A DNA stretch of 64,000 nt from Streptomyces sp. LBL. GTDB lineage: Bacteria; Actinomycetota; Actinomycetes; Streptomycetales; Streptomycetaceae. The stretch lies in contig NZ_JARXYX010000039.1 in assembly GCF_029893585.1 (NCBI RefSeq), positions 1-64,000 on the forward strand, given 5' to 3'. Position 1 is the stretch's first letter, and every line of letters starts with the position of its first letter. This document shows, piece by piece, positions 1 to 64,000 of this stretch. The notes beneath the pieces were generated by a model, which was not told the origin of the DNA, made no database searches, and was given only the letters and a program-made list of their open reading frames with translations. Both the position numbers and the translations under genes were made by a program.

Positions 1-27
1 AAGCCCGCCAAGCCGTCGGTCAAGTAG
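1..27 (+). CDS. 3' end of an unidentified gene
   Basis: Frame 1 reads eight codons (KPAKPSVK) and then TAG. The Lys/Pro/Ala composition would suit the C-terminus of a protein lying outside the window. Too little is visible to be certain this is coding. Confidence 0.25.
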   Translation, partial: KPAKPSVK

Positions 28-124
28 ACGCCATCGGCGCCCGGGGCTGGGGAATTACGTGAACTCAGCCCCGGGGAAATACGTGAACGTCCACAGGACG
101 GGCATCCCTGAAGGAGGGTGCTGG

Positions 125-1669
125 TTGAAAGAGCACTTACGGTTCTCGCTTCTGGGACCGGTCAGGGCATGGCGCGGCCCGGACGAGATCGCGCTCGGCC
201 CGCCCCAACAGCGGGCGGTGCTGGCTGTGCTGCTGCTGGCCGAAGGCTCGCAGGTGTCGGTGGGCAGGCTCGTCGACGCGGTGTGGGGGACCGAAGCACC
301 GGCCTCCGCTCGTGGCATTCTGCGTACCTACATCCACCGGCTCCGTAAGGTGTTGGAGCCCGCCGGGGACACCGCATCGTCCGTGATCCGTGCCGCGGCC
401 GACGGCTATCAACTCACCTCGCCGGGCGAGCTGGATCTGAGCCACTTCCGGGAGCTGTTCGCCCAGGCCGAGCGGGCACGAGGTGCGGGAGACGCCCGAG
501 GCGCGGCGAGGTGCCTGGGTGATGCGCTCGGTCTGTGGCGGGGAACGGCGTTGGCCGGTGTCCGGGGCGAGTACGCGGACAGCCAGCGGCAACGGCTTGA
601 CGAGTTGCGTCTGTCGGCGGAGGCGGTCCGGCTGACGGTCGAACTCGACCTGGGTAGCCATGAGAAGGCGGCCTCGGAGCTGACCGGTCTGGTCGCCGAG
701 CATCCGCTGGACGAGCGGTTCCGGGAGATGCTGATGCTCGCCCTGTACCGCTCGGGGCGGCAAGCGGCGGCCCTCGCCACCTACCGCGAGGCGCAGACGC
801 TGCTCGCGGACGAGCTGGGCGTCGATCCCGGGCCGGCGCTTCAGGCGACGTACCAGCGGGTTTTGCAGGCCGACGCCGGGCTCCTCACTCCGGCGGTCCC
901 GGTCAAGCCCGCCCCCGTGCCCGCCTCGGTCCCGGTCGTTTCGGCCCAGCTGCCCGCCTCGGTGCCGGTCGTTCCGGCCCAGCTGCCCGCCTCGGTTGCT
1001 GCCGAGCCCGCCCCCATATCCCCCTCGGTCCCCTCCGTCGCGGCCCAACTGCCCTCCGGTCCTCTGGTGTTCGTTGGCCGGGACGCCTTTGGAGAGGAGG
1101 CCGGAGGTCCGGATACCCGTACCCGCCGGCTCCGCTGGACGCTGCTGGCCGGCTCCGGCCTGGCGATAGCCCTGCTCGCGTGCGTCTCCTTCCTCGTACC
1201 GGGCTCGGACTCCGACGAGGGCGGTACGACAGCGGATCCTTCGGCAGCGGGTCCTTCGGCAGCGGGCCTTTCCCCCTCCAAGCCTGCTTCAGGCGTGGCA
1301 ATACAAAGTCACGCCTCCGACAGGTGTATTGACGGCGGCCCCCTTGGAGACGCGCCGCTGCAGATCCGGGACTGCTCGAGCAGCGACAGACAGTTCTGGC
1401 AGATCGTTTCGGAGGACAGGATCATCCGGATCTCGGGCAAGTGCCTGGACGTCGCGGGCGGTTCGACAGACAACGGCGCGGCCATCCATTTGGCCGACTG
1501 CAACGGCAGTGGCTCCCAGAGGTTCCGGCTCAACCCCGCACACGACCTGGTCAACCTTCAGGCTCACAAATGCGTGGAGGCCACGGATCCGCGTGGAAGC
1601 AACCGCACACCGCTCCGGCTCTGGACCTGCACGGGCGCCCAGAACCAGAAGTGGAGCGCGGTCACCTGA
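125..1669 (+). CDS. Membrane-tethered SARP regulator with extracytoplasmic ricin-B lectin domain
   Basis: The TTG at 125 is chosen as start because GGAGG at 113-117 sits 7 nt upstream; an in-frame GTG at 59 has no such site. The 514-residue product starts with an OmpR/PhoB-type winged helix (about 3-92), then a bacterial transcriptional activation domain (about 100-245). This is the SARP architecture, which activates antibiotic and morphology genes in actinomycetes. A Pro/Ala/Val-rich repetitive linker (about 255-325) leads to one hydrophobic segment (about 338-358, WTLLAGSGLAIALLACVSFL). The C-terminus (about 390-514) is a ricin-B beta-trefoil with repeated QxW-type ends (RQFWQI, SQRFRL, NQKWSA) and paired cysteines. 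Inferred role: a one-component regulator that senses carbohydrate outside the membrane. The domain calls are firm; the sensing model is inference. Confidence 0.85.
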   Translation: MKEHLRFSLLGPVRAWRGPDEIALGPPQQRAVLAVLLLAEGSQVSVGRLVDAVWGTEAPASARGILRTYIHRLRKVLEPAGDTASSVIRAAADGYQLTSPGELDLSHFRELFAQAERARGAGDARGAARCLGDALGLWRGTALAGVRGEYADSQRQRLDELRLSAEAVRLTVELDLGSHEKAASELTGLVAEHPLDERFREMLMLALYRSGRQAAALATYREAQTLLADELGVDPGPALQATYQRVLQADAGLLTPAVPVKPAPVPASVPVVSAQLPASVPVVPAQLPASVAAEPAPISPSVPSVAAQLPSGPLVFVGRDAFGEEAGGPDTRTRRLRWTLLAGSGLAIALLACVSFLVPGSDSDEGGTTADPSAAGPSAAGLSPSKPASGVAIQSHASDRCIDGGPLGDAPLQIRDCSSSDRQFWQIVSEDRIIRISGKCLDVAGGSTDNGAAIHLADCNGSGSQRFRLNPAHDLVNLQAHKCVEATDPRGSNRTPLRLWTCTGAQNQKWSAVT

Positions 1670-1686
1670 TCCATCGGTCGTTCAGG

Positions 1687-1983
1687 TCACGTGTACGTGG
1701 TCGCGTATTGCCATGTCGGGGTCCCCTCGCGCCGTCCCGGGAAACAGGTACTGGAGCCCCGGTGAACCGACGCGAGTACCCAGGCCACGGCCGCCTGCGT
1801 GACTCGCTCACCGATCCACTCCGCCGCCGAAGCCGCCGTCCGCTTGGCGTCGAACGCACCCTTATGCTCGGCGCGGAGTCGCTTCTCGACCTCCGGGAGC
1901 ACACCGAGTTGTGCGTGGAGATCGGCTTCGACCTGGGTGACCTGCGCTTGCAGGTCGGCGAGCAGCCGCGCGCGGTTGATCAC
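1687..1983 (-). pseudogene. pglX: N-terminal fragment of BREX-2 adenine methyltransferase PglX
   Basis: The reading frame starts with GTG at 1983. Its first ~70 residues (MINRARLLADLQAQV... ERVTQAAVAWVLASV) match my recollection of the N-terminus of PglX, the ~1,200-residue m6A methyltransferase of the BREX-2/Pgl phage-resistance system. Similarity ends at about 1760, where the family normally continues with a FVRFxEDN-type stretch. After that the frame reads unrelated sequence to a stop at 1687, so more than 90% of the gene, including the catalytic NPPY region, is gone. It lies downstream of the pglW remnant on the same strand, the usual pglW-pglX order. Confidence 0.6.
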
Positions 1984-2105
1984 TGAGCCACCAACATCTT
2001 GGTTGTTTGGTCACGGGAGGCGCCCGACGACACATAGGCGTCCATTTCACCACGAGGAAGCCCCGCCTCTCAGGTGAGTGACGGGGCTGGGGGTGCACGT
2101 GAGAT

Positions 2106-2312
2106 TCAGAGGGCTTCGGTCTTGACCGCAGTCACGAAGGGTACCCATGCCTCGACAGCGATGGCGACCACAGGGCCATCGGCGCTTTTGCTGTCACGGA
2201 CGGGTATAAAACCGGGGAAGCTGTCTGCGACCTCGACGCAAGCCCCACCCTCGCCGTTGCTGTAGGACGACTTGCGCCATACAGCCATGCTCAGAGCGTG
2301 TGCGGTGATCAT
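2106..2312 (-). CDS. DUF397 domain protein
   Basis: This 68-residue protein has the family signature WRKSSYSNGEGGACVEVA followed by VRDSK and an AW..FV segment. DUF397 proteins are small Streptomyces partners of DUF5753-type XRE regulators (BldB/WhiJ-type pairs); several such pairs behave like regulatory or toxin-antitoxin-like modules. Its ATG at 2312 overlaps the stop of the upstream XRE gene (ATGA), so the two are translationally coupled. Confidence 0.85.
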   Translation of the reverse strand: MITAHALSMAVWRKSSYSNGEGGACVEVADSFPGFIPVRDSKSADGPVVAIAVEAWVPFVTAVKTEAL

Positions 2313-3142
2313 GGTGTCGTGTAGTCCTTCGCCGCCGAATCGATCAGAGACAGGGACGCCTTCGGCGACAGAGCGGCGGCCCTGACGAGATCGTATGACC
2401 TCTGGAACTTCGCTACCAGCGCCGGGTCATCGATGAGTTGGCCCGTGTGGGCGCCCTCGGTGTATGCGACGGGCGGGGCATCCGTAAAGGTCATCAAGAT
2501 GGCCGTGCCGTACATGAGGGGGTGCGGACCCGCAGCGAAGGGCAGTACCTGAACCATGACGCGATGGTGACCCCTCGCCGTTGCTGCCAGCTGTTCCAGT
2601 TGGTCCTGCATCACCTTGGGATCATCAACTGGCATCCGTAGCGCAGCTTCGTGGACGATTGCCCACAACTCCGGGCCGGTTGGGTTGTCGAGGCGTCGTG
2701 ATCGTTCAAGCCGCGCAGCAACATGCTGCTCCACTACCTCGTCCGGAGCGAACGGGAGCGTCGCACGCGTGAGACCTCGTGCGTATGCCTCGGTCTGGAG
2801 CAGACCGGGGATCAGCATGGGTGTGTACTCGCTGATCGTCTGCGCCTGCTTCTCCAGTTCGGCCGCGTCCGCAAAATAGTCTGGATGCTTGGACTTCCGG
2901 GCGAGCTCGCACAGCCGCTGCAGATGCTCCCCCGACCCCAGCACCCCGTCCAGCTGCTTCGACAGATCCGGCTGTGGCCGTCTCGTCGCCGACTCGAACT
3001 GCCCGATGTATGTACCCGAGCAGAAAACGCGCTCGCCGAGCTGCTCCTGGGACCAGGTCGCTTCCTCCCGCAGGCGGCGCAGTTCCGCGCCGTAGAACGT
3101 CCTCGGTGAGGTGTACGGGTCCAGGTGCTTGGGCTGGGTCAT
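2309..3142 (-). CDS. XRE-family regulator with DUF5753 domain
   Basis: A 277-residue protein with an N-terminal helix-turn-helix (LRRLREEATWSQEQLGERVFCSGTYIGQFE) and a C-terminal DUF5753 domain (TPMLIPGLLQTEAYAR, LWAIVHEAALR, VQVLPF, ILMTFTDAPPVAYTE). ATG 3142 is preferred over an in-frame TTG at 3148 because GAGGGAG lies about 10 nt upstream of the ATG. It forms an ATGA-coupled pair with the DUF397 gene. The pair sits between the pglW and pglX remnants, so it probably arrived during or after decay of the BREX-2 locus. Confidence 0.88.
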   Translation of the reverse strand: MTQPKHLDPYTSPRTFYGAELRRLREEATWSQEQLGERVFCSGTYIGQFESATRRPQPDLSKQLDGVLGSGEHLQRLCELARKSKHPDYFADAAELEKQAQTISEYTPMLIPGLLQTEAYARGLTRATLPFAPDEVVEQHVAARLERSRRLDNPTGPELWAIVHEAALRMPVDDPKVMQDQLEQLAATARGHHRVMVQVLPFAAGPHPLMYGTAILMTFTDAPPVAYTEGAHTGQLIDDPALVAKFQRSYDLVRAAALSPKASLSLIDSAAKDYTTP

Positions 3143-3281
3143 GGCCAAACGCTCCCTCGGCGCAAAGGCGTTGCTGGGTGGATCTCTCTGGCGAGCCTAG
3201 CTCCGTACGGTCACGCTTTGGATGCGAACAGTGACATTCGCTCCGGTTGAAGCGAAGGCCGAAAGAAAGGCACCGTCCCTT

Positions 3282-3557
3282 ATGAGCACATCGCAGGATC
3301 AAGACGAGCATCGAGAGCAGAGCCAGTGCCCGCGCCCGCCCCAGGCTCTTGACCCGCTCACCGCCGCCACCGAAGTCGTACGCGAGCTGAAACAAGCCCT
3401 TGCCGCCCTCGGGATCTCCTTGCCTTCCCTCGGTGTCGACCTCGCGTCCTGCACGGTCACGACGTCCACGCCTCGCCCGCTCGTCGAGCTGGGTCGCTGC
3501 AACCTGGAAACGGCTCAGCAGCTCACCGTCGCCTTCCGGAAAGTGACGGCGCCGTGA
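3282..3557 (+). CDS. Small hypothetical protein
   Basis: A 91-residue protein transcribed divergently from the XRE gene. The first ATG after GAAAGAAAGG is at 3282. The N-terminus is rich in Gln, Asp and Glu; the centre (LTAATEVVRELKQALAALGISLPSLGVDL) looks helical and amphipathic. Its stop overlaps the next start (GTGA). I do not recognise the family; short proteins of this kind often sit opposite XRE/DUF397 pairs in Streptomyces. Confidence 0.6.
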   Translation: MSTSQDQDEHREQSQCPRPPQALDPLTAATEVVRELKQALAALGISLPSLGVDLASCTVTTSTPRPLVELGRCNLETAQQLTVAFRKVTAP

Positions 3558-3814
3558 ACGACGTACACCCGAACCCGGACGCGAATCCGGACCCGCACAC
3601 ACACCTCAGCCCTGGCACCGTCGTCCGCGACGAGCAGCGGGACCGTATCGGCGAAGTGATGGGATCCGAAGGGCCGTACCTGCAACTGCGCCCCCTCGGC
3701 GGTGGCCGGGAGTGGGACGCGGAGCCCACCCGGGTTCGGCCGGCCACGGTCGCCGAGCGGCTCAGCGCCGCGGTGGCCGCCGCCAATGCGGTGAGCCGGG
3801 GCGAGCGGGCGTAG
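3554..3814 (+). CDS. Small hypothetical protein, coupled to upstream gene
   Basis: An 86-residue acidic protein starting with the GTG of a GTGA overlap. Its body (PGTVVRDEQRDRIGEVMGSEGPYLQLRPLGGGREWDAEPTRVRPAT) resembles a short SH3-like or KOW-like beta fold found in many small actinomycete regulators' neighbours. Function unknown. It ends about 80 bp before the convergent pglW remnant. Confidence 0.6.
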   Translation: MNDVHPNPDANPDPHTHLSPGTVVRDEQRDRIGEVMGSEGPYLQLRPLGGGREWDAEPTRVRPATVAERLSAAVAAANAVSRGERA

Positions 3815-3896
3815 CCACTGACCCCCGCCCGGAACCGCATGACCGTGCACCTGACCGGGACCAGCCGGCCACGCAACCGCGCAATCGAGCCTCCGA

Positions 3897-6895
3897 CTAC
3901 GCCGCCCGCCCGGCGCCATCCCGGTCGGCCCGGTGCTGGTTGGTGACCCAGGCGTCCACGACGCCTGACCCACTCCTCCGGGTCCTGCAGCGGGACAGCC
4001 GTACCGTCCAGCTTGGGTGCCGCGGTCGGGTCGACCACCGAGCACAGCAGCCACAGGCCCCGCTGTCCCGGCCCGCCGGCCCTCGCGGCGTCCGAGAGTC
4101 GTTGCAGGACGCCCATGCCGCCGTACCGAGCCATGACCGCGGCATCGTGGAGCAGCATCGGACGGCGCTCGCCGGAAGCGAGATCGGAAGAAGCATCAGC
4201 CTGGCCGGAGGTGAGCGCAGCCGTCAGCTGCTGCTCGACCGTCCCCCACGCCGCCGCCGTGTACTCGGCGAACTTCAGCGCCCCCCTTGAACCGGGCTCG
4301 GCAACGTCCGCCTTGAGCAGGGTTTCCCACGTCGGCTTCGGACGGGCGGACACCAGACGATGCAGCGAGCGCAGGTACAAAGCGCTCACATTCACGCCTT
4401 CGGCGACGAAGCGGCCCCGCTGGTCCTTCGTCCGTACCAACTCGTCCAGTGCCACCTGGTAGCGGTCCATACTCGCCGTCAATACCCGGAAGCCGGGCCG
4501 CTCCTTGGCGAGAAGCAGCTGATCCTCGGCACGGTGCGCGGCCTGCAGCTCAGGTGTCTGGTCAGCCCGTCGGGCCGCCCGAGTGCCTCGAGTGGGACTG
4601 CGCTGCGTAACGACGGACGTCTGGTTCGCCGAGCCCGTTTCGCGTTTCGGATAGAACTTCCCGCGCTTGGTCTTCGGATCCGTACGCCACTCCACATCGA
4701 AACCGGCCTGGCGCAGAAGCTTGCTCAGCGGGTTGTAGTGACCGGGAAGCGGTGTGCGGAGCTCCGGAAAGCGGGCCTTGACCCTTGCCTGGACGTTCTC
4801 GATGGTCAGGCCGTGCTGTTGGTCGTCGGTGGCGCCTGCCAGAGGCTGGATGAGTCCGGCCTGGGTCAGGCGCAGAGCCCGTACAGGTGGCAGGTCTCGC
4901 GAGTAGATCTCAAGCCGCGCGTTGGCGGCCGCGTTGCGGGCAGCGGCGGCGCCCAGGGTGACCATGCGGGCCTCGTCCAGCACGATACGCAGCTCGGGAT
5001 TCCGGGCGTGGAACCCATCGCTCGCAGCCATCACCTGTTCCAGTACGGTGCTGGGACTGGCCAGGGTCCCGCGGCCCGCCAGGCTCTCCGCGGCCTTGCC
5101 GAGCCGGTCAGCGTAGTTGAGGAGGGAGGGTCCAGAGGGAGTGTCCGGGCTGTCGGTGTCCTCGTCGACCTCCAACGCGATGAGCATCACGTTGTCGCCG
5201 GAATCGCCGTGACGTCGCCCGCGCAGTCGTCGCGGGGTCAGAGCCCAGTCCACCTCGTACGCCGCACGTGCGGCGGCCATGCCCAGAGCCGTACGCACCA
5301 CAGGGTCGGCCTGCATGGTGCCGCGCTTGGCAACCAGGGTCTCGGCCAGCTCGGCGGCGGATGCGACCCGGCCGAACTCGGCGAGCACCTCGATGACCTC
5401 ATTGCGCAGCTCCACCAGCGCCTGGTCCCTGACCCAGCGTTTGCGCTGGTCGCCCAGGATCTGGGCGATTCGGCCCTCCGTGACCTGTTCGCTGGTGAGT
5501 GGGGCGACCGACGTGTTCAGGGGCCAGCTCGGCAGCCTGTCCGGAAGATTGCCTTGTTCGTCAGGGAGTCGTAGCAGCAGCCTGATGGCCTCTACCTCGG
5601 TCGCGTTGCGCCCCTTGGGGGCGGACTTCGGCACAAGCAGAGCGACCAGGGCGTCCAGGCTGAGGCGGCGCAATGGGAGGGTGCTACCGGCCTCCTGCTG
5701 CTCGGCCTTGGCCTCTGCGACCTCGTCCGCCGAGTCACTGCGCTCGGTCGACGAAAGCGGCGAAGGCTGCCTTGCGTTGAAGGCGATGCGCCACTGTTTC
5801 AGGCGGGCGTTGATCTCGTCGCGGGTCCGAGCACCCAGGCCCGGCTGGTTGACCAGCCGTCGGGTCGAGTAGTCGAGCAGATCGCCGACGGTGTTGAGGC
5901 TCAGATTGTTGAGGAAGGAGACGGCTCGCTGGGAGAGACCGGAAACAGCGAGACTGGTCTCCGGCTTCGCCTGTGCGGCGGCTTCCTCCCGTTGGGCGGC
6001 TTCGTCGACACCTTCGTCGGCAGGAAGCTCCCCGATCGCCTCAGGGTGCTTCGAAGGGCGGCCGACCGCAGGCTGATCCGCAAGGAGAAGGACCCGCTGC
6101 CACTCCTTCTGCATTTCCTGCAGATCGGGAAAGCGCTGCTGCACGTCCCGGTGCAGAGCCCGCTTGAAGAACTTGACCAGACCGTCACGCAGAGAGGGGT
6201 CGAAGGCCTCTGCGGCGACCAACGGGCAGGGCCACTCCTTGGCATCTGTCTGGCGCGGGATGCTCTTGCCGTCGCCCCACACGGGCAGCTCGCCCGAGGC
6301 CATCTCATGAAGTGTGACGGCGAGTGCGTATCGCTCGGCGTGAGCGTCGTAGCGGCCGCGCGTGATGATGCCGACGAAGGGGTCGAGATAGCCGTCGGTG
6401 CCTGAAGTGATCTGATCGACAGGGGCGTTGGCCAGCGAATAGTCGAAGAGGACCAGCTGCTTGGTGCCATTGGGGCGGACGCGGATGGCGATGTTGTCCG
6501 GCTTGAGGTCACGATGCCAGACACCCTCGCCGTCGAGGAAGTCGACGGCGGCGAACAGATAGGTGGAGTACGTCCTCAGCTGGTCCGGCAGCAGCCGGCC
6601 TTCCTCACGGAGCTGACGGGCCACCGTGCGGTCGCCCGCGTGATCGAGCACCAGCACCGTGCGCGGACCGATGACCACGGGCTCGGGCAGGGCGAGCCGG
6701 ATCACCTTGGAGTCATTGCGTAGCTGGGCCAGGATACCGGCCTCACGCCGCAACACCTGGGCGTAGTCGTCCTTGCGAGCGATCTTCAGGACGACCAGGG
6801 CACTGTCACGTTCGGTGTCCTCGGCGAGCAGGGCACGGCTGGTCGAACCCGGGTGTGAGTAGTTGCGGTACAGGAAGTGCCGTTGAGAACGATCA
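3897..6895 (-). pseudogene. pglW: BREX-2 serine/threonine kinase PglW, 5'-truncated and frameshifted
   Basis: The frame carries a eukaryotic-type kinase core: the ATP-binding lysine in VVLKIARKDD, the catalytic loop HRDLKPDN near 6,510, and DYS in place of DFG near 6,440. It continues into the long helical PglW body (LSLNTVGDLLDYSTRRL, YADRLGKAAESLAGRG) and the C-terminal motif GLWLLCSVVDPTAAPKLDG. Homology begins abruptly at RSQRHFLYRNYSHPG near 6,895, directly against the recombinase stop, so the N-terminal NERD-like part is missing. Near 3,965 one extra base moves the expected C-terminal VVDAWVTNQHRADR into another frame, which then stops at 3,897. PglW is the kinase of the Pgl system; this copy should be non-functional. 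Confidence 0.8.
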
Positions 6896-6898
6896 TGG

Positions 6899-7816
6899 TC
6901 AGGGCGTGAGTGTGCTGACCCGGTTCTCGTACTCTCGGCGGGCCTTGCGCTGGGCCGGGACTGCGGGGAGACCCTGGCCGCCGTCGAGCGGCTGGCAGCG
7001 GGCGAGGAGTTGGCGGTGTAAGGCGGGGACGGCGCTGACGCGCAGGGTGTAGCCCTGGCCGCGCCGTACGGTCGTCCCATGGTCGAGCGCGGCGCGCTCG
7101 GCGGGCTCCAGCTCGGTGGTCCGGAGGTAGTCCGCGACCTTGCCCGGCATGTCGAGGGTGACCGGCAGCTCCGGGGCGGAGGCGTCTTCCTCCATGGCGG
7201 TGCGATCGGGCAGGAGGTCGGCGACGGCGGTACGGATTGCACCGCGGCTGACGCCATGGCCACGGGCGAGGGCGGCGATGGAGCGGCCTTCCAGGTACGC
7301 GGTGCGCACCTCGGCGGTCTTCGCGGCCGCCACGGCGGGGCGGCGTCCGCCCTTGCTGCCCTTGGCTTCGGCGGCGCGCAGTCCGTCGTAGGTCAGCTCG
7401 CGCTGGAGGTCGCGTTGGAGTTCGCCAGCGGCAGCGAGGGTCTGCACCATGAACTTCACGGTGGACAGCAGCTCGCCGGTGCGCGGGTGGCGGGCGGTGA
7501 GGTCCATCGCGGAGAACGCGCCGTCGTGGATGCGCAGGGCGACCTGGTCGCGGTGGAGGACGTCGAGCACGTCGAGGATGTGGCCGGTGCCGCGTACGAG
7601 GCGGAACATCTCGGAGATGTGCACGGTGTCGCCCGGCCTCGCGTAGGTGAGCAGTTCGCGGAACTTCGGGCGCTGGAGCGGGTGGAGGCGGCTGGAGGTG
7701 CCCGGGTCCTCCTCGAAGACGACCGGGTCCTCGATGCCGGCTTCGTCGAGGACGAGGTTCTGCCGGGCAGTGGACTGCTGGTCGGTTGAGACCCGCTTGT
7801 AGACCAGGTTCGCCAC
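6899..7816 (-). CDS. Serine recombinase/resolvase
   Basis: A 305-residue protein starting with GTG at 7816. The catalytic domain begins with LVYKRVSTDQQS, the nucleophile being Ser9. Other resolvase signatures are RPKFRELLTYARPGDTVHI and FMVQTLAAAGELQRDLQRE. A helix-turn-helix (SIAALARGHGVSRGAIRTAV) follows, then a ~100-residue tail of the kind found on many Streptomyces recombinases. It may be the resolvase of the decayed Tn3-type transposon whose transposase lies at 9942-11465. Its stop codon abuts the truncation point of pglW, so it probably took part in, or marks, the rearrangement that destroyed that gene. Confidence 0.88.
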   Translation of the reverse strand: MANLVYKRVSTDQQSTARQNLVLDEAGIEDPVVFEEDPGTSSRLHPLQRPKFRELLTYARPGDTVHISEMFRLVRGTGHILDVLDVLHRDQVALRIHDGAFSAMDLTARHPRTGELLSTVKFMVQTLAAAGELQRDLQRELTYDGLRAAEAKGSKGGRRPAVAAAKTAEVRTAYLEGRSIAALARGHGVSRGAIRTAVADLLPDRTAMEEDASAPELPVTLDMPGKVADYLRTTELEPAERAALDHGTTVRRGQGYTLRVSAVPALHRQLLARCQPLDGGQGLPAVPAQRKARREYENRVSTLTP

Positions 7817-7852
7817 CGAGGGCGCCTTCCGTACGGAGGAGTCGAACCCTAT

Positions 7853-7981
7853 CTGTCGTCAAACCCTGTCAGCAATCACCATCGGATCTGATTGGATTCG
7901 CGCCGCCTCGAACCTCCGGATTGCACGGGGTCATTGGACGCCGCGCCCGCCTGTCGTCAAACGATCGTTTGACGACAGGCG
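7853..7981. repeat. 34-bp perfect palindrome plus a third half-site, candidate res/operator
   Basis: Positions 7948-7981 form a perfect palindrome, each arm including GCCTGTCGTCAAACGA (centre between 7964 and 7965). A third copy of CTGTCGTCAAAC lies at 7853-7864, next to the recombinase start. Multiple half-sites upstream of a serine resolvase gene are typical of a res recombination site; an operator is the alternative. Confidence 0.55.
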
Positions 7982-8214
7982 CGCGCCGCCCCAGACTTCC
8001 CAATCTCGGTGTCAAGCCGCCTGTGAGCCTGTGGCGCCGTCCGCAGGCGGCGCCGAAGCTCGGGAGGGCTGGACGATGCCCTGGCCCGCGAGATGCACCG
8101 GAGAGGGGGGTCGGCCGTCTCCCTTGAGAAGCGCAGTTGCCTGCTCCGACGCGCTAGGATCACTCTTTGCAACAATCCCATTACTGCATGTCAAGGCAAC
8201 CGAGGTGCCTGAGT

Positions 8215-8544
8215 ATGACTGTCCGTGCCATCACGAGCCTCGACGAGTTCAAGACGATCGTTAACAGCGGCACACCGTGTGTCATCGACTTCTGGGCAAC
8301 CTGGTCCGGTCCATCCAAGACGATCAGTCCCGTGTTCGAAAAGTTTTCGAACGATGAGGCGAATGGAGCTGTTGAGTTCTACACGGTTAACGTCGACGAT
8401 CAGCCGGCTATCGCGGAGGAGGTAGGCATCAGGTCCATGCCGACCTTCATGCTCTACAAGGACGGGGAGAAGGTCGACACGGTGGTCGGAGCCAGCCCGA
8501 CCAAGATCCAAGGTCTTATCACGAAGGCCGTGAACTTCGTCTGA
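8215..8544 (+). CDS. Thioredoxin-fold protein with SGPS in place of the CGPC active site
   Basis: A 109-residue single-domain thioredoxin: VIDFWATWSGPSKTISPVFEKFS, GIRSMPTFMLYKDGEKVDTVVGA. Both catalytic cysteines are replaced by serine (Ser31, Ser34), while Trp30, Gly32, Pro33, Lys35 and the cis-proline loop (SMPTF) are kept. It therefore cannot do dithiol-disulfide exchange and may act as a binding or chaperone subunit. The sequence around the site (FWATW.GP.KTISPVFEKFS) reads more like fungal thioredoxins than the usual Streptomyces TrxA. GC content is visibly lower than in the neighbours. ATG 8215 is chosen since conservation starts there; a weak GAGG lies 9 nt upstream. Confidence 0.85.
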   Translation: MTVRAITSLDEFKTIVNSGTPCVIDFWATWSGPSKTISPVFEKFSNDEANGAVEFYTVNVDDQPAIAEEVGIRSMPTFMLYKDGEKVDTVVGASPTKIQGLITKAVNFV

Positions 8545-8560
8545 GGGCAAACGCCGACTG

Positions 8561-8826
8561 TCAAGCAGCCCGAACGAGAGCGGGGGCGGTCTGGAAGGGG
8601 GTGTGGTCGCGGGTCATGGCCCACAGGATGTTGACGCGTCGGCGGGCAAGGGCGAGGACGGCTTGCTTGTGGCCCTTGCCCTCTTTCCTCTTCCGGTCGT
8701 AGTACGCCTTCGAGATGGGGCACCAGAACACGCTGACCTGGGCGGATAGGTAGAGGGCGCGTTGGAGGCCGCGGTGGTAGCGGCGGGGCCGGCGATGGTT
8801 GCCGCTGACTTTCCCGGAGTCCCAGG
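8561..8826 (-). pseudogene. C-terminal remnant of an IS110-family transposase
   Basis: The frame from DSGKVSGNHRRPRRYHRG through LQRALYLSA, SKAYYDRKRKEGKGHKQAVLALARRRVNILWAM matches the C-terminal transposase_20 half of IS110 elements. Those full proteins are about 400 residues and also have an N-terminal DEDD domain, which is absent here. The insertion is dead. Confidence 0.75.
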
Positions 8827-8925
8827 GAGATTCAGCCCTGCAGACAGTCGAACCGGCAACGCAGGCATGCCACGAGCGAGGCCAGGCAGTGCCGTTCCCG
8901 GCAAGGCCCAGCCTCCTCACAGGGC

Positions 8926-9231
8926 CTACAGGACGACGAGGTGGAAGGGGTTGTCGGTGGCGGCGCCGTTGGTGCCTGTCAGGACTTGCACCGTGTGGTT
9001 GTTGTTCGTGGTGTCGACGCTGTAGTACACCTCGGTGTTCCAGTTCGCGCCGCGGTCTGCGGTCACCTGGCAGATGGCGGTGGTCGTGTCGATGTGCGAC
9101 GCCAGGATCACGGTGTACCTGCCCGGGCCGGTCCTGGTGACGTTGGTGACGTTCTTCCAGCGCAGGGGAGTCCCGTTCCCCTGAGCGTGGACGGCAGCAC
9201 GGGCGTAGGGGGCGACGAGGTCAGTGGGCAT
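8926..9231 (-). CDS. Small beta-rich hypothetical protein, paralogue of the 9322-9624 gene
   Basis: A 101-residue protein with no signal peptide and a Thr/Val/Asn-rich, probably all-beta body (GPGRYTVILASHIDTTTAI, NNNHTVQVLTGTN) ending DNPFHLVVL. It shares overall layout with the next gene upstream: PYARAA near the start, GxY plus a beta strand in the middle, and a C-terminal FHxxV. AGGA precedes the ATG. Function unknown; the tail motif resembles small structural-protein domains. Confidence 0.6.
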   Translation of the reverse strand: MPTDLVAPYARAAVHAQGNGTPLRWKNVTNVTRTGPGRYTVILASHIDTTTAICQVTADRGANWNTEVYYSVDTTNNNHTVQVLTGTNGAATDNPFHLVVL

Positions 9232-9321
9232 TGCAGTCCTCTGCTGTTGGGTGCAGCGGGTTGGCTGCGTGGAGACGGGACGGGCAGCGTCGCGATGGCG
9301 TGATGATGCTGCCGTGCAGTG

Positions 9322-9624
9322 TCAGGGCACGATGACGTGGAACGCGGTGTCCTGGGCCCCCTTGGTGGGGTGCTGGCACATCACGGCGAAGGTGTTGCTG
9401 TTGTCCGAGTGGACGTAGAAGATGGCCGGCGGCAGCGGGGTCTCCGCCCTCATGACAGCGATCGGCACGGCATTCGCCATGTCGATGCTGGCGTCGACCT
9501 CGATCGAGTACGAGCCGAGGGCATACCGCTCCACATTGATCACACCGTGCGAGCGCATCACTGTGCCGTCGCTGTTCACCACGGCTGCGGCCTGTGCGTA
9601 AGGGGCAATGGCAGTGTTAGCCAT
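9322..9624 (-). CDS. Small beta-rich hypothetical protein, paralogue of the 8926-9231 gene
   Basis: A 100-residue protein. ATG 9624 is clear because GGAGGAC lies just upstream. It starts MANTAIAPYAQAAAVV, has GSYSIEVDASIDMANAVPIAV and NSNTFAVMC in the middle, and ends DTAFHVIVP, so it is a tandem duplicate of the following gene. The two are about 90 bp apart and may be co-transcribed. Function unknown. Confidence 0.65.
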   Translation of the reverse strand: MANTAIAPYAQAAAVVNSDGTVMRSHGVINVERYALGSYSIEVDASIDMANAVPIAVMRAETPLPPAIFYVHSDNSNTFAVMCQHPTKGAQDTAFHVIVP

Positions 9625-9941
9625 ATGTCCTCCGTAGATCCATGGCCGACCCCTCGGCGGGGCCAGCAGACCAGGACCATACGGTCCGCCGTACGCCCTC
9701 CGGAGTGAAGAAACGTCACCGCTCATCCCATGGTGTGAGAAAGCTGTCGGGGTGCATGGGAGGCACAGCAACCGGGAATTCCAGCGCGGGGATTGAGCCT
9801 GCGCAAGCACTCCGGAGGCTGTGCCGAAGCCGGAGACGGGCGGCTCCTGTTGGCGGAGCTGGGTGAAGTCGACGTTCAGCTTCGGGTCCTACGGTCTGGG
9901 CTAGGCGCCGGGCACGGGCCTCGGGTGCGCCCGGCCAGCCG
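9625..9941. other. Intergenic stretch without a supported gene
   Basis: About 320 bp upstream of the small paralogue pair. It should hold their promoter. Apart from the GGAGGAC ribosome-binding site next to 9624, no conserved element stands out. Confidence 0.4.
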
Positions 9942-11465
9942 TTAGTCGTCCTCGGTGGCGTCGGGGTTACGGAAGGGTCGCAAGCCCTGACCAGGGCCGT
10001 TGGCGGTGATGTTGAACAGGTAGCGGCCCAGGAAGTTGATGTGGCGCTCCTTGAGCGGGGAGAGGCGGGCGACGTCCTCGTCCTTGATGTCGTGGCCCCC
10101 TGCGCGGAGCCGGGTCACGGCGGCGTCCAGGTAGCGGGTGTTCCACAGCACGACGGCGTTCAGGACCAGACCCAGGGCAGCCAACTGGTCCTCCTGGCCC
10201 TCGCGGTACGCCTGTCGGATCTGGCCACGGCCGCCGTGGCAGATCGCGCGGGCGAGCCGGTGGCGGGACTCCTGGACGGTGAGCTGCCGGTTCATCAGCC
10301 GCCGGTAGGTGTCGTCCACGGGGTCGACCAGGGCGAGCAGGTGCATGGTCTTGTCGATCCGCCCGTACTCGGCGAACGCCGCCCCCAGCGGGGTCGGGTG
10401 CCCTTCGCGGCCGAACATCCGCAGCAGGTCGTAGGCCCGCACCTGGTTGGTGATGAGCGACCCTGCCACCCGCAGCATGTCCGGCCAGTGGGTGACGATC
10501 TTCTTGCAGTTGACCTTGTTGCAGGCCACGTCTTCCAGCGGGCCGTACCCGTCGGCCGGCTTCTCGCCGTCGGGCAGGTCGGCTCGCCAGAACCGCTGAT
10601 CGTTCAGGTCGCGGAAGCGCGGGGCGAAGCGGAAGCCGAGCATCTTGTACAGACCGAAGGCCATGTCGGAGTAGGAAGCGTTGTCGGTCGCCACCATCTC
10701 CGGCTTCACCCCGCCATCCAGGTTCAGCAGGGTGTCCAGGGTGTAGAGGCTGTCGCGCGGGGTGTCGCGTACGACCGTCGCACCGATCCCGGCGACCTGG
10801 TCGTTGACGGCGTTGAGCCAGGTCACACCGCGTTTATAGCCGTAGTACTTGGGCGAGGGCCCCGTGTTGATACTCCGGACGGGGACGACGAAGCGCAGGC
10901 CGTCAACGGAGGCGAGCAGCCCGCCGCCCCGCATCTGGGCCAGCTCGATACGGGACTGCGCGCCGATCAGCGCGGCGTTCGCCGCGGCGATGGTGTCGGC
11001 GCGCACATAGTTCTGGTCGACGTGTGAGAGCCGCGAGCGGGTCAGCGCCTTGTTGTTCGGGTCGATTACCGGGGTCAGCCCGATGTTGCAGCTCTGGGAG
11101 ACCAGCAGGGCGACCAGGGAGACGAGCAGCCCGTCCATGCGGGTGCGCCGGTCGGAGACATGCCCGAAGGAGTCGAGGAACCCGGTCCAGGAGTGGACCT
11201 CGAACAGCAGGTCCGGCAGGTCGATCCTGGGCAGCATGGCCTCCGTGGTGGCCTTCAGCCAGGTCAGCGACTCCGGCTCGCCCACCGCGCCGAGCTTGTC
11301 CACGCTCAGCCGGGCACGTCCCCCGCCCTCGGGCACGACGATCTCCACCTTCGCGTCGGCGCCGGCCTCCTCCAGGCGGTCGGCCATCTGCCGCCATGCC
11401 GCATCCAGCCCGCGGGTGAGGGCATACACCTGACTGGCCTGATCAGCGCCCCAGCGTAACCGCAT
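9942..11465 (-). pseudogene. tnpA: Tn3-family transposase, N-terminally truncated
   Basis: The 507-residue frame is the C-terminal half of a Tn3 TnpA, usually ~950-1,000 residues. It contains YVRADTIAAANAALI, YGYKRGVTWLNAVNDQVAGIG, TLLNLDGGVKPEMVATDNASYSD, HLLALVDPVDDTYRRLMNRQLTVQESRHRLARAICHGGRGQIRQ and WNTRYLDAAV. The D...D...E catalytic region appears largely present, but the N-terminal DNA-binding half is absent. The frame starts about 120 bp from the divergent ATPase gene. With the recombinase at 6899-7816 it probably belonged to one transposon. Confidence 0.85.
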
Positions 11466-11585
11466 CTACGGACAGGAGACTCGTAGCCGGCTGCTCCTGT
11501 GGACAGTGGGGGAGAAGGAAGGCAACAGGCCGGTTGCTGTCATGGTCTGAGGAGCTGGCCTGAGCGCGGCGCATAGGGTGAGGAC

Positions 11586-12704
11586 ATGCGTTTCAAGCTC
11601 TCTGAGGTGTTCATCGAAGGGTTCGCCTCGATCCGCTCCAGCGCGCTCACCCTCGGTGACGTGACTGTGCTGGTCGGCGCCAACGGTGCGGGCAAGAGCA
11701 ATGTGGTCGGGGCCTTGGAACTTCTCGGACGAATGGCGGACGAGCAACTGGCACTGGAAGTCGGTCTGCGGGGAGGAGCAGGGGCCATGCAGTACGCAGG
11801 GCCGCGGGCCGGAGAAGGCATCCGCCTCAGGGTGACTGCGCCTCCCTACCGCTACGAGGCGCACCTCGTACCCGCCGCCAATGACTCCTTTGTCTTCGCC
11901 GAGGAGAAGGGGCACTTCCACGAGCCCGGCCATGGCAGGCCGCTGAACGAAGGCTTCGGGCAAGGACACCGAGAGTCACTCCTGCGGGAGAAGGAGATCG
12001 AACAGCTTTCGCGACTCGCAGGGCCGATGCGCGCGATCCTCGCCGGCTGCCGAGTCTTCCACTTCCAGGACACGAGCAGCAACGCGCCCGTCAAGAAACT
12101 CGGATACACCGCGGACAACGAGGCACTGCGACCCGACGCGAAGAACCTCTCGGCGTTCCTCCTGCGTCTGCATGACAGTGAGCCGAAGGCGTACCGCAGG
12201 ATCGTGCGGGCCGTGAGGACTGTGGCGCCGTTCTTCCGGGATTTTCTGCTGGCAGAGGAGCCGGGGGGGAACATCCGCCTGCGCTGGCTGCAAGAAGGCG
12301 TCGACGCAATCTTCCCGGCAGAGGCCCTTTCGGACGGAACACTCCGTTACATCTGCCTCTGCGTGCTGCTCCTCCAGCCAGATCCGCCTGCTCTGCTCAC
12401 CCTGGACGAGCCGGAGCTGGGATTGCATCCCTACGCCATCGTGCAACTGGCGGACATGCTGCGTTCCGCGGCGACGCGCAGCCAAGTTGTCATTGCCACC
12501 CAGTCGGTGACTCTGCTCAACCAGTTCTCACTGGACGACATCGTTGTGGTGGAACGGGAGGACGGGGCGACAACCCTGCACCGTCCCAAGCGCGAGGAAC
12601 TCCGGGACTGGCTGGAGGACTACTCGCTCGGCGAGCTGTGGGAAAAGAATGTTCTTGGCGGTCGCCCGGTGCCCGAGCTGCCGTTGCGAGGGCGCACAGC
12701 ATGA
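11586..12704 (+). CDS. AAA-family ATPase (ABC/OLD-like) of a two-gene system
   Basis: A 372-residue protein starting MRFKLSEVFIEGFASI. Walker A is GANGAGKSN near residues 30-38. An LSDGTLRYICLCVLLL signature-like segment precedes Walker B (LLTLDEPELGLHPYAI, about 270-285), and SQVVIATQSVTLLNQF is the switch region. This is the AAA_21/AAA_15 layout found in OLD-, PARIS- and Septu-related ATPases, which often pair with a separate TOPRIM-like or nuclease partner. The stop overlaps the next ATG (ATGA). Inferred to be the sensor/motor of a defence module whose partner is now damaged. Confidence 0.85.
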   Translation: MRFKLSEVFIEGFASIRSSALTLGDVTVLVGANGAGKSNVVGALELLGRMADEQLALEVGLRGGAGAMQYAGPRAGEGIRLRVTAPPYRYEAHLVPAANDSFVFAEEKGHFHEPGHGRPLNEGFGQGHRESLLREKEIEQLSRLAGPMRAILAGCRVFHFQDTSSNAPVKKLGYTADNEALRPDAKNLSAFLLRLHDSEPKAYRRIVRAVRTVAPFFRDFLLAEEPGGNIRLRWLQEGVDAIFPAEALSDGTLRYICLCVLLLQPDPPALLTLDEPELGLHPYAIVQLADMLRSAATRSQVVIATQSVTLLNQFSLDDIVVVEREDGATTLHRPKREELRDWLEDYSLGELWEKNVLGGRPVPELPLRGRTA

Positions 12705-13320
12705 TCACGGTGGGGGTGCTGTGCGAAGGGCAGACGGAAGAGACCATGGTCAGGGACTTCCTGGCCCCCGAACTCTTCAACGCCGGAATCATCCTCGTAC
12801 CGACCATCCTGTTGACCGGGACGACCGCAGGCGGGGCATCCGGACGGGGTGGTGTCAGCAAATGGTCGAAGATCGAGAAAGACCTGCGAAACCGGCTGTC
12901 CAGCACACCACACTGGGCTGCGGTGACCATGCTGCTCGACTACTACGGACTGCCGCCGGACAGCCCTGGCATGGCGGACCGGCCGAACGGATCAGCCATC
13001 CGAGGTTCATCCCCTATCTCGTGCTTCATGAGACTGAGACATGGGTTTTCGCGGCGGCCGAGCAGCTGGCGGACTGGTACGACGATGCCGCGCTGGGCGG
13101 CGAGCTCAAAAGGCAGGTCGATGCAGCGGGGGGTCCCGAAGGCGTAAACGACGGGGCGGACACAGCTCCGTCGAAACGACTCCTACGTTTGCGTCCCGGG
13201 TACCTCAAGACCCAGGACGGACCAGTGGCAGTTACTGACCTCGGGCTGCCTTCCTTGCGTGCGGCATGCCCTCATTTCGACACCTGGATCGGCAAACTAC
13301 TGGCCCTCACGAGCCTGTGA
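12701..13320 (+). pseudogene. DUF4276 (TOPRIM-like) partner of the ATPase, internally deleted and frameshifted
   Basis: The frame starts at 12701 with MITVGVLCEGQTEETMVRDFL, where the CEGQTEE glutamate fits a TOPRIM-like motif, and runs to LDYYGLPPDSPGMADRPNG near 12,990. Family continuity then moves to another frame: RISHPRFIPYLVLHETETWVFAA to the stop at 13,320. In DUF4276 proteins about 20-30 residues normally separate these blocks, so a deletion plus frame change is more likely than one sequencing slip. It is ATGA-coupled to the ATPase gene. The pair would be inactive unless the gap is an assembly error. Confidence 0.7.
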
Positions 13321-14112
13321 GCATGGCGTCTCCCCTCATGACATGCCGTGACTCCCACAACAAGCCGCCCGGCAGGATCCCGCTCGCCACCCTTGCGATC
13401 TTTTGTACAGAGCCCCCTAGAACTCCCGCTTGCGGGCCGTTCATGAATGAGGGCACACCTCTGGCACCCTCGGCTCGCAGGTACATCGCGTGCGCAATCG
13501 CGCGGAAACTCCCAGGCACAGCCGCAGGTAGCGGCAGACGAGTCGGGCTGTACGCCGGGGAGAATCACCGCAACGCTATGATCTGCGCAAACATGCAGGA
13601 TGGCCCCCTCCATGGCTACCTTGGTGGCTACCTTGACGGCTTAGGCTTCCCGCCCCGTTCCATGCCTGCCTAGTAGCAACCCCGGCACAGCACCAACGAG
13701 GACCCGAGTATGCCAGGGAACCAGACACACGGGCGCCGTCATGCAGGCACGTCAGCCCGACACTAGGACGTCCAACATGTGGACACGGCCCGTGACGTGC
13801 ATCACGCAGTCGCGGCAATCGGTGCCACAGGTGGGCATTTCGAGGGCGGGGCGCTCCAAAACCGAGAGCCCCAATCTGCGTCAGCCCACAATTCCCCTCA
13901 GACGAGCTACCGCCTAACAGTGACTCGCGCTGGCCAAAACACAGGCGGATCGGTTCCAACTCGCCCCCTGATGGACGCCAGCAGGTCTGCTCTGGGGGCA
14001 TGTCCGACAACACGGCCCGACCCCAACTCCCGAGCTTGCGAACGGTCTCGGAGCCCGGACGCTCACCCCTCCTGAAAATGGCAAGTGGGCAGAAACGCCG
14101 GGCAACAAAGGA
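13321..14112. other. ~790-bp stretch without a supported gene
   Basis: Open frames exist on both strands but show no recognisable motif, no convincing ribosome-binding site and poor coding bias. It lies between the damaged DUF4276 gene and a convergent ATP-binding protein gene and may be eroded sequence. Confidence 0.4.
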
Positions 14113-14604
14113 CTAACGAGCCTTCGATCGAACCGGCACGGAAGCCCAGGTCGCATACCCGGCATCGTTACCGCGGTACTGCCCGATCTCGTCGGTGAGG
14201 CGGTGCACGATGTACAAGCCCGGCTCCTCCTCCGAGGAGGGCAACGCTCGATCCATCTCCCCGACGGTGATCAGGACATGATCCCCGTCGTACGACACCC
14301 GGCCGCTCAGATCGACACTGACGCGGTGCCGGGCGGTGACGTCGACGAGTTCGGTCAGCACAGCAAGCGTCGCCTCCTCGACGACTTTCACATTGGGCGC
14401 GCCAGCGAGCAGCGCCGGCAACACCTTCGCAACGAATCCGCGGGCGCGGCGCAGGCTCTGGACCGGGGTGCCCTCCGGACCGAGAAGGAACTCGATCGAG
14501 TTCTCAATGTCCGGCATCCCTTGCGGCGCGCCAGCACCTTGCCCGACTGCGGCGTTGTGCAGGCTGGAGACCCAAAGCGGAGACATGGCGTCGGAGATCG
14601 TCAC
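14113..14604 (-). CDS. ATP-binding protein of the RsbW/anti-sigma type, divergent
   Basis: A 163-residue protein starting with GTG 14604. The layout is that of the small Streptomyces histidine-kinase-like ATPases: VEEATLAVLTELVDVTARH as the N-box region, SYDGDHVLITVGEMD as the G1 region, and EEPGLYIVHRLTDEIGQYRGNDAGYATWASVPV at the end. The N-box glutamate/asparagine pattern is weak, so ATP binding is uncertain. Such proteins act as anti-sigma or regulatory kinases. It diverges from the XRE gene at 14952. Confidence 0.55.
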   Translation of the reverse strand: MTISDAMSPLWVSSLHNAAVGQGAGAPQGMPDIENSIEFLLGPEGTPVQSLRRARGFVAKVLPALLAGAPNVKVVEEATLAVLTELVDVTARHRVSVDLSGRVSYDGDHVLITVGEMDRALPSSEEEPGLYIVHRLTDEIGQYRGNDAGYATWASVPVRSKAR

Positions 14605-14951
14605 TAGCTTTCCGTCTCGTCGAATGGCCGAAGTCGAATGTCAGTTCGATAATGATCAACGGGGCGAGCGTACGTCAGCAGACCCGGGGTGCCGACGGAT
14701 TTACGCAAGCGGTTACCGGGCGGGCATGTTGGGGCATGGTGCACCTCTCACGCCGCCCGCGTGCGGGCATAGTTGGGCAGAGCGGACAGTGATGGCCTAA
14801 CACCGGACGGTGTCGCTCCAAGGTCAATCAAAGAACGTCAACACCGCACACGTCAAACGATCTGGGTGGCCAATCGGAGTCGACCCCCCGATAGTTGGGT
14901 TCTGGGTATGGTGATCCCCTCACCACCCCGGCCAAGAGAGATCCGCCCGAC
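14605..14951. promoter_or_regulatory. Divergent intergenic region
   Basis: About 350 bp separate the RsbW-like gene and the XRE gene of the prenyltransferase cassette. Both promoters should lie here, with any operator of the XRE protein. I see no clear inverted repeat or consensus -35/-10 pair. Confidence 0.4.
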
Positions 14952-15479
14952 GTGACGCCACCACATGCCCCAGCGCAGTCCTTCAAGGACCGCCTGAACC
15001 TCCTGTTCGCGGCCAGTGCCAGAGAGAACCCTGGCAAACCAGGCACGTACACCGAGTACACCCCCTCCCAGGTGGCCGAAGAGATCAACAAGAAATTCGG
15101 CCCCGGCAGCATCAGCGACGAGTACGTCCGCAAGCTCCGCCGTGGGGACATCAAGAGTCCAAGTGTGCTCATGGCGTCGTACCTGGCGTGGTTCTTCAAG
15201 ATGCCGCTTGACGTCTTCCAGACGGCAACCGACGACGAGTCGAACGAGCCGAGTGAGATCGCTAACAAGGTGATGGCCGAGCTACAACGAATCGCGGCCG
15301 ACAAGAGTCGTCAACACCAGGAACCAGAACCCAACGAGACCGTCCAGGTCCTCGCCCGGTCCGCTGGCCGTCTCTCGCAAGAGGGGCTCAGGCGCGCAGC
15401 CAAGTATGTCCAACAGCTCGAACAGCTCGAACAGATGGAAGGCCAGCTCCAGACAGACGGCCCGCCAGAGAACCACTGA
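14952..15479 (+). CDS. XRE-type regulator, first gene of the prenyltransferase cassette
   Basis: A 175-residue protein from GTG 14952; AAGAGAG lies ~11 nt upstream. The DNA-binding part is TPSQVAEEINKKFGPGSISDEYVRKLRRGDIKSPSVLMASYLAWFF, the typical form of XRE regulators that precede ImmA/IrrE genes in Streptomyces. A long helical tail (RAAKYVQQLEQLEQMEGQL) could dimerise. Family knowledge suggests the downstream ImmA/IrrE protease cleaves or inactivates it. Confidence 0.8.
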   Translation: MTPPHAPAQSFKDRLNLLFAASARENPGKPGTYTEYTPSQVAEEINKKFGPGSISDEYVRKLRRGDIKSPSVLMASYLAWFFKMPLDVFQTATDDESNEPSEIANKVMAELQRIAADKSRQHQEPEPNETVQVLARSAGRLSQEGLRRAAKYVQQLEQLEQMEGQLQTDGPPENH

Positions 15480-15511
15480 CCACTCCCACCCCCACAAGGT
15501 GCGCAACGCTG

Positions 15512-16039
15512 GTGATCCACCGCCCTGACAAACACGTCCAACAGGCGCTTCACGGCTTCCAGATACCTGTTCCTCTCACCCTCGAAGCCCTGTTCGCCGC
15601 CATCCAGGAGCACTACCCCCGCCCCCTGGAGCTGCTCCGCGGGGAGTCACCTCTCCCCGCAGTGCCGGCCAGTGGCCTCTGGCTCACACGCCCCGACCAG
15701 GAATCGGATGCTATGTGGGTTGACCCGGGCCTAAACGGGGCGGCCGCTGTGCACGTTCTCGCCCACGAGGGCGGCCACTTCTTCCTTGGCCACCAACCCG
15801 TCGAGCTTCCGGCGGCCCGGCAGACGGAGCCGTACGAGTTCATCACCGCTGACTTCCTCGACGGCTGTCTCCTCGGGCGAACTCGCTCACAAGAAGGTCC
15901 GCACGACGCGGAGTACGCGGAGATCGAGAGCCAGGCCGAAGCCTTCGCTTTCCTCCTGCGCAAGAGGGCCGACCAGCGCGCACGCGACACCCGCTACAAG
16001 TCCGACCCGCTGCTGGACCGACTCCACCGCGCCCTGTAG
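15512..16039 (+). CDS. ImmA/IrrE-family metallopeptidase
   Basis: A 175-residue protein starting with GTG 15512, 32 bp after the XRE gene. The zinc site is HEGGH at residues 85-89 within VLAHEGGHFFLGH, and a later ESQAEAFAFLL segment supplies the third ligand region. ImmA/IrrE proteases derepress mobile elements or stress genes by cleaving a cognate XRE repressor, so this gene and its neighbour form a predicted signal-responsive switch for the genes downstream. Confidence 0.88.
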   Translation: MIHRPDKHVQQALHGFQIPVPLTLEALFAAIQEHYPRPLELLRGESPLPAVPASGLWLTRPDQESDAMWVDPGLNGAAAVHVLAHEGGHFFLGHQPVELPAARQTEPYEFITADFLDGCLLGRTRSQEGPHDAEYAEIESQAEAFAFLLRKRADQRARDTRYKSDPLLDRLHRAL

Positions 16040-16073
16040 CCCTTCCACTTCCTGCTAGGAGCCTCGTTTCACC

Positions 16074-17330
16074 GTGCCCACAGACGATGTCATAGACCTC
16101 CTCACCACCGTCCCTCTATGGGCGGTGGTGGCCTTCCGCCTCTACGCCCGTCCCACGACCAGCGGCCAGTGGGCCATCATGTGGACGTTCGCGACACTCG
16201 CCGTCGGCGCCACCCTGCGCCTGACAGTCATCGAACACGCTCTGACCGACAGTACCGGCATCGATGACCTTGCGATTCTGCCCAAACACCTGCTGGTGAT
16301 GCTGTCCTGCATACTGCTACTCGGCTGGGTTGAGTCGATCGTCCCGCCCCGCGACCCGGAGCCGGCCTGGCGCCGGTGGACGCAGTTACGCCCCCGCATG
16401 ATCGTCTTCGCCGTCACCGGGGTTGCCGCCACCGTGGCGTTCCCCTTCGCCGCGCACTCGGTCACCGCCCCAGACGGCTCCACCGACTTCGCCACCCCGC
16501 AGTACGGCGACCTCGCCGGAACCCTCCATCTGACCCTGTATCTGCTGCCCATGGGCCTCGCGTTGACCGCGTCGGCCGCCCTCTGCTTCACGGCCGCCCG
16601 GCGCACACAGGCGCGCCTGTTCCGGCTGTGCATGGGGCTGATGGGCTCGGGGGCCGCATTGGGCACGCTGTACCCGGTCTACCGGTTCAGCTACCTCCTC
16701 TGCGGGCTGACCGACTGGAACTACCCACTCACTGAGCTGCAGTTCCAGCGCGGCGGCAGCCTAATCCAGTTCATGACGATTCTGATGACCATCGCCGGAA
16801 GCTCCGTGCGTGCGGCCGAGGTGGTCATCCGAGGTGTCCGCCATCGCCGCAGCCTGATCGCCCTGCGTCCTCTGTGGGAGGAACTCGTCTCGGTCCTCCC
16901 TCCGAACACCATCCTGCGACACCTCCAGACCGGCACGTCCCCCGCGGAAGACCGTCGCCGACTGCGCGACCTGTACGGACGCCTCGACGAACGTGTCGTG
17001 GAGATCGTCGACGCCTCCGTCACACTCCGCCCCTGGATCGACAAGACCCTCCCGGCCCGCGCTCTCGCAGCCACCCGCGCCACCGGCCTGCACGGCTCCG
17101 AAGCCCGCGCTGCCTGCGAAGCCCTCTGCCTGCACGTCGCCCGTACGAAGGCCGTTGAGGGCGAACCGTACGAGCGCAGCCCCGCTCTGGCCTTCACCCT
17201 CTCGATGCGGGATGACCTTGAGAGCAGCGCTGCCGGGCTGACCCGCGTGGCAAGCCACTACGCCTCGACCAGCATCGGCACTGCCCGCGCCCTCGCCAAC
17301 CAGAACTCTCTTGAGGAAGTCTCGGCATGA
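16074..17330 (+). CDS. Polytopic membrane protein, DUF6545/MAB_1171c-type
   Basis: A 418-residue protein from GTG 16074, preceded by TAGGAG. About seven hydrophobic segments fill residues 1-245 (e.g. AIMWTFATLAVGATLRL, LLVMLSCILLLGWVESIV, LFRLCMGLMGSGAALGTL). A soluble tail (LRPLWEELVSVLPPNTILR to the end) follows. MAB_1171c-type 'putative transporters' with this tail are common beside ImmA/IrrE genes in Streptomyces; no substrate is known to me. Its stop overlaps the next start (ATGA). Confidence 0.75.
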   Translation: MPTDDVIDLLTTVPLWAVVAFRLYARPTTSGQWAIMWTFATLAVGATLRLTVIEHALTDSTGIDDLAILPKHLLVMLSCILLLGWVESIVPPRDPEPAWRRWTQLRPRMIVFAVTGVAATVAFPFAAHSVTAPDGSTDFATPQYGDLAGTLHLTLYLLPMGLALTASAALCFTAARRTQARLFRLCMGLMGSGAALGTLYPVYRFSYLLCGLTDWNYPLTELQFQRGGSLIQFMTILMTIAGSSVRAAEVVIRGVRHRRSLIALRPLWEELVSVLPPNTILRHLQTGTSPAEDRRRLRDLYGRLDERVVEIVDASVTLRPWIDKTLPARALAATRATGLHGSEARAACEALCLHVARTKAVEGEPYERSPALAFTLSMRDDLESSAAGLTRVASHYASTSIGTARALANQNSLEEVSA

Positions 17331-17932
17331 CCGTCACGGCCCTTCCCCACACTGAAAACGCCCTCGCTCGCCGGATCACCGACTGGATGGAGCCGAGCAA
17401 CGTCATCATCTTGGTAAGCCTCGGCGTTGGCGTTGCCCAGGACAACCCGCTCACCGGTCTGGCATGGGCGCTGGAGGCCATCGCGTTCGCCGCCGCAATA
17501 CCCATGGCCTACATCAAGTTCGGTATGCGGCGCGGCATGTGGGCTGACCGCCACGTGGGCCAGCGGCAGCGCCGCATGTTGCTCATACCCGTCATCATGG
17601 CGTCGGTCGCCATCGGCATCGGCCTCATGGCCTGGCTCGACGCGCCGAAGGCTATGGTCGCCCTCGTCTTCGCGATGCTCGCCACCCTCGCCGTGCTGCT
17701 TCCGGTCACTGCGTTCTGGAAGATTTCTGTGCACACCGCCGTCGCTGGTGGCGCCCTGGCGATGCTCGCCCTCACCTGGGGCCCGCGCGTCTGGATCGCC
17801 TACCCGGTCATCGCAATAATCGCCTGGTCCCGCATCTCCTTGCGCGACCACACCCTCGGCCAGACCATCGCGGGTGCGGTCGCTGGCACCGTGACAGCGG
17901 GTCTGGTCTTCGCCGCCCTCGGCGGAAGATGA
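17327..17932 (+). CDS. PAP2-like integral membrane protein
   Basis: A 201-residue protein, ATGA-coupled to the preceding gene, with about six membrane segments. FWKISVHTAVAGG aligns with the PSGH-type motif of PAP2 phosphatases and WSRISLRDHTLGQTIAG with the SRx5H motif: Ser, Arg and His are present, but the usual Asp after the His is Gln. A phosphatase of polyprenyl or lipid phosphates would fit the cis-prenyltransferase that follows. The N-terminal KxxxxxxRP motif is not clear, so activity is uncertain. Confidence 0.65.
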   Translation: MTVTALPHTENALARRITDWMEPSNVIILVSLGVGVAQDNPLTGLAWALEAIAFAAAIPMAYIKFGMRRGMWADRHVGQRQRRMLLIPVIMASVAIGIGLMAWLDAPKAMVALVFAMLATLAVLLPVTAFWKISVHTAVAGGALAMLALTWGPRVWIAYPVIAIIAWSRISLRDHTLGQTIAGAVAGTVTAGLVFAALGGR

Positions 17933-17964
17933 CGTAAGCCTCCCGGCCCGTGCACCTTCCGCCA

Positions 17965-18678
17965 ATGACGATGACCACGGCTTCCACAGACCTGTTCTCC
18001 GCGCTCCCGCGGCACATCGCGTTCATCGCCGACGGCAATCGGCGTTGGGCCAAGGCGCACAGCACGACGGCCGAAGAGGGATTCCGCCAGGGCGCGGTTG
18101 CCGTACACCGCGTCCTGGCGCACTGCCGCAGCCTCGGGGTCGAGACCGCGAGCGTCTTCCTCATGTCTGACCGGAACTTCGAGCGTGACCCGGAAGAGGT
18201 CGCCGTCCTGGTCGACGTGATCGCGGACCTGGTCGACACCGAGGCAGCGGCCTCGACCGGCCCGGTCCGCATTCTGTCCAGCGGTGCAACCATGCCGGCG
18301 CGCGCCCCACAGTTCCTGAAGGACTCGATGCGCCGCGCCGAGGACCGGACGAGGCACCGCACTGGCATGACCGTCTGCTTCGGGATCGGCTACGACGGCC
18401 ACGCCGACATCACCCAGGCCATGTACCAGGCCGCAGCCACCCCAGGTGACGGGCGCAAGATGCCGTCGATAGACGACTACCTGTGTACGGCAGGGCTTCC
18501 CGACCCGGACCTGATCATCCGCACGTCCGGCGAGCGCCGTCTATCCGGGTTCCTGTTGTGGCAGGCCGCGGACTCGACCTTGCATTTCGACGACCGGCTG
18601 TGGCCTGACTACGACGTAACTGCCCTCGTTGAGGCGCTGGCAGTCCACTCGACACAGATCCGCACGTACGGTGGCTGA
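17965..18678 (+). CDS. Cis-prenyltransferase (undecaprenyl diphosphate synthase family)
   Basis: A 237-residue protein with the canonical motifs HIAFIADGNRRWAK (catalytic Asp23), ASVFLMSDRNFERDPEEV, CFGIGYDGHADI and DLIIRTSGERRLSGFLLWQ. These enzymes add isopentenyl units to an allylic diphosphate to make cis-polyprenyl diphosphates. A second copy beside an ImmA/IrrE switch and a PAP2-like gene is unlikely to be the housekeeping UppS. ATG 17965 is taken as start; ATG 17971 and GTG 17950 are alternatives because no strong ribosome-binding site is seen. Confidence 0.88.
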   Translation: MTMTTASTDLFSALPRHIAFIADGNRRWAKAHSTTAEEGFRQGAVAVHRVLAHCRSLGVETASVFLMSDRNFERDPEEVAVLVDVIADLVDTEAAASTGPVRILSSGATMPARAPQFLKDSMRRAEDRTRHRTGMTVCFGIGYDGHADITQAMYQAAATPGDGRKMPSIDDYLCTAGLPDPDLIIRTSGERRLSGFLLWQAADSTLHFDDRLWPDYDVTALVEALAVHSTQIRTYGG

Positions 18679-18802
18679 CGACTCACCACAGCGCGGGTTC
18701 GGGCGTAGCCACGGGCCAGCCTTGAGGCCACCGCGGAATAGGTTGGTGGACTCGTCCCTCCGGAGCCAAGACCACCGGCACGAACGGAAAGCTGCTGTGG
18801 TC

Positions 18803-19738
18803 TCAGTTCAGTCGGTAGCCGAGAACGGCGAGGCCGGCGGCGGCCGCGCGGTGTTGGTAGGCGCGCAGTCCGGGGGCGCCGGGCGGCGCGGGCTTGCGGG
18901 CGTTGCGGTGCCAGTGGCCGGTGAGCGCGGCGAGGAACGCCGTGGTGGTCTCGGGGCCGCTGGCGGTGGCGGGGTGGTCTTGGAGTAGGCGGGCGATGTC
19001 TGCGGGGCTGTGTCCGGCGAGGACGAGTTGTGGGGCGAGCGAGGCGGCGTCGATGCAGGCCGGGCCGGTGGTGGCGTGGGCCCAGTCCACGAAGGTGACG
19101 CCACGGTGGTGGTCGCGGACCATGTTGTCGGCCCGCAGGTCGCCGTGGACGACCCGGTCTCCGTGGGCGAGGGCGGGCCAGGCGGCTTCCAGCTCGGCGA
19201 GCTGCGGCAGGCGGTCACAGGCGGCGGGGACGAGGTCGTCCGGCGGGGCGGAGAGCAGTTCGTCCCAGCCGTGCAGGGCCGCCGCTGTGGAGGGCACGGT
19301 GCTCACTGCCGCGGCGTACGACGCCGGGGCGGGGCTGGAGGTGAGCTTGTCCAGGAGCGCCCAGGTCTGTTCGGCGTCGTTGGAGGCCGAGGAGAGGTCG
19401 GGATGGGGGCCGTCAAGGTGGGCGATGACGACGGCTGTCCAGTCGGCAGCGCGGTGGATGCCTAGCAGTTCCGGGGCCGAGGCACCGGATGGCAGTGCGG
19501 CGAGGACGGCGGCCTCATGAATGTTGGCGGCGGTCAGCGGGTCGCCGTCGGGGGCCGCTTTGACGAAGACCCGTCGGCCGTCGGCCAGGCGGAGCGCGGC
19601 GGCAAGCTGGTGGCCGAAGCCGCCGCCGGGGGTGACTGCGTCGGTGACGGGCGCGCCCAGGGCGTCTTCGAGGCGGGAGCGCAGGGGCAGGGGGACGTCG
19701 GTCCATTGCAGACGGCCGCTGGTGGGCAGTACAGACAT
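18803..19738 (-). CDS. Aminoglycoside phosphotransferase-like kinase
   Basis: A 311-residue protein with the APH fold: an N-terminal VFVKAAPDGD lysine, VVHGDLRADNMV as the catalytic HGDxxxxN motif and VTFVDWAHA as the metal-binding Asp. ATG 19738 starts the conserved part; upstream in-frame residues have no support. The substrate is unknown: the family includes antibiotic kinases and small-molecule or choline kinases. It is convergent with the prenyltransferase gene, 124 bp away. Confidence 0.85.
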   Translation of the reverse strand: MSVLPTSGRLQWTDVPLPLRSRLEDALGAPVTDAVTPGGGFGHQLAAALRLADGRRVFVKAAPDGDPLTAANIHEAAVLAALPSGASAPELLGIHRAADWTAVVIAHLDGPHPDLSSASNDAEQTWALLDKLTSSPAPASYAAAVSTVPSTAAALHGWDELLSAPPDDLVPAACDRLPQLAELEAAWPALAHGDRVVHGDLRADNMVRDHHRGVTFVDWAHATTGPACIDAASLAPQLVLAGHSPADIARLLQDHPATASGPETTTAFLAALTGHWHRNARKPAPPGAPGLRAYQHRAAAAGLAVLGYRLN

Positions 19739-19915
19739 CGGGGCAGCTCTCAGAGATCCAGGATACGAGATACGAGTGGCGGGGTGATGGGGTGCGCGCC
19801 GAGCCGGACCGCGAGTCGGGCTGAGGAACGAGGTCCTGAGTGCTCCAGCTCGCCGCCGGGTGCTCGACGCCGCATCACGCGCATTCGCCTGTGTCCTCTG
19901 AGTGCAGAAGTGCAA

Positions 19916-19939
19916 AGGGGCGCCCGCAGGGGCGCCCCT
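19916..19939. terminator. Hairpin, terminator-like
   Basis: A perfect 9-bp stem AGGGGCGCC/GGCGCCCCT closes a 6-nt loop. There is no U tract on either side. It lies upstream of the phosphotransferase gene, in line with a terminator for leftward transcripts, or a cruciform. Confidence 0.4.
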
Positions 19940-20454
19940 CCACTGTAGTCGGGCGTGGGGTTGATGCGGCTTCGTGAATTTCCCCAGGGCTGCTCTTCAT
20001 TCCCCACTCGGTTGCCGTGGGCGACGGGGGCCGGGGCCGCCCGCTCGTGGAGTGTGCGGGCCGTGTCGGCCGGTCAAGGGCGCCTGCGGCGGCGCTACGC
20101 GCTGGGCTTCGCCCACCCTGGACAGTCCGCCCCGCCCCTGGACCTGGCTGGCTATCGGCCGGCCCCTCCCTTGTGGCGTCCGTCCGCAGGTCAGCGCGCC
20201 GGGGGTGGGGAATCTCGGTGAGCAGGTCCGTCCCATCCCCGAGCACGGGGTGGGGAATTTCAACGAGCCCCATCAGGCACGCACTGTCGATTAGGGGCAG
20301 GTGGCGCAGCAGGGACGGCCCAATGCTGATGGGCCCGGGTAGGAGGCGCGCTCCAGGTGGGACTGACTCCGCCGCCACTCCCTGCACCCGTGCCCCGGCA
20401 GGCTGGCCGCGGGGACCTCCCCTTCGGATTCCCGCGGTAGCCGCTGGCCTCAGC
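19940..20454. other. Gene-free boundary region with repeated ATTCCCCAC
   Basis: No frame here is convincing. Three copies of ATTCCCCAC occur: one forward near 19,999 and two on the other strand near 20,206 and 20,250. The last two extend to GARATTCCCCACCCC and are 44 bp apart. This marks the change from the patchwork island to the element that starts at 20,455. Confidence 0.4.
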
Positions 20455-20907
20455 TCAGAACAGACCGAACTGGCCGACGCGTTCGCGGGACTGCCGCTCC
20501 TCCTCGGCCCGCTGCTGCGCCTCGCCCTGCCGCAAGCGGGCCTTGAGCGGGGCCTGACGCGCTTCCTGGGCCGCTTTGCGGGCCTGTAGCTCCGCAGACG
20601 TCGCCCACCGCACCAACAGCTCGTTGTCGGCGAGTCCGGGTGCCTCGCCGTCGACGTGGCACTTCACGTACGGCTGCTCCAGCCGGTGACGGACCTCGCG
20701 CATGGTGGTGAACCAGTCCGGGCCGTACGCGCCGACGATGACGAGCAGCGTGCGGGTGTCGTCGATGTGCTGTCGGGCGGAGAACCCGTCGGTCTCGTGC
20801 TGGGCGGGGTGGCCGGCCTTCTGCGTGGCCTCGCCGAGTTCGAGGTCGACGAGCCCACCTTCGACGAGGTGACGGCGGATCGTGCTGACGCGGGTGGGAC
20901 GGGACAT
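20455..20907 (-). CDS. Hypothetical protein, last gene of the leftward arm
   Basis: A 150-residue protein starting MSRPTRVSTIRRHLVEGG; ATG 20907 follows the shared hairpin leader. The middle (TLLVIVGAYGPDWFTTMREVRHRL) may be a small globular domain; the C-terminus is a charged coiled-coil (ELQARKAAQEARQAPLKARLRQGEAQQRAEEERQ). Family not recognised. Confidence 0.7.
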   Translation of the reverse strand: MSRPTRVSTIRRHLVEGGLVDLELGEATQKAGHPAQHETDGFSARQHIDDTRTLLVIVGAYGPDWFTTMREVRHRLEQPYVKCHVDGEAPGLADNELLVRWATSAELQARKAAQEARQAPLKARLRQGEAQQRAEEERQSRERVGQFGLF

Positions 20908-20909
20908 GG

Positions 20910-20952
20910 GGCGGTTCCTTCCTTCGGGACGGGGCCGGTGCTCTCCGGCCCC
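20910..20952 (-). promoter_or_regulatory. Hairpin leader of the 20907 gene
   Basis: Perfect 8-bp stem GGGGCCGG/CCGGCCCC closing the loop AGAGCA, then GTCCCGAAGGAAGGA before the ATG. One of the element-wide family of leaders. Confidence 0.8.
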
Positions 20953-21025
20953 AGGTACAGACGGGCGCGCCGCCCACGACGCCGCTCCCGGGGGTTGGGG
21001 CGGGCCGTGGACGGCGCGGCGGTGC

Positions 21026-21451
21026 CTACTTTTGTGCGCGGGCCTCAAGGACGGCGGGAGCCCGCCGCACGGCCTCCTGCGCCATGGCCCGCACCATGCG
21101 GATGCCAAGGACGTCAGCGACCTGGCGAATGGTGGAGTCGGCGAACATGCCCAGCTCCGGCCAGTCGGCCTTGCACGCGGCGATCTGCTCGTCGGTGAGG
21201 CGGTCGATGGTCCACGCCGACGGGGCGGCGTTGTCGATGATCCGGCGCTTGGACAGCTCGGCGTCGATCGTGCCGAAGTACTCCACGATCTTCGCGGCGA
21301 GGTCGTCCCGCTCCTCCATCAGCTCGACGTCCCACGAGAGGCCCTTGCCCATGCGCTCGTCGGAGGCGTGCCGCGCGACGCTGGTCTTCCACGCCTCGGT
21401 GTTCGTCCGCAGGTTGGCGAGCGGGGTGTCCAGGTCGGGCTTCTGGTACAT
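21026..21451 (-). CDS. Hypothetical protein
   Basis: A 141-residue, mostly helical protein (MYQKPDLDTPLANLRTNTEAWKTSVARHASDERMGK...). A segment DRLTDEQIAACKADWPELGMFADSTIRQVADVLGIRMVRAM resembles one in the 22576-23646 gene (RELSEEQIAAELEKRPELQALGGFMATLAQ), so the two may share a domain. ATG 21451 is set by the hairpin leader. Confidence 0.72.
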   Translation of the reverse strand: MYQKPDLDTPLANLRTNTEAWKTSVARHASDERMGKGLSWDVELMEERDDLAAKIVEYFGTIDAELSKRRIIDNAAPSAWTIDRLTDEQIAACKADWPELGMFADSTIRQVADVLGIRMVRAMAQEAVRRAPAVLEARAQK

Positions 21452-21452
21452 G

Positions 21453-21497
21453 GTGGTGTCCCTTCGTTCGGGTCGGTGGCGGGGTGCTCTCCCCGCC
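21453..21497 (-). promoter_or_regulatory. Hairpin leader of the 21451 gene
   Basis: A 7-bp stem GGCGGGG/CCCCGCC around AGAGCA, followed by CCCGAACGAAGGGA. The stem sequence differs from the other copies but still pairs. Confidence 0.78.
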
Positions 21498-21543
21498 GGT
21501 GGGCCCGGGGCGCCCGTGGTGGACGCCCCGGAAGACTGGAGGA

Positions 21544-22431
21544 TCAGGCGGTCAGCGTCAGGAGCTGCCGGTGATCGGGGAGGGAGTTCAGCAGGCGGTT
21601 CCGCCACGCCAGGGCGTACCGCGGGCAGTTGCCGCAGTGCTTGTGCGTGCACCCGGGCATCGGGGCCCGCTTGGTCGCGTTGAGGCTCCACGCGAGGGAG
21701 TCTGAGGAGTAGAGCAGGTGGGCGGCCTCACGGAGACCGGTGACCTTGAAGCCGAACCCGTGGAGGCGGATGCCCATGCTCCACAGGGTCTCGATGATCC
21801 GTACCGCTTCGTCCGTGGTCTGCCGACGGCACACGGAGCCGATGCCGACGACCGTCTCAAGGGTGAGGTCCACACCGGCCCGCTCGTACAGGTCCATGCA
21901 GCGCAGGTAGTCGTCGAGGGTGAAGCCCTGGAGGACGGGCATCCACGGGAGATCCGCGTCCAGCGTCATGAGATTGAGGAAGGACGCCACGGTCTTGTAC
22001 TGGTGGAGCTCCACCGTCAGGCCGGTCTTCGCCAGGATCTCGTCCTCGCACATCCAGTCCTGGATGGCACAGACGTCCATCATGGAAATCTCGTCGTAGT
22101 ACCGGCGCGCGGCCGCGGCGTACTCGTACGGGGTGACGGTCCACTGGCCGTACTTCGACAGCTCCGTGAAGCCGCCGGAGTCCAGCATCCACGGGGTGAC
22201 AGCGCGCGGCAGGGTCTTGCGGCCGGAGAGACGGTGATTCGAGACGCAGAGCGGGACGCAGTCCTCGCCGAACTCCGGGCGGGCGAGCCACGACGGCTGA
22301 TGCGTGCCCAGGTAGGTCACGCGGTCGACGTCGTCGAACGAGCGGCATCCGGGGTTCTTCGGGGCGGCTGGTCGCATGGCTGCACTGTTCTCGGCGGGTG
22401 CCGGAAGGTCGAAGAGGACGGCAGAAGACAC
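21544..22431 (-). CDS. DpdA-like tRNA-guanine transglycosylase-family protein
   Basis: A 295-residue protein. GTG 22431 directly follows the leader. Features of the TGT/DpdA fold: WMLDSGGFTELSKYGQW with the substrate-binding Asp, VCAIQDWMCEDEIL, LPWMPVLQGFTLDDYLRC, VGIGSVCRR, GIRLHGFGFKVTGL, and a Cys/His cluster near the C-terminus (CTHKHCGNCPRYALAW). Phage DpdA homologues insert 7-deazaguanines into DNA to evade restriction. No preQ0 synthesis genes are in the window, so it would need host precursor. Alternative: a related enzyme acting on another nucleic acid. Confidence 0.72.
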   Translation of the reverse strand: MSSAVLFDLPAPAENSAAMRPAAPKNPGCRSFDDVDRVTYLGTHQPSWLARPEFGEDCVPLCVSNHRLSGRKTLPRAVTPWMLDSGGFTELSKYGQWTVTPYEYAAAARRYYDEISMMDVCAIQDWMCEDEILAKTGLTVELHQYKTVASFLNLMTLDADLPWMPVLQGFTLDDYLRCMDLYERAGVDLTLETVVGIGSVCRRQTTDEAVRIIETLWSMGIRLHGFGFKVTGLREAAHLLYSSDSLAWSLNATKRAPMPGCTHKHCGNCPRYALAWRNRLLNSLPDHRQLLTLTA

Positions 22432-22439
22432 GCGAGTTT

Positions 22440-22502
22440 CCTTCGTTCGGGACTCGTTGGCGGTGCTCTCCGCCAACACCTCAGATAGTACAGCAATGAG
22501 AC
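22440..22502 (-). promoter_or_regulatory. Promoter-like box and hairpin leader of the DpdA-like gene
   Basis: Reading leftward: GTCTCATTGCTGTACTATC from 22502, then the 8-bp stem GTTGGCGG/CCGCCAAC around AGAGCA (22456-22477), then TCCCGAACGAAGGA. TGTACTAT could be an extended -10. Confidence 0.8.
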
Positions 22503-22575
22503 GCGCATGGAAGGGGGACCCGCAGAAAAGCGGGGACCACCCGACCGGGCGGCCCCCGCAGCACTCCCACGGCGC

Positions 22576-23646
22576 TCAGCTCTCCTCGGCGCCGACCTGC
22601 TGGTGCGCCTGCACCTTGCGGACCAGGTTGGCCATCTGCCACGGCGCCAGCCCCAGCTGGGCCAGGGTCGCCATGAACCCGCCGAGGGCTTGCAGCTCGG
22701 GTCTCTTCTCCAGCTCCGCCGCGATCTGCTCCTCGGACAGCTCCCGGCTGATCCCCCACTCCCTCGGTGCACGACGGTCGGCCGTCGCCCGCTCGTCGAA
22801 CTCGGTGAACCGCTCTGCCAGTTCGTAGCCCGCGGTCGCGCGCTCCTCGATGGCCTTCACCTGCTCCCAGGTCTCCGCGCGGGGCGTCATCGGCTTCACC
22901 ACTGCGGCGGCGAGCCCGCGCAGCGCCGCAAGCCCGTCGTCCAGGGTTGGCTCGGGCGTCCTGTCGGTCATCGTCTTCCTTCGGTCGTCGGATCGGTCGG
23001 GCACGGTGGCCATGGGGACTTGGGGCGCGGGCCGGATCTGCTCGGCCGGCGCGGGCCGCTCCGCGCTCTCGGCGTAGCTCAGGCGAGCGCCCCTCGGCAG
23101 CACACGCACGGTGCCGTCGGCGAGCGGCCAGCCGAGGATCTGCACCGGCCGGGCGGTCTCCCCCTCCCGCTTCCACATCGCCCACGAGCCGACAGGGTGG
23201 CGCTTGGCGAACTCGGGAGCTGTCAGCGGCATGCCGACCAGTCTCCGGCCGCGCTCGGTGATGCGCAGGGAGTTTCCGCGCTCCCAGCGGTCAGCGACGG
23301 GCAGGGGGCGGCCGTCACTGTCCTGGAGGACGGCAAGACCGTCGCGGACCAGGGCGAGCATGTCGCTGTGCCCGGTCGTGCCCGGCAAGCGGCCCGTCTC
23401 GGGGTTGGCCCGCGCCAGGAGGGAGAACCGGCCCAGCGGGGCAACGGCGGCACGCCCCTCGGCGGTGAGGAACCGGCCCCCGGCCGCCACGTCGGTGCGG
23501 GCCCAGGACTCCGAGATGCCGTTGAGCACGCGCTGATTGGCGACATCAGGCAGTCGGCCGTCCGCGTCGACGGCGGCAAGCATGACGCGGCGCTGCCCCA
23601 GCGTGAGCTTGTCGGTGGTGTAGGCAGTGGTGGTGAACACGGACAC
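22576..23646 (-). CDS. Hypothetical protein, possibly two fused genes
   Basis: A 356-codon open frame. The N-terminal part (LTLGQRRVMLAAVDADGRLPDVANQRVLNGI...LTAEGRAAV) looks like a winged-helix repeat and resembles the start of the 28855-29727 protein. A second in-frame ATG at 22971 is preceded by GACCGAAGGAAGACG, the same ribosome-binding segment used by single genes of this element. The frame may therefore be a fusion of a ~225-residue gene and a ~131-residue gene, or encode both a long and a short form. Families not recognised. Confidence 0.65.
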   Translation of the reverse strand: MSVFTTTAYTTDKLTLGQRRVMLAAVDADGRLPDVANQRVLNGISESWARTDVAAGGRFLTAEGRAAVAPLGRFSLLARANPETGRLPGTTGHSDMLALVRDGLAVLQDSDGRPLPVADRWERGNSLRITERGRRLVGMPLTAPEFAKRHPVGSWAMWKREGETARPVQILGWPLADGTVRVLPRGARLSYAESAERPAPAEQIRPAPQVPMATVPDRSDDRRKTMTDRTPEPTLDDGLAALRGLAAAVVKPMTPRAETWEQVKAIEERATAGYELAERFTEFDERATADRRAPREWGISRELSEEQIAAELEKRPELQALGGFMATLAQLGLAPWQMANLVRKVQAHQQVGAEES

Positions 23647-23682
23647 GGGATCTTCTCCGGAAGTCGGTGGGTGTGCAGGGGG

Positions 23683-24160
23683 TCAGGACGCGAGGGCCAG
23701 GCGCTCGCGGAGGAGGTCACGGCGGCCCAGGTACATGGCGGTCGTCGACTTGCCGACGAAGCCGGCCATCGCCGTCCCGGCCGGCGGCCGCCGCACGGGT
23801 CCCAACTCCTTCTCCAGCTCGGCGGCGCGGCGGATGATCTCGGCCATGGACAAGCCGTGCTTGAAGTCGGCGCCGACTTGGACTTCCATGTCCGCGTACT
23901 CGGCGGCTTCTTCGGGCGCAGCCGCGCGGCGAGCACCACGTCGGCCTCACACCCGAGGACACAGAAACTGCAGCTCAGGCGGTGCATGCCCCAGTCGTAC
24001 GCCTCGTGGTACGGCAGGCCGGAGCGGGCGATCTCCCGCCAGACCGCGGCGTCGCTCCATCCGTGGATCGGGCGCCAGACGGTGACGTGACGCTTGCCGT
24101 TGCTCGCGGAGCGGTCGATCTCCACCTCGGCGTGCTGGCGGCGAGCAATACTCGATTCCG
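23683..24160 (-). pseudogene. C-terminal half of a PAPS-reductase-like (PP-loop) gene, frameshifted
   Basis: Reading leftward: DRSASNGKRHVTVWRPIHGWSDAAVWREI, then SGLPYHEAYDWGMHRLSCSFCVLGCEADVVLAARLRP. The CSFC cysteines are those of PAPS-reductase-family enzymes found in phages and islands. A one-base change near 23,905 moves the rest (EEAAEYADMEVQVGADFKHGLSMAEIIRRAAELE) into another frame, ending at 23,683. The N-terminal half lies at 27314-27840; the two were separated by the insertion between them. Confidence 0.75.
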
Positions 24161-24416
24161 CCAAATGCCTTCAGCGCATGAGTACAGACAGTGACCGCCG
24201 TGGGGATTGCCATCAGGCCTTGCCGATCTGCGCAGACTGGTGATCACGCCTAGCGTGGAGGTGTAGGGGATAGCGCAAGAGGCGCGAGCGGTGGTGTGTT
24301 GCGTAGTACTGCCGAAGGGTGCCGATTTTCGCCCCGAGGCCGAGGTGGTCGCGCGCTTCAGCCGCTCTCTCGCCGACCCGTCCGACCGACTAATCCTCGA
24401 TGGAAGAGACGTTCTG

Positions 24417-26795
24417 ATGGACACCGTCACCACCGTCACCATGCAAGCCGCACACTCCATCACAGCTGGCCAGGCGGTCCGCACCACAGGATCGCGCACC
24501 GTCACCCCTGCCGTCCAGAGCACCTCCGAAGTCGGGACGGTGCATACCCTTCCGTTCTTTGGGGTTGCTCTGCAGACGGTGGGTGTTGGGAACAAGGTCG
24601 ACGTTCAAATAGGCGGTGTTCTCAGCGGCCTAGGCTCCGAAAAGCCTGGCGCGGTTGGCGTCAACAGTGCGGGAAAACTCGTCCGCGCTAAGGATAAAGC
24701 CTGCATCAGCGCTCCGAACTGGATCGGTGACTGTGATGCTTCGGGCACGGTGACAATTCGGCCCCGCCGCGACACGCGGCTGAACGTGCTCGACTTCGGA
24801 GCGGCAGGGGACGGCAAGGTCGACGACACGGACGCGCTCCAAGCTGCCCTGGACTGCGCAACGCGATTTGAAGCGGGCGAGCCGGTGCTCGAGGGTAAAG
24901 TGGTCTACCTTCCTCCGGGAGACTATCTGATTAGGAAACCTCTTGTCGTCAAGCACCATTGCATTCTGGAGGGAGCAGGGGGAACTGGGCTGGGCGTAAC
25001 TGAAAATACTCGCATACTCGCAGATGTTGAAGCCGGAAATTTCGACCTCTCCGCTATCGGTCCAGTCGCAGGGGAGACCGTCTATTGCGCAATTGCCCTG
25101 GTGGGCGCTTGGACCTCCGGATCGGCTGTAGTGCCCTCTCGTGCTCGTGCGGACTATGCTGTGCTTCGCCAGTTCACCCTTGAGTCGTTCCCCGATCAAG
25201 GGATATTTGCCCCCGCCTTCTATCAGGCCCCGCAGATGGATGGCGTACGAATTCTGGCGCACGGCCCATTGATCGAGACGGTGGGTGTTTCTGGCTTCAG
25301 GCGTAACGGACTATCAGTAGATGGCCCTTTTGGGCAAGCCAATGCCAACCTCACGCAGATACGTGACTGCGTTCTCGATAACAATGGCCAACACGGGCTC
25401 GACATCGGCAGCCATGGCAACAGCGATGCCAATACCATGCTGATTATGAACGTTTCTGCCTCGACTAATGGCCGCGATGGAATTAATGACCATTCATTCT
25501 TGGGCTGCACCTTCGTCTCGTGTCATACTGCATCAAACCATCACCGAAACTACAGCTGCGATAACGTCGCTCCGAATTTCGCCACGTACATCGGCTGCTA
25601 CGGCGAAGGCGATGCGCCATCGGTGTTCAATGGCAATGACAATATCGCTGTCATCGGAGGGGATATAGCCATTACTCCGGACTCGAAATATTGGGGTTTC
25701 GCCCCTGCCAGTAGTGGACCTTCTAGCCTTCGTGTGACAAACCACTATTCTGAAGTGCACCTGTATCCAGGCACGGGTGCGGGGCTCGGAATTCATATCG
25801 ACAAGGGCGAGCTGCAGACGCCCGGGAACGGATTCAAATATAGAGCAATTCACGCCGGGCGCACTTATGGAGAACATCGCAGTCCCGTCGAGAGTCCGCC
25901 TAAAAGGTGGCCGGAAAAGGTCGGGGAGACGATGGAGGAGTTCGAGGGTTTGATATGGAGCTGTGAGGGTAAATATGAACGTCCAGTCTCAGCGTTCAAT
26001 TACCTCGGAAGTTATGTGGATTCTATGATCATTCAGGATTACGGCTATGACAAGCCGGATATGGCAGACCAGAATCCCTTCTTCCGCACCCAGGTCTCGC
26101 CCACTACCGAGGTCAAGGGCAGGATTGAAACGTCCCTCACGAGCGGGACGGATCGCCACACGTACTATCAGAACTCGTACGAAAACGGGCCGGTTCCTGG
26201 TACGCTGCTGCTTCCGGATGCCTGGATCGGCGACTACTACTTCGGCGAGCGGCGAATCGGTGTTGTCTATAACGAATCTCCCTTCAAAGTGCCGCATAGC
26301 GACAGGAGCGTCGATTTCTACAGCCCGGGTGATCTGCTTCTCAATGCCACCGGAAGACCAACGGAGGAGCGCCAAGGTGGAGTCGGGTGGGCGGTGAAGG
26401 CCCTTTGTGGAAGGCGGCCAAAGGCTGATGGCTCTGACTGGGTTCCCAATCAGCACTACCGCATTGGGGAAGTTGTCAGGCCGGCGCAACCTAATGGCAG
26501 AGGCCACCTGTATCGGCTGACCGCCTACATCGGTGGCCCGACTTACCCGCTGCAGAAGGTCTCCGGTGAGCACGAGCCGGACTGGAGCAAGTCGGTTGGA
26601 GGCGTGACTTCCGACAACCACCTAAAATGGCAGACGCTCTATGACTTGGATGTTCCCGCAAATGCGTGGGTCATTGAACCGCTTCCTCAGCGCGCGAAAG
26701 GTCAGCCGGACTCGGCAGCGACGGACATTGCCGGGCTGAGGGAAGAGTTCAACGCACTTCTTGCCAAGATGAGAAAGGCGAATCTACTGGAATAA
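24417..26795 (+). CDS. Right-handed beta-helix protein (pectate-lyase superfamily, tail-spike-like)
   Basis: A 792-residue protein from ATG 24417, with GGAAGAG about 8 nt upstream. After a ~110-residue head domain comes the family start LNVLDFGAAGDGKVDDTDALQAALDCA, then VVYLPPGDYLIRKPLVVKHHCILEGAG and successive short beta-helix rungs (LTQIRDCVLDNNGQHGLDIGSHGNSDANTMLIMNVS). This is the pectate-lyase_3/GH55-like fold used by phage tail spikes and secreted polysaccharide depolymerases. There is no signal peptide, which favours a phage-type role. Its lower GC and AT-rich codons show recent acquisition. Confidence 0.8.
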   Translation: MDTVTTVTMQAAHSITAGQAVRTTGSRTVTPAVQSTSEVGTVHTLPFFGVALQTVGVGNKVDVQIGGVLSGLGSEKPGAVGVNSAGKLVRAKDKACISAPNWIGDCDASGTVTIRPRRDTRLNVLDFGAAGDGKVDDTDALQAALDCATRFEAGEPVLEGKVVYLPPGDYLIRKPLVVKHHCILEGAGGTGLGVTENTRILADVEAGNFDLSAIGPVAGETVYCAIALVGAWTSGSAVVPSRARADYAVLRQFTLESFPDQGIFAPAFYQAPQMDGVRILAHGPLIETVGVSGFRRNGLSVDGPFGQANANLTQIRDCVLDNNGQHGLDIGSHGNSDANTMLIMNVSASTNGRDGINDHSFLGCTFVSCHTASNHHRNYSCDNVAPNFATYIGCYGEGDAPSVFNGNDNIAVIGGDIAITPDSKYWGFAPASSGPSSLRVTNHYSEVHLYPGTGAGLGIHIDKGELQTPGNGFKYRAIHAGRTYGEHRSPVESPPKRWPEKVGETMEEFEGLIWSCEGKYERPVSAFNYLGSYVDSMIIQDYGYDKPDMADQNPFFRTQVSPTTEVKGRIETSLTSGTDRHTYYQNSYENGPVPGTLLLPDAWIGDYYFGERRIGVVYNESPFKVPHSDRSVDFYSPGDLLLNATGRPTEERQGGVGWAVKALCGRRPKADGSDWVPNQHYRIGEVVRPAQPNGRGHLYRLTAYIGGPTYPLQKVSGEHEPDWSKSVGGVTSDNHLKWQTLYDLDVPANAWVIEPLPQRAKGQPDSAATDIAGLREEFNALLAKMRKANLLE

Positions 26796-27099
26796 GCGGA
26801 GGCATGGTCGACGTGGCGACGGTGTCCGCCAGCATCGCCGACCACCGATCAAACAGCTGCCTGTTCCAGGCCGGTTCCCAGGGATACCCGCCGGCCATTG
26901 CCTGGACCTGGCGAGCGATCCGCGCTCTGGTGTTGACGGTGTCCCAGGACAGTCGGCGGGCCCGCTGGTGATCCGCAAATCCCTGCAGCGTCTTCTCGAA
27001 GACGGCCGCCTCGGGGAGGAGCATCGCCACGCCGGGCAGCACGTGCAGGGTCGCGACGCCGGGAACCGCCACCGATCTTCCCGAAGCTCCTCGACTCAT
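26796..27099 (-). pseudogene. N-terminal fragment of a tyrosine integrase
   Basis: From ATG 27099: LLPEAAVFEKTLQGFADHQRARRLSWDTVNTRARIARQVQAMAGGYPWEPAWNRQLFDRW. This matches the SAM-like core-binding domain at the start of Streptomyces integrases. The catalytic domain is missing; the frame runs on into the end of the beta-helix gene. It may be the integrase that brought the insertion. Confidence 0.6.
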
Positions 27100-27313
27100 C
27101 CATCACCCTCTGTGTCCGGCGCAGGGCCTCACCTTCGACGCGATGATGCGCTGCACGCAACACCGGTGCACTGAACACACCACTTTTGAGGGGATCGCAG
27201 GCCAAACCGCACACGACCCCAGCGGAGCGTGATAGAACTCGGCTCCAACGGGCACTGGCCGTCTTACTGGCCAGGAGGAACGCCGCAGAACTTTTGGTGC
27301 GCGCACCGCAACA

Positions 27314-27840
27314 TTACTCGAAGAGCTTGGCCCGCGGCGCGGACTCGGCTGCCCGCTGCCCCATGCAGTTGAGGATGCGCACTGGGCGGCCCAGGTGCGA
27401 CAGCTCCGCGGCGAGCTTGGTGAGCAGGGTCCAGATCGGCCCTCGCTTCACGTCACTCGTGCACCAGCGTGCTGCACTCGAAGGCCAAGCGGGCGCGACC
27501 TTGACCGTGGACGGGTCGAGGCCCGCCTCGGTCGCCTCGCGCTCCGCCTTCGCCTTCAACTTGCCGAAGCGGATCAGCACGCGCCCGAGGAGATCGGCGC
27601 CCTTGGCCTTCACCACCTCGAACCGGTGGACCCCGGCGAGACGGGCCTGCTCCTCGGCGAGGGCCTTCGTGCCGGCCCACTCGATGTCCCCCAGGTCCGC
27701 GGCAGCCAGGCGATGGTCTCGTACGTCGTCGGCCGCGCGAAGGCCCTCGGGATGCTGGACAAGGTGGTCGTTGGGGGGCGTGAGGCGGGCGGAGAGGGGC
27801 GGTACGGCCGGGGCGTTGTGGGCACCCCGGCCGGGCGGGC
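27314..27840 (-). pseudogene. N-terminal half of the PAPS-reductase-like gene
   Basis: The frame carries AADLGDIEWAGTKALAEEQARLAGVHRFEVVKAKGADLL, WPSSAARWCTSDVKRGPIWTLLTKLAAEL and RILNCMGQRAAESAPRAKLFE, then TAA at the insertion junction. These are the central PP-loop-family motifs: the HADLG-like strand, the CTSDxKRGP loop and the GxRAxES segment. The N-terminal SGGKDS loop is not clear in this frame, so the 5' end may also be damaged and the start is uncertain. Confidence 0.7.
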
Positions 27841-27842
27841 GG

Positions 27843-28142
27843 CTACCGGCGCTGCGGGCGGCCCATGCGCTCCTCACGCGGGAGCAGCGAGCGGTCGACC
27901 GGCGGGAAGGGCACCGGACGGCCGTACGCCGCGAAGCGGTACGCGGTCTCCCCCCGCTCCACCCGCGTCTTGAGCCACGGCATGGAACGACGCTCCCCGT
28001 ACCGGTACGAGCGGGCGAGGCAGGCGCGGGCGGCACCGACGGTGGGGCTCGTTGACCGGATGCTGGCGGGGCGCGGGCGGCGGTCGGTCCAGTGGGGAGA
28101 GCGGGCCTTGCGGGCACGGTGGGCGCGGATCGTGGCGTGCAT
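27843..28142 (-). CDS. Small basic hypothetical protein
   Basis: A 99-residue, strongly basic protein (MHATIRAHRARKARSPHWTDRRPRP...). It contains a compact block SYRYGERRSMPWLKTRVERGETAYRFAAYGRPVPFPPVDRSLL. ATG 28142 follows GAGGAC at about 9 nt. Located directly upstream of the PAPS-reductase half and likely co-transcribed. Family unknown. Confidence 0.55.
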   Translation of the reverse strand: MHATIRAHRARKARSPHWTDRRPRPASIRSTSPTVGAARACLARSYRYGERRSMPWLKTRVERGETAYRFAAYGRPVPFPPVDRSLLPREERMGRPQRR

Positions 28143-28158
28143 GGTGAAGTCCTCGAGG

Positions 28159-28767
28159 TCAGTGGGGCGGGCGGAGGGGCGGCGTTCGGCCGGGGCACAG
28201 TGGGAGCGCACCCCGGCCAGAGGGACTGCTACTCCCCGGGGGCGCGTCGATGTCGAGCGCCCGGAGGACGGCGTTCAAGATCGTCCCGGGGTCGGCTCCC
28301 TCCTCGCCGACGGCGCCTTCGATGGCGTGCCAGGCGGCGTGATGCTCGAGGGGCGTGAGCACTCGGCGGCCGGGCACCGTCTCGGCGGGCGGAGTGAGGA
28401 TGAGACGCACCAGCCGGTATCCGTCGTACCGGTCGGTCTCCATGTACCGGTCCACTCTCCAGCCGCCGTCCTGGAACAGGTCGGCCCAGCGGGTCAGGAC
28501 GCGTCCGCTCACCGCCCTTTCTGCCGCACGGACAGCGCGACTGGCCGGGGCCGGGGCGTCTTCGCGCAGGTACGTCAGGACCACCTCGCCGGTGAGCATG
28601 CGCGGGTCGAGGTAGGCGCCGCTCGCGACGCAGCGATGGCCCCGGAACGCCGCCAGGGGCGCACCGGCCGGCTCCAGTACGCGGATCGCGGCATCGACCT
28701 GGGGGGCGGTCAGGTTCTCGGCGAGAGAGCCGTAGACGATGGCGGTGGGGTGGTCGGCAGTGCTCAT
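28159..28767 (-). CDS. Hypothetical protein
   Basis: A 202-residue protein from ATG 28767. The ordered part includes LAAFRGHRCVASGAYLDPRMLTGEVVLTYLREDAPAP and WRVDRYMETDRYDGYRLVRLILTPPAE; the last 30 residues are Pro/Gly/Ser-rich and probably disordered. No hairpin leader is present, so it may be expressed from an upstream promoter with the genes at 28855-30707. Function unknown. Confidence 0.65.
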   Translation of the reverse strand: MSTADHPTAIVYGSLAENLTAPQVDAAIRVLEPAGAPLAAFRGHRCVASGAYLDPRMLTGEVVLTYLREDAPAPASRAVRAAERAVSGRVLTRWADLFQDGGWRVDRYMETDRYDGYRLVRLILTPPAETVPGRRVLTPLEHHAAWHAIEGAVGEEGADPGTILNAVLRALDIDAPPGSSSPSGRGALPLCPGRTPPLRPPH

Positions 28768-28854
28768 GATGTGGGTTCTCCCTTGTGCGGGGCGTATGGC
28801 GGTGGAGGTGGGCCCGGGGCGTGGGCGGCGCGCGCCCCGGGCCGGGGGGAGCTG

Positions 28855-29727
28855 CTACGCGGTGCGGGGCAGGCCGCGCAGCTCCCCCACGGGGGTCTCC
28901 AGCTCGGAGGTCCGCAGACGGCGGACGGCTACGCCGTTCTCCCGGCGGGACACGGGCCCGGCCTTCGGGTGGCGCTCGGCGGCGGCCCGCGCGGACGGGT
29001 CATCGGCGCCCTGGATACGGGCAACCTCGGCGCCGGTACGGTCGGTGACACTCCACCAGTCAGTGAGGTCCCCGGCGGGGGCGGCGGCCAGCTCGGGTAT
29101 CGGCTGGAGGTCGACGAGCGGGACCCGGATGACCTTGCCGTTGTAACGGCCGCTGATCGCCTGAATCTTGCCTTCGGCGTCCGGGGCGCCCTTGAGGAGC
29201 ACCACGTCCCGGTAGCCGGTTCCCCGGTCCTTGTCGTCCTGGGGCACGTACACGGCCGTCTCGGGCAGGCTCAGGGCGTCCGGGCCGATGGCGAGCGGGC
29301 CGACGTGGTGCACGGGCACGTAACGGGTGCTCTGGGTACTGACCACGAGGGCCTTGACCATGCCGTCCCGGCGGGGAACGCCCTGGATGGTGACCAGCTC
29401 CCGCGCCTTCACGGTGGGCGCGTCGTCCTGGAGCACGGCGAACCGCCCGGGGATGAACGACCAGTCACGCAGCGCCCGGACTCGGCGGGCGGCGTTGATG
29501 CCGTGGTGGGTGAGGCGGAAGTGCGTGAACCCGGGGTAGTCCCGGACGGTCGAGGCGAGTCGGCCGATCGCGGTGTACTCCTTCACCCACTGGCGGGCGT
29601 AGAACAGGTCCAGCGTGCGGCCGTTGGCGTCGCCCGGGATGCGGTGGCGCTCGGCGTCGAGCGCGGCCAGCAGGAGGCCGGCCTGATAGTCGGTGGGGAC
29701 GGTGTTGATGCCGGTCTTGGTGCCCAT
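28855..29727 (-). CDS. Hypothetical protein with winged-helix-like N-terminus
   Basis: A 290-residue protein. ATG 29727 has GAGGAGATCC upstream; an earlier ATG at 29751 lacks this. The start (DYQAGLLLAALDAERHRIPGDANGRTLDLFYARQW...FRLTHHGINAARRV) resembles the N-terminus of the 22576-23646 protein. The remainder is mostly beta (RYVPVHHVGPLAIGPDAL, GRYNGKVIRVPLVDLQPIPEL). Family unknown. Confidence 0.68.
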   Translation of the reverse strand: MGTKTGINTVPTDYQAGLLLAALDAERHRIPGDANGRTLDLFYARQWVKEYTAIGRLASTVRDYPGFTHFRLTHHGINAARRVRALRDWSFIPGRFAVLQDDAPTVKARELVTIQGVPRRDGMVKALVVSTQSTRYVPVHHVGPLAIGPDALSLPETAVYVPQDDKDRGTGYRDVVLLKGAPDAEGKIQAISGRYNGKVIRVPLVDLQPIPELAAAPAGDLTDWWSVTDRTGAEVARIQGADDPSARAAAERHPKAGPVSRRENGVAVRRLRTSELETPVGELRGLPRTA

Positions 29728-29861
29728 GGCGGGGATCTCCTCGGTGAACATGCGGTGAGTTGGGGGAGGGTGCCGGGGCGCAGCGGTGAACGTCGCGCCC
29801 CGGCCGGCGAGGTGGCGCTACACGGTGCGGGGAAGGCCGCCGCGCAGCCGTACGTGATCGG

Positions 29862-30194
29862 TCACCGCGGCGTGTCCGGCCCGATGCACGTGCACTCCGC
29901 GCGTCGGGCGAGCAGCGTGCGTATCTCCGTCCAGGCGTCGTCACGCTCGCTCGTGAGGGCCTTGTGCCGGGCGTTGCGCTCCTCCGGGCGGGCGGCCCAG
30001 TAGCGAACCTCGGAGCGGGTGCCGGTCATCGAGCGCAGCGCGTTGTCGGCCTGCAATTGGGTCCGCTCGGCCCGGTAGATGCCGCGCGCGGTGATCCATG
30101 CGAAGCAGGTGGGGGCTTCGGGCTCCTGCATCCAGGAGCGGCGGCACTCCGGGTAGGTGGGGTGCTCGGCGGCAGCGGCGACGACGCTGGACAT
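29862..30194 (-). CDS. Small hypothetical protein
   Basis: A 110-residue protein from ATG 30194 (MSSVVAAAAEHPTYPECRRSWMQEPEAPTCFAWITARGIYR...). RSMTGTRSEVRYW is followed by a basic helix and ends CTCIGPDTPR; four cysteines could bind a metal. Family unknown. Confidence 0.6.
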   Translation of the reverse strand: MSSVVAAAAEHPTYPECRRSWMQEPEAPTCFAWITARGIYRAERTQLQADNALRSMTGTRSEVRYWAARPEERNARHKALTSERDDAWTEIRTLLARRAECTCIGPDTPR

Positions 30195-30284
30195 GTGGTT
30201 CCTCGGGAAGCGTGTGGCGAGTGGGGGTGGAGGCCGGGGCGCAACAGGTGCCACGCACGCCCCGGCGAGAGGGGACCGGACCGG

Positions 30285-30707
30285 TCAGATGACGTCGGTG
30301 ACGTCGTAGAAGCTGGCCAGGCCGCGCGTGAACCGCTCCAGGGAGAGCGCCAGCGTCGGCTTCGCGAACTCGCCGCGCACGGCCTTCTCGTAGGACAGCT
30401 CCGCCAGGGCGCGCGTCCCGTGGTCACTCGCCCAGTAGCGCCGCACCGACCAGTAGTCGACGCCGTACCGGGTCTTCTGAGTGACGGGGTCGATGTACTC
30501 GACGCACCGGATGATCAGCAGCGCCGAACCGTCCGCGCTGTTGATGACGGACTCCCGCAGCGTCTTCCCGCCGAGGATGTTGAAGCGGTAGGCGTCGGCC
30601 TGTTCGCGCGGGGTGTCCGTGGGGGCCTCGGAATTGAGGACGGTGCGCATCTCCGCGAGATTCGCGGTGATCTGGGGCGCGGCCTCCATCACCAGGACAG
30701 CATTCAT
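30285..30707 (-). CDS. Hypothetical protein
   Basis: A 140-residue protein starting MNAVLVMEAAPQITANLAEMRTV; ATG 30707 follows the shared leader. A beta core (SALLIIRCVEYIDPVTQKTRYGVDYWSVRRYW) and a helical C-terminus are visible. It is the first gene after a promoter-like box and should open a leftward operon running toward 20,455. Confidence 0.72.
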   Translation of the reverse strand: MNAVLVMEAAPQITANLAEMRTVLNSEAPTDTPREQADAYRFNILGGKTLRESVINSADGSALLIIRCVEYIDPVTQKTRYGVDYWSVRRYWASDHGTRALAELSYEKAVRGEFAKPTLALSLERFTRGLASFYDVTDVI

Positions 30708-30708
30708 C

Positions 30709-30780
30709 AGCGGTGTTCCTTCCTTCGGGACGTTGGCGGTGCTCTCCGCCAACAAGGAAGACAGTACAGCAATGAGACGA
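30709..30780 (-). promoter_or_regulatory. Promoter-like box and hairpin leader of the 30707 gene
   Basis: GTCTCATTGCTGTACTGTC read leftward from about 30,779, then the stem GTTGGCGG/CCGCCAAC around AGAGCA (30732-30753), then GTCCCGAAGGAAGGA. Confidence 0.8.
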
Positions 30781-30881
30781 CCGAGGCTAGCAGTCCCTGT
30801 GGAAACACCACAGTTGACCTCCACGGGTCCCAGAGCTGCACTATCTGAGATTCGCGGGGGACTGCCGAAGGTGGTGACCGG

Positions 30882-32117
30882 TCAGGCTGCGGTGCCGTAC
30901 CGCCCGGGGTCGTCCCTCCGTACGCCCGCCCGGACGGGAACGACAGACACCGGGACGGCCGCCCCCGGCTCGCTCGTCGTCGCGGTCCGCACGGACCGCA
31001 CAGTGACGTCCTGGACGGCAAACAGCTCTCCCTGCTCCGGCTCCGCGGGCAGCATCCGGGCCAGGTGCGCGGCGACGTCCTCCTCCGGGGCCTCCGCCAG
31101 GTCGACCCCGCCGGCCTCCGCCCACACCTCGGCCGCCACGGCCCCGTACTGCTCCCACAGCGGCCGGGAGCTGTCACGCGTCTGGAAGTCCGGCACGCTT
31201 CCGCGCAGACCGCGCACCAGGGCGCTCAGGGCGTCCGCACGGAACTCGCGGGACCGCACGCGCATGGTGGACGCGTCCTCGTACTCCAAGTGCGGCTCAG
31301 CGGCCACGGAGCGCTTCCACACCCCGAACGCCCGGACAGCGCGGGTGGCGAGACCTTCCACGGCGTCCAACACCCGCGTCAGGGCCGCGAGGTACCGGGC
31401 CAGAGCACGCGGGGAGCCGTTGACGTGCAAGCGCCGCTCGTCCAACCCTCCGTGCCGCGCCCCGTTCCCCCAGTTCTCCTCATAGATCGACCACCGGGGG
31501 TTCACCTTGTACGGGCTCGACGCCTCCACGCCGTGGACGTCGGCCAGGTGCCACGCCACATGGTGGTGCTCGACGGCCCGACGCTTCGACGCCGCGGGGA
31601 AGTGCAGTTCCACCGTGAACCGGTCGGGGCCCGACTCGTACGGGCGGGGGATCTCTACGTACGCGCTCACGCGCTGGTTCCTTCCATCGGGACGGCGGAA
31701 GCTCTCCGCCGCAGGGAGGCCGGCCGCGGGACTGCGACCGGCACACTCAGGCGCCCAGCCGCGGCGCAGCAACCGGGCCAACAGGGACCGAAGGGACCGG
31801 ACACGCCCGCGCCGCTCATACGCCCGGACCATCGCGGCGACGTCGGCCGGGTCCGGGGAGTTGCGCCACATCACCTTGATGACCAGGGCCTGGCGCAGCT
31901 CCCCCTGCGGGCGGTCCATCAGCAGCACCGCCCCGTACCGGTCGGACTTCCACAGCAGCCAGACGTGATCCGTCTCGGAACTGCGCTCGAACTCCCCGGT
32001 GCGGAGGGTCGGCGGCAGACCCAACAGGCGGGCGACCTCGTCGGCGAACGACTCGAACGTGTACGGCGACGGCGCGGCGGCGGGCAGGTGGGACTGGAGC
32101 CAGGACGGCAGAGGCAT
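30882..32117 (-). CDS. Hypothetical protein, one long frame or two genes read through
   Basis: An uninterrupted 411-codon frame from ATG 32117, which has GAGGAAGG upstream. Residues 1-149 (MPLPSWLQSHLPAAAPSPYTFESFADEVARLLGL...) form one block. Then comes GTG 31670 (VSAYVEIPRPYESGPDRFTVELHFPA), preceded by a complete hairpin leader that lies inside the frame. The downstream 262 residues carry a possible helical domain (LARYLAALTRVLDAVEGLATRAVRAFGVWKRSV). Two genes whose separating stop was lost, or one gene with an internal start, are both possible. Families unknown. Confidence 0.65.
   Translation of the reverse strand: MPLPSWLQSHLPAAAPSPYTFESFADEVARLLGLPPTLRTGEFERSSETDHVWLLWKSDRYGAVLLMDRPQGELRQALVIKVMWRNSPDPADVAAMVRAYERRGRVRSLRSLLARLLRRGWAPECAGRSPAAGLPAAESFRRPDGRNQRVSAYVEIPRPYESGPDRFTVELHFPAASKRRAVEHHHVAWHLADVHGVEASSPYKVNPRWSIYEENWGNGARHGGLDERRLHVNGSPRALARYLAALTRVLDAVEGLATRAVRAFGVWKRSVAAEPHLEYEDASTMRVRSREFRADALSALVRGLRGSVPDFQTRDSSRPLWEQYGAVAAEVWAEAGGVDLAEAPEEDVAAHLARMLPAEPEQGELFAVQDVTVRSVRTATTSEPGAAVPVSVVPVRAGVRRDDPGRYGTAA
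31672..31710 (-). promoter_or_regulatory. Hairpin leader located inside the 30882-32117 frame
   Basis: A 6-bp stem CGGCGG/CCGCCG around AGAGCTT, then TCCCGATGGAAGGAACC before GTG 31670. It argues for independent translation of the 3' part of the frame. Confidence 0.65.
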
Positions 32118-32290
32118 CGGGCTGGAACCTTCCTCGGAGCGACGACAGACCACGGCGGGCCGGACGCCTAGACAGCGGGCAACAGGGCAGACAGGCGGGG
32201 TTATGGGACTTCTGGGACCGTCCACGCGCGCGGGCGCGTAAGGGGGCTCGACGGCGCCGCCCGATCCGGCCGGGCGGCGCCGGGCTCGGT

Positions 32291-33397
32291 TCAGGGACGA
32301 TGGTCGGTGACGTAGTAGACGGGGACGGAGATGCGGAACAGGCGGCCGAACATCTTGCGGAAGTTCTCGGCGGCGGCGTCGCGGCCGTCCCGCTTGCGGA
32401 ACTTCACGAGGATCGGCGGGTGCGCGGTGATGTGCCCCATGGGCGAGTCCACCCCGGCCGTGATCGTCGCGGTGACGGTCCACCCGGTACCGGAGTCGCT
32501 ACGGCAGTGCACGCGCACGCTGACCATGCCGGTCGCGATGGCGGACAGCTCCTCGGGTGTGCCCTCGACGGCGTTGTAAGCGAGGGCTGCCGCGCGGATG
32601 TCGGCGGCGGTCGCGGGCATGTCCGTGCCGTGCATCTGCTTGGCGTGCGGCTCGATGGCCAGGATGGCGGCACCGGCGCGTTGCACGGCGGCGCGGGCAC
32701 GGTCCCATGCGGCGTTGCGGCCGGTGAGGCTCCGGGTGGTGCGCAGCGCTTCGCGGGCGTCGTCGATGTCGGCCTGCGCGTCGACGAGTTCGGCTTGGAG
32801 GTCGGTGGGGGCGGCCGGGCGCAGCGCCGTCAGGTGCGCGGCGAGGGTGTCCAACTCGCGGGGCGTGACGCCGAGTGAGGCGTAGGCGAAGGACTCGTAC
32901 GCGGCCAGGGCAGTGAACAGGCGCGCGGTGTCGGGCGCGGCCGGTGCGGTCTCCTCGACGGCCGGGCGGCGCGGCTCACGCCAGAGGCGGATGGAGACCG
33001 GCTTGCAGTTCCACAGGCGGCGCGTCTGCTGACGGTGGGAGAGGCGGACGGAGATAGCTTTCGTCAGGACCGGGTCCCAGCCGCGCGGGTCGTCGTCGCC
33101 GCCCTCGGCGATCTCGTCGCGCAGTGCGTGCACCTCGTCGGTGGTCATGGCGTGGAGCTGTTCGCGGATGGCCCAGTACCGCTCATCCTCGGTGAAGATG
33201 ACCCGGACGCTTTCGGACGCGGCGCGCTTGCGGATGATGCGGCGCACCATCTCCTTGTTGGCCTTGCCCTGCTCCTTGTCGGCGTCGCGGCTCATGACGG
33301 CGTCCACGAGGTCGTGAGTGATGACGTCGTGGTTCGCGCGGGAGGCAATGAAGATCTGCAGCGCCATCCAGTCGGCGCGCTCCGTGGCAGTGATCAC
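32291..33397 (-). CDS. Hypothetical protein
   Basis: A 368-residue protein from ATG 33397 behind the shared leader. The start (TERADWMALQIFIASRANHDVITHDLVDAVMSRD...KEMVRRIIRKRAASESVRVIFTEDERYWAIREQL) is helical and charged. A central coiled-coil-like stretch (LQAELVDAQADIDDAREALRTTRSL) and a C-terminal beta domain (GTGWTVTATITAGVDSPMGHI) follow. Its place as an early leftward gene suggests a replication or regulatory role, which is inference only. Confidence 0.7.
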   Translation of the reverse strand: MITATERADWMALQIFIASRANHDVITHDLVDAVMSRDADKEQGKANKEMVRRIIRKRAASESVRVIFTEDERYWAIREQLHAMTTDEVHALRDEIAEGGDDDPRGWDPVLTKAISVRLSHRQQTRRLWNCKPVSIRLWREPRRPAVEETAPAAPDTARLFTALAAYESFAYASLGVTPRELDTLAAHLTALRPAAPTDLQAELVDAQADIDDAREALRTTRSLTGRNAAWDRARAAVQRAGAAILAIEPHAKQMHGTDMPATAADIRAAALAYNAVEGTPEELSAIATGMVSVRVHCRSDSGTGWTVTATITAGVDSPMGHITAHPPILVKFRKRDGRDAAAENFRKMFGRLFRISVPVYYVTDHRP

Positions 33398-33402
33398 GGC
33401 GG

Positions 33403-33441
33403 TGTTCCTTCGTTCGGGACGTCCCGGTTGCTCTCCGGGAC
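33403..33441 (-). promoter_or_regulatory. Hairpin leader of the 33397 gene
   Basis: A 7-bp stem GTCCCGG/CCGGGAC around AGAGCAA, then GTCCCGAACGAAGGA. Confidence 0.78.
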
Positions 33442-33467
33442 TGGTGTGGTGGGGCGGTGCGGGTCTG

Positions 33468-33671
33468 TCAGGCGTTCTGCGAGCCCGTGACCTTGGCGTG
33501 GGCGTCGAAGCGGTCGATGGCGGTCACGTCGACGACGTTGAGGCAGTCGGCCAGCGCCCTGATGTCGTGCGCCTCACGGTCCTCGTCGTTCGGGGCGGGG
33601 TTGGTCGCGATGACCTTGCCGTCCTGGACGAGAGCGACGAACGGGCGGGGGGTCTTGTCGAGCGTGACCAT
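33468..33671 (-). CDS. Small hypothetical protein, first gene of the leftward arm
   Basis: A 67-residue acidic protein (MVTLDKTPRPFVALVQDGKVIATNPAPNDEDREAHDIRALADCLNVVDV...). The start is fixed by the leader. Short first genes near a divergent promoter are often regulators, but no DNA-binding motif is visible. Confidence 0.65.
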   Translation of the reverse strand: MVTLDKTPRPFVALVQDGKVIATNPAPNDEDREAHDIRALADCLNVVDVTAIDRFDAHAKVTGSQNA

Positions 33672-33932
33672 GGTGTTCCTTCGTTCGGGATGGGGCCCGG
33701 TTACTCTCCGGGGCGGCGGGGTGAACCGCCCAAGAAGACAGTACAGCAATGCGACGATACGGCAATGGCGAACCCCCGAAAATCTGCAAATGCACAGATG
33801 AAACGGCACGCTCGTTCTCCCGTAAGTCTCATGGCTGTACTTTTCTGTGTCGGGTGTGTACGTTCTGGAGCCCCGCCACCCGGCGGCCCGGGGTCGAGCA
33901 ACCCCGGGAGTCCCGAACGAAGGATCGCCACC
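33672..33932. promoter_or_regulatory. Divergent promoter region between the two arms
   Basis: Leftward: CGTCGCATTGCTGTACTGTC from about 33,755, then a leader with a short CCCGG/CCGGG stem around AGAGTAA near 33,697-33,713. Rightward: GTCTCATGGCTGTACTTTTC at 33,826-33,845, then the perfect 8-bp stem CCCGGGGT/ACCCCGGG around CGAGCA (33,887-33,908) and TCCCGAACGAAGGA. The two boxes are ~70 bp apart and face away from each other. The AT-rich stretch 33,765-33,800 could also be part of a replication origin. Confidence 0.75.
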
Positions 33933-34445
33933 ATGCGCATGCCGCGCCTCCTCGCCCGTCGCCCCCGTCCCGCCGCGCTCCTGGCCGCTGGAGCCGCCGT
34001 GATCGCCCTCGGCACCCTAGGAACCCTCGGCGCCTCCGACGCCACCCCGACCGACTTCGCGACCGGCCCCACCAGCACGCAGGCGGACGTCGTGGAGGCG
34101 TACAACGACGGCTGGACCGACGGACGGGCCGACCTCATGGGCGACGACAACCGTGACGGCTACGTCGACGAGGACGAGAGCGGATGGGACTGCGCCACGA
34201 TGAGCAACCGCCAGTGCGGCCCCGACCTTCCGCCGCAGTGCAAGGGGGAGGCCGAGTTCGCCGACCTTTGCGCGACGGTAGCCGGGCGCCCGGCGTACGC
34301 CTGGACGGACGTCGACGGCACCCCCCACACCGTGGCGGCCGGGCGGAAGCTGCTCGCCCGGCTCGACGCCATCCCGGGAACCGAGGAGTTCGCCGCCGCG
34401 CTGTTCGCCCTGGACACCCTGTGGGCACAGCACAACGAGGACTGA
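33933..34445 (+). CDS. Exported protein with one EF-hand-like calcium loop
   Basis: A 170-residue protein with an N-terminal signal or anchor (RMPRLLARRPRPAALLAAGAAVIALGTLGTLG). At DDNRDGYVDEDE it has a canonical 12-residue EF-hand loop (Asp1, Asn3, Asp5, Gly6, Asp9, Glu12), preceded by YNDGWTDGRADLMG. Four cysteines (C-ATMSNRQC, C-KGEAEFADLC) could form disulfides. First gene of the rightward arm. Probably a secreted or surface Ca-binding protein; function unknown. Confidence 0.7.
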   Translation: MRMPRLLARRPRPAALLAAGAAVIALGTLGTLGASDATPTDFATGPTSTQADVVEAYNDGWTDGRADLMGDDNRDGYVDEDESGWDCATMSNRQCGPDLPPQCKGEAEFADLCATVAGRPAYAWTDVDGTPHTVAAGRKLLARLDAIPGTEEFAAALFALDTLWAQHNED

Positions 34446-34513
34446 GCACCCGCTGAACCGGCCGGGGGGGCACTGCTCGCGCCCCCGGCCCCGGCCCCGG
34501 AACGGAGACCGCA

Positions 34514-34738
34514 GTGACCGCCGCCAAGCCCCCCGGACCCAACTGGCTGCGTATGGTGCCCGCCGACTTCGACCGCGACGCTTCGGACGCCCCGAACCCT
34601 GGAACCCGGCGCGTCCCCGCCGTCCCCGACGAGTGCGGCACCGTGCCGCTGTTCGGGGAGGACCCGACGACCGCGCACACCCCCGGCACCCGCATGCCGG
34701 CCCCGGCGTTCCCGGACCAGCCTGACACCCTCTTCTAG
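34514..34738 (+). CDS. Small Pro-rich hypothetical protein
   Basis: A 74-residue protein from GTG 34514 behind GGAGACC, rich in proline and aspartate (MTAAKPPGPNWLRMVPADFDRDASDAPNPGTRRVPAVPDE...). Probably disordered. It ends just before a promoter region. Confidence 0.5.
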   Translation: MTAAKPPGPNWLRMVPADFDRDASDAPNPGTRRVPAVPDECGTVPLFGEDPTTAHTPGTRMPAPAFPDQPDTLF

Positions 34739-34847
34739 GCCATGCGAACGGTGCAGCCGCAAGACTCGGGGCGAACGTCGCACCCCTCGGCATATGGCTC
34801 ACCGCCTGCGAGATCTTCGGTTCTTCCTAGGATCTTGTAGCGTCCGT

Positions 34848-34916
34848 AAGTCTTATTGCTGTACTATCAAGGGGTTGGCGGAGAGCACCGCCAACAAGTC
34901 CCGAACGAAGGATCAT
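34848..34916 (+). promoter_or_regulatory. Promoter-like box and hairpin leader of the 34921 gene
   Basis: GTCTTATTGCTGTACTATC at 34,850-34,868, then the 8-bp stem GTTGGCGG/CCGCCAAC around AGAGCA (34,874-34,895), then GTCCCGAACGAAGGA. Confidence 0.82.
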
Positions 34917-34920
34917 CACC

Positions 34921-35295
34921 ATGGCTTCTGTCGCCGCCCGCCGCGTACTCCGTGACCGCGTCCGCGCCAACCGCGCCGCCTCCACACAGCGCCGCACCGT
35001 CGCCCAGGCCGCCCGCCGTGTCCGCACCGGCGCCCGCTCCCTGGCCACCCACATCATCGCCACCGGCGCCGACCGCAAGACCGTCGAAGGCGTCGCTGAC
35101 GCCCTGCGCACCGTCGCGAAGAAGAAGGGCGTCAAGGGCCGCCGCGCCCGCATCCGCCGCTCCTTCAACGACGCCCGGAACGTCGTCAAGACCGTCTACC
35201 GCTACACCCGCGCCCAGGTCGCACAGATCGCCGCGCAGTACAAACCGCGCAAGGCCGAGTACAAGGCCGTCCGCGCCGCGCTGATCGCCGCCTGA
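34921..35295 (+). CDS. Very basic small protein, possibly nucleoid-associated
   Basis: A 124-residue protein with roughly 30% Arg+Lys and almost no acidic residues (ASVAARRVLRDRVRANRAAS, AKKKGVKGRRARIRRSFN). It is all-helical by composition. It has its own promoter-like box and leader, so it is probably made in quantity. A histone-like or capsid-scaffold-like DNA-binding role is plausible but unproven. Confidence 0.7.
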   Translation: MASVAARRVLRDRVRANRAASTQRRTVAQAARRVRTGARSLATHIIATGADRKTVEGVADALRTVAKKKGVKGRRARIRRSFNDARNVVKTVYRYTRAQVAQIAAQYKPRKAEYKAVRAALIAA

Positions 35296-35382
35296 CCAGC
35301 CCCCAGACCGCCGGGGCGCGGCCATCCCCCGCCGCGCCCCGGCAACCCACCTCACCCTTCACACCCGTAGACGGAGACACCC

Positions 35383-36183
35383 ATGCCCGCCACGCCCAAC
35401 GCCCTCGCCGCCGCCCACCGCGCCCGCACCATCGCCACCATCGCCCGCACCCGCGCCGCCTCCCCCGCGCCCGTGCCGAACGCTGACGGCCGTACCGCCC
35501 TGATGGACATCGCCACCCTCCTCGACGACGCCGCCACGGCGCTGGAGACCGAGGACCCCGGCGCGTGGGACGGCATCGTCATCACGAACACGCTGCCCTT
35601 CGACACGTCGATCGCCCTGCACGCCGCCGACGACATCGCCGCCGCCAACCCGGCCATCGGCTTCCCGCCCCGCTTCACGCAGTACGTCACCGCCCCCGTG
35701 TACGGCAACGAGGTCGACCTGCCCCCGTCGCTGCTCCGCGGCGGCCCCGTGCTGATCGCCCGGGAAGGCGACCTGTTCGCCCGGCTCTTCGCGCTCCACG
35801 GCCACCTGCGGCTCATGCTCCCGGCCCGGGACACGACCGCGCTTCTGGAAGGGGTGTTCGCCCTGCACTGGAAGCACGCGCTCCTCGCCGCGTCCGCAGC
35901 GGTCGGCGCCGACCGCCCGTGCAACCGGCCCGCCGTCCCGTCCGCCGTCGAGATCCCGACCCCGGGCACTCCCATGGCGCTGCGCCGCGCCCACGAGGCG
36001 TACGGCCCGACCGTGACGTACGGGCTCAACGACCGGCGCCTGCCATGCCACGTCAGCGACCAGGGCGTCACGCACACGGCCGTCCGCATGGTGTCCCACC
36101 TCGGCGCCACCATCGCCGCCTGCGACGACCACCAGGACGCCGCCGCCATCGCCGCCCGGGAGCTGTACGGCTCCCTCGACTGA
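35383..36183 (+). CDS. Hypothetical protein
   Basis: A 266-residue protein starting MPATPNALAAAHRARTIATIARTRA. Two probable domains: residues 40-170 (ALMDIATLLDDAATALETEDPGAWDGIVITNTLPFDTSIALHA) and a C-terminal block ending VSHLGATIAACDDHQDAAAIAARELYGSLD. Family unknown. Confidence 0.65.
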   Translation: MPATPNALAAAHRARTIATIARTRAASPAPVPNADGRTALMDIATLLDDAATALETEDPGAWDGIVITNTLPFDTSIALHAADDIAAANPAIGFPPRFTQYVTAPVYGNEVDLPPSLLRGGPVLIAREGDLFARLFALHGHLRLMLPARDTTALLEGVFALHWKHALLAASAAVGADRPCNRPAVPSAVEIPTPGTPMALRRAHEAYGPTVTYGLNDRRLPCHVSDQGVTHTAVRMVSHLGATIAACDDHQDAAAIAARELYGSLD

Positions 36184-36207
36184 GCACCGCCCCTGCCGGG
36201 CGGACGC

Positions 36208-36280
36208 GACGCAAGCCGCGCCCGCCCGGCTTCCTCCCGGCGAGAGCAACGCCGGACACCCGAACGAAGGGACACCAATC
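36208..36280 (+). promoter_or_regulatory. Bipartite motif and hairpin leader of the 36281 gene
   Basis: GACGCAAG at 36,208-36,215, then 14 nt and CTTCCTC. After this lies the 6-bp stem CCGGCG/CGCCGG around AGAGCAA (36,237-36,255), then CCCGAACGAAGGGA. Both signal types occur together here. Confidence 0.65.
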
Positions 36281-36802
36281 GTGAACCTCCTTGCCATGCA
36301 CACGCACGTCGCCACCGGCGGACAGCCGGAGGGCTGTACCTGTCCCCGAAGCGCGTGCGGCGGCTCCGAATCCGGGCCCGGAGTCCTCAACGACTGCACA
36401 GCCCACGGCACCATCGCCATCACCCACCACCACGCCTTCGACTGCCCGGCCCTCCCCGCCGACACCGACCTGTCCCGCCTGTGGCTCCTCGTCACCAAGT
36501 GGACCGAGACCGGCCCGGCCATCCTCCGCGCCTACCAGTTCGACCGCGTCTTCCTGGCCGACCTGCGCGGCAGTTCCACCCTGTGGGACGTCGCCGAGGG
36601 CAACACCGCCGAAGACGCCTCCCGCGCGTGGCAGGACCACATCGACGCCATGCGCGCCGACACTGCCCGCCGACAGGCCGCCGAGATCGCTGAGATGCAG
36701 CGCCGCCGACGGCTGCGGGAGCAGTCGCTCGCCGCACTGCGCCGCTCTGGCCAGCGCCGCGCCCACCAGATACTCGCCGCCCCCGACGTCGACGAGCCGT
36801 AG
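36281..36802 (+). CDS. Hypothetical protein with Cys-rich start and basic helical tail
   Basis: A 173-residue protein from GTG 36281. The Cys/His-rich N-terminus (CTCPRSACGGSESGPGVLNDCTAHG...HHHAFDC) may bind zinc. The body WLLVTKWTETGPAILRAYQFDRVFLADLRGSS leads to an Arg-rich coiled-coil (ARRQAAEIAEMQRRRRLREQSLAALRRSGQRRAHQ). Family unknown; nucleic-acid binding is possible. Confidence 0.65.
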   Translation: MNLLAMHTHVATGGQPEGCTCPRSACGGSESGPGVLNDCTAHGTIAITHHHAFDCPALPADTDLSRLWLLVTKWTETGPAILRAYQFDRVFLADLRGSSTLWDVAEGNTAEDASRAWQDHIDAMRADTARRQAAEIAEMQRRRRLREQSLAALRRSGQRRAHQILAAPDVDEP

Positions 36803-36848
36803 AGCGGTCGCGCTCCGGGGCCCGGACGTACGAGCCGCCCCGGGGCGC

Positions 36849-36920
36849 GACGCAAGCACCACCCGCATGACCTCATCTCCCGGCCGGAGAGCACCGCGCC
36901 GGAACGTCCCGAACGAAGGA
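36849..36920 (+). promoter_or_regulatory. Bipartite motif and leader of the 36928 gene
   Basis: GACGCAAG at 36,849-36,856, then CGGAGAGCACCG with an imperfect outer stem near 36,885-36,902, then GTCCCGAACGAAGGA. Confidence 0.6.
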
Positions 36921-36927
36921 ACACCGC

Positions 36928-37389
36928 ATGTCCCTGTCGACCACAGCGCCGACCGTCACGATCCCCGGAGCGTTCGGCGAGACCTTCACCGTCACGCCAG
37001 GCCGCATCGACGACGCTGCTCTCCGGGCGTTCAGGTCCGGCCAGTGCCACGCCCTCGCGCGTGCCGTCTCGGACACCACGGGGTGGCCCATGGCCCTGAT
37101 CATCGACGCCGAGTGCGCGTACGACCCGGACCTGTGCGCCGACGACGACATAGCCGAAGGGCTGTGCACATGCCAGCTCCGGCACATCGTCGTCGTCCGC
37201 CCGGACGGACAGCACGTCGACATCACCGGCGCACACGCCCCGGGCACCGTGCCCGGCTACGAGGGCGCACCGGCCACGCCTCTGACCGAGGACCTGTGGC
37301 AGCACCTCCTCAACTCCGCGGACTGGCGGACGCCCGCTCTGCACGTCGCCCGCACGTTCGTCGCGCCGCTGATCGCCTCCCTGCCGTAG
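36928..37389 (+). CDS. Hypothetical protein
   Basis: A 153-residue protein (MSLSTTAPTVTIPGAFGETFTVTPGRIDDAALRAFRSGQCHALARAVSDTTGWPMALII...). The stretch GQCHALARAVSDTTGWP is followed later by HIVVVRPDGQHVDITGAHAPG. Together they resemble the Cys...His layout of small papain-like folds seen in other Streptomyces proteins ('FRSGQCHALA'). Enzymatic function is speculative. Confidence 0.65.
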   Translation: MSLSTTAPTVTIPGAFGETFTVTPGRIDDAALRAFRSGQCHALARAVSDTTGWPMALIIDAECAYDPDLCADDDIAEGLCTCQLRHIVVVRPDGQHVDITGAHAPGTVPGYEGAPATPLTEDLWQHLLNSADWRTPALHVARTFVAPLIASLP

Positions 37390-37456
37390 CCCTCCGCCGC
37401 CCGGCCGCGCCCCCGAACTGCTCCCCGGGGCGCGGCCCCCTCGAAAGGCCCTCGCC

Positions 37457-38380
37457 ATGCCCCCGCCCGTCACTGCCCCCGCCCACCCCGTCTGCCCCGC
37501 CCAGACTCTCGCCGGACGCGTCGCCGCCCTCCTCCCGGAGCGGTCCGGTACACCGTGGACCGTCGAGCCCTGCACCGCATGGTGGACCGTCCGCTACCCC
37601 GCTGCTCGCCTCGTGCAGGGTGACCGCGCCCTGGTCCTGGTCGCCCGCACCTGGGACACGCAAATCGGCTGGCAGCTCCCCGACCGCGAACCGACCCGGC
37701 CCGACCTCCACCTCGAGAGCATGAGCCCGGCCGTGATCGCGCGTGAGGCGCTGCGCCTGGTCCTGCCCGTCCTCGACGACGAGGCCGCCGGGCACGCCGC
37801 GAAGGACGGCCCCCACGTGATGGGGCGGCTGGAGCTGCTGAACGAGATCGGGCACGCGATGCGCCTGCATGGCGCGGCGACGTACAACCGGATCGGCCTG
37901 CTCGTGAACTCGTCCACCCTGGCGTGGGGCGCGCCGTCCGGCGCCCGGTACTCCGTCACCCTCCACGGCACGAACCCCGTGGCCGACGTCCAGATACAGG
38001 GCCCAGTGCGCGCCGTCGAGAAGGCCGTGACCTACTTCCTGCCCCCGGCCGCCGATGAACGGCACGAGGTGCCTCGCGTCCGCGGACGTCTGCAGCGCCG
38101 CCTGGCCGCCGTTCTCGCCCGGCACGGGCAGGTCGAGCAGACCGAGCAGGGCGGACTCGCGTTCAGCACCGGCCCCGGCCCCGGGCCGTACGGGTACGCC
38201 ACGCCCGCCCGCGACCCCCAGGCCCGCCAAAACCACACCCCCCGGGGGCCCGACGCCCTCCGGGGGGTGGGGGCGCACTCCGTTCCCCCCCGCCCCCCGC
38301 AGCTCGGCCGCTCACCCCCCCCGCGCCCCGCGGCCGGCCGGGGGGCGCACCCCACTGCTGGAAGGACACACCACCCGTGA
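37457..38380 (+). CDS. Hypothetical protein
   Basis: A 307-residue protein from ATG 37457. An ordered region covers residues 15-205 (AGRVAALLPERSGTPWTVEPCTAWWTVRYPAARLVQGDRALVLVARTWD; LVNSSTLAWGAPSGARYSVTLHGTNPVADVQIQGP). It is followed by a Pro/Gly/Arg-rich tail that is probably disordered or past the true domain. The beta-rich core is reminiscent of DUF317-type domains, but I cannot confirm this. The stop overlaps the next GTG start. Confidence 0.6.
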   Translation: MPPPVTAPAHPVCPAQTLAGRVAALLPERSGTPWTVEPCTAWWTVRYPAARLVQGDRALVLVARTWDTQIGWQLPDREPTRPDLHLESMSPAVIAREALRLVLPVLDDEAAGHAAKDGPHVMGRLELLNEIGHAMRLHGAATYNRIGLLVNSSTLAWGAPSGARYSVTLHGTNPVADVQIQGPVRAVEKAVTYFLPPAADERHEVPRVRGRLQRRLAAVLARHGQVEQTEQGGLAFSTGPGPGPYGYATPARDPQARQNHTPRGPDALRGVGAHSVPPRPPQLGRSPPPRPAAGRGAHPTAGRTHHP

Positions 38381-38892
38381 GCACTGCCCCCCTGACCCCG
38401 ATCTCCGCGTTCGAGGACGCACGGGCTTAGGCGCGCGCCGCCGCTGTCGTGATGCTGCCGCTCGTCGCCTACACGCTGCACGCCCAGTTCCCCACCGCGG
38501 CGTTCCTGGTCGTCACCCGGTCGGCCGACGAGGACGACTACGACGAGCTGAGCCTCGACTCCGTTCGGGACGCGGACGGCGGGATCGTGTGGGAATTCGC
38601 GCAGGACGGGCGCGGCACCGACCCGCTTCCGGCCGTCCCGGAGGACATCGCCGCCCTGTGGGGCTCGTACGACCCGCAGGACCCGGACGTCCTCCTGGAG
38701 CTGCTGCAGCGCGTGAAGGACACCGCCCCGTACGACTTCCTCCCGTTCCTGTCGCCCGAGGCGATGCAGGGCGACGAGGAGAACGCGGAGCGCACCCCGC
38801 TGGGCACTCCCCTCGTTCCAGCCGTCTGCCCGCTGCACAGCGACGAGTGCCCGCCGCAGGACCACGCCGAGCCGCCCGCGCCCCTCGACTGA
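38377..38892 (+). pseudogene. Hypothetical gene with an in-frame amber stop at codon 18
   Basis: GTG 38377 has GAAGGACAC upstream. It reads VSTAPLTPISAFEDARA, then TAG (38,428-38,430), then continues open in the same frame: ARAAAVVMLPLVAYTLHAQFPTAAFLVVTRSADEDDYDEL to the stop at 38,892. Codon bias is continuous on both sides of the TAG. The only start codons after it (GTG 38446, ATG 38449) lack a ribosome-binding site. The protein would be ~171 residues. Nonsense mutation, read-through or a base error are the options. Confidence 0.65.
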
Positions 38893-38995
38893 CCGGCCAC
38901 CCCGGGCGCCGGTGTCACAGACCGGCGCCCCTGCCCGTTCCCTTCCACGCCCGGCACTGCTCGCCGGGCACGGCCCAACCCACTGGAGAGACCAC

Positions 38996-39633
38996 GTGCC
39001 CAAGCCCGACCCGCAGCACGAGCCGGACTTCGTCGACGTCTACTCGAACCCGGACCTGATCGGTTCGGAGACGGGCGGCCCGGCCCGCATGGAGCAGCGC
39101 AACGGCCGAGTCTTGCGCTCCCGGCCGAAGCGCGAGCACCGGCCCGGCGAGGACCCGCTGCCCGACGAACGGCTGGCGGAGATCCGCGCCGCCGCGGACA
39201 CGCCGGAGCTGCGCGAACTGCTCGGAGAGCTGGACCGCGTCCGCGCGCTACTGAGCACCACCCTGGAGGCGAACGGCACGCTCCTGGACAACTGGGCCCG
39301 GCTGGAGGGCGTGGCCCCGCACCCGTTCCTCGGTGTGTTCTGCCGAACGTGCCGCGCCGAGGTGCAGCCGGGCACGGAGGGGCCGCGGCACTCGCCCACC
39401 GTGATCAGGCGCGCCCTGTACGCGATGCACGAGGAGAATCGGTCGCCCCTGGACGCGGAAAGGCGATCCGGTGGCACGCCGAGGACCAGTGGGCGCGGCT
39501 GGTCGCCGAGGCCGGCCTCGGACCCAAGGGGTCCAACGCCGACGCCGAAGGCCCGCGGTGCGCGGTGTGCCTGACTCCGATCGCCGAGCACGCCGGGCGG
39601 TACTGCGAGCGCCCAGCCACCCGGTACTGCTGA
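38996..39633 (+). pseudogene. Hypothetical Cys-rich protein gene with a frameshift
   Basis: GTG 38996, behind GGAGAGACC, opens VPKPDPQHEPDFVDVYSNPDLIGS...LRELLGELDRVRALLSTTLEANGTLLDNW, with FCRTC further on. Near 39,462 the good coding frame switches to GKAIRWHAEDQWARLVAEAGLGPKG...CAVCLTPIAEHAGRYCERPATRYC, ending at 39,633. The C-terminal CxxC...C would make a zinc site with the earlier CRTC. Frameshift mutation or sequencing slip. Confidence 0.6.
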
Positions 39634-39739
39634 GCGTGGCGCCCGGCCTCGTTCGTCTACAGGGGACCGGGCGTACCCGCCCGCGATAGTGCAGCCGCGA
39701 GACTTCCAGGACCTTTTTCCCTGACCACCCCTTCCATTC

Positions 39740-39806
39740 GTCTCATTGCTGTACTATATGGGGTGTTGGCGGAGAGCAGCCGCCGACAGTCCCGAACGAA
39801 GGAACG
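39740..39806 (+). promoter_or_regulatory. Promoter-like box and hairpin leader of the C5 methyltransferase
   Basis: GTCTCATTGCTGTACTATA at 39,740-39,758, then the stem GTTGGCGG/CCGCCGAC around AGAGCAG. One T-G pair replaces T-A here, which an RNA helix would tolerate. GTCCCGAACGAAGGA follows. Confidence 0.8.
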
Positions 39807-39811
39807 CCGCA

Positions 39812-41134
39812 ATGAGGACCCTCCCAGCCAAGGTTCAGACCGCCGTCCACGTCGCCACGCTCGCCCGTAAGGCCGGTCGGCCCATCCCCGCCAAGGTCCT
39901 CCCGATCCTCGAAGAGGCCGCCGCCCCGTGGCCCGCGGAGTGGCTGCTCGCCCCGCTCCCCGGCGACCCGATCCGAATCGTCGAGCTGTTCGCGGGCCCC
40001 GGTGGTTGGTCGGAGGGCATCGCCACCGTCCTCGGCGTCGCCGTGGACGCCGTCGGCATCGACGTCTCCAAGGATGCGTGCGCCACCGCCACCGCCGCCG
40101 GGCACTTCCGCATCTGTGCCGACATCACCACCCTGGACCCCGAGCACTACGCCCTGCGCCACGTGCGCGGCCTCATCGTCTCCCCGCCGTGCCCCTGCTT
40201 CTCGCCCGCCGGGAAGCACTCCGGGCAGGAACAGGCCAACATCGACGTCCTGTGCAGGGTCATCGCCCAGACTTCCGAGGCGGGCGGGTTCCTCCCCGGC
40301 AACGAGCTCGACGACTGGTGTGAGGGCTGCGACACCTGCGACGAACTCGGCTACCACGACGGGTTCGCCCCGCGCTCCGGCGTCACCTGGGACGAACTGC
40401 GCGCCCAGCTCGCACCGCTCACCGACGCCCGCATCGGCCTCATGGCCGAGCTGCTGTTCTGGGCGTTCGGGCTCCAGGCCGGGGGCGCGCCGCTCCAGTT
40501 CATCGCGATGGAGCAGTCCAGCCGACTGCCTCAGCAGATCCTCGACGACATCCGCCTAGAGCTGCGCGGAGGCCAAGAAGAGGGAGAGTGGTACTGGAGC
40601 ACCCAGGGCGTCCTCGAAGCCTCCGAGTTCGGTCTCGCTTCCCGCCGCGAGCGGGTGTTCTTCCTGGCCTCCCGCCGCCTGTCGTACCTGCCCGAGCCCG
40701 CCGAGAACGTCCGCCGGACCACGATGGCGCAGGCTCTCGGCTGGAAGGAAGGCGAGCGGATCAACACCCGTGGCGTCCGCCCGCTCGACCCGGCCACCGG
40801 CCGCCCCAAGGGCGGGAACGAGTTCTCCGCCGACAAGCCGTCCAACTGCCTCACCGGCAAGGCCCGCACCTGGAAGCGGGTCTCTGACGGCCTGCGCCTC
40901 ACCCAGAACGAGGCCGGAACGCTCGTCGGGTTCCGCGCCTCCTACCCCTGGTTCGGATCCCGCACCAGCGCGTTCCAGCAGGAGGCCGACGTCGTCCCCC
41001 CGCTCATGGCGGCGTTGGTGCTCGCCCAGTTCTTCGGCGTCGACGGCACCGCACGGGCCGCCGACTACCTGTTCCAGCTCTACCGAATGGACGAGCTGAC
41101 CGGCAACGCCGAGGACTTCGACACGGCCGCCTAA
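39812..41134 (+). CDS. DNA (cytosine-5) methyltransferase
   Basis: A 440-residue protein. Motif I is IVELFAGPGGWSEG (residues ~55-68). The catalytic loop SPPCPCFSPAGKHSG (~124-138) holds the nucleophilic Cys. MEQSS stands where ENV is usual in motif VI, and FGLASRRERVFFLASRR is motif VIII. The C-terminal SNCLTGKARTW...FRASYPWFGSRTSAFQQEADVVPPLMAALVLAQF holds the target region and motifs IX-X. A CDTCDELGYHDG insertion may bind zinc. No restriction partner is adjacent, so self-protection or regulation is likely. Confidence 0.9.
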   Translation: MRTLPAKVQTAVHVATLARKAGRPIPAKVLPILEEAAAPWPAEWLLAPLPGDPIRIVELFAGPGGWSEGIATVLGVAVDAVGIDVSKDACATATAAGHFRICADITTLDPEHYALRHVRGLIVSPPCPCFSPAGKHSGQEQANIDVLCRVIAQTSEAGGFLPGNELDDWCEGCDTCDELGYHDGFAPRSGVTWDELRAQLAPLTDARIGLMAELLFWAFGLQAGGAPLQFIAMEQSSRLPQQILDDIRLELRGGQEEGEWYWSTQGVLEASEFGLASRRERVFFLASRRLSYLPEPAENVRRTTMAQALGWKEGERINTRGVRPLDPATGRPKGGNEFSADKPSNCLTGKARTWKRVSDGLRLTQNEAGTLVGFRASYPWFGSRTSAFQQEADVVPPLMAALVLAQFFGVDGTARAADYLFQLYRMDELTGNAEDFDTAA

Positions 41135-41222
41135 TGGCCGCCCGGCCCCCGCCCACCCGGGCGGGGGCCGCCGTCGTTCCCGGACCCTGTCACAGCCCGG
41201 GGCCGCCCGACGTTCCCCCGGC

Positions 41223-41471
41223 ATGAGCAACCAGACGTCCCTCCCGCGCCTCGACATCGGCCGCCAGCTCCGGGAGACCATCACCCCGTTCCAGCGCTGG
41301 CACACGTATTGCCCGGGCAACCAGTTCCGGGAGGCCGCCGCCGCGTTCCGTCTCCTCGCCGCGCGGCTCGAGGAGGGCCAGCGCGCGCCGTACTGGGTGG
41401 CTCAGGCTCCCCGCCGCCACCGCCGGGCCCCTGGCACGCCCCGCCGCCGTTCGACGGCTCGCCGCGCATGA
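41223..41471 (+). CDS. Small hypothetical protein
   Basis: An 82-residue protein (MSNQTSLPRLDIGRQLRETITPFQRWHTYCPGNQFREAAAAFRLLAARLEEGQ...) with a basic tail. Its stop overlaps the next ATG (ATGA). Family unknown. Confidence 0.6.
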   Translation: MSNQTSLPRLDIGRQLRETITPFQRWHTYCPGNQFREAAAAFRLLAARLEEGQRAPYWVAQAPRRHRRAPGTPRRRSTARRA

Positions 41472-41833
41472 GCGCCCCCGACCCGTCGCCCTTCGCGACC
41501 GGCGGACTCTTCCACGCGCTCGGCCCGTTCGTCGTCCTCACCGCGACGGTCACCGTGGACGGAGAGACCGTCACGGTTCAACAGCCGGTCGACCGCGCCG
41601 TCTGGCAGCACATCGCCGCCGACCCGGCCATGCGCGCCGCCTACGAACGAGGACTACGTCACCGTCTCGCCGTCGCCCTGGTGGCCCGCCTCGCCCCGGC
41701 CGTCACCGTGCACGACCCGACCCCGCCGGGCGAGGCCGTGTCCGGCGCCCTGGCGCGCGCCGACGCTGCGATGCGCAACCAGCCGGCGCCGGAACAGCGC
41801 ACGCCGTCCGACCGCATCGAGGAGACCCGCTGA
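41468..41833 (+). CDS. Hypothetical protein
   Basis: A 121-residue protein, ATGA-coupled at 41468 and sharing a TGATG overlap with the next gene. The centre is beta-rich (FVVLTATVTVDGETVTVQQPVDRAVWQHIAADPAMRAAYERGLRHRLA). Family unknown. Confidence 0.65.
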   Translation: MSAPDPSPFATGGLFHALGPFVVLTATVTVDGETVTVQQPVDRAVWQHIAADPAMRAAYERGLRHRLAVALVARLAPAVTVHDPTPPGEAVSGALARADAAMRNQPAPEQRTPSDRIEETR

Positions 41834-42321
41834 TGGAACCCCGTCTCGCCGTCCACCGGGGCGTGAGCGCCCTCGAGGCCCTCTACGTCCTGAACGAGCG
41901 GGAAACCGTTCCCCTGAGCCGTCTCGGCTTCCTCGTGATCACGGGCACGTACACGCCGCACTGGAGCGAGCCGCGCCGGTGGCCGTTCACTCCCGGGGAA
42001 GTCCTCGTCGTCCACCACACGCCCGACGGGACGCACGAGTTCCTCGGTCAGGGTCGCGACCTGTTGGACACCCGCTGGGAAGACATGCACTGGTGCACCC
42101 ACCGGGACGACAACCTGGGGTCTGCCTTGGGCGTCGCCGCCCTCGTCGCGAGCGACCGGCCCCGCGGCTACTACGAGTGGACCGCCGACGGCCTGACGTA
42201 CTGCGCGGACCAGGCCGTCGGCGAGGAACTGTGGTGTTCCCGCCAAGACGGCAGCGTGGTGCGCGTCGCCGACCACGCCGGGCGTCGCCCCTGGCGGCTC
42301 GAACTAAGCTCCGAAGGATGA
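41833..42321 (+). CDS. Hypothetical protein
   Basis: A 162-residue protein coupled on both sides (TGATG before, ATGA after). Aromatic-rich globular sequence: GFLVITGTYTPHWSEPRRWPFTPGEVLVVHHTPDGTHEFLGQG, RWEDMHWCTHRDD, GYYEWTADGLTYC. Family unknown. Confidence 0.68.
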   Translation: MEPRLAVHRGVSALEALYVLNERETVPLSRLGFLVITGTYTPHWSEPRRWPFTPGEVLVVHHTPDGTHEFLGQGRDLLDTRWEDMHWCTHRDDNLGSALGVAALVASDRPRGYYEWTADGLTYCADQAVGEELWCSRQDGSVVRVADHAGRRPWRLELSSEG

Positions 42322-42407
42322 GCACCCCCACCCCGTCCGCCGAGGAGAAGCCGTTCGACTGCCTCACCGACTGGACTGCAATTGCATCTGTCCGGGGGTG
42401 GCCCTGA
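42318..42407 (+). CDS. Very small coupled ORF (29 residues)
   Basis: MSTPTPSAEEKPFDCLTDWTAIASVRGWP, starting in an ATGA overlap behind GAAGG. It may be a genuine micro-protein or the start of a truncated gene. Confidence 0.35.
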   Translation: MSTPTPSAEEKPFDCLTDWTAIASVRGWP

Positions 42408-42476
42408 TCAGGTGGTTCGGGCCCTGGCCGTTGACCGCCGCCCTCGTGACCTGGCGCCGGGCCATACGGTCGGCCC

Positions 42477-42797
42477 ATGCGGATGGACTGGCCCGACGTG
42501 CCGGACTGGATGGCGGACTGCGCCGAGTGCTGCCGGATGTACCGGGGCGTGGTTGCCGCCCATGAGCTGTCGAATCTGTGCTTCACCCTCGATGTGCCGC
42601 TGACCGACCTGCGCTCCGGCCTGTTCGCCCGGCACGTTCTGCGGGAGCACCGCGGCGGTGTGCCGACGGAGCCGCACCGCGACTGTGAGCTGTGCGAGCA
42701 GTACGCGTTCGACGACTCGGACGTCTTGCTGTTCCTCCGCGCAGAGCACCAGGCCCGCGCCCTGTTCCTGCCTGCGGACATTGAGATCCGCGGCTGA
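42477..42797 (+). CDS. Small Cys-rich hypothetical protein
   Basis: A 106-residue protein with paired cysteines (CAECCRMY and CELCEQYA, with histidines between), suggesting a zinc-binding fold: MRMDWPDVPDWMADCAECCRMYRGVVAAHELSNLCFTLDVPL. ATG 42477 or 42483 could be the start. Family unknown. Confidence 0.62.
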   Translation: MRMDWPDVPDWMADCAECCRMYRGVVAAHELSNLCFTLDVPLTDLRSGLFARHVLREHRGGVPTEPHRDCELCEQYAFDDSDVLLFLRAEHQARALFLPADIEIRG

Positions 42798-42804
42798 AAG
42801 AGAA

Positions 42805-42913
42805 GGGCACGGCGCTCGCAGGGGATTCGAACCCCTCGGTGGCACCGGAGGCGGTGATCGTGGCGGCCCGCAGGCTCGCCCCGCCTCACTCCAGTGGTGC
42901 GCGCGCCGTGCCC
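42805..42913 (-). other. tRNA-like structure: T-arm hairpin inside a 15-bp inverted repeat
   Basis: On the minus strand AGGGG-TTCGAAT-CCCCT is a perfect 5-bp T-arm with a canonical 7-nt T-loop (42,820-42,836). It directly abuts GCGAGCGCCGTGCCC, which pairs with GGGCACGGCGCGCGC 80 nt upstream (14 of 15 positions). A normal tRNA has a 7-bp acceptor, and I cannot fold a clean D-arm and anticodon arm, so this is a decayed, unusual or mimic tRNA. It could also be an attachment-site relic. Confidence 0.4.
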
Positions 42914-42966
42914 GGCACAGCCTGGCCGGCCGGGACCCCGGCGGGCAACCCGATTCGGCACCGCGC

Positions 42967-42995
42967 GACGCAAGACGTCCCCGGCCTCCACGATC
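42967..42995 (+). promoter_or_regulatory. Bipartite promoter-like motif upstream of 43030
   Basis: GACGCAAG (42,967-42,974), 14 nt, then CACGATC. One of at least eight matching arrangements in this arm. Confidence 0.5.
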
Positions 42996-43029
42996 CGCGG
43001 CCTCACACCTCCGCCTGGAAGGCCCCGCC

Positions 43030-43386
43030 GTGAAGAACCAGTTCCCGCAGCAGCCGAACGACCGTCGCTCCCGCCTGATCATTGCCGTCGCGGTCGGCGT
43101 GTTCGCATGCGCCCTGGTCGTGCTGTTCGCGTTCCTGGTCGCTGACGTCGCCGACGACAGCGACAGCAGTTCCCGCCACTGTCCCGGCGTCGTGGGCACC
43201 GTCGACCCCGTGACGTGCCTGCCGTACGGCTCTGCGGGCGCGGCGCCCGCTGGTACCAACCATTCTGAGCGCGGCTCGAGCACCGCACGTAAGCCCGCCG
43301 CTCAGCCGAAGGCGCCCGCCGCGAAGGTCCCGGCCGCGCCGAAGGCTCCGGCCGCGCCGCCCCGCGTCTCCCTGGGCAAACGGTAA
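43030..43386 (+). CDS. Single-pass membrane protein with Ala/Pro/Lys-rich tail
   Basis: A 118-residue protein from GTG 43030. One membrane segment (LIIAVAVGVFACALVVLFAFLV) follows a short basic N-terminus. The outside part has two cysteines (HCPGVVGTVDPVTC) and a low-complexity KAPAAKVPAAPKAPAAPP tail. Topology suggests a small envelope protein; function unknown. Confidence 0.65.
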   Translation: MKNQFPQQPNDRRSRLIIAVAVGVFACALVVLFAFLVADVADDSDSSSRHCPGVVGTVDPVTCLPYGSAGAAPAGTNHSERGSSTARKPAAQPKAPAAKVPAAPKAPAAPPRVSLGKR

Positions 43387-43408
43387 CGGTCCCAGGACGG
43401 CAGCACTC

Positions 43409-43437
43409 GACGTAAGGCGCCCGGGGCCGACATGGTC
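43409..43437 (+). promoter_or_regulatory. Bipartite promoter-like motif upstream of 43471
   Basis: GACGTAAG (43,409-43,416), 14 nt, then CATGGTC. Confidence 0.55.
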
Positions 43438-43470
43438 CGGTCGCCCAGTTCCCGTACCGGAGGATCACCT

Positions 43471-43821
43471 GTGTCCGACCCTGTCTCCTGTGCCAAGCAC
43501 GCTCCCTGCTCTCGAGAGACCCCCTGCCCGCGGTGCGCGCGCCTGCTGCGCGTGATGGTCGTCTGCTGGGGCCTCGCCCTGGTCCTGGTCGTGGCCGTGC
43601 TCGCGGTCGTCGTCGTGCAGAACCGCGACACCTCGAGCGGCCCGACGCCCGCCCCGTCGACCACGGCGCCCGCGGACCCGTCGCCTAGCGCTCCACCCAC
43701 CAGCGAATCGCCGCGGCCGACCCCGTTGCCGACTGCGCCCATGCCGTCGGACCCGCCCGGCGGCGAGTGCAACATCTTCGACCCCGAGTGCTCGAGGGGC
43801 ACCGGCGGCATCGAGGCCTGA
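43471..43821 (+). CDS. Single-pass membrane protein with Pro/Ser/Thr-rich outer part
   Basis: A 116-residue protein from GTG 43471 behind GGAGGATCA. A Cys-rich inner head (CAKHAPCSRETPCPRCARLL) could bind zinc. It is followed by one membrane helix (MVVCWGLALVLVVAVLAVVVV), a disordered Pro/Ser/Thr linker and a final CNIFDPEC. It has the same general plan as the preceding gene. Function unknown. Confidence 0.65.
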   Translation: MSDPVSCAKHAPCSRETPCPRCARLLRVMVVCWGLALVLVVAVLAVVVVQNRDTSSGPTPAPSTTAPADPSPSAPPTSESPRPTPLPTAPMPSDPPGGECNIFDPECSRGTGGIEA

Positions 43822-43930
43822 CCCATCCCGCGCGCTGCGACCTGGCTGAACGACTCCCCGGCCGGGGCGCAGTCGTTTCGCGGCGTGGGCCCGGATGGCA
43901 GCCGGCTGACCGGCCGGTAACTCTGCAGCG

Positions 43931-43959
43931 GACGCAAGGCTTCCGCCACGTGCAGGGTG
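43931..43959 (+). promoter_or_regulatory. Bipartite promoter-like motif upstream of 44030
   Basis: GACGCAAG (43,931-43,938), 14 nt, then CAGGGTG. Confidence 0.45.
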
Positions 43960-44029
43960 CGCCCTTTGCCCGCGCCGTGTCCCTCGGCCGCCACCCGGTG
44001 GCCGCGCGCCGCGGGCGGAAGGGAGCAGC

Positions 44030-44503
44030 GTGCGACCGCACGTGACGCAGGCACTCGACAACTGGCGCATGACCTGGGACGACCAGCAGCTCGCCGCGCA
44101 GGAAGCGTTCACCGCGGCATTCCCCGCCCTGACCCCCGCCGACAGATGTCAGTGCTTCGGCCCCACCCTGCGCTGGAACAAGCCCGGAGAGGGATCGGGG
44201 AAGGCTTGCCTCGACGACCACGGGCGCGCCACGATCGAGTGCGAGGACGTCCCGAAGGAGGCCCTCGGCCAGGCCATGGCGGAGGTCTGGGGCGCCAACT
44301 GGTTCGATGAGGGGCCCGGAGGGTTCGCCCAGGCCGAGCCCGGCCAGTACAGCTACGAAGACGAGCAGACGTACGCCGAGTACTACGTCGACGTCCTCGA
44401 TGGCGGCCTCACGTCATTCGCGATCTCCTATGTGAAGATCGACGACATCGTGACGATCCTCGACGCTCTCGAGCGGTCACTCGCCGAGCACCGCACAGCC
44501 TGA
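44030..44503 (+). CDS. Hypothetical acidic protein
   Basis: A 157-residue protein from GTG 44030 behind GGAAGGGAG. Acidic and aromatic-rich (QYSYEDEQTYAEYYVDVLDGGLTSFAISYVKIDDIVTILDAL). No family recognised. Confidence 0.65.
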   Translation: MRPHVTQALDNWRMTWDDQQLAAQEAFTAAFPALTPADRCQCFGPTLRWNKPGEGSGKACLDDHGRATIECEDVPKEALGQAMAEVWGANWFDEGPGGFAQAEPGQYSYEDEQTYAEYYVDVLDGGLTSFAISYVKIDDIVTILDALERSLAEHRTA

Positions 44504-44598
44504 CACCGGCAGGAGGAGATCGGCCACCACCGGAGCGGTGGCCGTCTCCAGTCCATCGGTCATACCTGGTCAACGACTGAGTAGCGCAAGTAGCACGC

Positions 44599-44626
44599 GA
44601 CGCAATCGGCGCCCGCCCCTATGGTC
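44599..44626 (+). promoter_or_regulatory. Bipartite promoter-like motif just upstream of 44634
   Basis: GACGCAAT (44,599-44,606), 13 nt, then TATGGTC, about 8 nt before the ATG. If it is a promoter, the transcript would be nearly leaderless. Confidence 0.5.
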
Positions 44627-44633
44627 CGCGGCC

Positions 44634-45631
44634 ATGCTCATGACCGCCGCACCGCCCCGTACCCGGATCGCCCGCCTCGCGGCCCGCGCCCGGAACATCG
44701 TCGACTCCAGTTTGTGCACCCGCACCTCTGCCGTTCCCAACTGGATTGCCCGCCTCGATCAGTACGAGCGCCTGGCCACGCTACCCGCTGCCTACCGGCG
44801 CGCGACTCTTGCGATCCTCGACGACGACATCGTGGTCGACCTCCTGGTCCTGTCGTACCTGCGGCACGGCACCCCGTACGCCCTGTGGGCTGACACTCCG
44901 TCCGGGTTCGTCGAGGACGTCCTCGCTGTGCGCACCTGGTCCCGGCTCCGCGCCCTGCTGGACGCCACGGTGGAGTACCCGCGCGTCGCTGCCCCGGCCT
45001 GCTTCGGCTCGGGCGCCCGCCGCCATCTGGTGCCGCTCCTGGCGGTCTGGCACGTCGCGGTATGGCGCGAGGGCGCCGCCATGTCCGTGATCGTCAGCCC
45101 CTCGGCGGAAGTCGCCGACCACCCGCGCCGTCACCTGCCCCGCCTCGCCGAGCAGGCCGGGCTCCCGCGCGTCCCGGCCGTGTTCTCCGTGACTACGGGC
45201 ACCGCCCCGGACGACGAGCATGCCCTGGCCGGCCTCTGCCCGCCGGGCACCCTGATCATTGCGACCGACGCCGGACGCCTCCACCCCGTCCAGGGGGCGG
45301 CCGTCGACCACGTCCTCGACGGCCGCGCCCGGCTCGTCGCCCTCGGCGTCCCGGAGACAACTTCGGGGACCTGGTTCGAGGACCTGGCGCAGCGGGCCTC
45401 CAGCCGCACCGTCCCCACGGCCGTGTCCGATCTCCCTTCGGTCACCGGCGAAGAACTGGGGCCGTGCACGTCCTGCCCTGCCGACCACGGCGTCCACTCC
45501 CCGGCCGTGCACCTGCCGGACACGCCGTGGGCAGCCCGCCAGATCGCCTGTACGGGCCGACGAACCCGCTCGTCGTCACCCGCATCCATGCCCGGTTCCC
45601 CGGGGCGCGAGACGGCTTGCACGCGACGTAA
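44634..45631 (+). pseudogene. Terminase large-subunit paralogue lacking ATPase motifs
   Basis: From ATG 44634. PYALWADTPSGFVEDVL parallels MYGLWHDTPSGFIEDVL of the intact terminase at 50943-52739. PACFGSGARRHL stands where that protein has the Walker A PAGFGVGKTW, and PGTLIIATDAGRL where it has the Walker B KLLIVVDEAGG. CTSCPADHGVHSPAVHLPDTPW matches CNDCPDGVPPHSLAIHLPDQEW. Near 45,550 similarity moves to another frame (YGPTNPLVVTRIHARFPGARDGL), which stops at 45,631. The Walker Lys/Thr and Asp/Glu are lost and the nuclease half is absent. Either a decaying duplicate or a repurposed non-catalytic terminase domain. Confidence 0.7.
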
Positions 45632-45653
45632 GCATCCCCGGCGGCTCATGGTC
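45625..45653 (+). promoter_or_regulatory. Bipartite promoter-like motif upstream of 45728
   Basis: GACGTAAG (45,625-45,632), 14 nt, then CATGGTC; the clearest match together with 43,409. Confidence 0.55.
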
Positions 45654-45727
45654 CTGGCTCGCTCCCGCCGTTCTCCCGCGGCCGCCGCTCCCGGCCGGCC
45701 CGACGCGCGGGGCAGGACGGAGACCCC

Positions 45728-47209
45728 GTGGCGGCAACGAACCTCGCCCCCGCAGGGCAGGAATCCCTGATACCCGTGGAGGAGCTGACGGGCCCTGAGC
45801 CGGTCGTGTACTGCGCGAACTCCCTCGATCTTCTCCCGACCCTCCCCGATGCGTCGGTGGACGCGATCGTGACCGATCCGCCGTACGAGCTGGGGTTCCT
45901 CGGGAAGTCGTGGGACGCCTCCGGCATCGCGTACAGCGTGGACCTGTGGGCGGAGTGCCTGCGTGTGCTCAAGCCGGGCGGGCACCTGGCCGCGTTCGGC
46001 GCGACCCGCACCTACCACCGGATGGCCGTGGCGGTGGAGGACGCCGGATTCGAGATCCGTGACTCCCTGCACTGGCTGTACGGCACGGGTTTCCCCAAGG
46101 GGCAGGACGTCGGCAAGCTCATCGACCGGCGCCGCGACGACCACCCCGCGCGCCGCCGGTTCACCGCCGAGTTCGCCAAGCTCCGCGACGCCGCCGGGTG
46201 GACGAACCCGCAGATCGACGCCCGGTTCGGCTTCAACGGCATGGCGCAGCACTGGACGACACAGACGAAGTCCGCCGCGGTGCCGACCGTCGAGCAGTGG
46301 CAGCGGCTCAAGGCAGAGATGGGGTTCGAGGCCCCGGCGGCGCTCGAGGACCTGGTGCACGAACTGAACGGGCGGAAGAACGCGCCCGGGGAGGCGTGGG
46401 AGGACCGGGAGGCCATCGGCAAGGGGCATCGGGCCCGCAACGGCTCCGGGGTGTTCCCACAGCTCCGGTCCGACACGTTCGACATGACCGCCCCGGCGAC
46501 CGCCGAGGCCGCGCGCTGGGACGGCTGGAACACCGCCCTCAAGCCCGGCCACGAACCGATCGTGCTGGCGCGGAAGCCGCTCGAGGGCACAGTCGCCTCC
46601 AACGTGCTGGCGTACGGCACGGGGGCGATGAACACCGCGGCGTGCCGGACCCCGCCCGACGACCCGGCGGGACGCTGGCCGACCAACGTCCTGCTGTCCC
46701 ACGCGTGGGCCGTCGACGAGGCGGGATGGCTCGTCGACGGATGCGCGAACGGCTGCGCGGAGGGGTGCCCGGTCGCCGAGCTCGACCGCCAGTCGGGGCT
46801 ACTCACTTCCGGGGCGAACCCGCGACGCCGGAACGCCGACAAGTTCCGCGACGTCTACGGCGACTTCCAGGGACAGGCCGCGTGCAAGGTCGTGCGCGGC
46901 GCGGACTCCGGCGGCGCGTCCCGCTTCTACCCGGCGTTCCGCTACCAGGCCAAGGCCCCGACCAGCGAGCGGCCGCGCCTGCCGGACGGCACGGTGCACC
47001 CCACGGTGAAGCCGGTCGCACTTATGCGGTGGCTGGTCCGGCTGCTCACTGCGCCCGGCGGACTCGTCCTGGACCCGTTCGCCGGGACGGGCACGACGCT
47101 GGAGGCCGCCCGGCTGGAGGGCTTCCACTCCGTGGGCGTGGAGGCGAAGGCCGCGTACGCCGAGCTGTGCCGACTGCGGCTGCGCCGCGACACCGCTGGG
47201 GGTGCCTGA
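45728..47209 (+). CDS. DNA N4/N6 methyltransferase (beta-type motif order)
   Basis: A 493-residue protein from GTG 45728 behind GGAGACC. Catalytic DPPY (residues 50-53) near the N-terminus comes before the AdoMet motif LVLDPFAGTGTTLEAA (about 445-460): the order of beta-class enzymes. Between them lies a ~300-residue variable region with target-recognition potential and a Cys-rich GCANGCAEGCPVAEL segment. HPTVKPVALMRWLVRL is the standard segment before the AdoMet loop. There is no cognate restriction enzyme nearby, as is common for phage- or plasmid-borne modification enzymes. Confidence 0.9.
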   Translation: MAATNLAPAGQESLIPVEELTGPEPVVYCANSLDLLPTLPDASVDAIVTDPPYELGFLGKSWDASGIAYSVDLWAECLRVLKPGGHLAAFGATRTYHRMAVAVEDAGFEIRDSLHWLYGTGFPKGQDVGKLIDRRRDDHPARRRFTAEFAKLRDAAGWTNPQIDARFGFNGMAQHWTTQTKSAAVPTVEQWQRLKAEMGFEAPAALEDLVHELNGRKNAPGEAWEDREAIGKGHRARNGSGVFPQLRSDTFDMTAPATAEAARWDGWNTALKPGHEPIVLARKPLEGTVASNVLAYGTGAMNTAACRTPPDDPAGRWPTNVLLSHAWAVDEAGWLVDGCANGCAEGCPVAELDRQSGLLTSGANPRRRNADKFRDVYGDFQGQAACKVVRGADSGGASRFYPAFRYQAKAPTSERPRLPDGTVHPTVKPVALMRWLVRLLTAPGGLVLDPFAGTGTTLEAARLEGFHSVGVEAKAAYAELCRLRLRRDTAGGA

Positions 47210-47628
47210 TGCTGCTGAGGTCCTTCGAAACCGTCCGCCTCCCCGGTGGGGTGCACCTCATGTTCCAGAGGATCACCGACCGCGGCGTCACGATCCGCAC
47301 CTGGTACACCGTCGGCCTGCCGGTGCGGCTGACGCTCACGGCCGTGGCGCAGACCCGGGATGCCTACTACGGGGCCGTGGGCAACCGGCCGCCGGGCCTG
47401 TGGAAGCGGGTCCTGCGCGCGGTCGCCACGGCCAACGGGCGCCCGGTCTCGTACTACTGCCCGGCCATCCCGCCGTCCCGGCGCGGGATCGCCCTGGCCG
47501 TCCCGCGGTACACCGCTGAACTCCGCTGGGAGACCCGCCGCTGGGACGAGGCGGTGACGGCGCACCTGCAACGGCCGTGCCCAGCCTGCACCGCCGCGGG
47601 GTGGCGCCGAGCAGCGGACGCGACGTAA
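47209..47628 (+). CDS. Hypothetical protein coupled to the methyltransferase
   Basis: A 139-residue basic protein starting in a TGATG overlap. Beta-rich (VHLMFQRITDRGVTIRTWYTVGLPVRLTLTAVAQTRD) with a C-terminal CPACTAAGW. Family unknown; co-translation suggests a linked role. Confidence 0.62.
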   Translation: MLLRSFETVRLPGGVHLMFQRITDRGVTIRTWYTVGLPVRLTLTAVAQTRDAYYGAVGNRPPGLWKRVLRAVATANGRPVSYYCPAIPPSRRGIALAVPRYTAELRWETRRWDEAVTAHLQRPCPACTAAGWRRAADAT

Positions 47629-47650
47629 GCGTCGGCCGCCGTTCACTCTC
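47622..47650 (+). promoter_or_regulatory. Bipartite promoter-like motif upstream of the HNH gene
   Basis: GACGTAAG (47,622-47,629), 14 nt, then CACTCTC. It overlaps the stop of the preceding gene. Confidence 0.45.
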
Positions 47651-47728
47651 GCCGCCTCGCCCCGGGCGCGCCCACCAGGGCCGTGAACGACGCGGCCCGG
47701 CACCCGGGGCAGGCAGGAGACCAGTGCT

Positions 47729-48085
47729 GTGAAGGCACGACGGCGAACCGCGCCCACCGATGTGGTGAAGGCCATCGTCTTTGACCGGGACGGCGGCGCT
47801 TGCGTGCGCTGTGGGGCTCGTGACTCCCTGACCGTCCACCACCGCGTGAACAGGGGCATGGGCGGGGCGCGTGAGCCGTGGATCAACCAGGCCCACAACC
47901 TCCTGACTGCGTGCACCGTGTGCAACGGCTGGTTCGAGGACAACCCGCGGGAGTCGTACGAGGCCGGGTGGAAGGTGCGCCGGCCGCAGCTCCCCGGCGA
48001 GGTCCTGGTGCGCTACGCCGACGGCAGTGAGTACCGGCTCACGCCCGACGGGGTCCGCTCCACGACCGTGGCGGCCGCCCGATGA
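47729..48085 (+). CDS. HNH endonuclease
   Basis: A 118-residue protein from GTG 47729 behind GGAGACC. CVRCGARDSLTVHHRVNRGMGGAREPWINQAHNLLTACTVCNGWFEDN contains the two zinc CxxC pairs and the HH...N...C HNH core. Small HNH proteins next to terminases take part in phage DNA packaging; homing is an alternative. ATGA-coupled to the next gene. Confidence 0.88.
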   Translation: MKARRRTAPTDVVKAIVFDRDGGACVRCGARDSLTVHHRVNRGMGGAREPWINQAHNLLTACTVCNGWFEDNPRESYEAGWKVRRPQLPGEVLVRYADGSEYRLTPDGVRSTTVAAAR

Positions 48086-48672
48086 GGCGCCGTCGCCAGT
48101 GCCCCGCGGTCCCGGCGGCGCTCGTCGGCTCCCAGGGCTGGCGGTGCCAGCGGCTCGTCGACCACGACGGGCCGCACCGGGCCTCGTACTCCGAGCAGTC
48201 GACCATGCACTACTCGTGGGAGGACGGCGCCACCAGCATCTTCGGGTACCAGACGCTTCCCGGCACCGTGCGCTTCCGGTCGCCGTTCTGGACGCCGCAG
48301 CGGCAGTACCGCGCCGGCGAGTGGACGGTGTCCGTGCTGATCGCTCTGGCGCTGGGGTGGTGCTGGTCCCTGACCGCGGCCGCCGTGTTCCTCGTGCTGG
48401 AGCTGTTCACGTCCATCCGGCAGGCGCACTTCGTCGACGTCGGCCGGTTCACCGCCGGGGTGTTCCTCGTCCGGCGGGACAACTACCCGGCGTTCTTCGC
48501 GGTCGGCTTCGCCCGGTACGGGCCGGGAGCCGACGCCAAGAGGAACGGCCTGCAGGTCGTCGTCGGTCGTCTGGCGCTGATCGTGTGCGCGCTGCTCCCG
48601 CGGGGCGAGTGGGCCGACTTCCAGCACCGGGCGGCCGAGCGCGAGGCCCTGCGGAAGGACGGCGCCCGGTGA
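48082..48672 (+). CDS. Membrane-associated hypothetical protein
   Basis: A 196-residue protein. A short C...CQRLVDHDGPHRA zinc-like start (found in many Streptomyces small proteins) is followed by two hydrophobic segments around VSVLIALALGWCWSLTAAAVFLVLELF and a basic tail. ATGA before and GTGA after show tight coupling. Confidence 0.65.
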   Translation: MRRRRQCPAVPAALVGSQGWRCQRLVDHDGPHRASYSEQSTMHYSWEDGATSIFGYQTLPGTVRFRSPFWTPQRQYRAGEWTVSVLIALALGWCWSLTAAAVFLVLELFTSIRQAHFVDVGRFTAGVFLVRRDNYPAFFAVGFARYGPGADAKRNGLQVVVGRLALIVCALLPRGEWADFQHRAAEREALRKDGAR

Positions 48673-48929
48673 GTCCCCAGATCACGGTGAAGACCCGCGT
48701 ACGGCGGCCGCGCGGGCTGCGTCTCGGGCCGGTGCTGCTGTTGGCCGTCCGCCTCCCCCACGGCCCGTACTTCGGCGTCGGCCGGATCGCGATCACGGAC
48801 ACCCCCCGCGACCCAGCTCCCGGCCAGACCTGGGCCCGGGACGGTCAGGGCCGGGTCCTGATCGTCGGCGGCGTGGCACTCGCTGTGCTCCGGTGCAGGT
48901 CAGTGCCCGTGCGCCGCGTGCCCACCTGA
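48669..48929 (+). CDS. Small basic hypothetical protein
   Basis: An 86-residue beta-rich protein starting in a GTGA overlap (VSPQITVKTRVRRPRGLRLGPVLLLAVRLPHGPYFGVGRIAITDTPRD...). Family unknown. It ends just before a promoter-like box. Confidence 0.55.
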   Translation: MSPQITVKTRVRRPRGLRLGPVLLLAVRLPHGPYFGVGRIAITDTPRDPAPGQTWARDGQGRVLIVGGVALAVLRCRSVPVRRVPT

Positions 48930-48936
48930 CACGGGA

Positions 48937-48955
48937 GTCTCGCGGCTGTACTATT
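48937..48955 (+). promoter_or_regulatory. Promoter-like box upstream of 49040
   Basis: GTCTCGCGGCTGTACTATT, the same box as at 34,850 and 39,740 but without the AGAGCA hairpin. The ~85-nt leader instead contains GTTGGCGCCGAGCCAGC. Confidence 0.6.
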
Positions 48956-49039
48956 TTGGGCTGTGCACCGACGTGGGGCTATCCCAGTTGGCGCCGAGCC
49001 AGCAAAGGCGCCACAGCTTGAGATGGGAAACGACCCAAC

Positions 49040-49633
49040 ATGCCCCGCATCGCCAACAAGCTCGACCTGGCCGTCCCGAAGTACGACGACATCCGCAAGG
49101 CAGCGGCGGACGACGTCGACGAGCAGCTTCGCAAGCTGAAACGCATGGATGACCGTCTCGAACTGGCAGCGCACATCATCCGCCAGGCAGACGCGGAGAT
49201 CGCCCTGCACGCCGGCGACCGGAACGGGGCCCTGGCGAGTCTGTACCTCTACGACCACTACGAGGGTCACCACCTCGGGCAGTTGGCCGGCCTCACCAAG
49301 AACGCCGTGCGCGAGATCCTGAGTCAGGCCGTCTACGACGATCCGAAGAAGCCGCTGCCGCCTCGGATGACCGAGGAGGAGATGACCCGCATCGCCCTCG
49401 ATCACAATGTCCCCCACGTCACGGAGACGCCCGGGGACACCTTGCGCTCGACCGGGGAAGTCATCGAGGCAGCCAAGGCTCGTCGTGCCACCGCCGTCCG
49501 CTGGATGCAGGATGCGGCCCTGGCGCTGCACGAGGCCGACCGTACGCACGTCGAGATGGCCGAGCACGCCGGAGTGTCCCGGAAGCTGATCTGGCAGCAG
49601 GTACAGGCAGCCCGCCGGCGCCGCGGCTACTGA
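49040..49633 (+). CDS. Two-HTH DNA-binding protein, possible small terminase or sigma-like regulator
   Basis: A 197-residue protein from ATG 49040. Two helix-turn-helix-like segments are visible: YEGHHLGQLAGLTKNAVREILSQ (middle) and HVEMAEHAGVSRKLIWQQVQAARRR (C-terminus). The N-terminus is helical (KYDDIRKAAADDVDEQLRKLKRMDDRLELAAHIIRQAD). Its place before the terminase allows a small-terminase role; a transcription factor is equally possible. Confidence 0.7.
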   Translation: MPRIANKLDLAVPKYDDIRKAAADDVDEQLRKLKRMDDRLELAAHIIRQADAEIALHAGDRNGALASLYLYDHYEGHHLGQLAGLTKNAVREILSQAVYDDPKKPLPPRMTEEEMTRIALDHNVPHVTETPGDTLRSTGEVIEAAKARRATAVRWMQDAALALHEADRTHVEMAEHAGVSRKLIWQQVQAARRRRGY

Positions 49634-49652
49634 CGCCAACCGCACGCACCCG

Positions 49653-49690
49653 GACCGGTCCCGAGCACCTTCGGGGCCGGTCTTCCCTTT
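49653..49690 (+). terminator. Rho-independent-type terminator
   Basis: GACCGGTCCCGA and TCGGGGCCGGTC form a stem with one mismatch around a 6-nt loop, followed by TCTTCCCTTT. It ends the 49040 transcript. Confidence 0.7.
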
Positions 49691-49703
49691 GCCTCGCAGG
49701 TCA

Positions 49704-49760
49704 GACCGGGGCCTGAATATCAGGCCCCGGTCACCGGTGCCTGAAAATCCGGCTTCCGGT
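49704..49760. repeat. Perfect 13-bp inverted repeat followed by a second hairpin
   Basis: GACCGGGGCCTGA and TCAGGCCCCGGTC (49,704-49,732) are separated by 3 nt. CACCGG...CCGGTG follows directly. These share the GACCGG core with the terminator to the left. The rest of the gap to 49,979 holds no gene. Confidence 0.6.
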
Positions 49761-49978
49761 GAACGGGCCGCCGGGGGACCGGGTGCCGCTAGATCAGGCG
49801 CCTTTAGTAACAAGATCAAGCACCACAATGAAGTAAGAGTTCCGATGCCTTCGCTTCGCTCAGGCATCGGCGCGCATCGGCGTCCAGGAACCTCGAACCG
49901 ACCACCAGCACAGCGGCAGCGAGAGGACGACGAAGCGCGGGGTGTCACAGAATCCGGCCGGCCGGCGTTCCCCCCGGC

Positions 49979-50656
49979 ATGACGACGCGAATCCCTCGGA
50001 CGATGCTCCCGCCGAACCTGACCCGCCACTTCTACGAGGCCCGCCGTACCTTCCTCAAAAACGCTACGGGCCAGGTGTCCACCCCGTGGTTCCAACTCAC
50101 CCCGGAGGAACGCGCCGTGGTCGAGGCAGAGATGGAAATCTTCCGGCAGGCGATACGAGCGGCCGAGGAGGAGCAGGACCTGCTCGTCAGCCTCAACAAG
50201 ACTGCCGAAGCCAGCAGGCCGACCGCCGAGGGCACCGCGGCCGCCGCAGACGACGGCGGGAACTGCGCCTGCCCCGGCTGCTCGGCCGTCGCCGCGATCT
50301 TCGCCCTCCTCGAACACATGGGCAGGCGTCTGGACGCCTCGACGCCGAACAGCGAGCGCGGTGGCCTGGTCGCGCTCAGAACCATCCCTCTCGACACTCG
50401 CCCGCAGGGCGTGCCGCTGGGCAAGGAGGAGAAGACCCGCCTGCTACAGGAAGCCATCGCCGACAAGATCGGCGTGTTCCTGACCGCGGGCATCGATCTC
50501 GACGTCGTCGATGACACCGCGCCCCGCGGCCCATGGACCTTCGACTCCCGCCCCATCAGCGTCGACCTGGACAGCCTCATGCGCCCGCGCTCCGCGTTCG
50601 ACGACATCCGGATGGAGTTCTGGACCAGGCGGCCGCCCACCGTCGACAAGGCGTAA
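49979..50656 (+). CDS. Hypothetical protein
   Basis: A 225-residue protein. A helical N-terminus (NLTRHFYEARRTFLKNATGQVSTPWFQLTPEERAVVEAEMEIFRQAIRAAEEEQD) precedes CACPGCSAV and a second domain (LGKEEKTRLLQEAIADKIGVFLTAGIDLDVVDD). ATG 49979 follows a weak site. It lies just before the terminase gene; no family recognised. Confidence 0.65.
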   Translation: MTTRIPRTMLPPNLTRHFYEARRTFLKNATGQVSTPWFQLTPEERAVVEAEMEIFRQAIRAAEEEQDLLVSLNKTAEASRPTAEGTAAAADDGGNCACPGCSAVAAIFALLEHMGRRLDASTPNSERGGLVALRTIPLDTRPQGVPLGKEEKTRLLQEAIADKIGVFLTAGIDLDVVDDTAPRGPWTFDSRPISVDLDSLMRPRSAFDDIRMEFWTRRPPTVDKA

Positions 50657-50722
50657 CAGAATCCGGCCCCTGACGTACTACAGGGTGCGGCTGGCTCTCT
50701 GACCCCAACTCCCCCGGGGAAA

Positions 50723-50750
50723 GCACTCCGGCCGCCCCCGGCCGGGGTGC
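50723..50750. repeat. 12-bp hairpin upstream of the terminase
   Basis: GCACTCCGGCCG pairs with CGGCCGGGGTGC (one T-G pair) around CCCC. No U tract follows. Confidence 0.55.
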
Positions 50751-50863
50751 GGCCCCTGCTCCACCTCCCCGGTGCAGGGTCCGCACCCCGGCAAGACTTC
50801 CGGCACCGACCCACCAGCCCGTTGACTCCTCGGGTGCGCGTCGTCTGGTCGATGCCGGAATCC

Positions 50864-50908
50864 CGCGGCCTGGCCGGCGGTCTGGGCATGGGCCCCGGCC
50901 AGGCCGCG
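50864..50908. repeat. 14-bp perfect inverted repeat upstream of the terminase
   Basis: CGCGGCCTGGCCGG (50,864-50,877) and CCGGCCAGGCCGCG (50,895-50,908) flank a 17-nt spacer, 35 bp before the terminase ATG. Candidate packaging-recognition site or operator. Confidence 0.6.
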
Positions 50909-50942
50909 ACACTAGGCCCCTGCGGGCGGCACCTTTCCCGCC

Positions 50943-52739
50943 ATGTCCCGCAAGCAGCTCTCGCCTCCCGCACGCCCCCGCGTGGTCCCACCAGCCCGAG
51001 AGCTGCGCAACGGACGTCAGCCCGGCGTCATCTCCCGCGACGCCTCCAACGTCGCCGACCTCTTCCTCCGCGCCCCCGCGGCCGCCCGCCGCCGCGCCTT
51101 CAAGCACGACATCAGCGCCCGGGAGCGGCCCCACGTCATGCGGGAGGTCGAACGGGCCACCGGCTCGATGTACGGGCTCTGGCACGACACCCCGAGCGGC
51201 TTTATCGAGGACGTCCTGGGGGAGAGCATTTGGAGCCGTCAGCGCGACATCGTCGACGCCGTCCCCTTCAAGAAGCGCATCGCCGTCCCGGCCGGCTTCG
51301 GCGTCGGCAAGACGTGGATTGCCGGTCGGCTCGTCGCCTGGGCCGGAGCCGTCAACGCGCCCGGGACCATGGTCATCGTCACCACGGCGACCCGTTTCCG
51401 GCAGGTCAGAAATCAGCTCTGGCCCCACATCAGGAAGACCGTCGCACGCGCCGGTCTGCCCGGCTACTGCGACACCACTCAGTGGAAAATCCCTGATCAG
51501 TGGGGCAATGACGTCATCGTGGCGTACGGCTTCACCGCGCCCGAGAACGACGAAGCGGCCATGCAGGGCATCCACGGAACGCCCAAGCTGCTCATCGTCG
51601 TCGACGAGGCCGGCGGTATCGCCCGCACCATCGGCAACGGCACAAACAACCTCCTCACCGGCGACGCGAGGATGTTGGCCATCGGCAACCCCGCGATGGA
51701 TGACCCGCGGAGCTGGTTCGAGACGCTGTGCGAGGAGGGCGAGGACCCCGAGGAGCAGGGAACGGTCACCATTCCCATCGCGACCTTCGACTCCCCCGCC
51801 ATCACCCGCGAGCGGGTCCCGTACTGCAACGACTGCCCCGACGGCGTGCCCCCGCACTCCCTCGCGATCCACCTCCCAGACCAGGAGTGGGTGGATCGCA
51901 CAATCCGCGAGTATGGCGAGGATCACCCGTACGTCATCGCGAAGGTGCACGCCAAGTTCCCCAAGGGCGGCGGCGGCCTCGCGATACCCGTGACCTGGGT
52001 CGAGGACGCCCAGAACAGCGACGACCCCACCGGGCCCGGCTGGCACCGCCTGTGCGACCTCGGCCTGGAGGGCGAGACCGCCAAGCACACCGTGAAGGAG
52101 GGGGCGTGGATCAGACTTGGCGTCGACGTCGCCGCCGACGGAGGCGACGAATTCACGATCTACCGGTGCGTGGGAGACGCAGTCGAGATACGGCACGCCT
52201 CCTCCGGCACGGCCAACGACAACCAGGTGAAGGTCGCGGAGAAGGTCCTCGAGGAGATCCGCGCAGCGCAGCGCCTCGCGGTAGCCCTGAACTCCCCGCA
52301 TCCCGTCCGCGTGAAGATCGACAAGAACGGCATCGGCCACGGCGCCACCAGCATGCTGGAGGTCTGGGCGGAGAACGGCACCCACCAGGCACAGATCGTC
52401 GGCGTCATGGTCTCCGAGTCGCCCACCCAGGACGACCCGGGCGCAGTCATGCGCCCGTACCGCAAGCGCGATGAAATGTGGCTCGCCACCCGGGCGCTAC
52501 TCCAGCCGGACCCGTCGACCGGTACCGGTCGGCTGCGTCTCCGTGTCGACCGACAGGCTGGTATCCAGCTCTCCACGCCCAAGCTCGGGTCCAACACCGC
52601 GGGGTACAGCATCATCGAGTCGAAGAAGACCATGAAGAGCCGCGGTATGAAGAGTCCGGACCGGGCCGAAGCCGCCCTTCTGGCCGTGTACGAGCCGGAG
52701 CCGCTAAACCAGCCACGCCGCCGCGGCCTGCTCAGCTAG
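50943..52739 (+). CDS. terL: Phage terminase large subunit
   Basis: A 598-residue protein. ATPase: Walker A VPAGFGVGKTW (about 115-125), Walker B LLIVVDEAGG (about 216-225). Nuclease: GVDVAADGGDEFTIY (about 392-406), DKNGIGHGATSML and the closing acidic SPDRAEAALLAVYEP. A CNDCPDGVPPHS zinc-like insertion is present. Such enzymes cut and pump phage DNA into capsids. It appears intact, but the usual portal and capsid genes do not follow. Confidence 0.9.
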   Translation: MSRKQLSPPARPRVVPPARELRNGRQPGVISRDASNVADLFLRAPAAARRRAFKHDISARERPHVMREVERATGSMYGLWHDTPSGFIEDVLGESIWSRQRDIVDAVPFKKRIAVPAGFGVGKTWIAGRLVAWAGAVNAPGTMVIVTTATRFRQVRNQLWPHIRKTVARAGLPGYCDTTQWKIPDQWGNDVIVAYGFTAPENDEAAMQGIHGTPKLLIVVDEAGGIARTIGNGTNNLLTGDARMLAIGNPAMDDPRSWFETLCEEGEDPEEQGTVTIPIATFDSPAITRERVPYCNDCPDGVPPHSLAIHLPDQEWVDRTIREYGEDHPYVIAKVHAKFPKGGGGLAIPVTWVEDAQNSDDPTGPGWHRLCDLGLEGETAKHTVKEGAWIRLGVDVAADGGDEFTIYRCVGDAVEIRHASSGTANDNQVKVAEKVLEEIRAAQRLAVALNSPHPVRVKIDKNGIGHGATSMLEVWAENGTHQAQIVGVMVSESPTQDDPGAVMRPYRKRDEMWLATRALLQPDPSTGTGRLRLRVDRQAGIQLSTPKLGSNTAGYSIIESKKTMKSRGMKSPDRAEAALLAVYEPEPLNQPRRRGLLS

Positions 52740-52779
52740 TTGTCTCCCCAGATACGACCGCAATTGGTGCAGCTCAGCG

Positions 52780-53397
52780 CTAGATCGAGATCCCAGCATT
52801 TCCAAAAGACGCGAGCGCGTCACTGTTACTGCGAGAAGCGAAGAAATAGAGAGATCTCTCGCCTTGACTCAACCTATACTCCGACCCGTGCATCAAGTAG
52901 GTTTCTGCAACTTTTCGAAACCCTCGCTGCAACGAATCTGCAGTATGACCTAGCGTAATACCATGCAGAAACCCAGAAAGACATAGCTCATACATCATGT
53001 TCATTGGCTCAGCAACACGCGGAGGATGGAATAGCTTCTCATTGAAGCCCAGAAATACCCGATTCAAGCAACCGTGAAAACTTTGAGGCCCAAGCTCGGC
53101 CCCCGAATTACAAGCGAGCGCGATCAGCACAGAGCTGACGTTCGCAACATTCTCCGTGTCAATCAGCCTCTGCGGTGGCCGTTTATGACCAAGCGAATTC
53201 TTTTCTCCGTGACCTAGATAGAACACTATGTCGTGCTTCAGCAAGGCCTCATCCACCTCGGAACGGCTTGCCATTGCACCGTCGAGAACTGTCGCATTGT
53301 GACGGGTACTGCAGTAGCTTCTCAGAGCGTAGGCCAGCGGTGCGATATCGCGAGCCCGCCCCGAGTCGCCAGGCGCAATAAATAGGCAGGTAGCCAT
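52780..53397 (-). CDS. CHAT/caspase-like protease
   Basis: A 205-residue single-domain protein. Catalytic His63 in DIVFYLGHGEKNSLGH and Cys96 in VLIALACNSGAELGP give the His-Cys dyad of the CHAT/caspase clan. FHPPRVAEPMNMMYELCLSGFLHGITLGHTADSLQRGFRKVAETY is the substrate-pocket side. GC is far lower than in flanking genes, showing foreign origin. Last gene of a three-gene leftward operon with a trypco2 protein, a pairing known from bacterial conflict systems. Predicted effector. Confidence 0.8.
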   Translation of the reverse strand: MATCLFIAPGDSGRARDIAPLAYALRSYCSTRHNATVLDGAMASRSEVDEALLKHDIVFYLGHGEKNSLGHKRPPQRLIDTENVANVSSVLIALACNSGAELGPQSFHGCLNRVFLGFNEKLFHPPRVAEPMNMMYELCLSGFLHGITLGHTADSLQRGFRKVAETYLMHGSEYRLSQGERSLYFFASRSNSDALASFGNAGISI

Positions 53398-53408
53398 AGT
53401 TGTCCCCT

Positions 53409-53762
53409 CTAGCCCTTACGCCAGGCGTCTACGTCTTGAGAGAGAGACGCGCTAAGCTGATGGAGCGCCTCAGGCAGACCCGACTCAAAGCCGCACAGCC
53501 CTACAGAGAACAAGCGCACCACTTCACCGTGCCACGGTGAAGACTCGTCGGTGAGCGCTTGTGCGAGGTGCCGTGGAGTGAGGCCGCTTGCGTCCTCTTG
53601 AGAGGAATCACCGGAGGGCTCGACCAAGAGGACTGGGGCGTCTGCACGCGGGTTCGCTCCAGCCCAGTACTCGAACATCTTGGCCAGCTCTAGCAGGTCG
53701 TCACTACTCAGCCGCTCAGGCCTAGCCTCACCCCAGGATGACCCTCGCCAGAAATCACTCAT
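53409..53762 (-). CDS. Hypothetical middle component of the CHAT/trypco2 operon
   Basis: A 117-residue acidic protein (MSDFWRGSSWGEARPERLSSDDLLELAKMFEYWAGANPRADAPVLLVEPSG...). It lies 39 bp after the trypco2 gene and 11 bp before the CHAT gene. DDLLELAKMFEYW and LTPRHLAQALTD look like helical adaptor segments. Family unknown; position suggests an adaptor or regulator of the protease. Confidence 0.65.
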   Translation of the reverse strand: MSDFWRGSSWGEARPERLSSDDLLELAKMFEYWAGANPRADAPVLLVEPSGDSSQEDASGLTPRHLAQALTDESSPWHGEVVRLFSVGLCGFESGLPEALHQLSASLSQDVDAWRKG

Positions 53763-53801
53763 TGCGCCTCCATCAACCTACCCAAGAGGTAAAGAAGTTG
53801 G

Positions 53802-54125
53802 TTACTCCAAGACGTCGAAGTCGCCAGCCGAATCGAGATTAATCTTGATTCTATGCACCGTGGAGTCCCCATGCTCCAACCCCACCTCTGCCCCGAACCC
53901 CACCCCGAACGCCCTTAGATTCAAGCCACTCTCCCCCTTTTTTCTGCGTTCGACCGTGAAGGCTATTTCTACCTCAGCGCCCGCAAGCTTCATAATGGGG
54001 TCGCCATCAGAATCCATCAGGTACTGCTTCGCCTTGAGGAGGTCGCCTCGCAAAGCCTGGAAAACATCAGGCAGACCGTAGCCCAACTCTGAATCGTTGG
54101 CTTCGACTTCCTCTTTGTTTGCCAT
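53802..54125 (-). CDS. Trypco2-domain protein
   Basis: A 107-residue protein whose core LPDVFQALRGDLLKAKQYL...PIMKLAGAEVEIAFTVERRKKGESGLNLRAFGVGFGAEVG matches the trypsin-co-occurring domain 2 (trypco2). That domain occurs with trypsin- or CHAT-type proteases and NTPase sensors in predicted immune systems. First gene of the operon; ATG 54125. Probably the sensor or adaptor side. Confidence 0.78.
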   Translation of the reverse strand: MANKEEVEANDSELGYGLPDVFQALRGDLLKAKQYLMDSDGDPIMKLAGAEVEIAFTVERRKKGESGLNLRAFGVGFGAEVGLEHGDSTVHRIKINLDSAGDFDVLE

Positions 54126-54451
54126 ATATCGAGCGTACGCCTCCCATGCGGACCTTGCCAGTCAACACCGATGGATGCGGATGGACCGAATACAGCTCGC
54201 CGCGGCCGCCGCTGAAAGACAGTCGACGAGTTCATGCGGGACGTGGCCCTCGACGCCGCGCACGATCCGTTCCTCGATGCGCTCGAGCAGGCCGCCACCA
54301 GCGCCGGCCGCGCTCAGGAGGAGCGGATTCAGCACGACCACGCAGGCTGAAGAGATCGCTGCTGCCTCATGAAGCACCGTAAGCGGGTGGCGCCAAGGGC
54401 CAGGCCTACACAGCCACGCCCCGTCTCCCCTCATACACCACGCCGCCCGCC
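54126..54451. other. Gap with a possible coding relic
   Basis: From about 54,220 to the TGA at 54,350 one plus-strand frame (VDEFMRDVALDAAHDPFLDALEQAATSAGRAQEERIQHDHAG) has good codon bias but no clear start. It looks like the C-terminal scrap of a small regulator or antitoxin. Promoters for the leftward operon should lie next to 54,125. Confidence 0.35.
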
Positions 54452-54941
54452 TTGGACGTCACGGTCACCCGGGCCGACGGGACAGCGGAAACTGTGCCGG
54501 CCATGAAGCCGAAGAAGGCCATCACAAGGTCGCCTCAACGATCCCGCCCTCGGGGCCCCTTCACCTGCGCGTTCTGCGGGTACGCCATCAAGGGACAAGT
54601 GGCCACCAGCAACGAGTACAAGACCCAGGGCAAGCCGATCCACCCGAAGGGGACATGCCCCGAGCAGGAACCCCCGAAGGTGACTACGAAGCCCGATCCT
54701 GCGTCGACGCTCCCGCGTAGCCGCGGAGGCCGTGGAAACCCGTACAAGAACCCGAACACGCGCGCTGTCGGCAAGGATCAATGGTCTAAGGTCACTTGCC
54801 CCCGCTGCAGGGCGGTGCCAGGCGCCCTGTGCACCGTCCGGAAACCGGGCGGCGGAGACACTCTCTCGGAAGTGCCGCACCAGGCGCATCCAGATCGTGC
54901 GCCGTGCCATGGCCGCCCAGCAGCGGAAGAGCGCGCCCTGA
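54452..54941 (+). pseudogene. Zinc-finger protein (mobile-element type), frameshifted at the end
   Basis: From TTG 54452 (or ATG 54503): FTCAFCGYAIKGQVATSNEYKTQGKPIHPKGTCP is a first zinc site, and VTCPRCRAVPGALCTVRKPGGGDTLSEVPH is the CxxC...C...H finger common in actinomycete mobile elements. After EVPH the expected RRIQIVRRAMAAQQRKSAP continues in another frame and stops at 54,941. One-base frameshift near 54,880. Confidence 0.55.
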
Positions 54942-54981
54942 TCCACCAGCAGGCGCACGAAGGGCCCGGTACCGACGGGGG

Positions 54982-55368
54982 ATGCGGTACTGGTCCTGTG
55001 ATGACCGTACGGACAGTGCTGTTCAGTGGTGTTGGCACATTGCGGTCAGGCGATCTGCTCCTCTATCCGCCCTGGAGGCAACGGTCGCGTGCGGCCCCAG
55101 TGGACTCAACTGCTTTGCCCTGAGCGAGGAACAGTTGGCGCATCTCGCCGAAATCGGGGAGACCGTCATCTGCACAGTGGGTGGCATCACCACGAACCCC
55201 CTGGTTGCGGGGCTCATTGCCACCAGGCACTGGCTGCCGGTAACGGCGGGAGTCGTATACGCCGTGGCACTCTGCCGTCTGGAGAGTGAACTGCAGGCTC
55301 CACTCCTTCAGACCCTCCCTGGGACAGTACCGGCGCCGGTCGAACCGAGTGGGTTCGAGCAGGCATAA
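54982..55368 (+). CDS. Hypothetical protein
   Basis: A 128-residue protein from ATG 54982 (MRYWSCDDRTDSAVQWCWHIAVRRSAPLSALEATVACGPSGLNCFALSEEQLAHLAEIGETVICTVGG...). Codon bias supports it; no ribosome-binding site is obvious. Family unknown. Confidence 0.5.
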   Translation: MRYWSCDDRTDSAVQWCWHIAVRRSAPLSALEATVACGPSGLNCFALSEEQLAHLAEIGETVICTVGGITTNPLVAGLIATRHWLPVTAGVVYAVALCRLESELQAPLLQTLPGTVPAPVEPSGFEQA

Positions 55369-55544
55369 ATAGCGCCGCACGCGCGCCCCGGCTCGAACCC
55401 TCCTGGGCAAGGCTGCCGCAGTACATGCCGGTTGTACTGCGACAGCGCCGTACGCTCCCCTCCGCCAGTTCAAACCGGAATACGCGCTACCGCCATACGC
55501 TGTACCGCTGTTCCCCGACACCGGGGCCCTTCGGGACGGGCGGA

Positions 55545-56717
55545 TCACTCCTGCGCCTGAGCCTCCGGGTTGTGCACCGGGACCTTCTTAAACGGGTCCT
55601 TGTTGGCGTCCTTGGTCGGGCGCACGTACCTCTCCCGAGGGATGCGTGAGCCCTTCTTCCATCGCCCGGCTTCTTCGAGTTCTTCGTCCGTCGCGCCGTT
55701 CATACCGAGGTCTGTGGCGCCGCCGGCGCGAAGACTGTGCGAGGACACGGGGCGGCCGTCGGTCTTGAGCCCGGCCGCCGCGAACCACAGCTTCACGCGC
55801 TCATTGACGGTCTGCGGACGCAGGTAGGCACCGCGCTTGGTGGCCCCCCGCCTCGCCCGGGTCTCCGGCGAGGCCACCTTGCCGCTCCGTAGGACCTCCC
55901 GGAACATGGGGCCGGTTGTGATGCCCTGCTCGGCGAGGTAGCCAACCCAGCGACGCAACCGGAAGACCAGGTTGAGGTCCGGCCGATCATGAAGGACGAG
56001 CGTCTGTTCCTCGCCCTTGTGGGTTTTGTCCTCGGCGAGCCACACCAACACCCGGTCGTCGAGGATGGTCACGTCCTCGAGCTCCAGGTCGACGTCCTCG
56101 ACGCTTCGGCCGAGGAACCGGTACCCGAAGGCGAACATCGCCGAGTCGCGCCAGCCGATCGATCGGTCGTCAGTCTCCGCCTTCTCCATCATCGGGACCA
56201 GGTACGGCAGCGTGATGGGGAACGCTTCCTTCCTGCGCAGTGCCCGCTTGTTCTTCTTCCGGTACTGCGTCAGGAGCAGCAGGAACAGGCTGTTGTCCGG
56301 CTTCTTCCCGGGCGGCATGGACGTCCGGATCAGCGACATGTAGTGCCGGATCGTGGTGACCTTGAGCCCTCTCGCCATCAGGTGACGGCCGTACTCGGTG
56401 TACGTCGCCGTTGTGCACGGCTCCGCCACCCGCCCCTGCGCTGCACACCACGCTTCGAACAGCCCCATGGCGGTACGGCGCTGGGGCGATCCCTCCTCCT
56501 TCGCCTCCTTGAGGGCCTGGGCGGTCTCCTCGCTGACGTACAGGTCCCGCTCTGTGTACGTCGTGCGCGGGTCCTCGCTGGTTGGGATGGACTCGCCGGG
56601 CATCAACACCGTGTGCTCGTTGACGAGCGGGCGGGGAGCTGGCGCGGCGCGCACCAGCTCCCCGTCCTCGACGATCTCGGCGTCGACGATCTCCTCGTCT
56701 GCAGCGTCGACACTCAC
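55545..56717 (-). CDS. Tyrosine recombinase/integrase
   Basis: A 390-residue protein. GTG 56717 is taken as start because it overlaps the TGA of a small upstream ORF (GTGA). An acidic N-terminal extension precedes the core-binding domain (QRRTAMGLFEAWCAAQGRV...YTEYGRHLMARGLKVTTIRHYMSLIRTS). In the catalytic domain FGYRFLGRSVEDVDLELED is the first Arg region, VSSHSLRAGGATDL the HxxR box and RIPRERYVRP contains the Tyr. It may integrate or resolve the element. Confidence 0.85.
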   Translation of the reverse strand: MSVDAADEEIVDAEIVEDGELVRAAPAPRPLVNEHTVLMPGESIPTSEDPRTTYTERDLYVSEETAQALKEAKEEGSPQRRTAMGLFEAWCAAQGRVAEPCTTATYTEYGRHLMARGLKVTTIRHYMSLIRTSMPPGKKPDNSLFLLLLTQYRKKNKRALRRKEAFPITLPYLVPMMEKAETDDRSIGWRDSAMFAFGYRFLGRSVEDVDLELEDVTILDDRVLVWLAEDKTHKGEEQTLVLHDRPDLNLVFRLRRWVGYLAEQGITTGPMFREVLRSGKVASPETRARRGATKRGAYLRPQTVNERVKLWFAAAGLKTDGRPVSSHSLRAGGATDLGMNGATDEELEEAGRWKKGSRIPRERYVRPTKDANKDPFKKVPVHNPEAQAQE

Positions 56718-56875
56718 AGGTTGATCCAATGCCTGATACTCCGGCCGCGTGTCCCGCGCTCGGTGAACTGCCAGATGTTCGGCGCCAGGGCCAGACGGCT
56801 GTCCTCCCAGCGCCATTCGTACTCGCGGCCGAACAGCACGGTGATCCGACGATGGTCGCGGTTGGACCCCGTCAT
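56714..56875 (-). CDS. 53-residue ORF coupled to the integrase
   Basis: MTGSNRDHRRITVLFGREYEWRWEDSRLALAPNIWQFTERGTRGRSIRHWINL. The TGA overlaps the integrase GTG. Aromatic/basic composition and tight coupling suggest a real small protein, perhaps an excisionase-like or leader regulator. Confidence 0.55.
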   Translation of the reverse strand: MTGSNRDHRRITVLFGREYEWRWEDSRLALAPNIWQFTERGTRGRSIRHWINL

Positions 56876-56974
56876 TGCTGCGCCTTGGGGTGCTCGGGAT
56901 CCGGCGCTCGCCGTATGGGCAGTGCCTGTCGCGATCCTACGGGCTTCGATCCCGCCCGGGGGAGCGGCCCCGGG

Positions 56975-58009
56975 TCAGTGCTGGCCATCGATTTTCGCCT
57001 CGTGGGTGTGGGCGCAGTTGAAGCAGATGGCGAGGTTCGCCGTTTTCTGAGCGGCCGTGCTGGCGCCAATCACCAAAGTGTCAGTGGCCCCGCAGGCTGG
57101 GCAGTGCTGAACGGTTCCGTTGTTCTCGCCAGTGACGCGCCACACGTATTGAAGTGCCGCCATGTCAAGGTTGTATGAAGCCAGACAGAAGCGGCAGGTG
57201 ATCGGGTTCCAGCTCATATCATCGTTAACGACCAACGCCCATTGGCGGCAGTCTGGGCATCGCACTGTGTGATATGCGGTGGACGCCAGATCGCCGGAAA
57301 TGGCTTGCATGCGCTTTTCGACAAGCTTCCGAATGCGCCCTAGCTTCATGCGTAGCTCGTCCATGGTCCGGTCGACCTGCCTGAGTTCCCCTCGGGCGCT
57401 TCTGAGCTCACGGGAGTGGGGTCCCTGTTCGACCGCCACCATGGACGGAGCGAGGAAATCGACAGGTTTGCTTGTATGCATCCTCTTGTGAAACTCAGCG
57501 TTGAGCATCGGGCGTAGATGCTCGGTGATGAAGTTCAACAAGAAGTCGAGGACTCGTGCCGCCCTGGCTTCGACCTGGAATGCGTTTGCAGTATGGCCGT
57601 AGTGAGTCAGTGCGTTTCTGTCGTCCGCCAGTACTTTGATAGCAGTGCGGTCCGTGGGTGATATTTTCACCTGGGCAATGCTTTCGAGCCTGTCCATGGT
57701 TGCGTCGATAGTGCAGCTCTCGAATTTACCCTTCTTGAAGTCTTCGAGGCTTGCGCCGCCAGGATTTTTGAAAACCAAACTCCAGTGTTCGCCGACCAGC
57801 CGGGCCTTGAGTAGTACCTCGGTCGCGGCTTGGAGGTGGAGCACGGCGTACTTCAGGTCACGCTCGCTGGGGGTCGTGGTTCCCGCGGTCAGGTCGTCGA
57901 CCGCCTTGGCGAGGTAGTCCATGCCGTTGCGGACCGGGGTGAAATCCAGGTCGGGGCGAGGGTTCGGTCGAGAGGCCGGAGTAGGCAGGTCCTCAGCCAC
58001 GTACGTCAC
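56975..58009 (-). CDS. HEPN-like domain protein with C-terminal zinc ribbons
   Basis: A 344-residue protein. The N-terminal helical domain (ERDLKYAVLHLQAATEVLLKARLVGEHW ... DRTAIKVLADDRNALTHYGHT) carries RNALTH at residues 131-136. This fits the Rx4-6H motif of HEPN ribonucleases, and the layout matches HEPN helices. A coiled-coil (LRSARGELRQVDRTMDELRMKLGRIRKLVEKRM) links to two zinc ribbons (CPDCRQWAL...CRFC and CPACGATDT...CFNC). Start GTG 58009 or 58012. Third gene of a tight leftward operon. Likely an RNase effector; substrate unknown. Confidence 0.65.
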   Translation of the reverse strand: MTYVAEDLPTPASRPNPRPDLDFTPVRNGMDYLAKAVDDLTAGTTTPSERDLKYAVLHLQAATEVLLKARLVGEHWSLVFKNPGGASLEDFKKGKFESCTIDATMDRLESIAQVKISPTDRTAIKVLADDRNALTHYGHTANAFQVEARAARVLDFLLNFITEHLRPMLNAEFHKRMHTSKPVDFLAPSMVAVEQGPHSRELRSARGELRQVDRTMDELRMKLGRIRKLVEKRMQAISGDLASTAYHTVRCPDCRQWALVVNDDMSWNPITCRFCLASYNLDMAALQYVWRVTGENNGTVQHCPACGATDTLVIGASTAAQKTANLAICFNCAHTHEAKIDGQH

Positions 58010-58289
58010 CACCGGCGAGGAACGGGGCGACCTGGTCGAGCACGATGCCGCCCGTCTCGCCCTCGACCAGGACCACCGGGGCACCGTGCCCGATGGTCCA
58101 AGCGACGGACCGCGTGACGGTGTCCAGCCTCTGGCACGGGTCGGTGTCCCAATCGCCGAAGAGGCGCCCGGCTTCGGCGCTCTTCTGGTACACGGCCGCC
58201 AGCGGGTCCTCCGGCCACCCACTGGGGTAGGCCATCACACGCGTGCCGATCGGATAGCGGGCGTTCCACTGTTCCGCGTTCACCGTCAC
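57993..58289 (-). CDS. Small hypothetical protein of the HEPN operon
   Basis: A 98-residue protein (MTVNAEQWNARYPIGTRVMAYPSGWPEDPLAAVYQKSAEAGRLF...GAPVVLVEGETGGIVLDQVAPF). It is GTGA-coupled to the gene before and overlaps the next. The fold looks small and beta-rich, similar to many actinophage-element proteins that start NAEQWNARYPVGT. Function unknown. Confidence 0.7.
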   Translation of the reverse strand: MTVNAEQWNARYPIGTRVMAYPSGWPEDPLAAVYQKSAEAGRLFGDWDTDPCQRLDTVTRSVAWTIGHGAPVVLVEGETGGIVLDQVAPFLAGGDVRG

Positions 58290-58714
58290 TCTTCCCTCTC
58301 GAGCGCATGGTCGACGTTGCTCGAACGGCCGTCAGTCCGGCCGGTAACTCGCGTCAACGCACTGATGCCGTTCAGCAGCGACTCCAGCTGATAGACCGTC
58401 GCGTTCTCGCCATCGGCCGGTTCCTGGGTGGCGAGTTGGTGGACCAGGCTGAGGATGTAGCCAAGGCCCACATGCTCCTTGCTGTAGAGGAGCACCCGGC
58501 GCGTGCTGTCGGTCGGGAGCCTGGTCGGCAGATGGCCGATGTTTTTCTCGGCCAGTTTCTCCTCAATGCGCTCGATGACGCGGGCGCCGGCCTTCTGTGA
58601 CCCGATGAGACGCACCAACTGCTCGACGTCCCATGCGGCGTACCCCTTGATGAACTTGAGGGTGGCCGCCAACCGACCCCACTCGTCCAGACCGTCCCAC
58701 TCGTTCTCGCGCAC
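58286..58714 (-). CDS. Hypothetical protein, first gene of the HEPN operon
   Basis: A 142-residue helical protein. GTG 58714 follows GAGGGGGAG. Segments: LDEWGRLAATLKFIKGYAAWDVEQLVRLIGSQKAGARVIERIEEKLAEKNIGHLP and a central RRVLLYSKEHVGLGYILSLVHQLA. It may be the regulator or antitoxin of the module, since an operator-like palindrome lies just upstream. Family unknown. Confidence 0.65.
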   Translation of the reverse strand: MRENEWDGLDEWGRLAATLKFIKGYAAWDVEQLVRLIGSQKAGARVIERIEEKLAEKNIGHLPTRLPTDSTRRVLLYSKEHVGLGYILSLVHQLATQEPADGENATVYQLESLLNGISALTRVTGRTDGRSSNVDHALEREE

Positions 58715-58757
58715 TTGCTCCCCCTCGGTTGGTTCTCTGACGTCTCGCCACAGATTA

Positions 58758-58783
58758 CCGACAACAATCACAGTTGTTGTCGG
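58758..58783. promoter_or_regulatory. 10-bp inverted repeat, operator-like
   Basis: CCGACAACAA and TTGTTGTCGG flank 6 nt, in the divergent region between the HEPN operon (leftward) and the leader-driven gene at 58861 (rightward). AT-rich compared with its surroundings. Confidence 0.65.
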
Positions 58784-58817
58784 CTACTCGCTAGTAACAC
58801 CGTAGAGTCTTCTCCGA

Positions 58818-58856
58818 GGGCGGAGAGCACCGCCCGAGTCCCGAATGAAGGAGCAC
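58818..58856 (+). promoter_or_regulatory. Hairpin leader of the 58861 gene
   Basis: A 6-bp stem GGGCGG/CCGCCC around AGAGCA, then GTCCCGAATGAAGGA. Confidence 0.78.
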
Positions 58857-58860
58857 CCCT

Positions 58861-59046
58861 GTGCACGCCCTGCGTCTCGCCGCTGCCGTACGCGTCCGCC
58901 TGGCACAGCTCATGACGACCCACCGATGCCCTGAGCCGGGTTGCCCCACGAGCATCCGTATCCGGTTCACCAGCGCAGAAGAAGCCCAGCGGTTGCGGAA
59001 GCTGGCCGAGGACCACAGCCGGCACCAGTCGCTGGACTCGAAGTGA
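58861..59046 (+). CDS. Small protein with CPEPGC zinc-like motif
   Basis: A 61-residue protein from GTG 58861 (VHALRLAAAVRVRLAQLMTTHRCPEPGCPTSIRIRFTSAEEAQRLRKLAEDH...). The start is set by the leader. It shares a GTGA overlap with the next gene. Function unknown. Confidence 0.65.
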   Translation: MHALRLAAAVRVRLAQLMTTHRCPEPGCPTSIRIRFTSAEEAQRLRKLAEDHSRHQSLDSK

Positions 59047-59327
59047 CGGCCATGCGCGCGAAGTTGAAGCTGCTCGCGTATGCCTTCCTTCTCCTGGCCC
59101 TCGCGCACCCAGCCGTCGTCCCGCCCCTCCTCGGCACACTCGGTGTCCTGGTCTGCATTGGTGTCGCCGTCTCGGGCTGGGCCTTCGCGAACCTGTCGCT
59201 CACCCTCACCATCGCCGCCGGCGTCACGCTGGCCCAGGTCTTTCCCGGTGCCCTCGGCCGAATGAGGCGCTGGCTTGCCCGGGCGTTGGTCGCTTCGGTT
59301 GCTGCCGTCGCTCCGAGCAAGGCGTAA
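59043..59327 (+). CDS. Small membrane protein, possibly Spd-like
   Basis: A 94-residue protein from GTG 59043 (GTGA overlap; ATG 59052 is the alternative). Three hydrophobic segments: LKLLAYAFLLLALAHPAVV, LLGTLGVLVCIGVAVSGWAF and LTLTIAAGVTLAQVFPGAL. Its position before the TraB-like gene resembles the small Spd spread proteins of Streptomyces plasmids. Confidence 0.65.
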   Translation: MTAMRAKLKLLAYAFLLLALAHPAVVPPLLGTLGVLVCIGVAVSGWAFANLSLTLTIAAGVTLAQVFPGALGRMRRWLARALVASVAAVAPSKA

Positions 59328-59404
59328 CACGACCGCCGTTCGAGACGTTCGATTCTTTGCTGAGAGCGATTCTCCGCTCAAACCCGCCGAGGAGCAGAAT
59401 CTCC

Positions 59405-59941
59405 ATGCCCGACTTCACGCCCGCTGTCGAAACCCTGCTGCGCACCATCCACGCCCAGGGTGCCCCCGGCGCAACCTTCCAGGTGATGCCTCGCGCTCGC
59501 TACCGGCTGGCCGGTACTGATTATGTCGTCAGCCAACGCACGTTCTACCCGCTCACCGGCGACGGGTACGTCACCGACGGCGGCGACGACTCCGCACCAG
59601 TGCGGCTCACCGCCAAGGGCCTCGAGTGGACGGACGACCACCCCGTGCCCCGCGGCGGCTCCCGCGGCCCATACTTTCCCGACCGCGCGCGGCGGCCTCG
59701 GTCCCCGCGCTGGACACCCGCCTCCGAGCAGCGCACCGCGTACAGCGTGGTGAAGGACCAATTCGAGGAGAACGGCATGCGGTTTGCCCTCTCCCCTGTA
59801 TACGCGCGCGCCGTGCTGGCCATGCACGACCTGGAGACCGCCAACCGGCTCGAGGAGGACGGCTTCCCGGAGGCCGCCGCATCGCTCCGGGTGGGGCGTC
59901 AAGCACTCGTCGACGAGGCGTTCGGCCCCGAAGGCCGTTAG
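59405..59941 (+). CDS. Hypothetical protein
   Basis: A 178-residue protein from ATG 59405 (MPDFTPAVETLLRTIHAQGAPGATFQVMPRARYRLAGTDYVVSQRTFYPLTGDGYVTDG...). Mixed alpha/beta, with a C-terminal helical part (SPVYARAVLAMHDLETANRLEEDGFPEAAASLR). It lies in the transfer region; family unknown. Confidence 0.65.
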   Translation: MPDFTPAVETLLRTIHAQGAPGATFQVMPRARYRLAGTDYVVSQRTFYPLTGDGYVTDGGDDSAPVRLTAKGLEWTDDHPVPRGGSRGPYFPDRARRPRSPRWTPASEQRTAYSVVKDQFEENGMRFALSPVYARAVLAMHDLETANRLEEDGFPEAAASLRVGRQALVDEAFGPEGR

Positions 59942-59990
59942 CCCTCAACTCCCTTGCAGGGCACGGCCGTACGGCGCCGCTGTGGCGCCA

Positions 59991-60031
59991 TCCGGCGGAG
60001 AGCACCGCCGGAGTCCCGAACGAAGGAACAC
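59991..60031 (+). promoter_or_regulatory. Hairpin leader of the TraB-like gene
   Basis: A perfect 8-bp stem TCCGGCGG/CCGCCGGA around AGAGCA, then GTCCCGAACGAAGGA before ATG 60036. Confidence 0.82.
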
Positions 60032-60035
60032 CGCG

Positions 60036-62090
60036 ATGCCCTCGCGCACTCCAGCCCCCTGCCGTCTTTCCACCCTCACCCCGAGGTGAGGTGACCTGTT
60101 TCGACCTGCGGATACGCATGATCACGTCACCTCACCCGTTGAGAAGATCCCTGCGGGGAACCGCGCCCGCCAGGCCCTCGGCGCCGTGTGCCGGCTGTGT
60201 GGCCGTCTCCGGTACGAGTTGGTCCCGGCTGCGGCCACCGCCGGCATGACGTGCCTGGGCTGGCTGCACCACGCCGTCGGCGTCGGTCTGGAGGGCTGGG
60301 GCGGATACGGCCTTGGCCTCGCGGCCGCCGGTGCCCTGACGTACGGCGGGCTCAAGTTCAAGAACGCGCCCGCCGCGTCCCTCGGCGTCGCTTCCACCGG
60401 CGCCCTGATCAACACCGCGGTCGGCGCGATGACCGGCCCGTCCGTTCCGTCGCTCATCGCGGGCGGCGTTGTCACGATCGCCTCGTATGGCGTCTACGTG
60501 CCGTGGCTGATCAAGACCCGGCACGAGCGGATCGCCCTGCAGATCAAGGCCGCGAAGACCGCCCCGCTGCCCGACGGGATGGGCGTCAACGTCAGCCAGC
60601 CCGGCGTGACCGGCGACAGCGTCGAGGAGACCGCCCTGCGGCGTGCCCTGGTCGCCCTCGGCGTCCCCGCTCAGGACGTCTCCCGGATCGTGTTCACCGA
60701 CACCGGATGGCACGCCGCGGTGACGCTCCCGCCCGGCAAGAACACTTCCGCTGAGGCCGTCATCACGAAGCAGACCCAGCTCGAGGCGAACCTCGACCTC
60801 CCGGGGAAGCTGCGCCTGGCCGTCGGCGCGCAGGCCAACCAGCTCATCGTCCGCATGCAGACGAACGACCCGCTTGCCGAGACGATCGCGTGGCTGGGGC
60901 CCGCCATCACCTCGGTGGAGCAGGCCCTGCCCATCGGCATCTACCCGGACGGTTCGCAGGTCTTCATTGACCTCGTGGCCGGGCACGTCCTGATCGCGGG
61001 CGGCACGGACATGGGTAAGTCCGGCGTCATCAACTGTGTGATCGGCAACCTCGTTGCGTGCGAGGACGTCGAGGTCCTGGGCATCGACATGAAGCCCGGC
61101 GCGCTGGAGTTGGGCCCGTGGCTCCGGAACATGCTCGCCCTGGCCGACTCCGCCGACGGCGCCCGCCAGGTACTCACCATGGTCAAGACGGAGATGATCC
61201 GCCGCGGCAGGTACCTGTCGACCCTCCGAGGACCGAACGGTGAGCCGGTCAGGAAGTGGACGAGTGAGCACGGCCCGTACTGGATTCTCGTCGTCGACGA
61301 GCTCGCCGAGCTGCTGCGCCAGGCCCCGGACGTCGCGTCCGAGCTGGTCACCATCAACCAGGTGGCCCGCGCCATGGGTATCCGGGTGATCGCGGCGACG
61401 CAGTCCCCCAGCGAGCAGGCATTCGGCGGGAAGGACACGGACGCCCGGCAGCAATACAGCACCCGCATCGGCCTGCCCGTCTTCGAGACCGAGCCCATCA
61501 ACATGATCTTCGGACGAGGGGCGTACGGGCGTGGGTGGCGCCTCGACTGGCTCGACCTGCCCGGCAAGGTCATGGTCTCGTCCCGGCGGTACGAGAAGCC
61601 CCGCGAGGGCCGCGGCTACTACGTCACGGACGGCGACATCGTCGTCGTGTCCACGGAGCACGCCCGGTACGAGGACGACGTACCGGCGGAGCCCACGCGA
61701 CCGCACCCCCAGCCAGACCCTGACCCTGATCCCGAGCCGCCCAGCCCGCCGTCCAGGGGTGGCCCGCGCGGTGGCCGGCCGGTCCTGCGCGCCGTGCCAA
61801 CGTTCCCTGACGGGTCCCGCATCCCTGAGAACCGACAGGTGCTTTGGAAGGCCCTTGAGAAGGCCGGACCCGACGGTCTGACGAAGCCGGAAGCGGTCCG
61901 CCAAGGCATCTGCAATCACCACACGTCCATCGGCCCGTGGCTGTCTCAGTGGGTCGCCAAGGGGTGGGTGGAGGAGGCCGACAGGCGCGACAGGGCCGTC
62001 GTCTACACCCTCACCGCCGCCCATTACACCCCCGCCACCGAAGCCTCCGCCACCGACGAGGAGACCCCTGCATGTCCCGCAAGTCTGTGA
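60036..62090 (+). CDS. traB: TraB/FtsK-like DNA translocase, with an in-frame TGA at codon 18
   Basis: After the leader, ATG 60036 reads 17 codons (MPSRTPAPCRLSTLTPR), then TGA at 60,087. The same frame stays open and coding-like (GDLFRPADTHDHVTSPVEKIPAGNRARQALGAVCRLC...) to 62,090. The protein has hydrophobic segments near the N-terminus, Walker A AGGTDMGKSG near 61,000, Walker B WILVVDELAEL near 61,290, the FtsK segment QVARAMGIRVIAATQSPSEQAFGG and a C-terminal winged helix (GLTKPEAVRQGICNHHTSIGPWLSQWVAKGWV). TraB hexamers transfer double-stranded DNA in Streptomyces conjugation. Without read-through, translation would need GTG 60186, which lacks a ribosome-binding site. Confidence 0.82.
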
Positions 62091-62395
62091 TTCCGACAAA
62101 CGTCTACCCGGGCCACATCGCCCCGCACGTACCTGCCGAGCAGTACCAGGCCGCGGTGTGCCAGTGCGGCCACGGGCATGGCCACGGGCAGGCACCCGTA
62201 CAGCAGATCATCATCAAGCAGGCCGACCCCTGGCTGAGGTACATCAGCATCGGTTTCGCCGCAGCCACCATCGGCCTCCTGGTGCTCGCCGGCGTCGTGG
62301 CGGCACTGATCGCCGCGGGCGCATGCGCGCTGTGCGTCGCCGTGGCCGTGAAGGCGCTCCGCAGTCTGTTCAGCAGCAAGGAGGCCAAGAAGTAG
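62072..62395 (+). CDS. Small membrane protein, Spd/DUF6251-like
   Basis: A 107-residue protein whose ATG 62072 overlaps the end of the TraB-like gene by 19 nt. A His-rich, Cys-containing start (CQCGHGHGHGQAPVQQIIIKQADPWLRY) precedes two membrane helices (ISIGFAAATIGLLVLAGVVAAL, AAGACALCVAVAVKAL). Small proteins of this layout follow TraB in Streptomyces plasmids and integrative elements and help plasmid spread. Confidence 0.72.
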   Translation: MSRKSVIPTNVYPGHIAPHVPAEQYQAAVCQCGHGHGHGQAPVQQIIIKQADPWLRYISIGFAAATIGLLVLAGVVAALIAAGACALCVAVAVKALRSLFSSKEAKK

Positions 62396-62493
62396 GCCAG
62401 TGCGGGGAGTTGCGGGAAAGGGCCCCTCGAATTCGCCGTCGGCTAGGGCCCTTGTCGTGTCCGTGTCGGTAGGCCATGCGATGATCCTTCGTC

Positions 62494-62949
62494 ATGGGGA
62501 GACACACTTGGGGGAAGACGGCCGGCGCGCTGCTGCTGGCCACGACCGTGGCGGCCGTGAGCGGCTGCAGCAGCTCGAGCGACGCGGACGCCGCGAAGCC
62601 GGCTGCGAAGGCGAAGACAGTGAGCGTGGAGGACGCAACCACCACGTTCCAGGCCGCGGTGACCACGTTCGACACTGACGGCGGCTGCCTCGAGCAGAAG
62701 CCCGGTACATGCTGGGACCAGATGCAGTCGCTCATGGAGCCCGCCCGCACACTGCGGAAGGCGATGAACGCCGAGAAGGCCGTGGAGCCGGAGTTCTGGA
62801 CAGACGCGTACGCGCTGATCAACACCATGGAGAAGGGCATCGCGGTCGGCGAGGACCGGGGGACCACACCCGGCGTCACGAACCGTCCCGACATCCTCGG
62901 CTCCGCGCATGACCTGTCCGACTGGCTCGACGAAAACCCGATCAAGTAG
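62494..62949 (+). CDS. Lipoprotein
   Basis: A 151-residue protein with a lipoprotein signal: basic start, LLLATTVAAVSGC lipobox with Cys25. A Ser/Ala/Lys linker and a helical domain follow (VSVEDATTTFQAAVTTFDTDGGCLEQKPGTCWDQMQSLMEPARTLRKAMNAEKAVEPEFWTDAYALINTM). Predicted on the outer face of the membrane; function unknown. Confidence 0.75.
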   Translation: MGRHTWGKTAGALLLATTVAAVSGCSSSSDADAAKPAAKAKTVSVEDATTTFQAAVTTFDTDGGCLEQKPGTCWDQMQSLMEPARTLRKAMNAEKAVEPEFWTDAYALINTMEKGIAVGEDRGTTPGVTNRPDILGSAHDLSDWLDENPIK

Positions 62950-63065
62950 GAACCAACGAGGCCTTGTCTCGTGTGCAGGCGAGCCCGGCCCGGACCGCAC
63001 AGCACGACCAGGTTCAACGAGATTCCAGGGCTGAGCGGCTCTCGAACAATCGAGCTGGGCAGTCC

Positions 63066-63160
63066 TACACTGTGTTACGTACTGTCGCCCCGCCGGTTGG
63101 GGAGACGGGTAGAACGACGATGCGCCCCCCTCAACAACCTTGAGGGGGGCCCTCTCTTTT
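63066..63160 (+). ncRNA. Candidate small RNA ending in a strong terminator
   Basis: A TACACT box at 63,066-63,071 precedes ~90 bp without an ORF. A CCCC...GGGG mini-hairpin near 63,090-63,101 and a strong terminator at 63,124-63,160 follow. It could equally be the 3' UTR of the lipoprotein transcript. Confidence 0.35.
63124..63160 (+). terminator. Rho-independent terminator
   Basis: A perfect 11-bp stem GCCCCCCTCAA/TTGAGGGGGGC around CAACC, then CCTCTCTTTT. Confidence 0.85.
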
Positions 63161-63174
63161 GAGCGGAGTGCTCG

Positions 63175-63423
63175 TCAGCCGGTCAGGTGACGGGTCTCGG
63201 ACTCGTTTGACTGCACGCCGGTCACAAATGCGGCCCAAGAAGCGGACGGCACGATGAGCGCCGGACCCTGCTTGTCCTTGGAATCACGGATGCCGACTTG
63301 ATTTGTCAGTGCTGCGATTTCGAGGCATGAACCTCCGGTGTCGTTGCTGTAGGAGGACTTGCGCCATGCAGACTCTTCGGCCACGTTGGGGGCCATGATG
63401 GGTGTTTTGATGGCTAATTCCAC
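63175..63423 (-). CDS. DUF397 domain protein
   Basis: An 82-residue protein with WRKSSYSNDTGGSCLEIAAL, VGIRDSKDKQGP and a final W..FVTGV segment. GTG 63423 overlaps the end of the upstream DUF5753 gene. It is the second DUF397/XRE pair in the window; its signature is close to, but not the same as, the pair at 2106-3142. Confidence 0.85.
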   Translation of the reverse strand: MELAIKTPIMAPNVAEESAWRKSSYSNDTGGSCLEIAALTNQVGIRDSKDKQGPALIVPSASWAAFVTGVQSNESETRHLTG

Positions 63424-64000
63424 TCTCGTGCTAGTTGGTACAGAAACCCGGCTGTGCTAGCCGGCGGCAGGGCGCTGTCTCGCATCGCGTCAAATCGGCG
63501 GAGGTTCCTCTGAACCTCTCGGTGTGCGTCCGTGACGCTGATGGTGTTGGGCATGTCGACCTGCACGATCGGGTCGAGCGCTTCGGAGAAGTCGAGGATC
63601 GCGAAGTTGCTTTCCGAGCGGTATGTCACGACATCATGAGTGAGGATCTGGATGGTTACGTTGTCCAGCTTGCCCAGCTGCACGATCTCGTCGTACTGCT
63701 CTCGCATGACCTCCGGGCCGCCCACCATGCGTTTCACTGCTGTCTCGTCCATGATGACGCGCAGTTCCAGGGGGTTCTCCGACCTGGTGATCAGCTCCTT
63801 CCGTTCCAGACGGAGCCGTACGTTCTGCTCTATGTACTCGGTGGTTGTCTCGTCTACCGGCTTGGCGATCCGGTAGAGAGCCGTCGCGTATGACTCCGTC
63901 TGCAAGAGGCCGAAAGCGAAGTTCGGTTGGAAAGCGCGCATCACGGTCGCGTCCTGCTCGAGGCCCCGGTACGTCGGCATCTTCGAGGGCATGAACGCCT
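63414..64000 (-). CDS. DUF5753-type XRE regulator, 5' part outside the window
   Basis: The visible ~195 residues are the DUF5753 ligand domain: GLEQDATVMRAFQPNFAFGLLQTESYATALYRIAKP, LELRVIMDETAVKRMVGG, NVTIQILTHDVVTYRSESNFAILDF, DPIVQVDMPNTISV and EVQRNLRRFDAMRDSALPP. The helix-turn-helix lies beyond the right edge. Translationally coupled to the DUF397 gene. Confidence 0.85.
   Translation of the reverse strand, partial: AFMPSKMPTYRGLEQDATVMRAFQPNFAFGLLQTESYATALYRIAKPVDETTTEYIEQNVRLRLERKELITRSENPLELRVIMDETAVKRMVGGPEVMREQYDEIVQLGKLDNVTIQILTHDVVTYRSESNFAILDFSEALDPIVQVDMPNTISVTDAHREVQRNLRRFDAMRDSALPPASTAGFLYQLAREWN

Follow-up and report, generated by a model that had tools for sequence, protein, structure and literature searches.

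A Gilgamesh-related prophage operon in Streptomyces that looks like a switch for sensing, and perhaps making, a small lipid-like signal

Why should a candidate repressor and an adjoining protease share one operon with a membrane protein, a PAP2-like protein and a cis-prenyltransferase? The question arises from a window of 64,000 nucleotides, the whole stretch of Streptomyces sp. LBL DNA that was analysed (contig NZ_JARXYX010000039.1, positions 1 to 64,000), in which an initial annotation had described these genes as a regulated cassette with the potential to make, dephosphorylate and move a polyprenyl lipid. All five genes are present and collinear on the + strand from 14952 to 18678, with the ATGA overlap that had been noted (Table 1). 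As an observation, the description stands in its genes, their order and the overlap; it departs from the sequence in the ‘full catalytic motifs’ ascribed to the prenyltransferase, and the C3 motif of the PAP2-like protein also deviates, with Gln. The idea of a regulated cassette likewise holds in part, since one conserved operon unites repressor, protease, membrane protein and isoprenoid enzymes, and fails in its polyprenyl carrier. In the reading developed below, the operon looks like a switch for sensing, and perhaps making, a small lipid-like signal.

Table 1. Features of the operon and its surroundings (window coordinates)
Feature	Position	Strand	Basis
Gilgamesh-homologous stretch	14131..62946		tblastn of Gilgamesh ORFs
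Divergent gene, Gilgamesh gp97 homologue	14113..14604	-	48% over 126 aa to gp97
Divergent promoter region	14605..14951		Palindromes TCGAA-N6-TTCGA (14634-14649) and GGTGA-N5-TCACC (14910-14924)
XRE-like (HTH) repressor candidate	14952..15479	+	Alignment of 7 homologues
ImmA/IrrE-type metalloprotease	15512..16039	+	HEGGH at 15764-15778
DUF6545 / MAB_1171c	16074..17330	+	Pfam E 9.8e-22; NCBIfam 118.8 bits vs cut-off 100
ATGA overlap, DUF6545/PAP2-like gene	17327..17330	+	Sequence
PAP2-fold membrane protein, Gln for C3 Asp	17327..17932	+	Pfam 27.7 bits vs cut-off 27.2
Short-chain-type cis-prenyltransferase, Thr at Glu213 position	17950..18678	+	E 5.2e-54

Judged by homology, the five-gene operon is part of a prophage related to Gilgamesh, an isolated Streptomyces phage. 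Both the contig of the window and a second contig, C32, match this phage: tblastn of Gilgamesh ORFs recovered the terminase (87%) and portal (84%) in the former, and C32 carries a homologue of the major capsid protein (80%) together with more Gilgamesh-type structural genes at 1245-42189. Homology in the window starts at gp97 and largely keeps the phage order up to the terminase large subunit (51000-52736), beyond which tblastn places an inverted block running from gp32 at 55557 back to gp8 at 62946. Both contigs are joined to foreign DNA at one position of the phage map, between gp92 and gp97, and the element may exist in this strain as an integrated prophage or as a phage-plasmid. The window copy is rearranged after the cassette, where an APH-like gene lies at 18803-19915 and no ParA-like gene, the Gilgamesh-type neighbour directly 3′ of the cassette, was found; gp103 and gp104 gave no match on the window contig at E 1e-4. 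The earlier five-gene description had omitted both this surrounding phage genome and the sixth, divergent gene. DUF6545 is not obligatory in Gilgamesh-like phages, because it is absent from most contigs with a Gilgamesh-like capsid: it occurs in only 3 of 17 such contigs in IMG/VR (17 of 20 loci, three 30% matches being left out, in a scan that missed the two known cassette-bearing records of L150 and L151), and four of at least 108 kb are without it. None of six Gilgamesh cassette proteins matched PHROGs at E 0.01, and a comparison of five cassette proteins with the PADLOC defence systems gave best E-values of 0.011 and 0.027.

The whole five-gene order was found again in nine other records, Gilgamesh and eight further, so the arrangement is more than chance, and the co-occurrence in other genomes that the initial annotation had proposed to look for is borne out. 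The 4-base overlap between the DUF6545 and PAP2 genes is repeated in several homologues (L149, L172 and L179, for example). Most PAP2-bearing modules are without a neighbouring cis-prenyltransferase: of 148 loci, duplicates included, 74 show the order XRE-ImmA-DUF6545-PAP without an adjacent one and 9 show it with one.

At the regulatory end of the operon, the XRE-like gene opens with a GTG at 14952, a start backed by its homologues, and the HExxH protease adjoins it, as in ImmR/ImmA-type pairs. The HExxH motif is kept in all seven aligned homologues. Profile scans found no HTH or Peptidase_M78 domain over cut-off in the window copies of the two proteins; the Gilgamesh homologue of the repressor, gp98, matched HTH_3 slightly under cut-off (E 3.7e-4), and the protease homologue of MBT27 matched Peptidase_M78 below cut-off (E 0.002). 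The divergent gene possibly encodes a degenerate GHKL/HATPase protein: among four phage homologues scanned, one matched HATPase_c (E 0.0017) and one HATPase_c_2 (E 0.15), both below cut-off, and the other two, like the window copy, had no domain match. Between the divergent gene and the repressor gene lie two palindromes, of which TCGAA-N6-TTCGA is exact in eight of ten aligned promoter regions and one base off in one, and GGTGA-N5-TCACC is exact in five and one base off in two. A second exact GGTGA form lies at 57657 in the window; in Gilgamesh the exact form occurs once, against 0, 2 and 3 times in shuffles, and one-mismatch palindromes outnumber those of shuffles (28 vs 13, 15 and 16), so that further sites may exist. 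A phage-wide repressor with many operators was considered but gained no support, each exact palindrome being found only once in Gilgamesh and the GGTGA count not exceeding that of shuffles.

These features would also suit an ordinary prophage immunity pair, with the three membrane and lipid genes carried as cargo outside the switch. XRE-ImmA pairs control other mobile elements, such as ICEBs1 with its ImmR/ImmA, and the best-conserved palindromes sit at the divergent promoter. However, in 53 of 69 loci, including some that are not in phages, DUF6545 is immediately preceded by an HExxH ORF, as compared with 4 of 69 for the opposite strand at the upstream position and 9 of 69 downstream, and DUF6545 frequently overlaps the next gene, an arrangement needless for cargo. 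We give the cargo explanation little credence.

The membrane protein is predicted to comprise a seven-transmembrane, receptor-like domain (about residues 1-257) and a cytosolic helical domain, the seven helices running N-out/C-in with a positive-inside pattern over 34 sequences. The 7TM model (pLDDT 90) aligned to Smoothened with Z 16.6 over 229 residues in VIA-align, a tool that itself cautions about high Z for helical bundles, which seven-helix bundles reach easily, and the 50 matches listed were all GPCR, Smoothened or Frizzled entries by title. The fold statements for this protein and the PAP2-like protein rest on VIA-align: neither model had a PDB counterpart in Foldseek at E 0.001, and a profile search of the PDB with DUF6545 returned no GPCR chain at E 10. 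The window protein also matched Pfam 7tm_7 at E 0.0061, below cut-off. On its model, DUF6545 looks like a GPCR-like 7TM receptor and not a transporter; the proposal that it moves a polyprenyl lipid gains nothing from what was seen. The protein scores over cut-off for Pfam DUF6545 and for the NCBI family MAB_1171c, the latter named ‘putative transporter’, whereas its model suggests a receptor. In the literature searched one paper names MAB_1171c, likewise as a transporter, and PMC8707978 gives a biofilm reduction of about 50% for the Mycobacterium abscessus knock-out; the name DUF6545 was not found in the literature searched. Sampling of 101 Streptomyces genomes showed the family in 83.

The PAP2-like protein is predicted to have a lipid-phosphatase fold. 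Its model (pLDDT 93) aligned in VIA-align with seven chains at Z of at least 8, namely G6PC1, LpxE, Aur1, three of LPP1, and PgpB (Z 11.0-13.3); a PAP2-family profile run against the PDB returned no chain at E 10. It differs from these phosphatases in its C3 motif, SRx5Hx3Q, where we take the canonical form to be SRx5Hx3D: Gln occupies the catalytic Asp position in all 68 sequences compared, duplicates included, and the C2 position varies in the same set (His in 37, Asp in 26, unread in 5). A consistent neighbour of solo PAP2 genes was sought and none emerged among ten neighbour proteins from 9 of 22 representative loci, which included enoyl-CoA hydratase three times, a methyltransferase, ABC parts and others. 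Single solo PAP2 genes lie beside a cis-prenyltransferase in L085, L245 and, as a broken copy, L046/L209, and that of L246 adjoins a polyprenyl synthetase.

For the cis-prenyltransferase, we take Ala69 of UppS and Leu84 of Rv1086 to be chain-length positions and E213 of Escherichia coli UppS to be the metal-site Glu. All ten phage copies carry a bulky Leu or Ile at the Ala69 position and have an alpha3 region three residues shorter than that of UppS, a region whose length plays a role in cis-prenyltransferase chain length according to PMC7573591. The two signs are not always coupled, as PDB 8wu7 has a short alpha3 yet Ala at position 69. PDB 2vg1, titled a short-chain Z-isoprenyl diphosphate synthetase and presumably Rv1086, shares with the phage enzymes the Leu at the Ala69 position, the short alpha3 and most catalytic residues. 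The phage enzymes differ from Rv1086 in carrying Thr for the metal-site Glu in ten of ten copies; 16 further aligned sequences with a residue at this position all have Glu (the broken L046 copy, outside the ten, has no residue there). Every phage copy retains D26, N28, R30, S71, N74, R77, R194, R200 and S202, and the copies deviate at H43, W75 and, in three of the ten, E81; the catalytic motifs are accordingly less than full. The phage cis-prenyltransferase is, by its Ala69-position residue and alpha3 region, of the short-chain type and a predicted maker of a short prenyl diphosphate. Given the changed Glu and Asp, it or the PAP2-like enzyme could be altered or inactive. Because of the short-chain signature in all ten copies, the polyprenyl lipid or inducible lipid carrier of the initial annotation is unlikely, and polyprenyl carrier synthesis was discarded as a candidate.

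The same signature weighs on plain lysogenic conversion, the view taken by the initial annotation, in which a phage-made polyprenyl or prenyl lipid would change the envelope, perhaps as protection from other phages or from drugs acting on the cell wall, with DUF6545 as its transporter. The modelled closeness of the PAP2 fold to PgpB and other lipid phosphatases, the family name of DUF6545 and the M. abscessus biofilm phenotype would all suit such a role, but the receptor-like 7TM model would not, and relatives carry a P450, monooxygenase or amidase in place of the partner enzyme. We regard lysogenic conversion as quite improbable.

The exchange of enzymes beside a constant core counts in favour of a sensory unit. 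At the same locus in related phages, the protease and DUF6545 are constant and the enzyme that follows is exchanged: PAP2 with cis-prenyltransferase in Gilgamesh and L129-L131, PAP2 alone in MBT27 and G073, and a P450, an FAD-monooxygenase or an amidase in other phages or phage-plasmids. The proteases of the latter three plasmids all have HExxH; the 11x1 plasmid has no clearly recognisable HTH gene. Sequence comparison places the operon at a fixed position in the Gilgamesh-type Streptomyces phages having it, with a constant core of HExxH protease and DUF6545, preceded by an HTH gene where one is recognisable, and a variable enzyme after DUF6545. Streptomyces chromosomes carry the constant core with exchanged partners too: a same-strand partner follows DUF6545 in 43 of 59 sampled chromosomal loci, with an exact 4-base overlap in 14 of the 59 (a figure without a control count). 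The 60 chromosomal loci were taken from the best-scoring rows of the genome survey, most sites with a known PAP2 being passed over in the choice, so that PAP2 partners are under-counted there. Partner classes rest on a scan of 20 of 51 proteins, representing 20 of 25 clusters, with the Pfam label extended to the cluster; the remaining clusters are the known PAP2 of L133 and four short singletons (96-128 aa) outside the scan. The chromosomal representatives comprise P450, SDR, aldo-keto reductase, amidase, AMP-ligase and others, with amidohydrolase, beta-lactamase-family and alpha/beta hydrolase as further classes. Partners other than metabolic enzymes also occur (LacI, HipA-like, thiamine-binding), and at 18 of 69 DUF6545 loci there is no partner.

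Many of these classes, from the P450s, FAD-monooxygenases, SDRs and aldo-keto reductases to the amidases and hydrolytic families just listed, are capable of detoxification, and the operon might accordingly be inducible in the manner of BlaR1-BlaI-BlaZ: DUF6545 would sense a foreign compound, the protease would remove the repressor and the enzyme would destroy the compound, in phages protecting the lysogen. A synthase such as the cis-prenyltransferase, however, is a poor fit for removing a foreign compound, as are AMP-ligases with their often biosynthetic roles, and no resistance phenotype came to notice; inducible detoxification is, in our estimate, rather unlikely.

Our preferred reading, which we hold tentatively and at slightly less than an even chance, is a chemosensory switch contained in a single prophage operon, with the variable enzyme producing or modifying the ligand of the receptor. 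In the phage version, the cis-prenyltransferase would make a short Z-prenyl diphosphate, which the PAP2-like protein would dephosphorylate; DUF6545 would read the product, or its removal, in the membrane and then activate the ImmA-type protease, which would clear the divergent promoter of the XRE repressor and so shift expression of the operon and the gp97-like gene, and hence the prophage state. The stronger form, in which a temperate phage would itself produce the isoprenoid signal, sense it through GPCR-like DUF6545 and leave or keep lysogeny as the protease removes the repressor, relatives having swapped the enzyme, we consider distinctly unlikely. No report of a lipid-signalled lysogeny switch was found in the literature searched, subscription papers being mostly outside its reach.

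Known systems offer partial parallels. As in ImmR/ImmA of ICEBs1 and similar XRE plus ImmA/IrrE pairs, the gene for a candidate HTH repressor stands before that for an HExxH protease on mobile DNA, next to a divergent promoter; the phage operon adds a predicted 7TM protein and a small-molecule enzyme, whose genes overlap at stop and start. BlaR1-BlaI-BlaZ likewise joins a sensor in the membrane to a metalloprotease, a repressor and an enzyme; in the phage operon, by contrast, the sensor would be a 7TM protein separate from the protease, and the enzymes are of many kinds, including a synthase. As in arbitrium-type phage communication, lysogeny would be tied to a self-made signal, although the putative signal would be a lipid or other small molecule rather than a peptide.

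If the stronger, isoprenoid-signal form holds, the exchanged enzymes (P450, monooxygenase, amidase) would give each lineage its own chemical code, and the numerous copies on Streptomyces chromosomes would represent host counterparts of the phage sensing system. Gilgamesh, isolated on S. lividans, offers a ready model, and if DUF6545 proves to be a receptor whose partner enzyme can be exchanged, chemical sensing in antibiotic producers by a large and so far unexplained family would become testable.

The five collinear plus-strand genes that the initial annotation had described as a regulated polyprenyl cassette (an XRE-like gene, an ImmA-type HExxH protease, DUF6545/MAB_1171c, a PAP2-like gene and a cis-prenyltransferase, cis-PT) are present in the sequence as stated, and a sixth, divergent gene is conserved along with them. 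The window covers bases 1-64000 of the 92,564-base contig C39, in a genome of 9.35 Mb. Its DUF6545 protein matches that profile (E 9.8e-22) and also exceeds the cut-off for the MAB_1171c family, the prenyltransferase matches at E 5.2e-54, and the PAP2-like protein lies barely above the PAP2 cut-off. No profile match above cut-off was obtained for the window's HTH and protease genes; their homologs match weakly, and HExxH is kept in all seven aligned proteases.

The cassette locus is a phage locus. Among 50,697 phage records, the DUF6545 (63% identity) and PAP2-like (80%) proteins matched a single phage, Streptomyces phage Gilgamesh (two records); the cis-PT is 64% identical to that of Gilgamesh, and the 18 other matches listed (of 25 records) all fall below 37%, 15 of them without annotation. 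Gilgamesh gp97-gp102 are the same six genes in identical order, followed by the ParA-like gp103; behind the window cassette neither gp103 nor gp104 has a match, and an APH-like gene occupies that place. Gilgamesh ORFs map onto C39 from window position 14131 to near the contig end, with order largely kept and an inverted-order block at about 55.5-63 kb. Contig C39 carries a Gilgamesh-type terminase large subunit (87%) and portal (84%), while a second contig of the same genome (C32:1245-42189) bears the Gilgamesh-type capsid, tail, ParB, lysin and sigma factor. Because phage homology ends on both contigs at a single point of the phage map, between gp92 and gp97, we conclude that foreign DNA lies there: on C39 it is window 1-14.1 kb, which includes a Tn3 transposase, and on C32 everything past 42.2 kb.

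Coordinates of the cassette and of other features in the window and in two other Streptomyces plasmids
Record	Position	Strand	Feature
Window	2-1669		BTAD-type regulator ORF with ricin-type lectin domain, an unusual combination
Window	3523-7263		Long kinase ORF matching RNA polymerase alpha C-terminal domain, an unusual combination
Window	9942-11465		Tn3 transposase adjoining the HEC-01 pair; foreign DNA left of the phage
Window	11586-12704 and 12638-13147		HEC-01A / HEC-01B candidate defence pair (AAA ATPase, DUF4276), likewise in the foreign DNA
Window	14113-14604	-	Sixth, divergent gene
Window	14952-18678	+	Five-gene cassette
Window	21544-22479		DpdA (deoxypurine-in-DNA) homolog, 76% to Gilgamesh gp114; phage-encoded DNA modification gene
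Window	23910-27766		PAPS-reductase-like phage gene (gp116) in two pieces, which flank about 3.1 kb of DNA with lower GC and an 834-aa pectate-lyase-like ORF
Window	56975-58222		DUF3644 / HEC-08-like candidate defence gene inside the prophage stretch
L245	4132-5567		Solo PAP2-like gene adjoining a cis-prenyltransferase
L246	3449-5181		Solo PAP2-like gene adjoining a polyprenyl synthetase

A neighborhood search found the five-gene order in nine records including Gilgamesh, the window not counted. Together with the divergent gene, it occurs in three plasmid records recorded as circular (L129-L131; 125-130 kb, Gilgamesh-type capsid at 76-84%), four IMG/VR records (L149-L152) and Streptomyces sp. 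SA15 (L164); L163 and L149 are one contig, counted once. The four-gene core, XRE-ImmA-DUF6545-PAP2, is commoner than the five-gene version: among 148 loci, with duplicates between sources still included, 74 hold this core without and nine with a cis-PT, the others having PAP2 alone (55) or being partial (10). One Gilgamesh-like copy, in genome G073 (L036 and L141), lacks the cis-PT. The Streptomyces alboflavus plasmid CP023977 (L132) bears the four-gene core, followed after about 4 kb by a type I-E CRISPR-Cas set, and is not among the Gilgamesh-capsid plasmid records; PMC10023795 names it among phage-plasmids of earlier work missed by the authors. Streptomyces blattellae (L046 / L209) retains a broken relic, with a PAP2 piece at 85% and a cis-PT piece at 40-42%.

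By sequence comparison, the cassette cis-PT is mostly a phage-lineage gene: all 392 sampled Streptomyces genomes hold a cis-PT match, of which the relative next in line has 46% identity and the others among the matches listed 37-43%, and three further cis-PTs of the own genome have 40, 34 and 35%. DUF6545 occurs in 83/101 Streptomyces genomes and, across the phylum, in 9/246 genomes (three genera of 170). The DUF6545 module is not universal in the Gilgamesh-type phage group. Of the IMG/VR contigs, 17 match the capsid at 72-96%; DUF6545 was found in three of these and a cis-PT in two, and DUF6545 is absent from four such contigs of 108 kb or more. These records may be fragments, and the capsid scan missed two records that bear the cassette. 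Three metagenome viral contigs (L153-L155) carry a different cis-prenyltransferase (31%), with a long alpha3 in the two inspected (L153, L154).

The PAP2-like protein model (pLDDT 93) aligns with G6PC1 (Z 13.3), LpxE (12.3), Aur1 (11.8), LPP1 (11.3) and PgpB with farnesyl pyrophosphate (11.0). The Arg, His and Gln of its WSR..L..H...Q motif are invariant in 68/68 family sequences. At the C2 position, 37 of these have His and 26 have Asp, and five were unread. In all ten phage cis-PT copies the position of UppS Ala69 is Leu or Ile and three alpha3 residues are missing; in PDB 2vg1 the position is Leu and two such residues are missing, and UppS 6szg has Ala and a full-length alpha3. PMC7573591 reports the role of alpha3 length, and cis-PT classes are described in PMC7573591 and PMC7839719. 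The E213 position is Thr in 10/10 phage enzymes vs Glu in the 16 other sequences holding it.

The enzyme coupled to DUF6545 is exchangeable. A Gilgamesh-type capsid lies on seven Streptomyces plasmid records, of which three have PAP2 plus cis-PT and one, the MBT27 plasmid, has PAP2 alone behind the core. In the three others, a HExxH protease gene (3/3) and then MAB_1171c stand near the phage sigma factor, followed by a cytochrome P450 in NBC_01278 (4-base overlap), an FAD-dependent monooxygenase in 11x1 (8-base overlap) or an amidase in NBC_00536 (overlap of one base as annotated, four from an alternative start); this amidase type also occurs in one IMG/VR record (77% to NBC_00536). The gene preceding the protease is an annotated HTH in NBC_01278, resembles an HTH fragment in NBC_00536 and is not clearly recognizable as HTH in 11x1. 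On chromosomes, the DUF6545 ORF was recovered at 59/60 sampled loci; 43 of the 59 have a partner on the same strand at a distance of -40 to 150 bases, and in 14 the overlap is exactly 4 bases. Across 69 usable loci (these 59 plus ten picked), a HExxH ORF lies upstream of DUF6545 in 53, vs four on the opposite strand at the same place and nine downstream, and a partner lies downstream in 51. Partner clusters, labeled from their representative proteins, were P450 (12), SDR (6), aldo-keto reductase (4), thiamine-binding (3), amidase (3), FAD-monooxygenase (2), AMP-ligase (2) and unknown (2). A P450-cluster locus (L077) lies on contig C7 of the own genome. Found once each were an acyl-CoA dehydrogenase, an amidohydrolase, a beta-lactamase-family protein, an alpha/beta-hydrolase, a PAP2 protein, HipA-like, LacI and HTH proteins and another DUF6545, the remaining single partners being unknown or unscanned; by our count, small-molecule enzymes make up 34/51. 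Since many of these partners are oxidative or hydrolytic, detoxification by the coupled enzyme is a serious alternative to signaling. The cis-PT, as a synthase, argues against detoxification, albeit as an enzyme only putatively active given its altered metal site.

The DUF6545 model, built with 34 sequences (pLDDT 90, pTM 0.81), has seven long helices, the last continuing into a cytosolic helical domain. Mean loop charge across the 34 is positive in the three presumed inner loops and C-terminal stretch and negative in the three outer loops. Foldseek returned nothing at 0.001 (best E 0.015), while VIA-align, which compared only chains pre-picked by Foldseek, gave Smoothened-Gi (Z 16.6, rmsd 3.6, 229 residues) and, in its other rows (50 in all), prostanoid, Frizzled and other GPCR entries. 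By the caution given with VIA-align, helical bundles attain Z 13-14 from arrangement alone, and the predicted resemblance to the GPCR fold is thus a lead and no proof of kinship. In PMC8707978, MAB_1171c is called a transporter, and its knock-out reduced biofilm.

Palindromes at the divergent promoter, as candidate operators, fit local control of the gene pair. Across ten intergenic regions, TCGAA-N6-TTCGA, beside the divergent gene, is exact in eight, one base off in one and missing from G073. GGTGA-N5-TCACC, close to where XRE starts, has five exact copies and two with one base off, and CCAAC-N5-GTTGG is exact in three regions. The first two each have a single exact copy in Gilgamesh, at this promoter; the GGTGA form is not commoner there than in three shuffles, and the window has a further such site at 57657. 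The divergent gene may encode a GHKL protein that has degenerated, and an anti-sigma role of its product, linking it to gp92, the phage sigma factor encoded nearby, is only an idea.

The cassette is most likely a chemosensory switch, the main argument being that enzymes are swapped beside a constant protease and receptor. A ligand would first act on the seven-transmembrane DUF6545, which would signal through the ImmA-type protease to XRE and the promoter. Such a scheme has likenesses to ICEBs1, BlaR1 and arbitrium, and among the matches listed, our literature search found nothing fitting. The coupled enzyme would make or alter the ligand of DUF6545, and in Gilgamesh the switch would run on prenyl chemistry.
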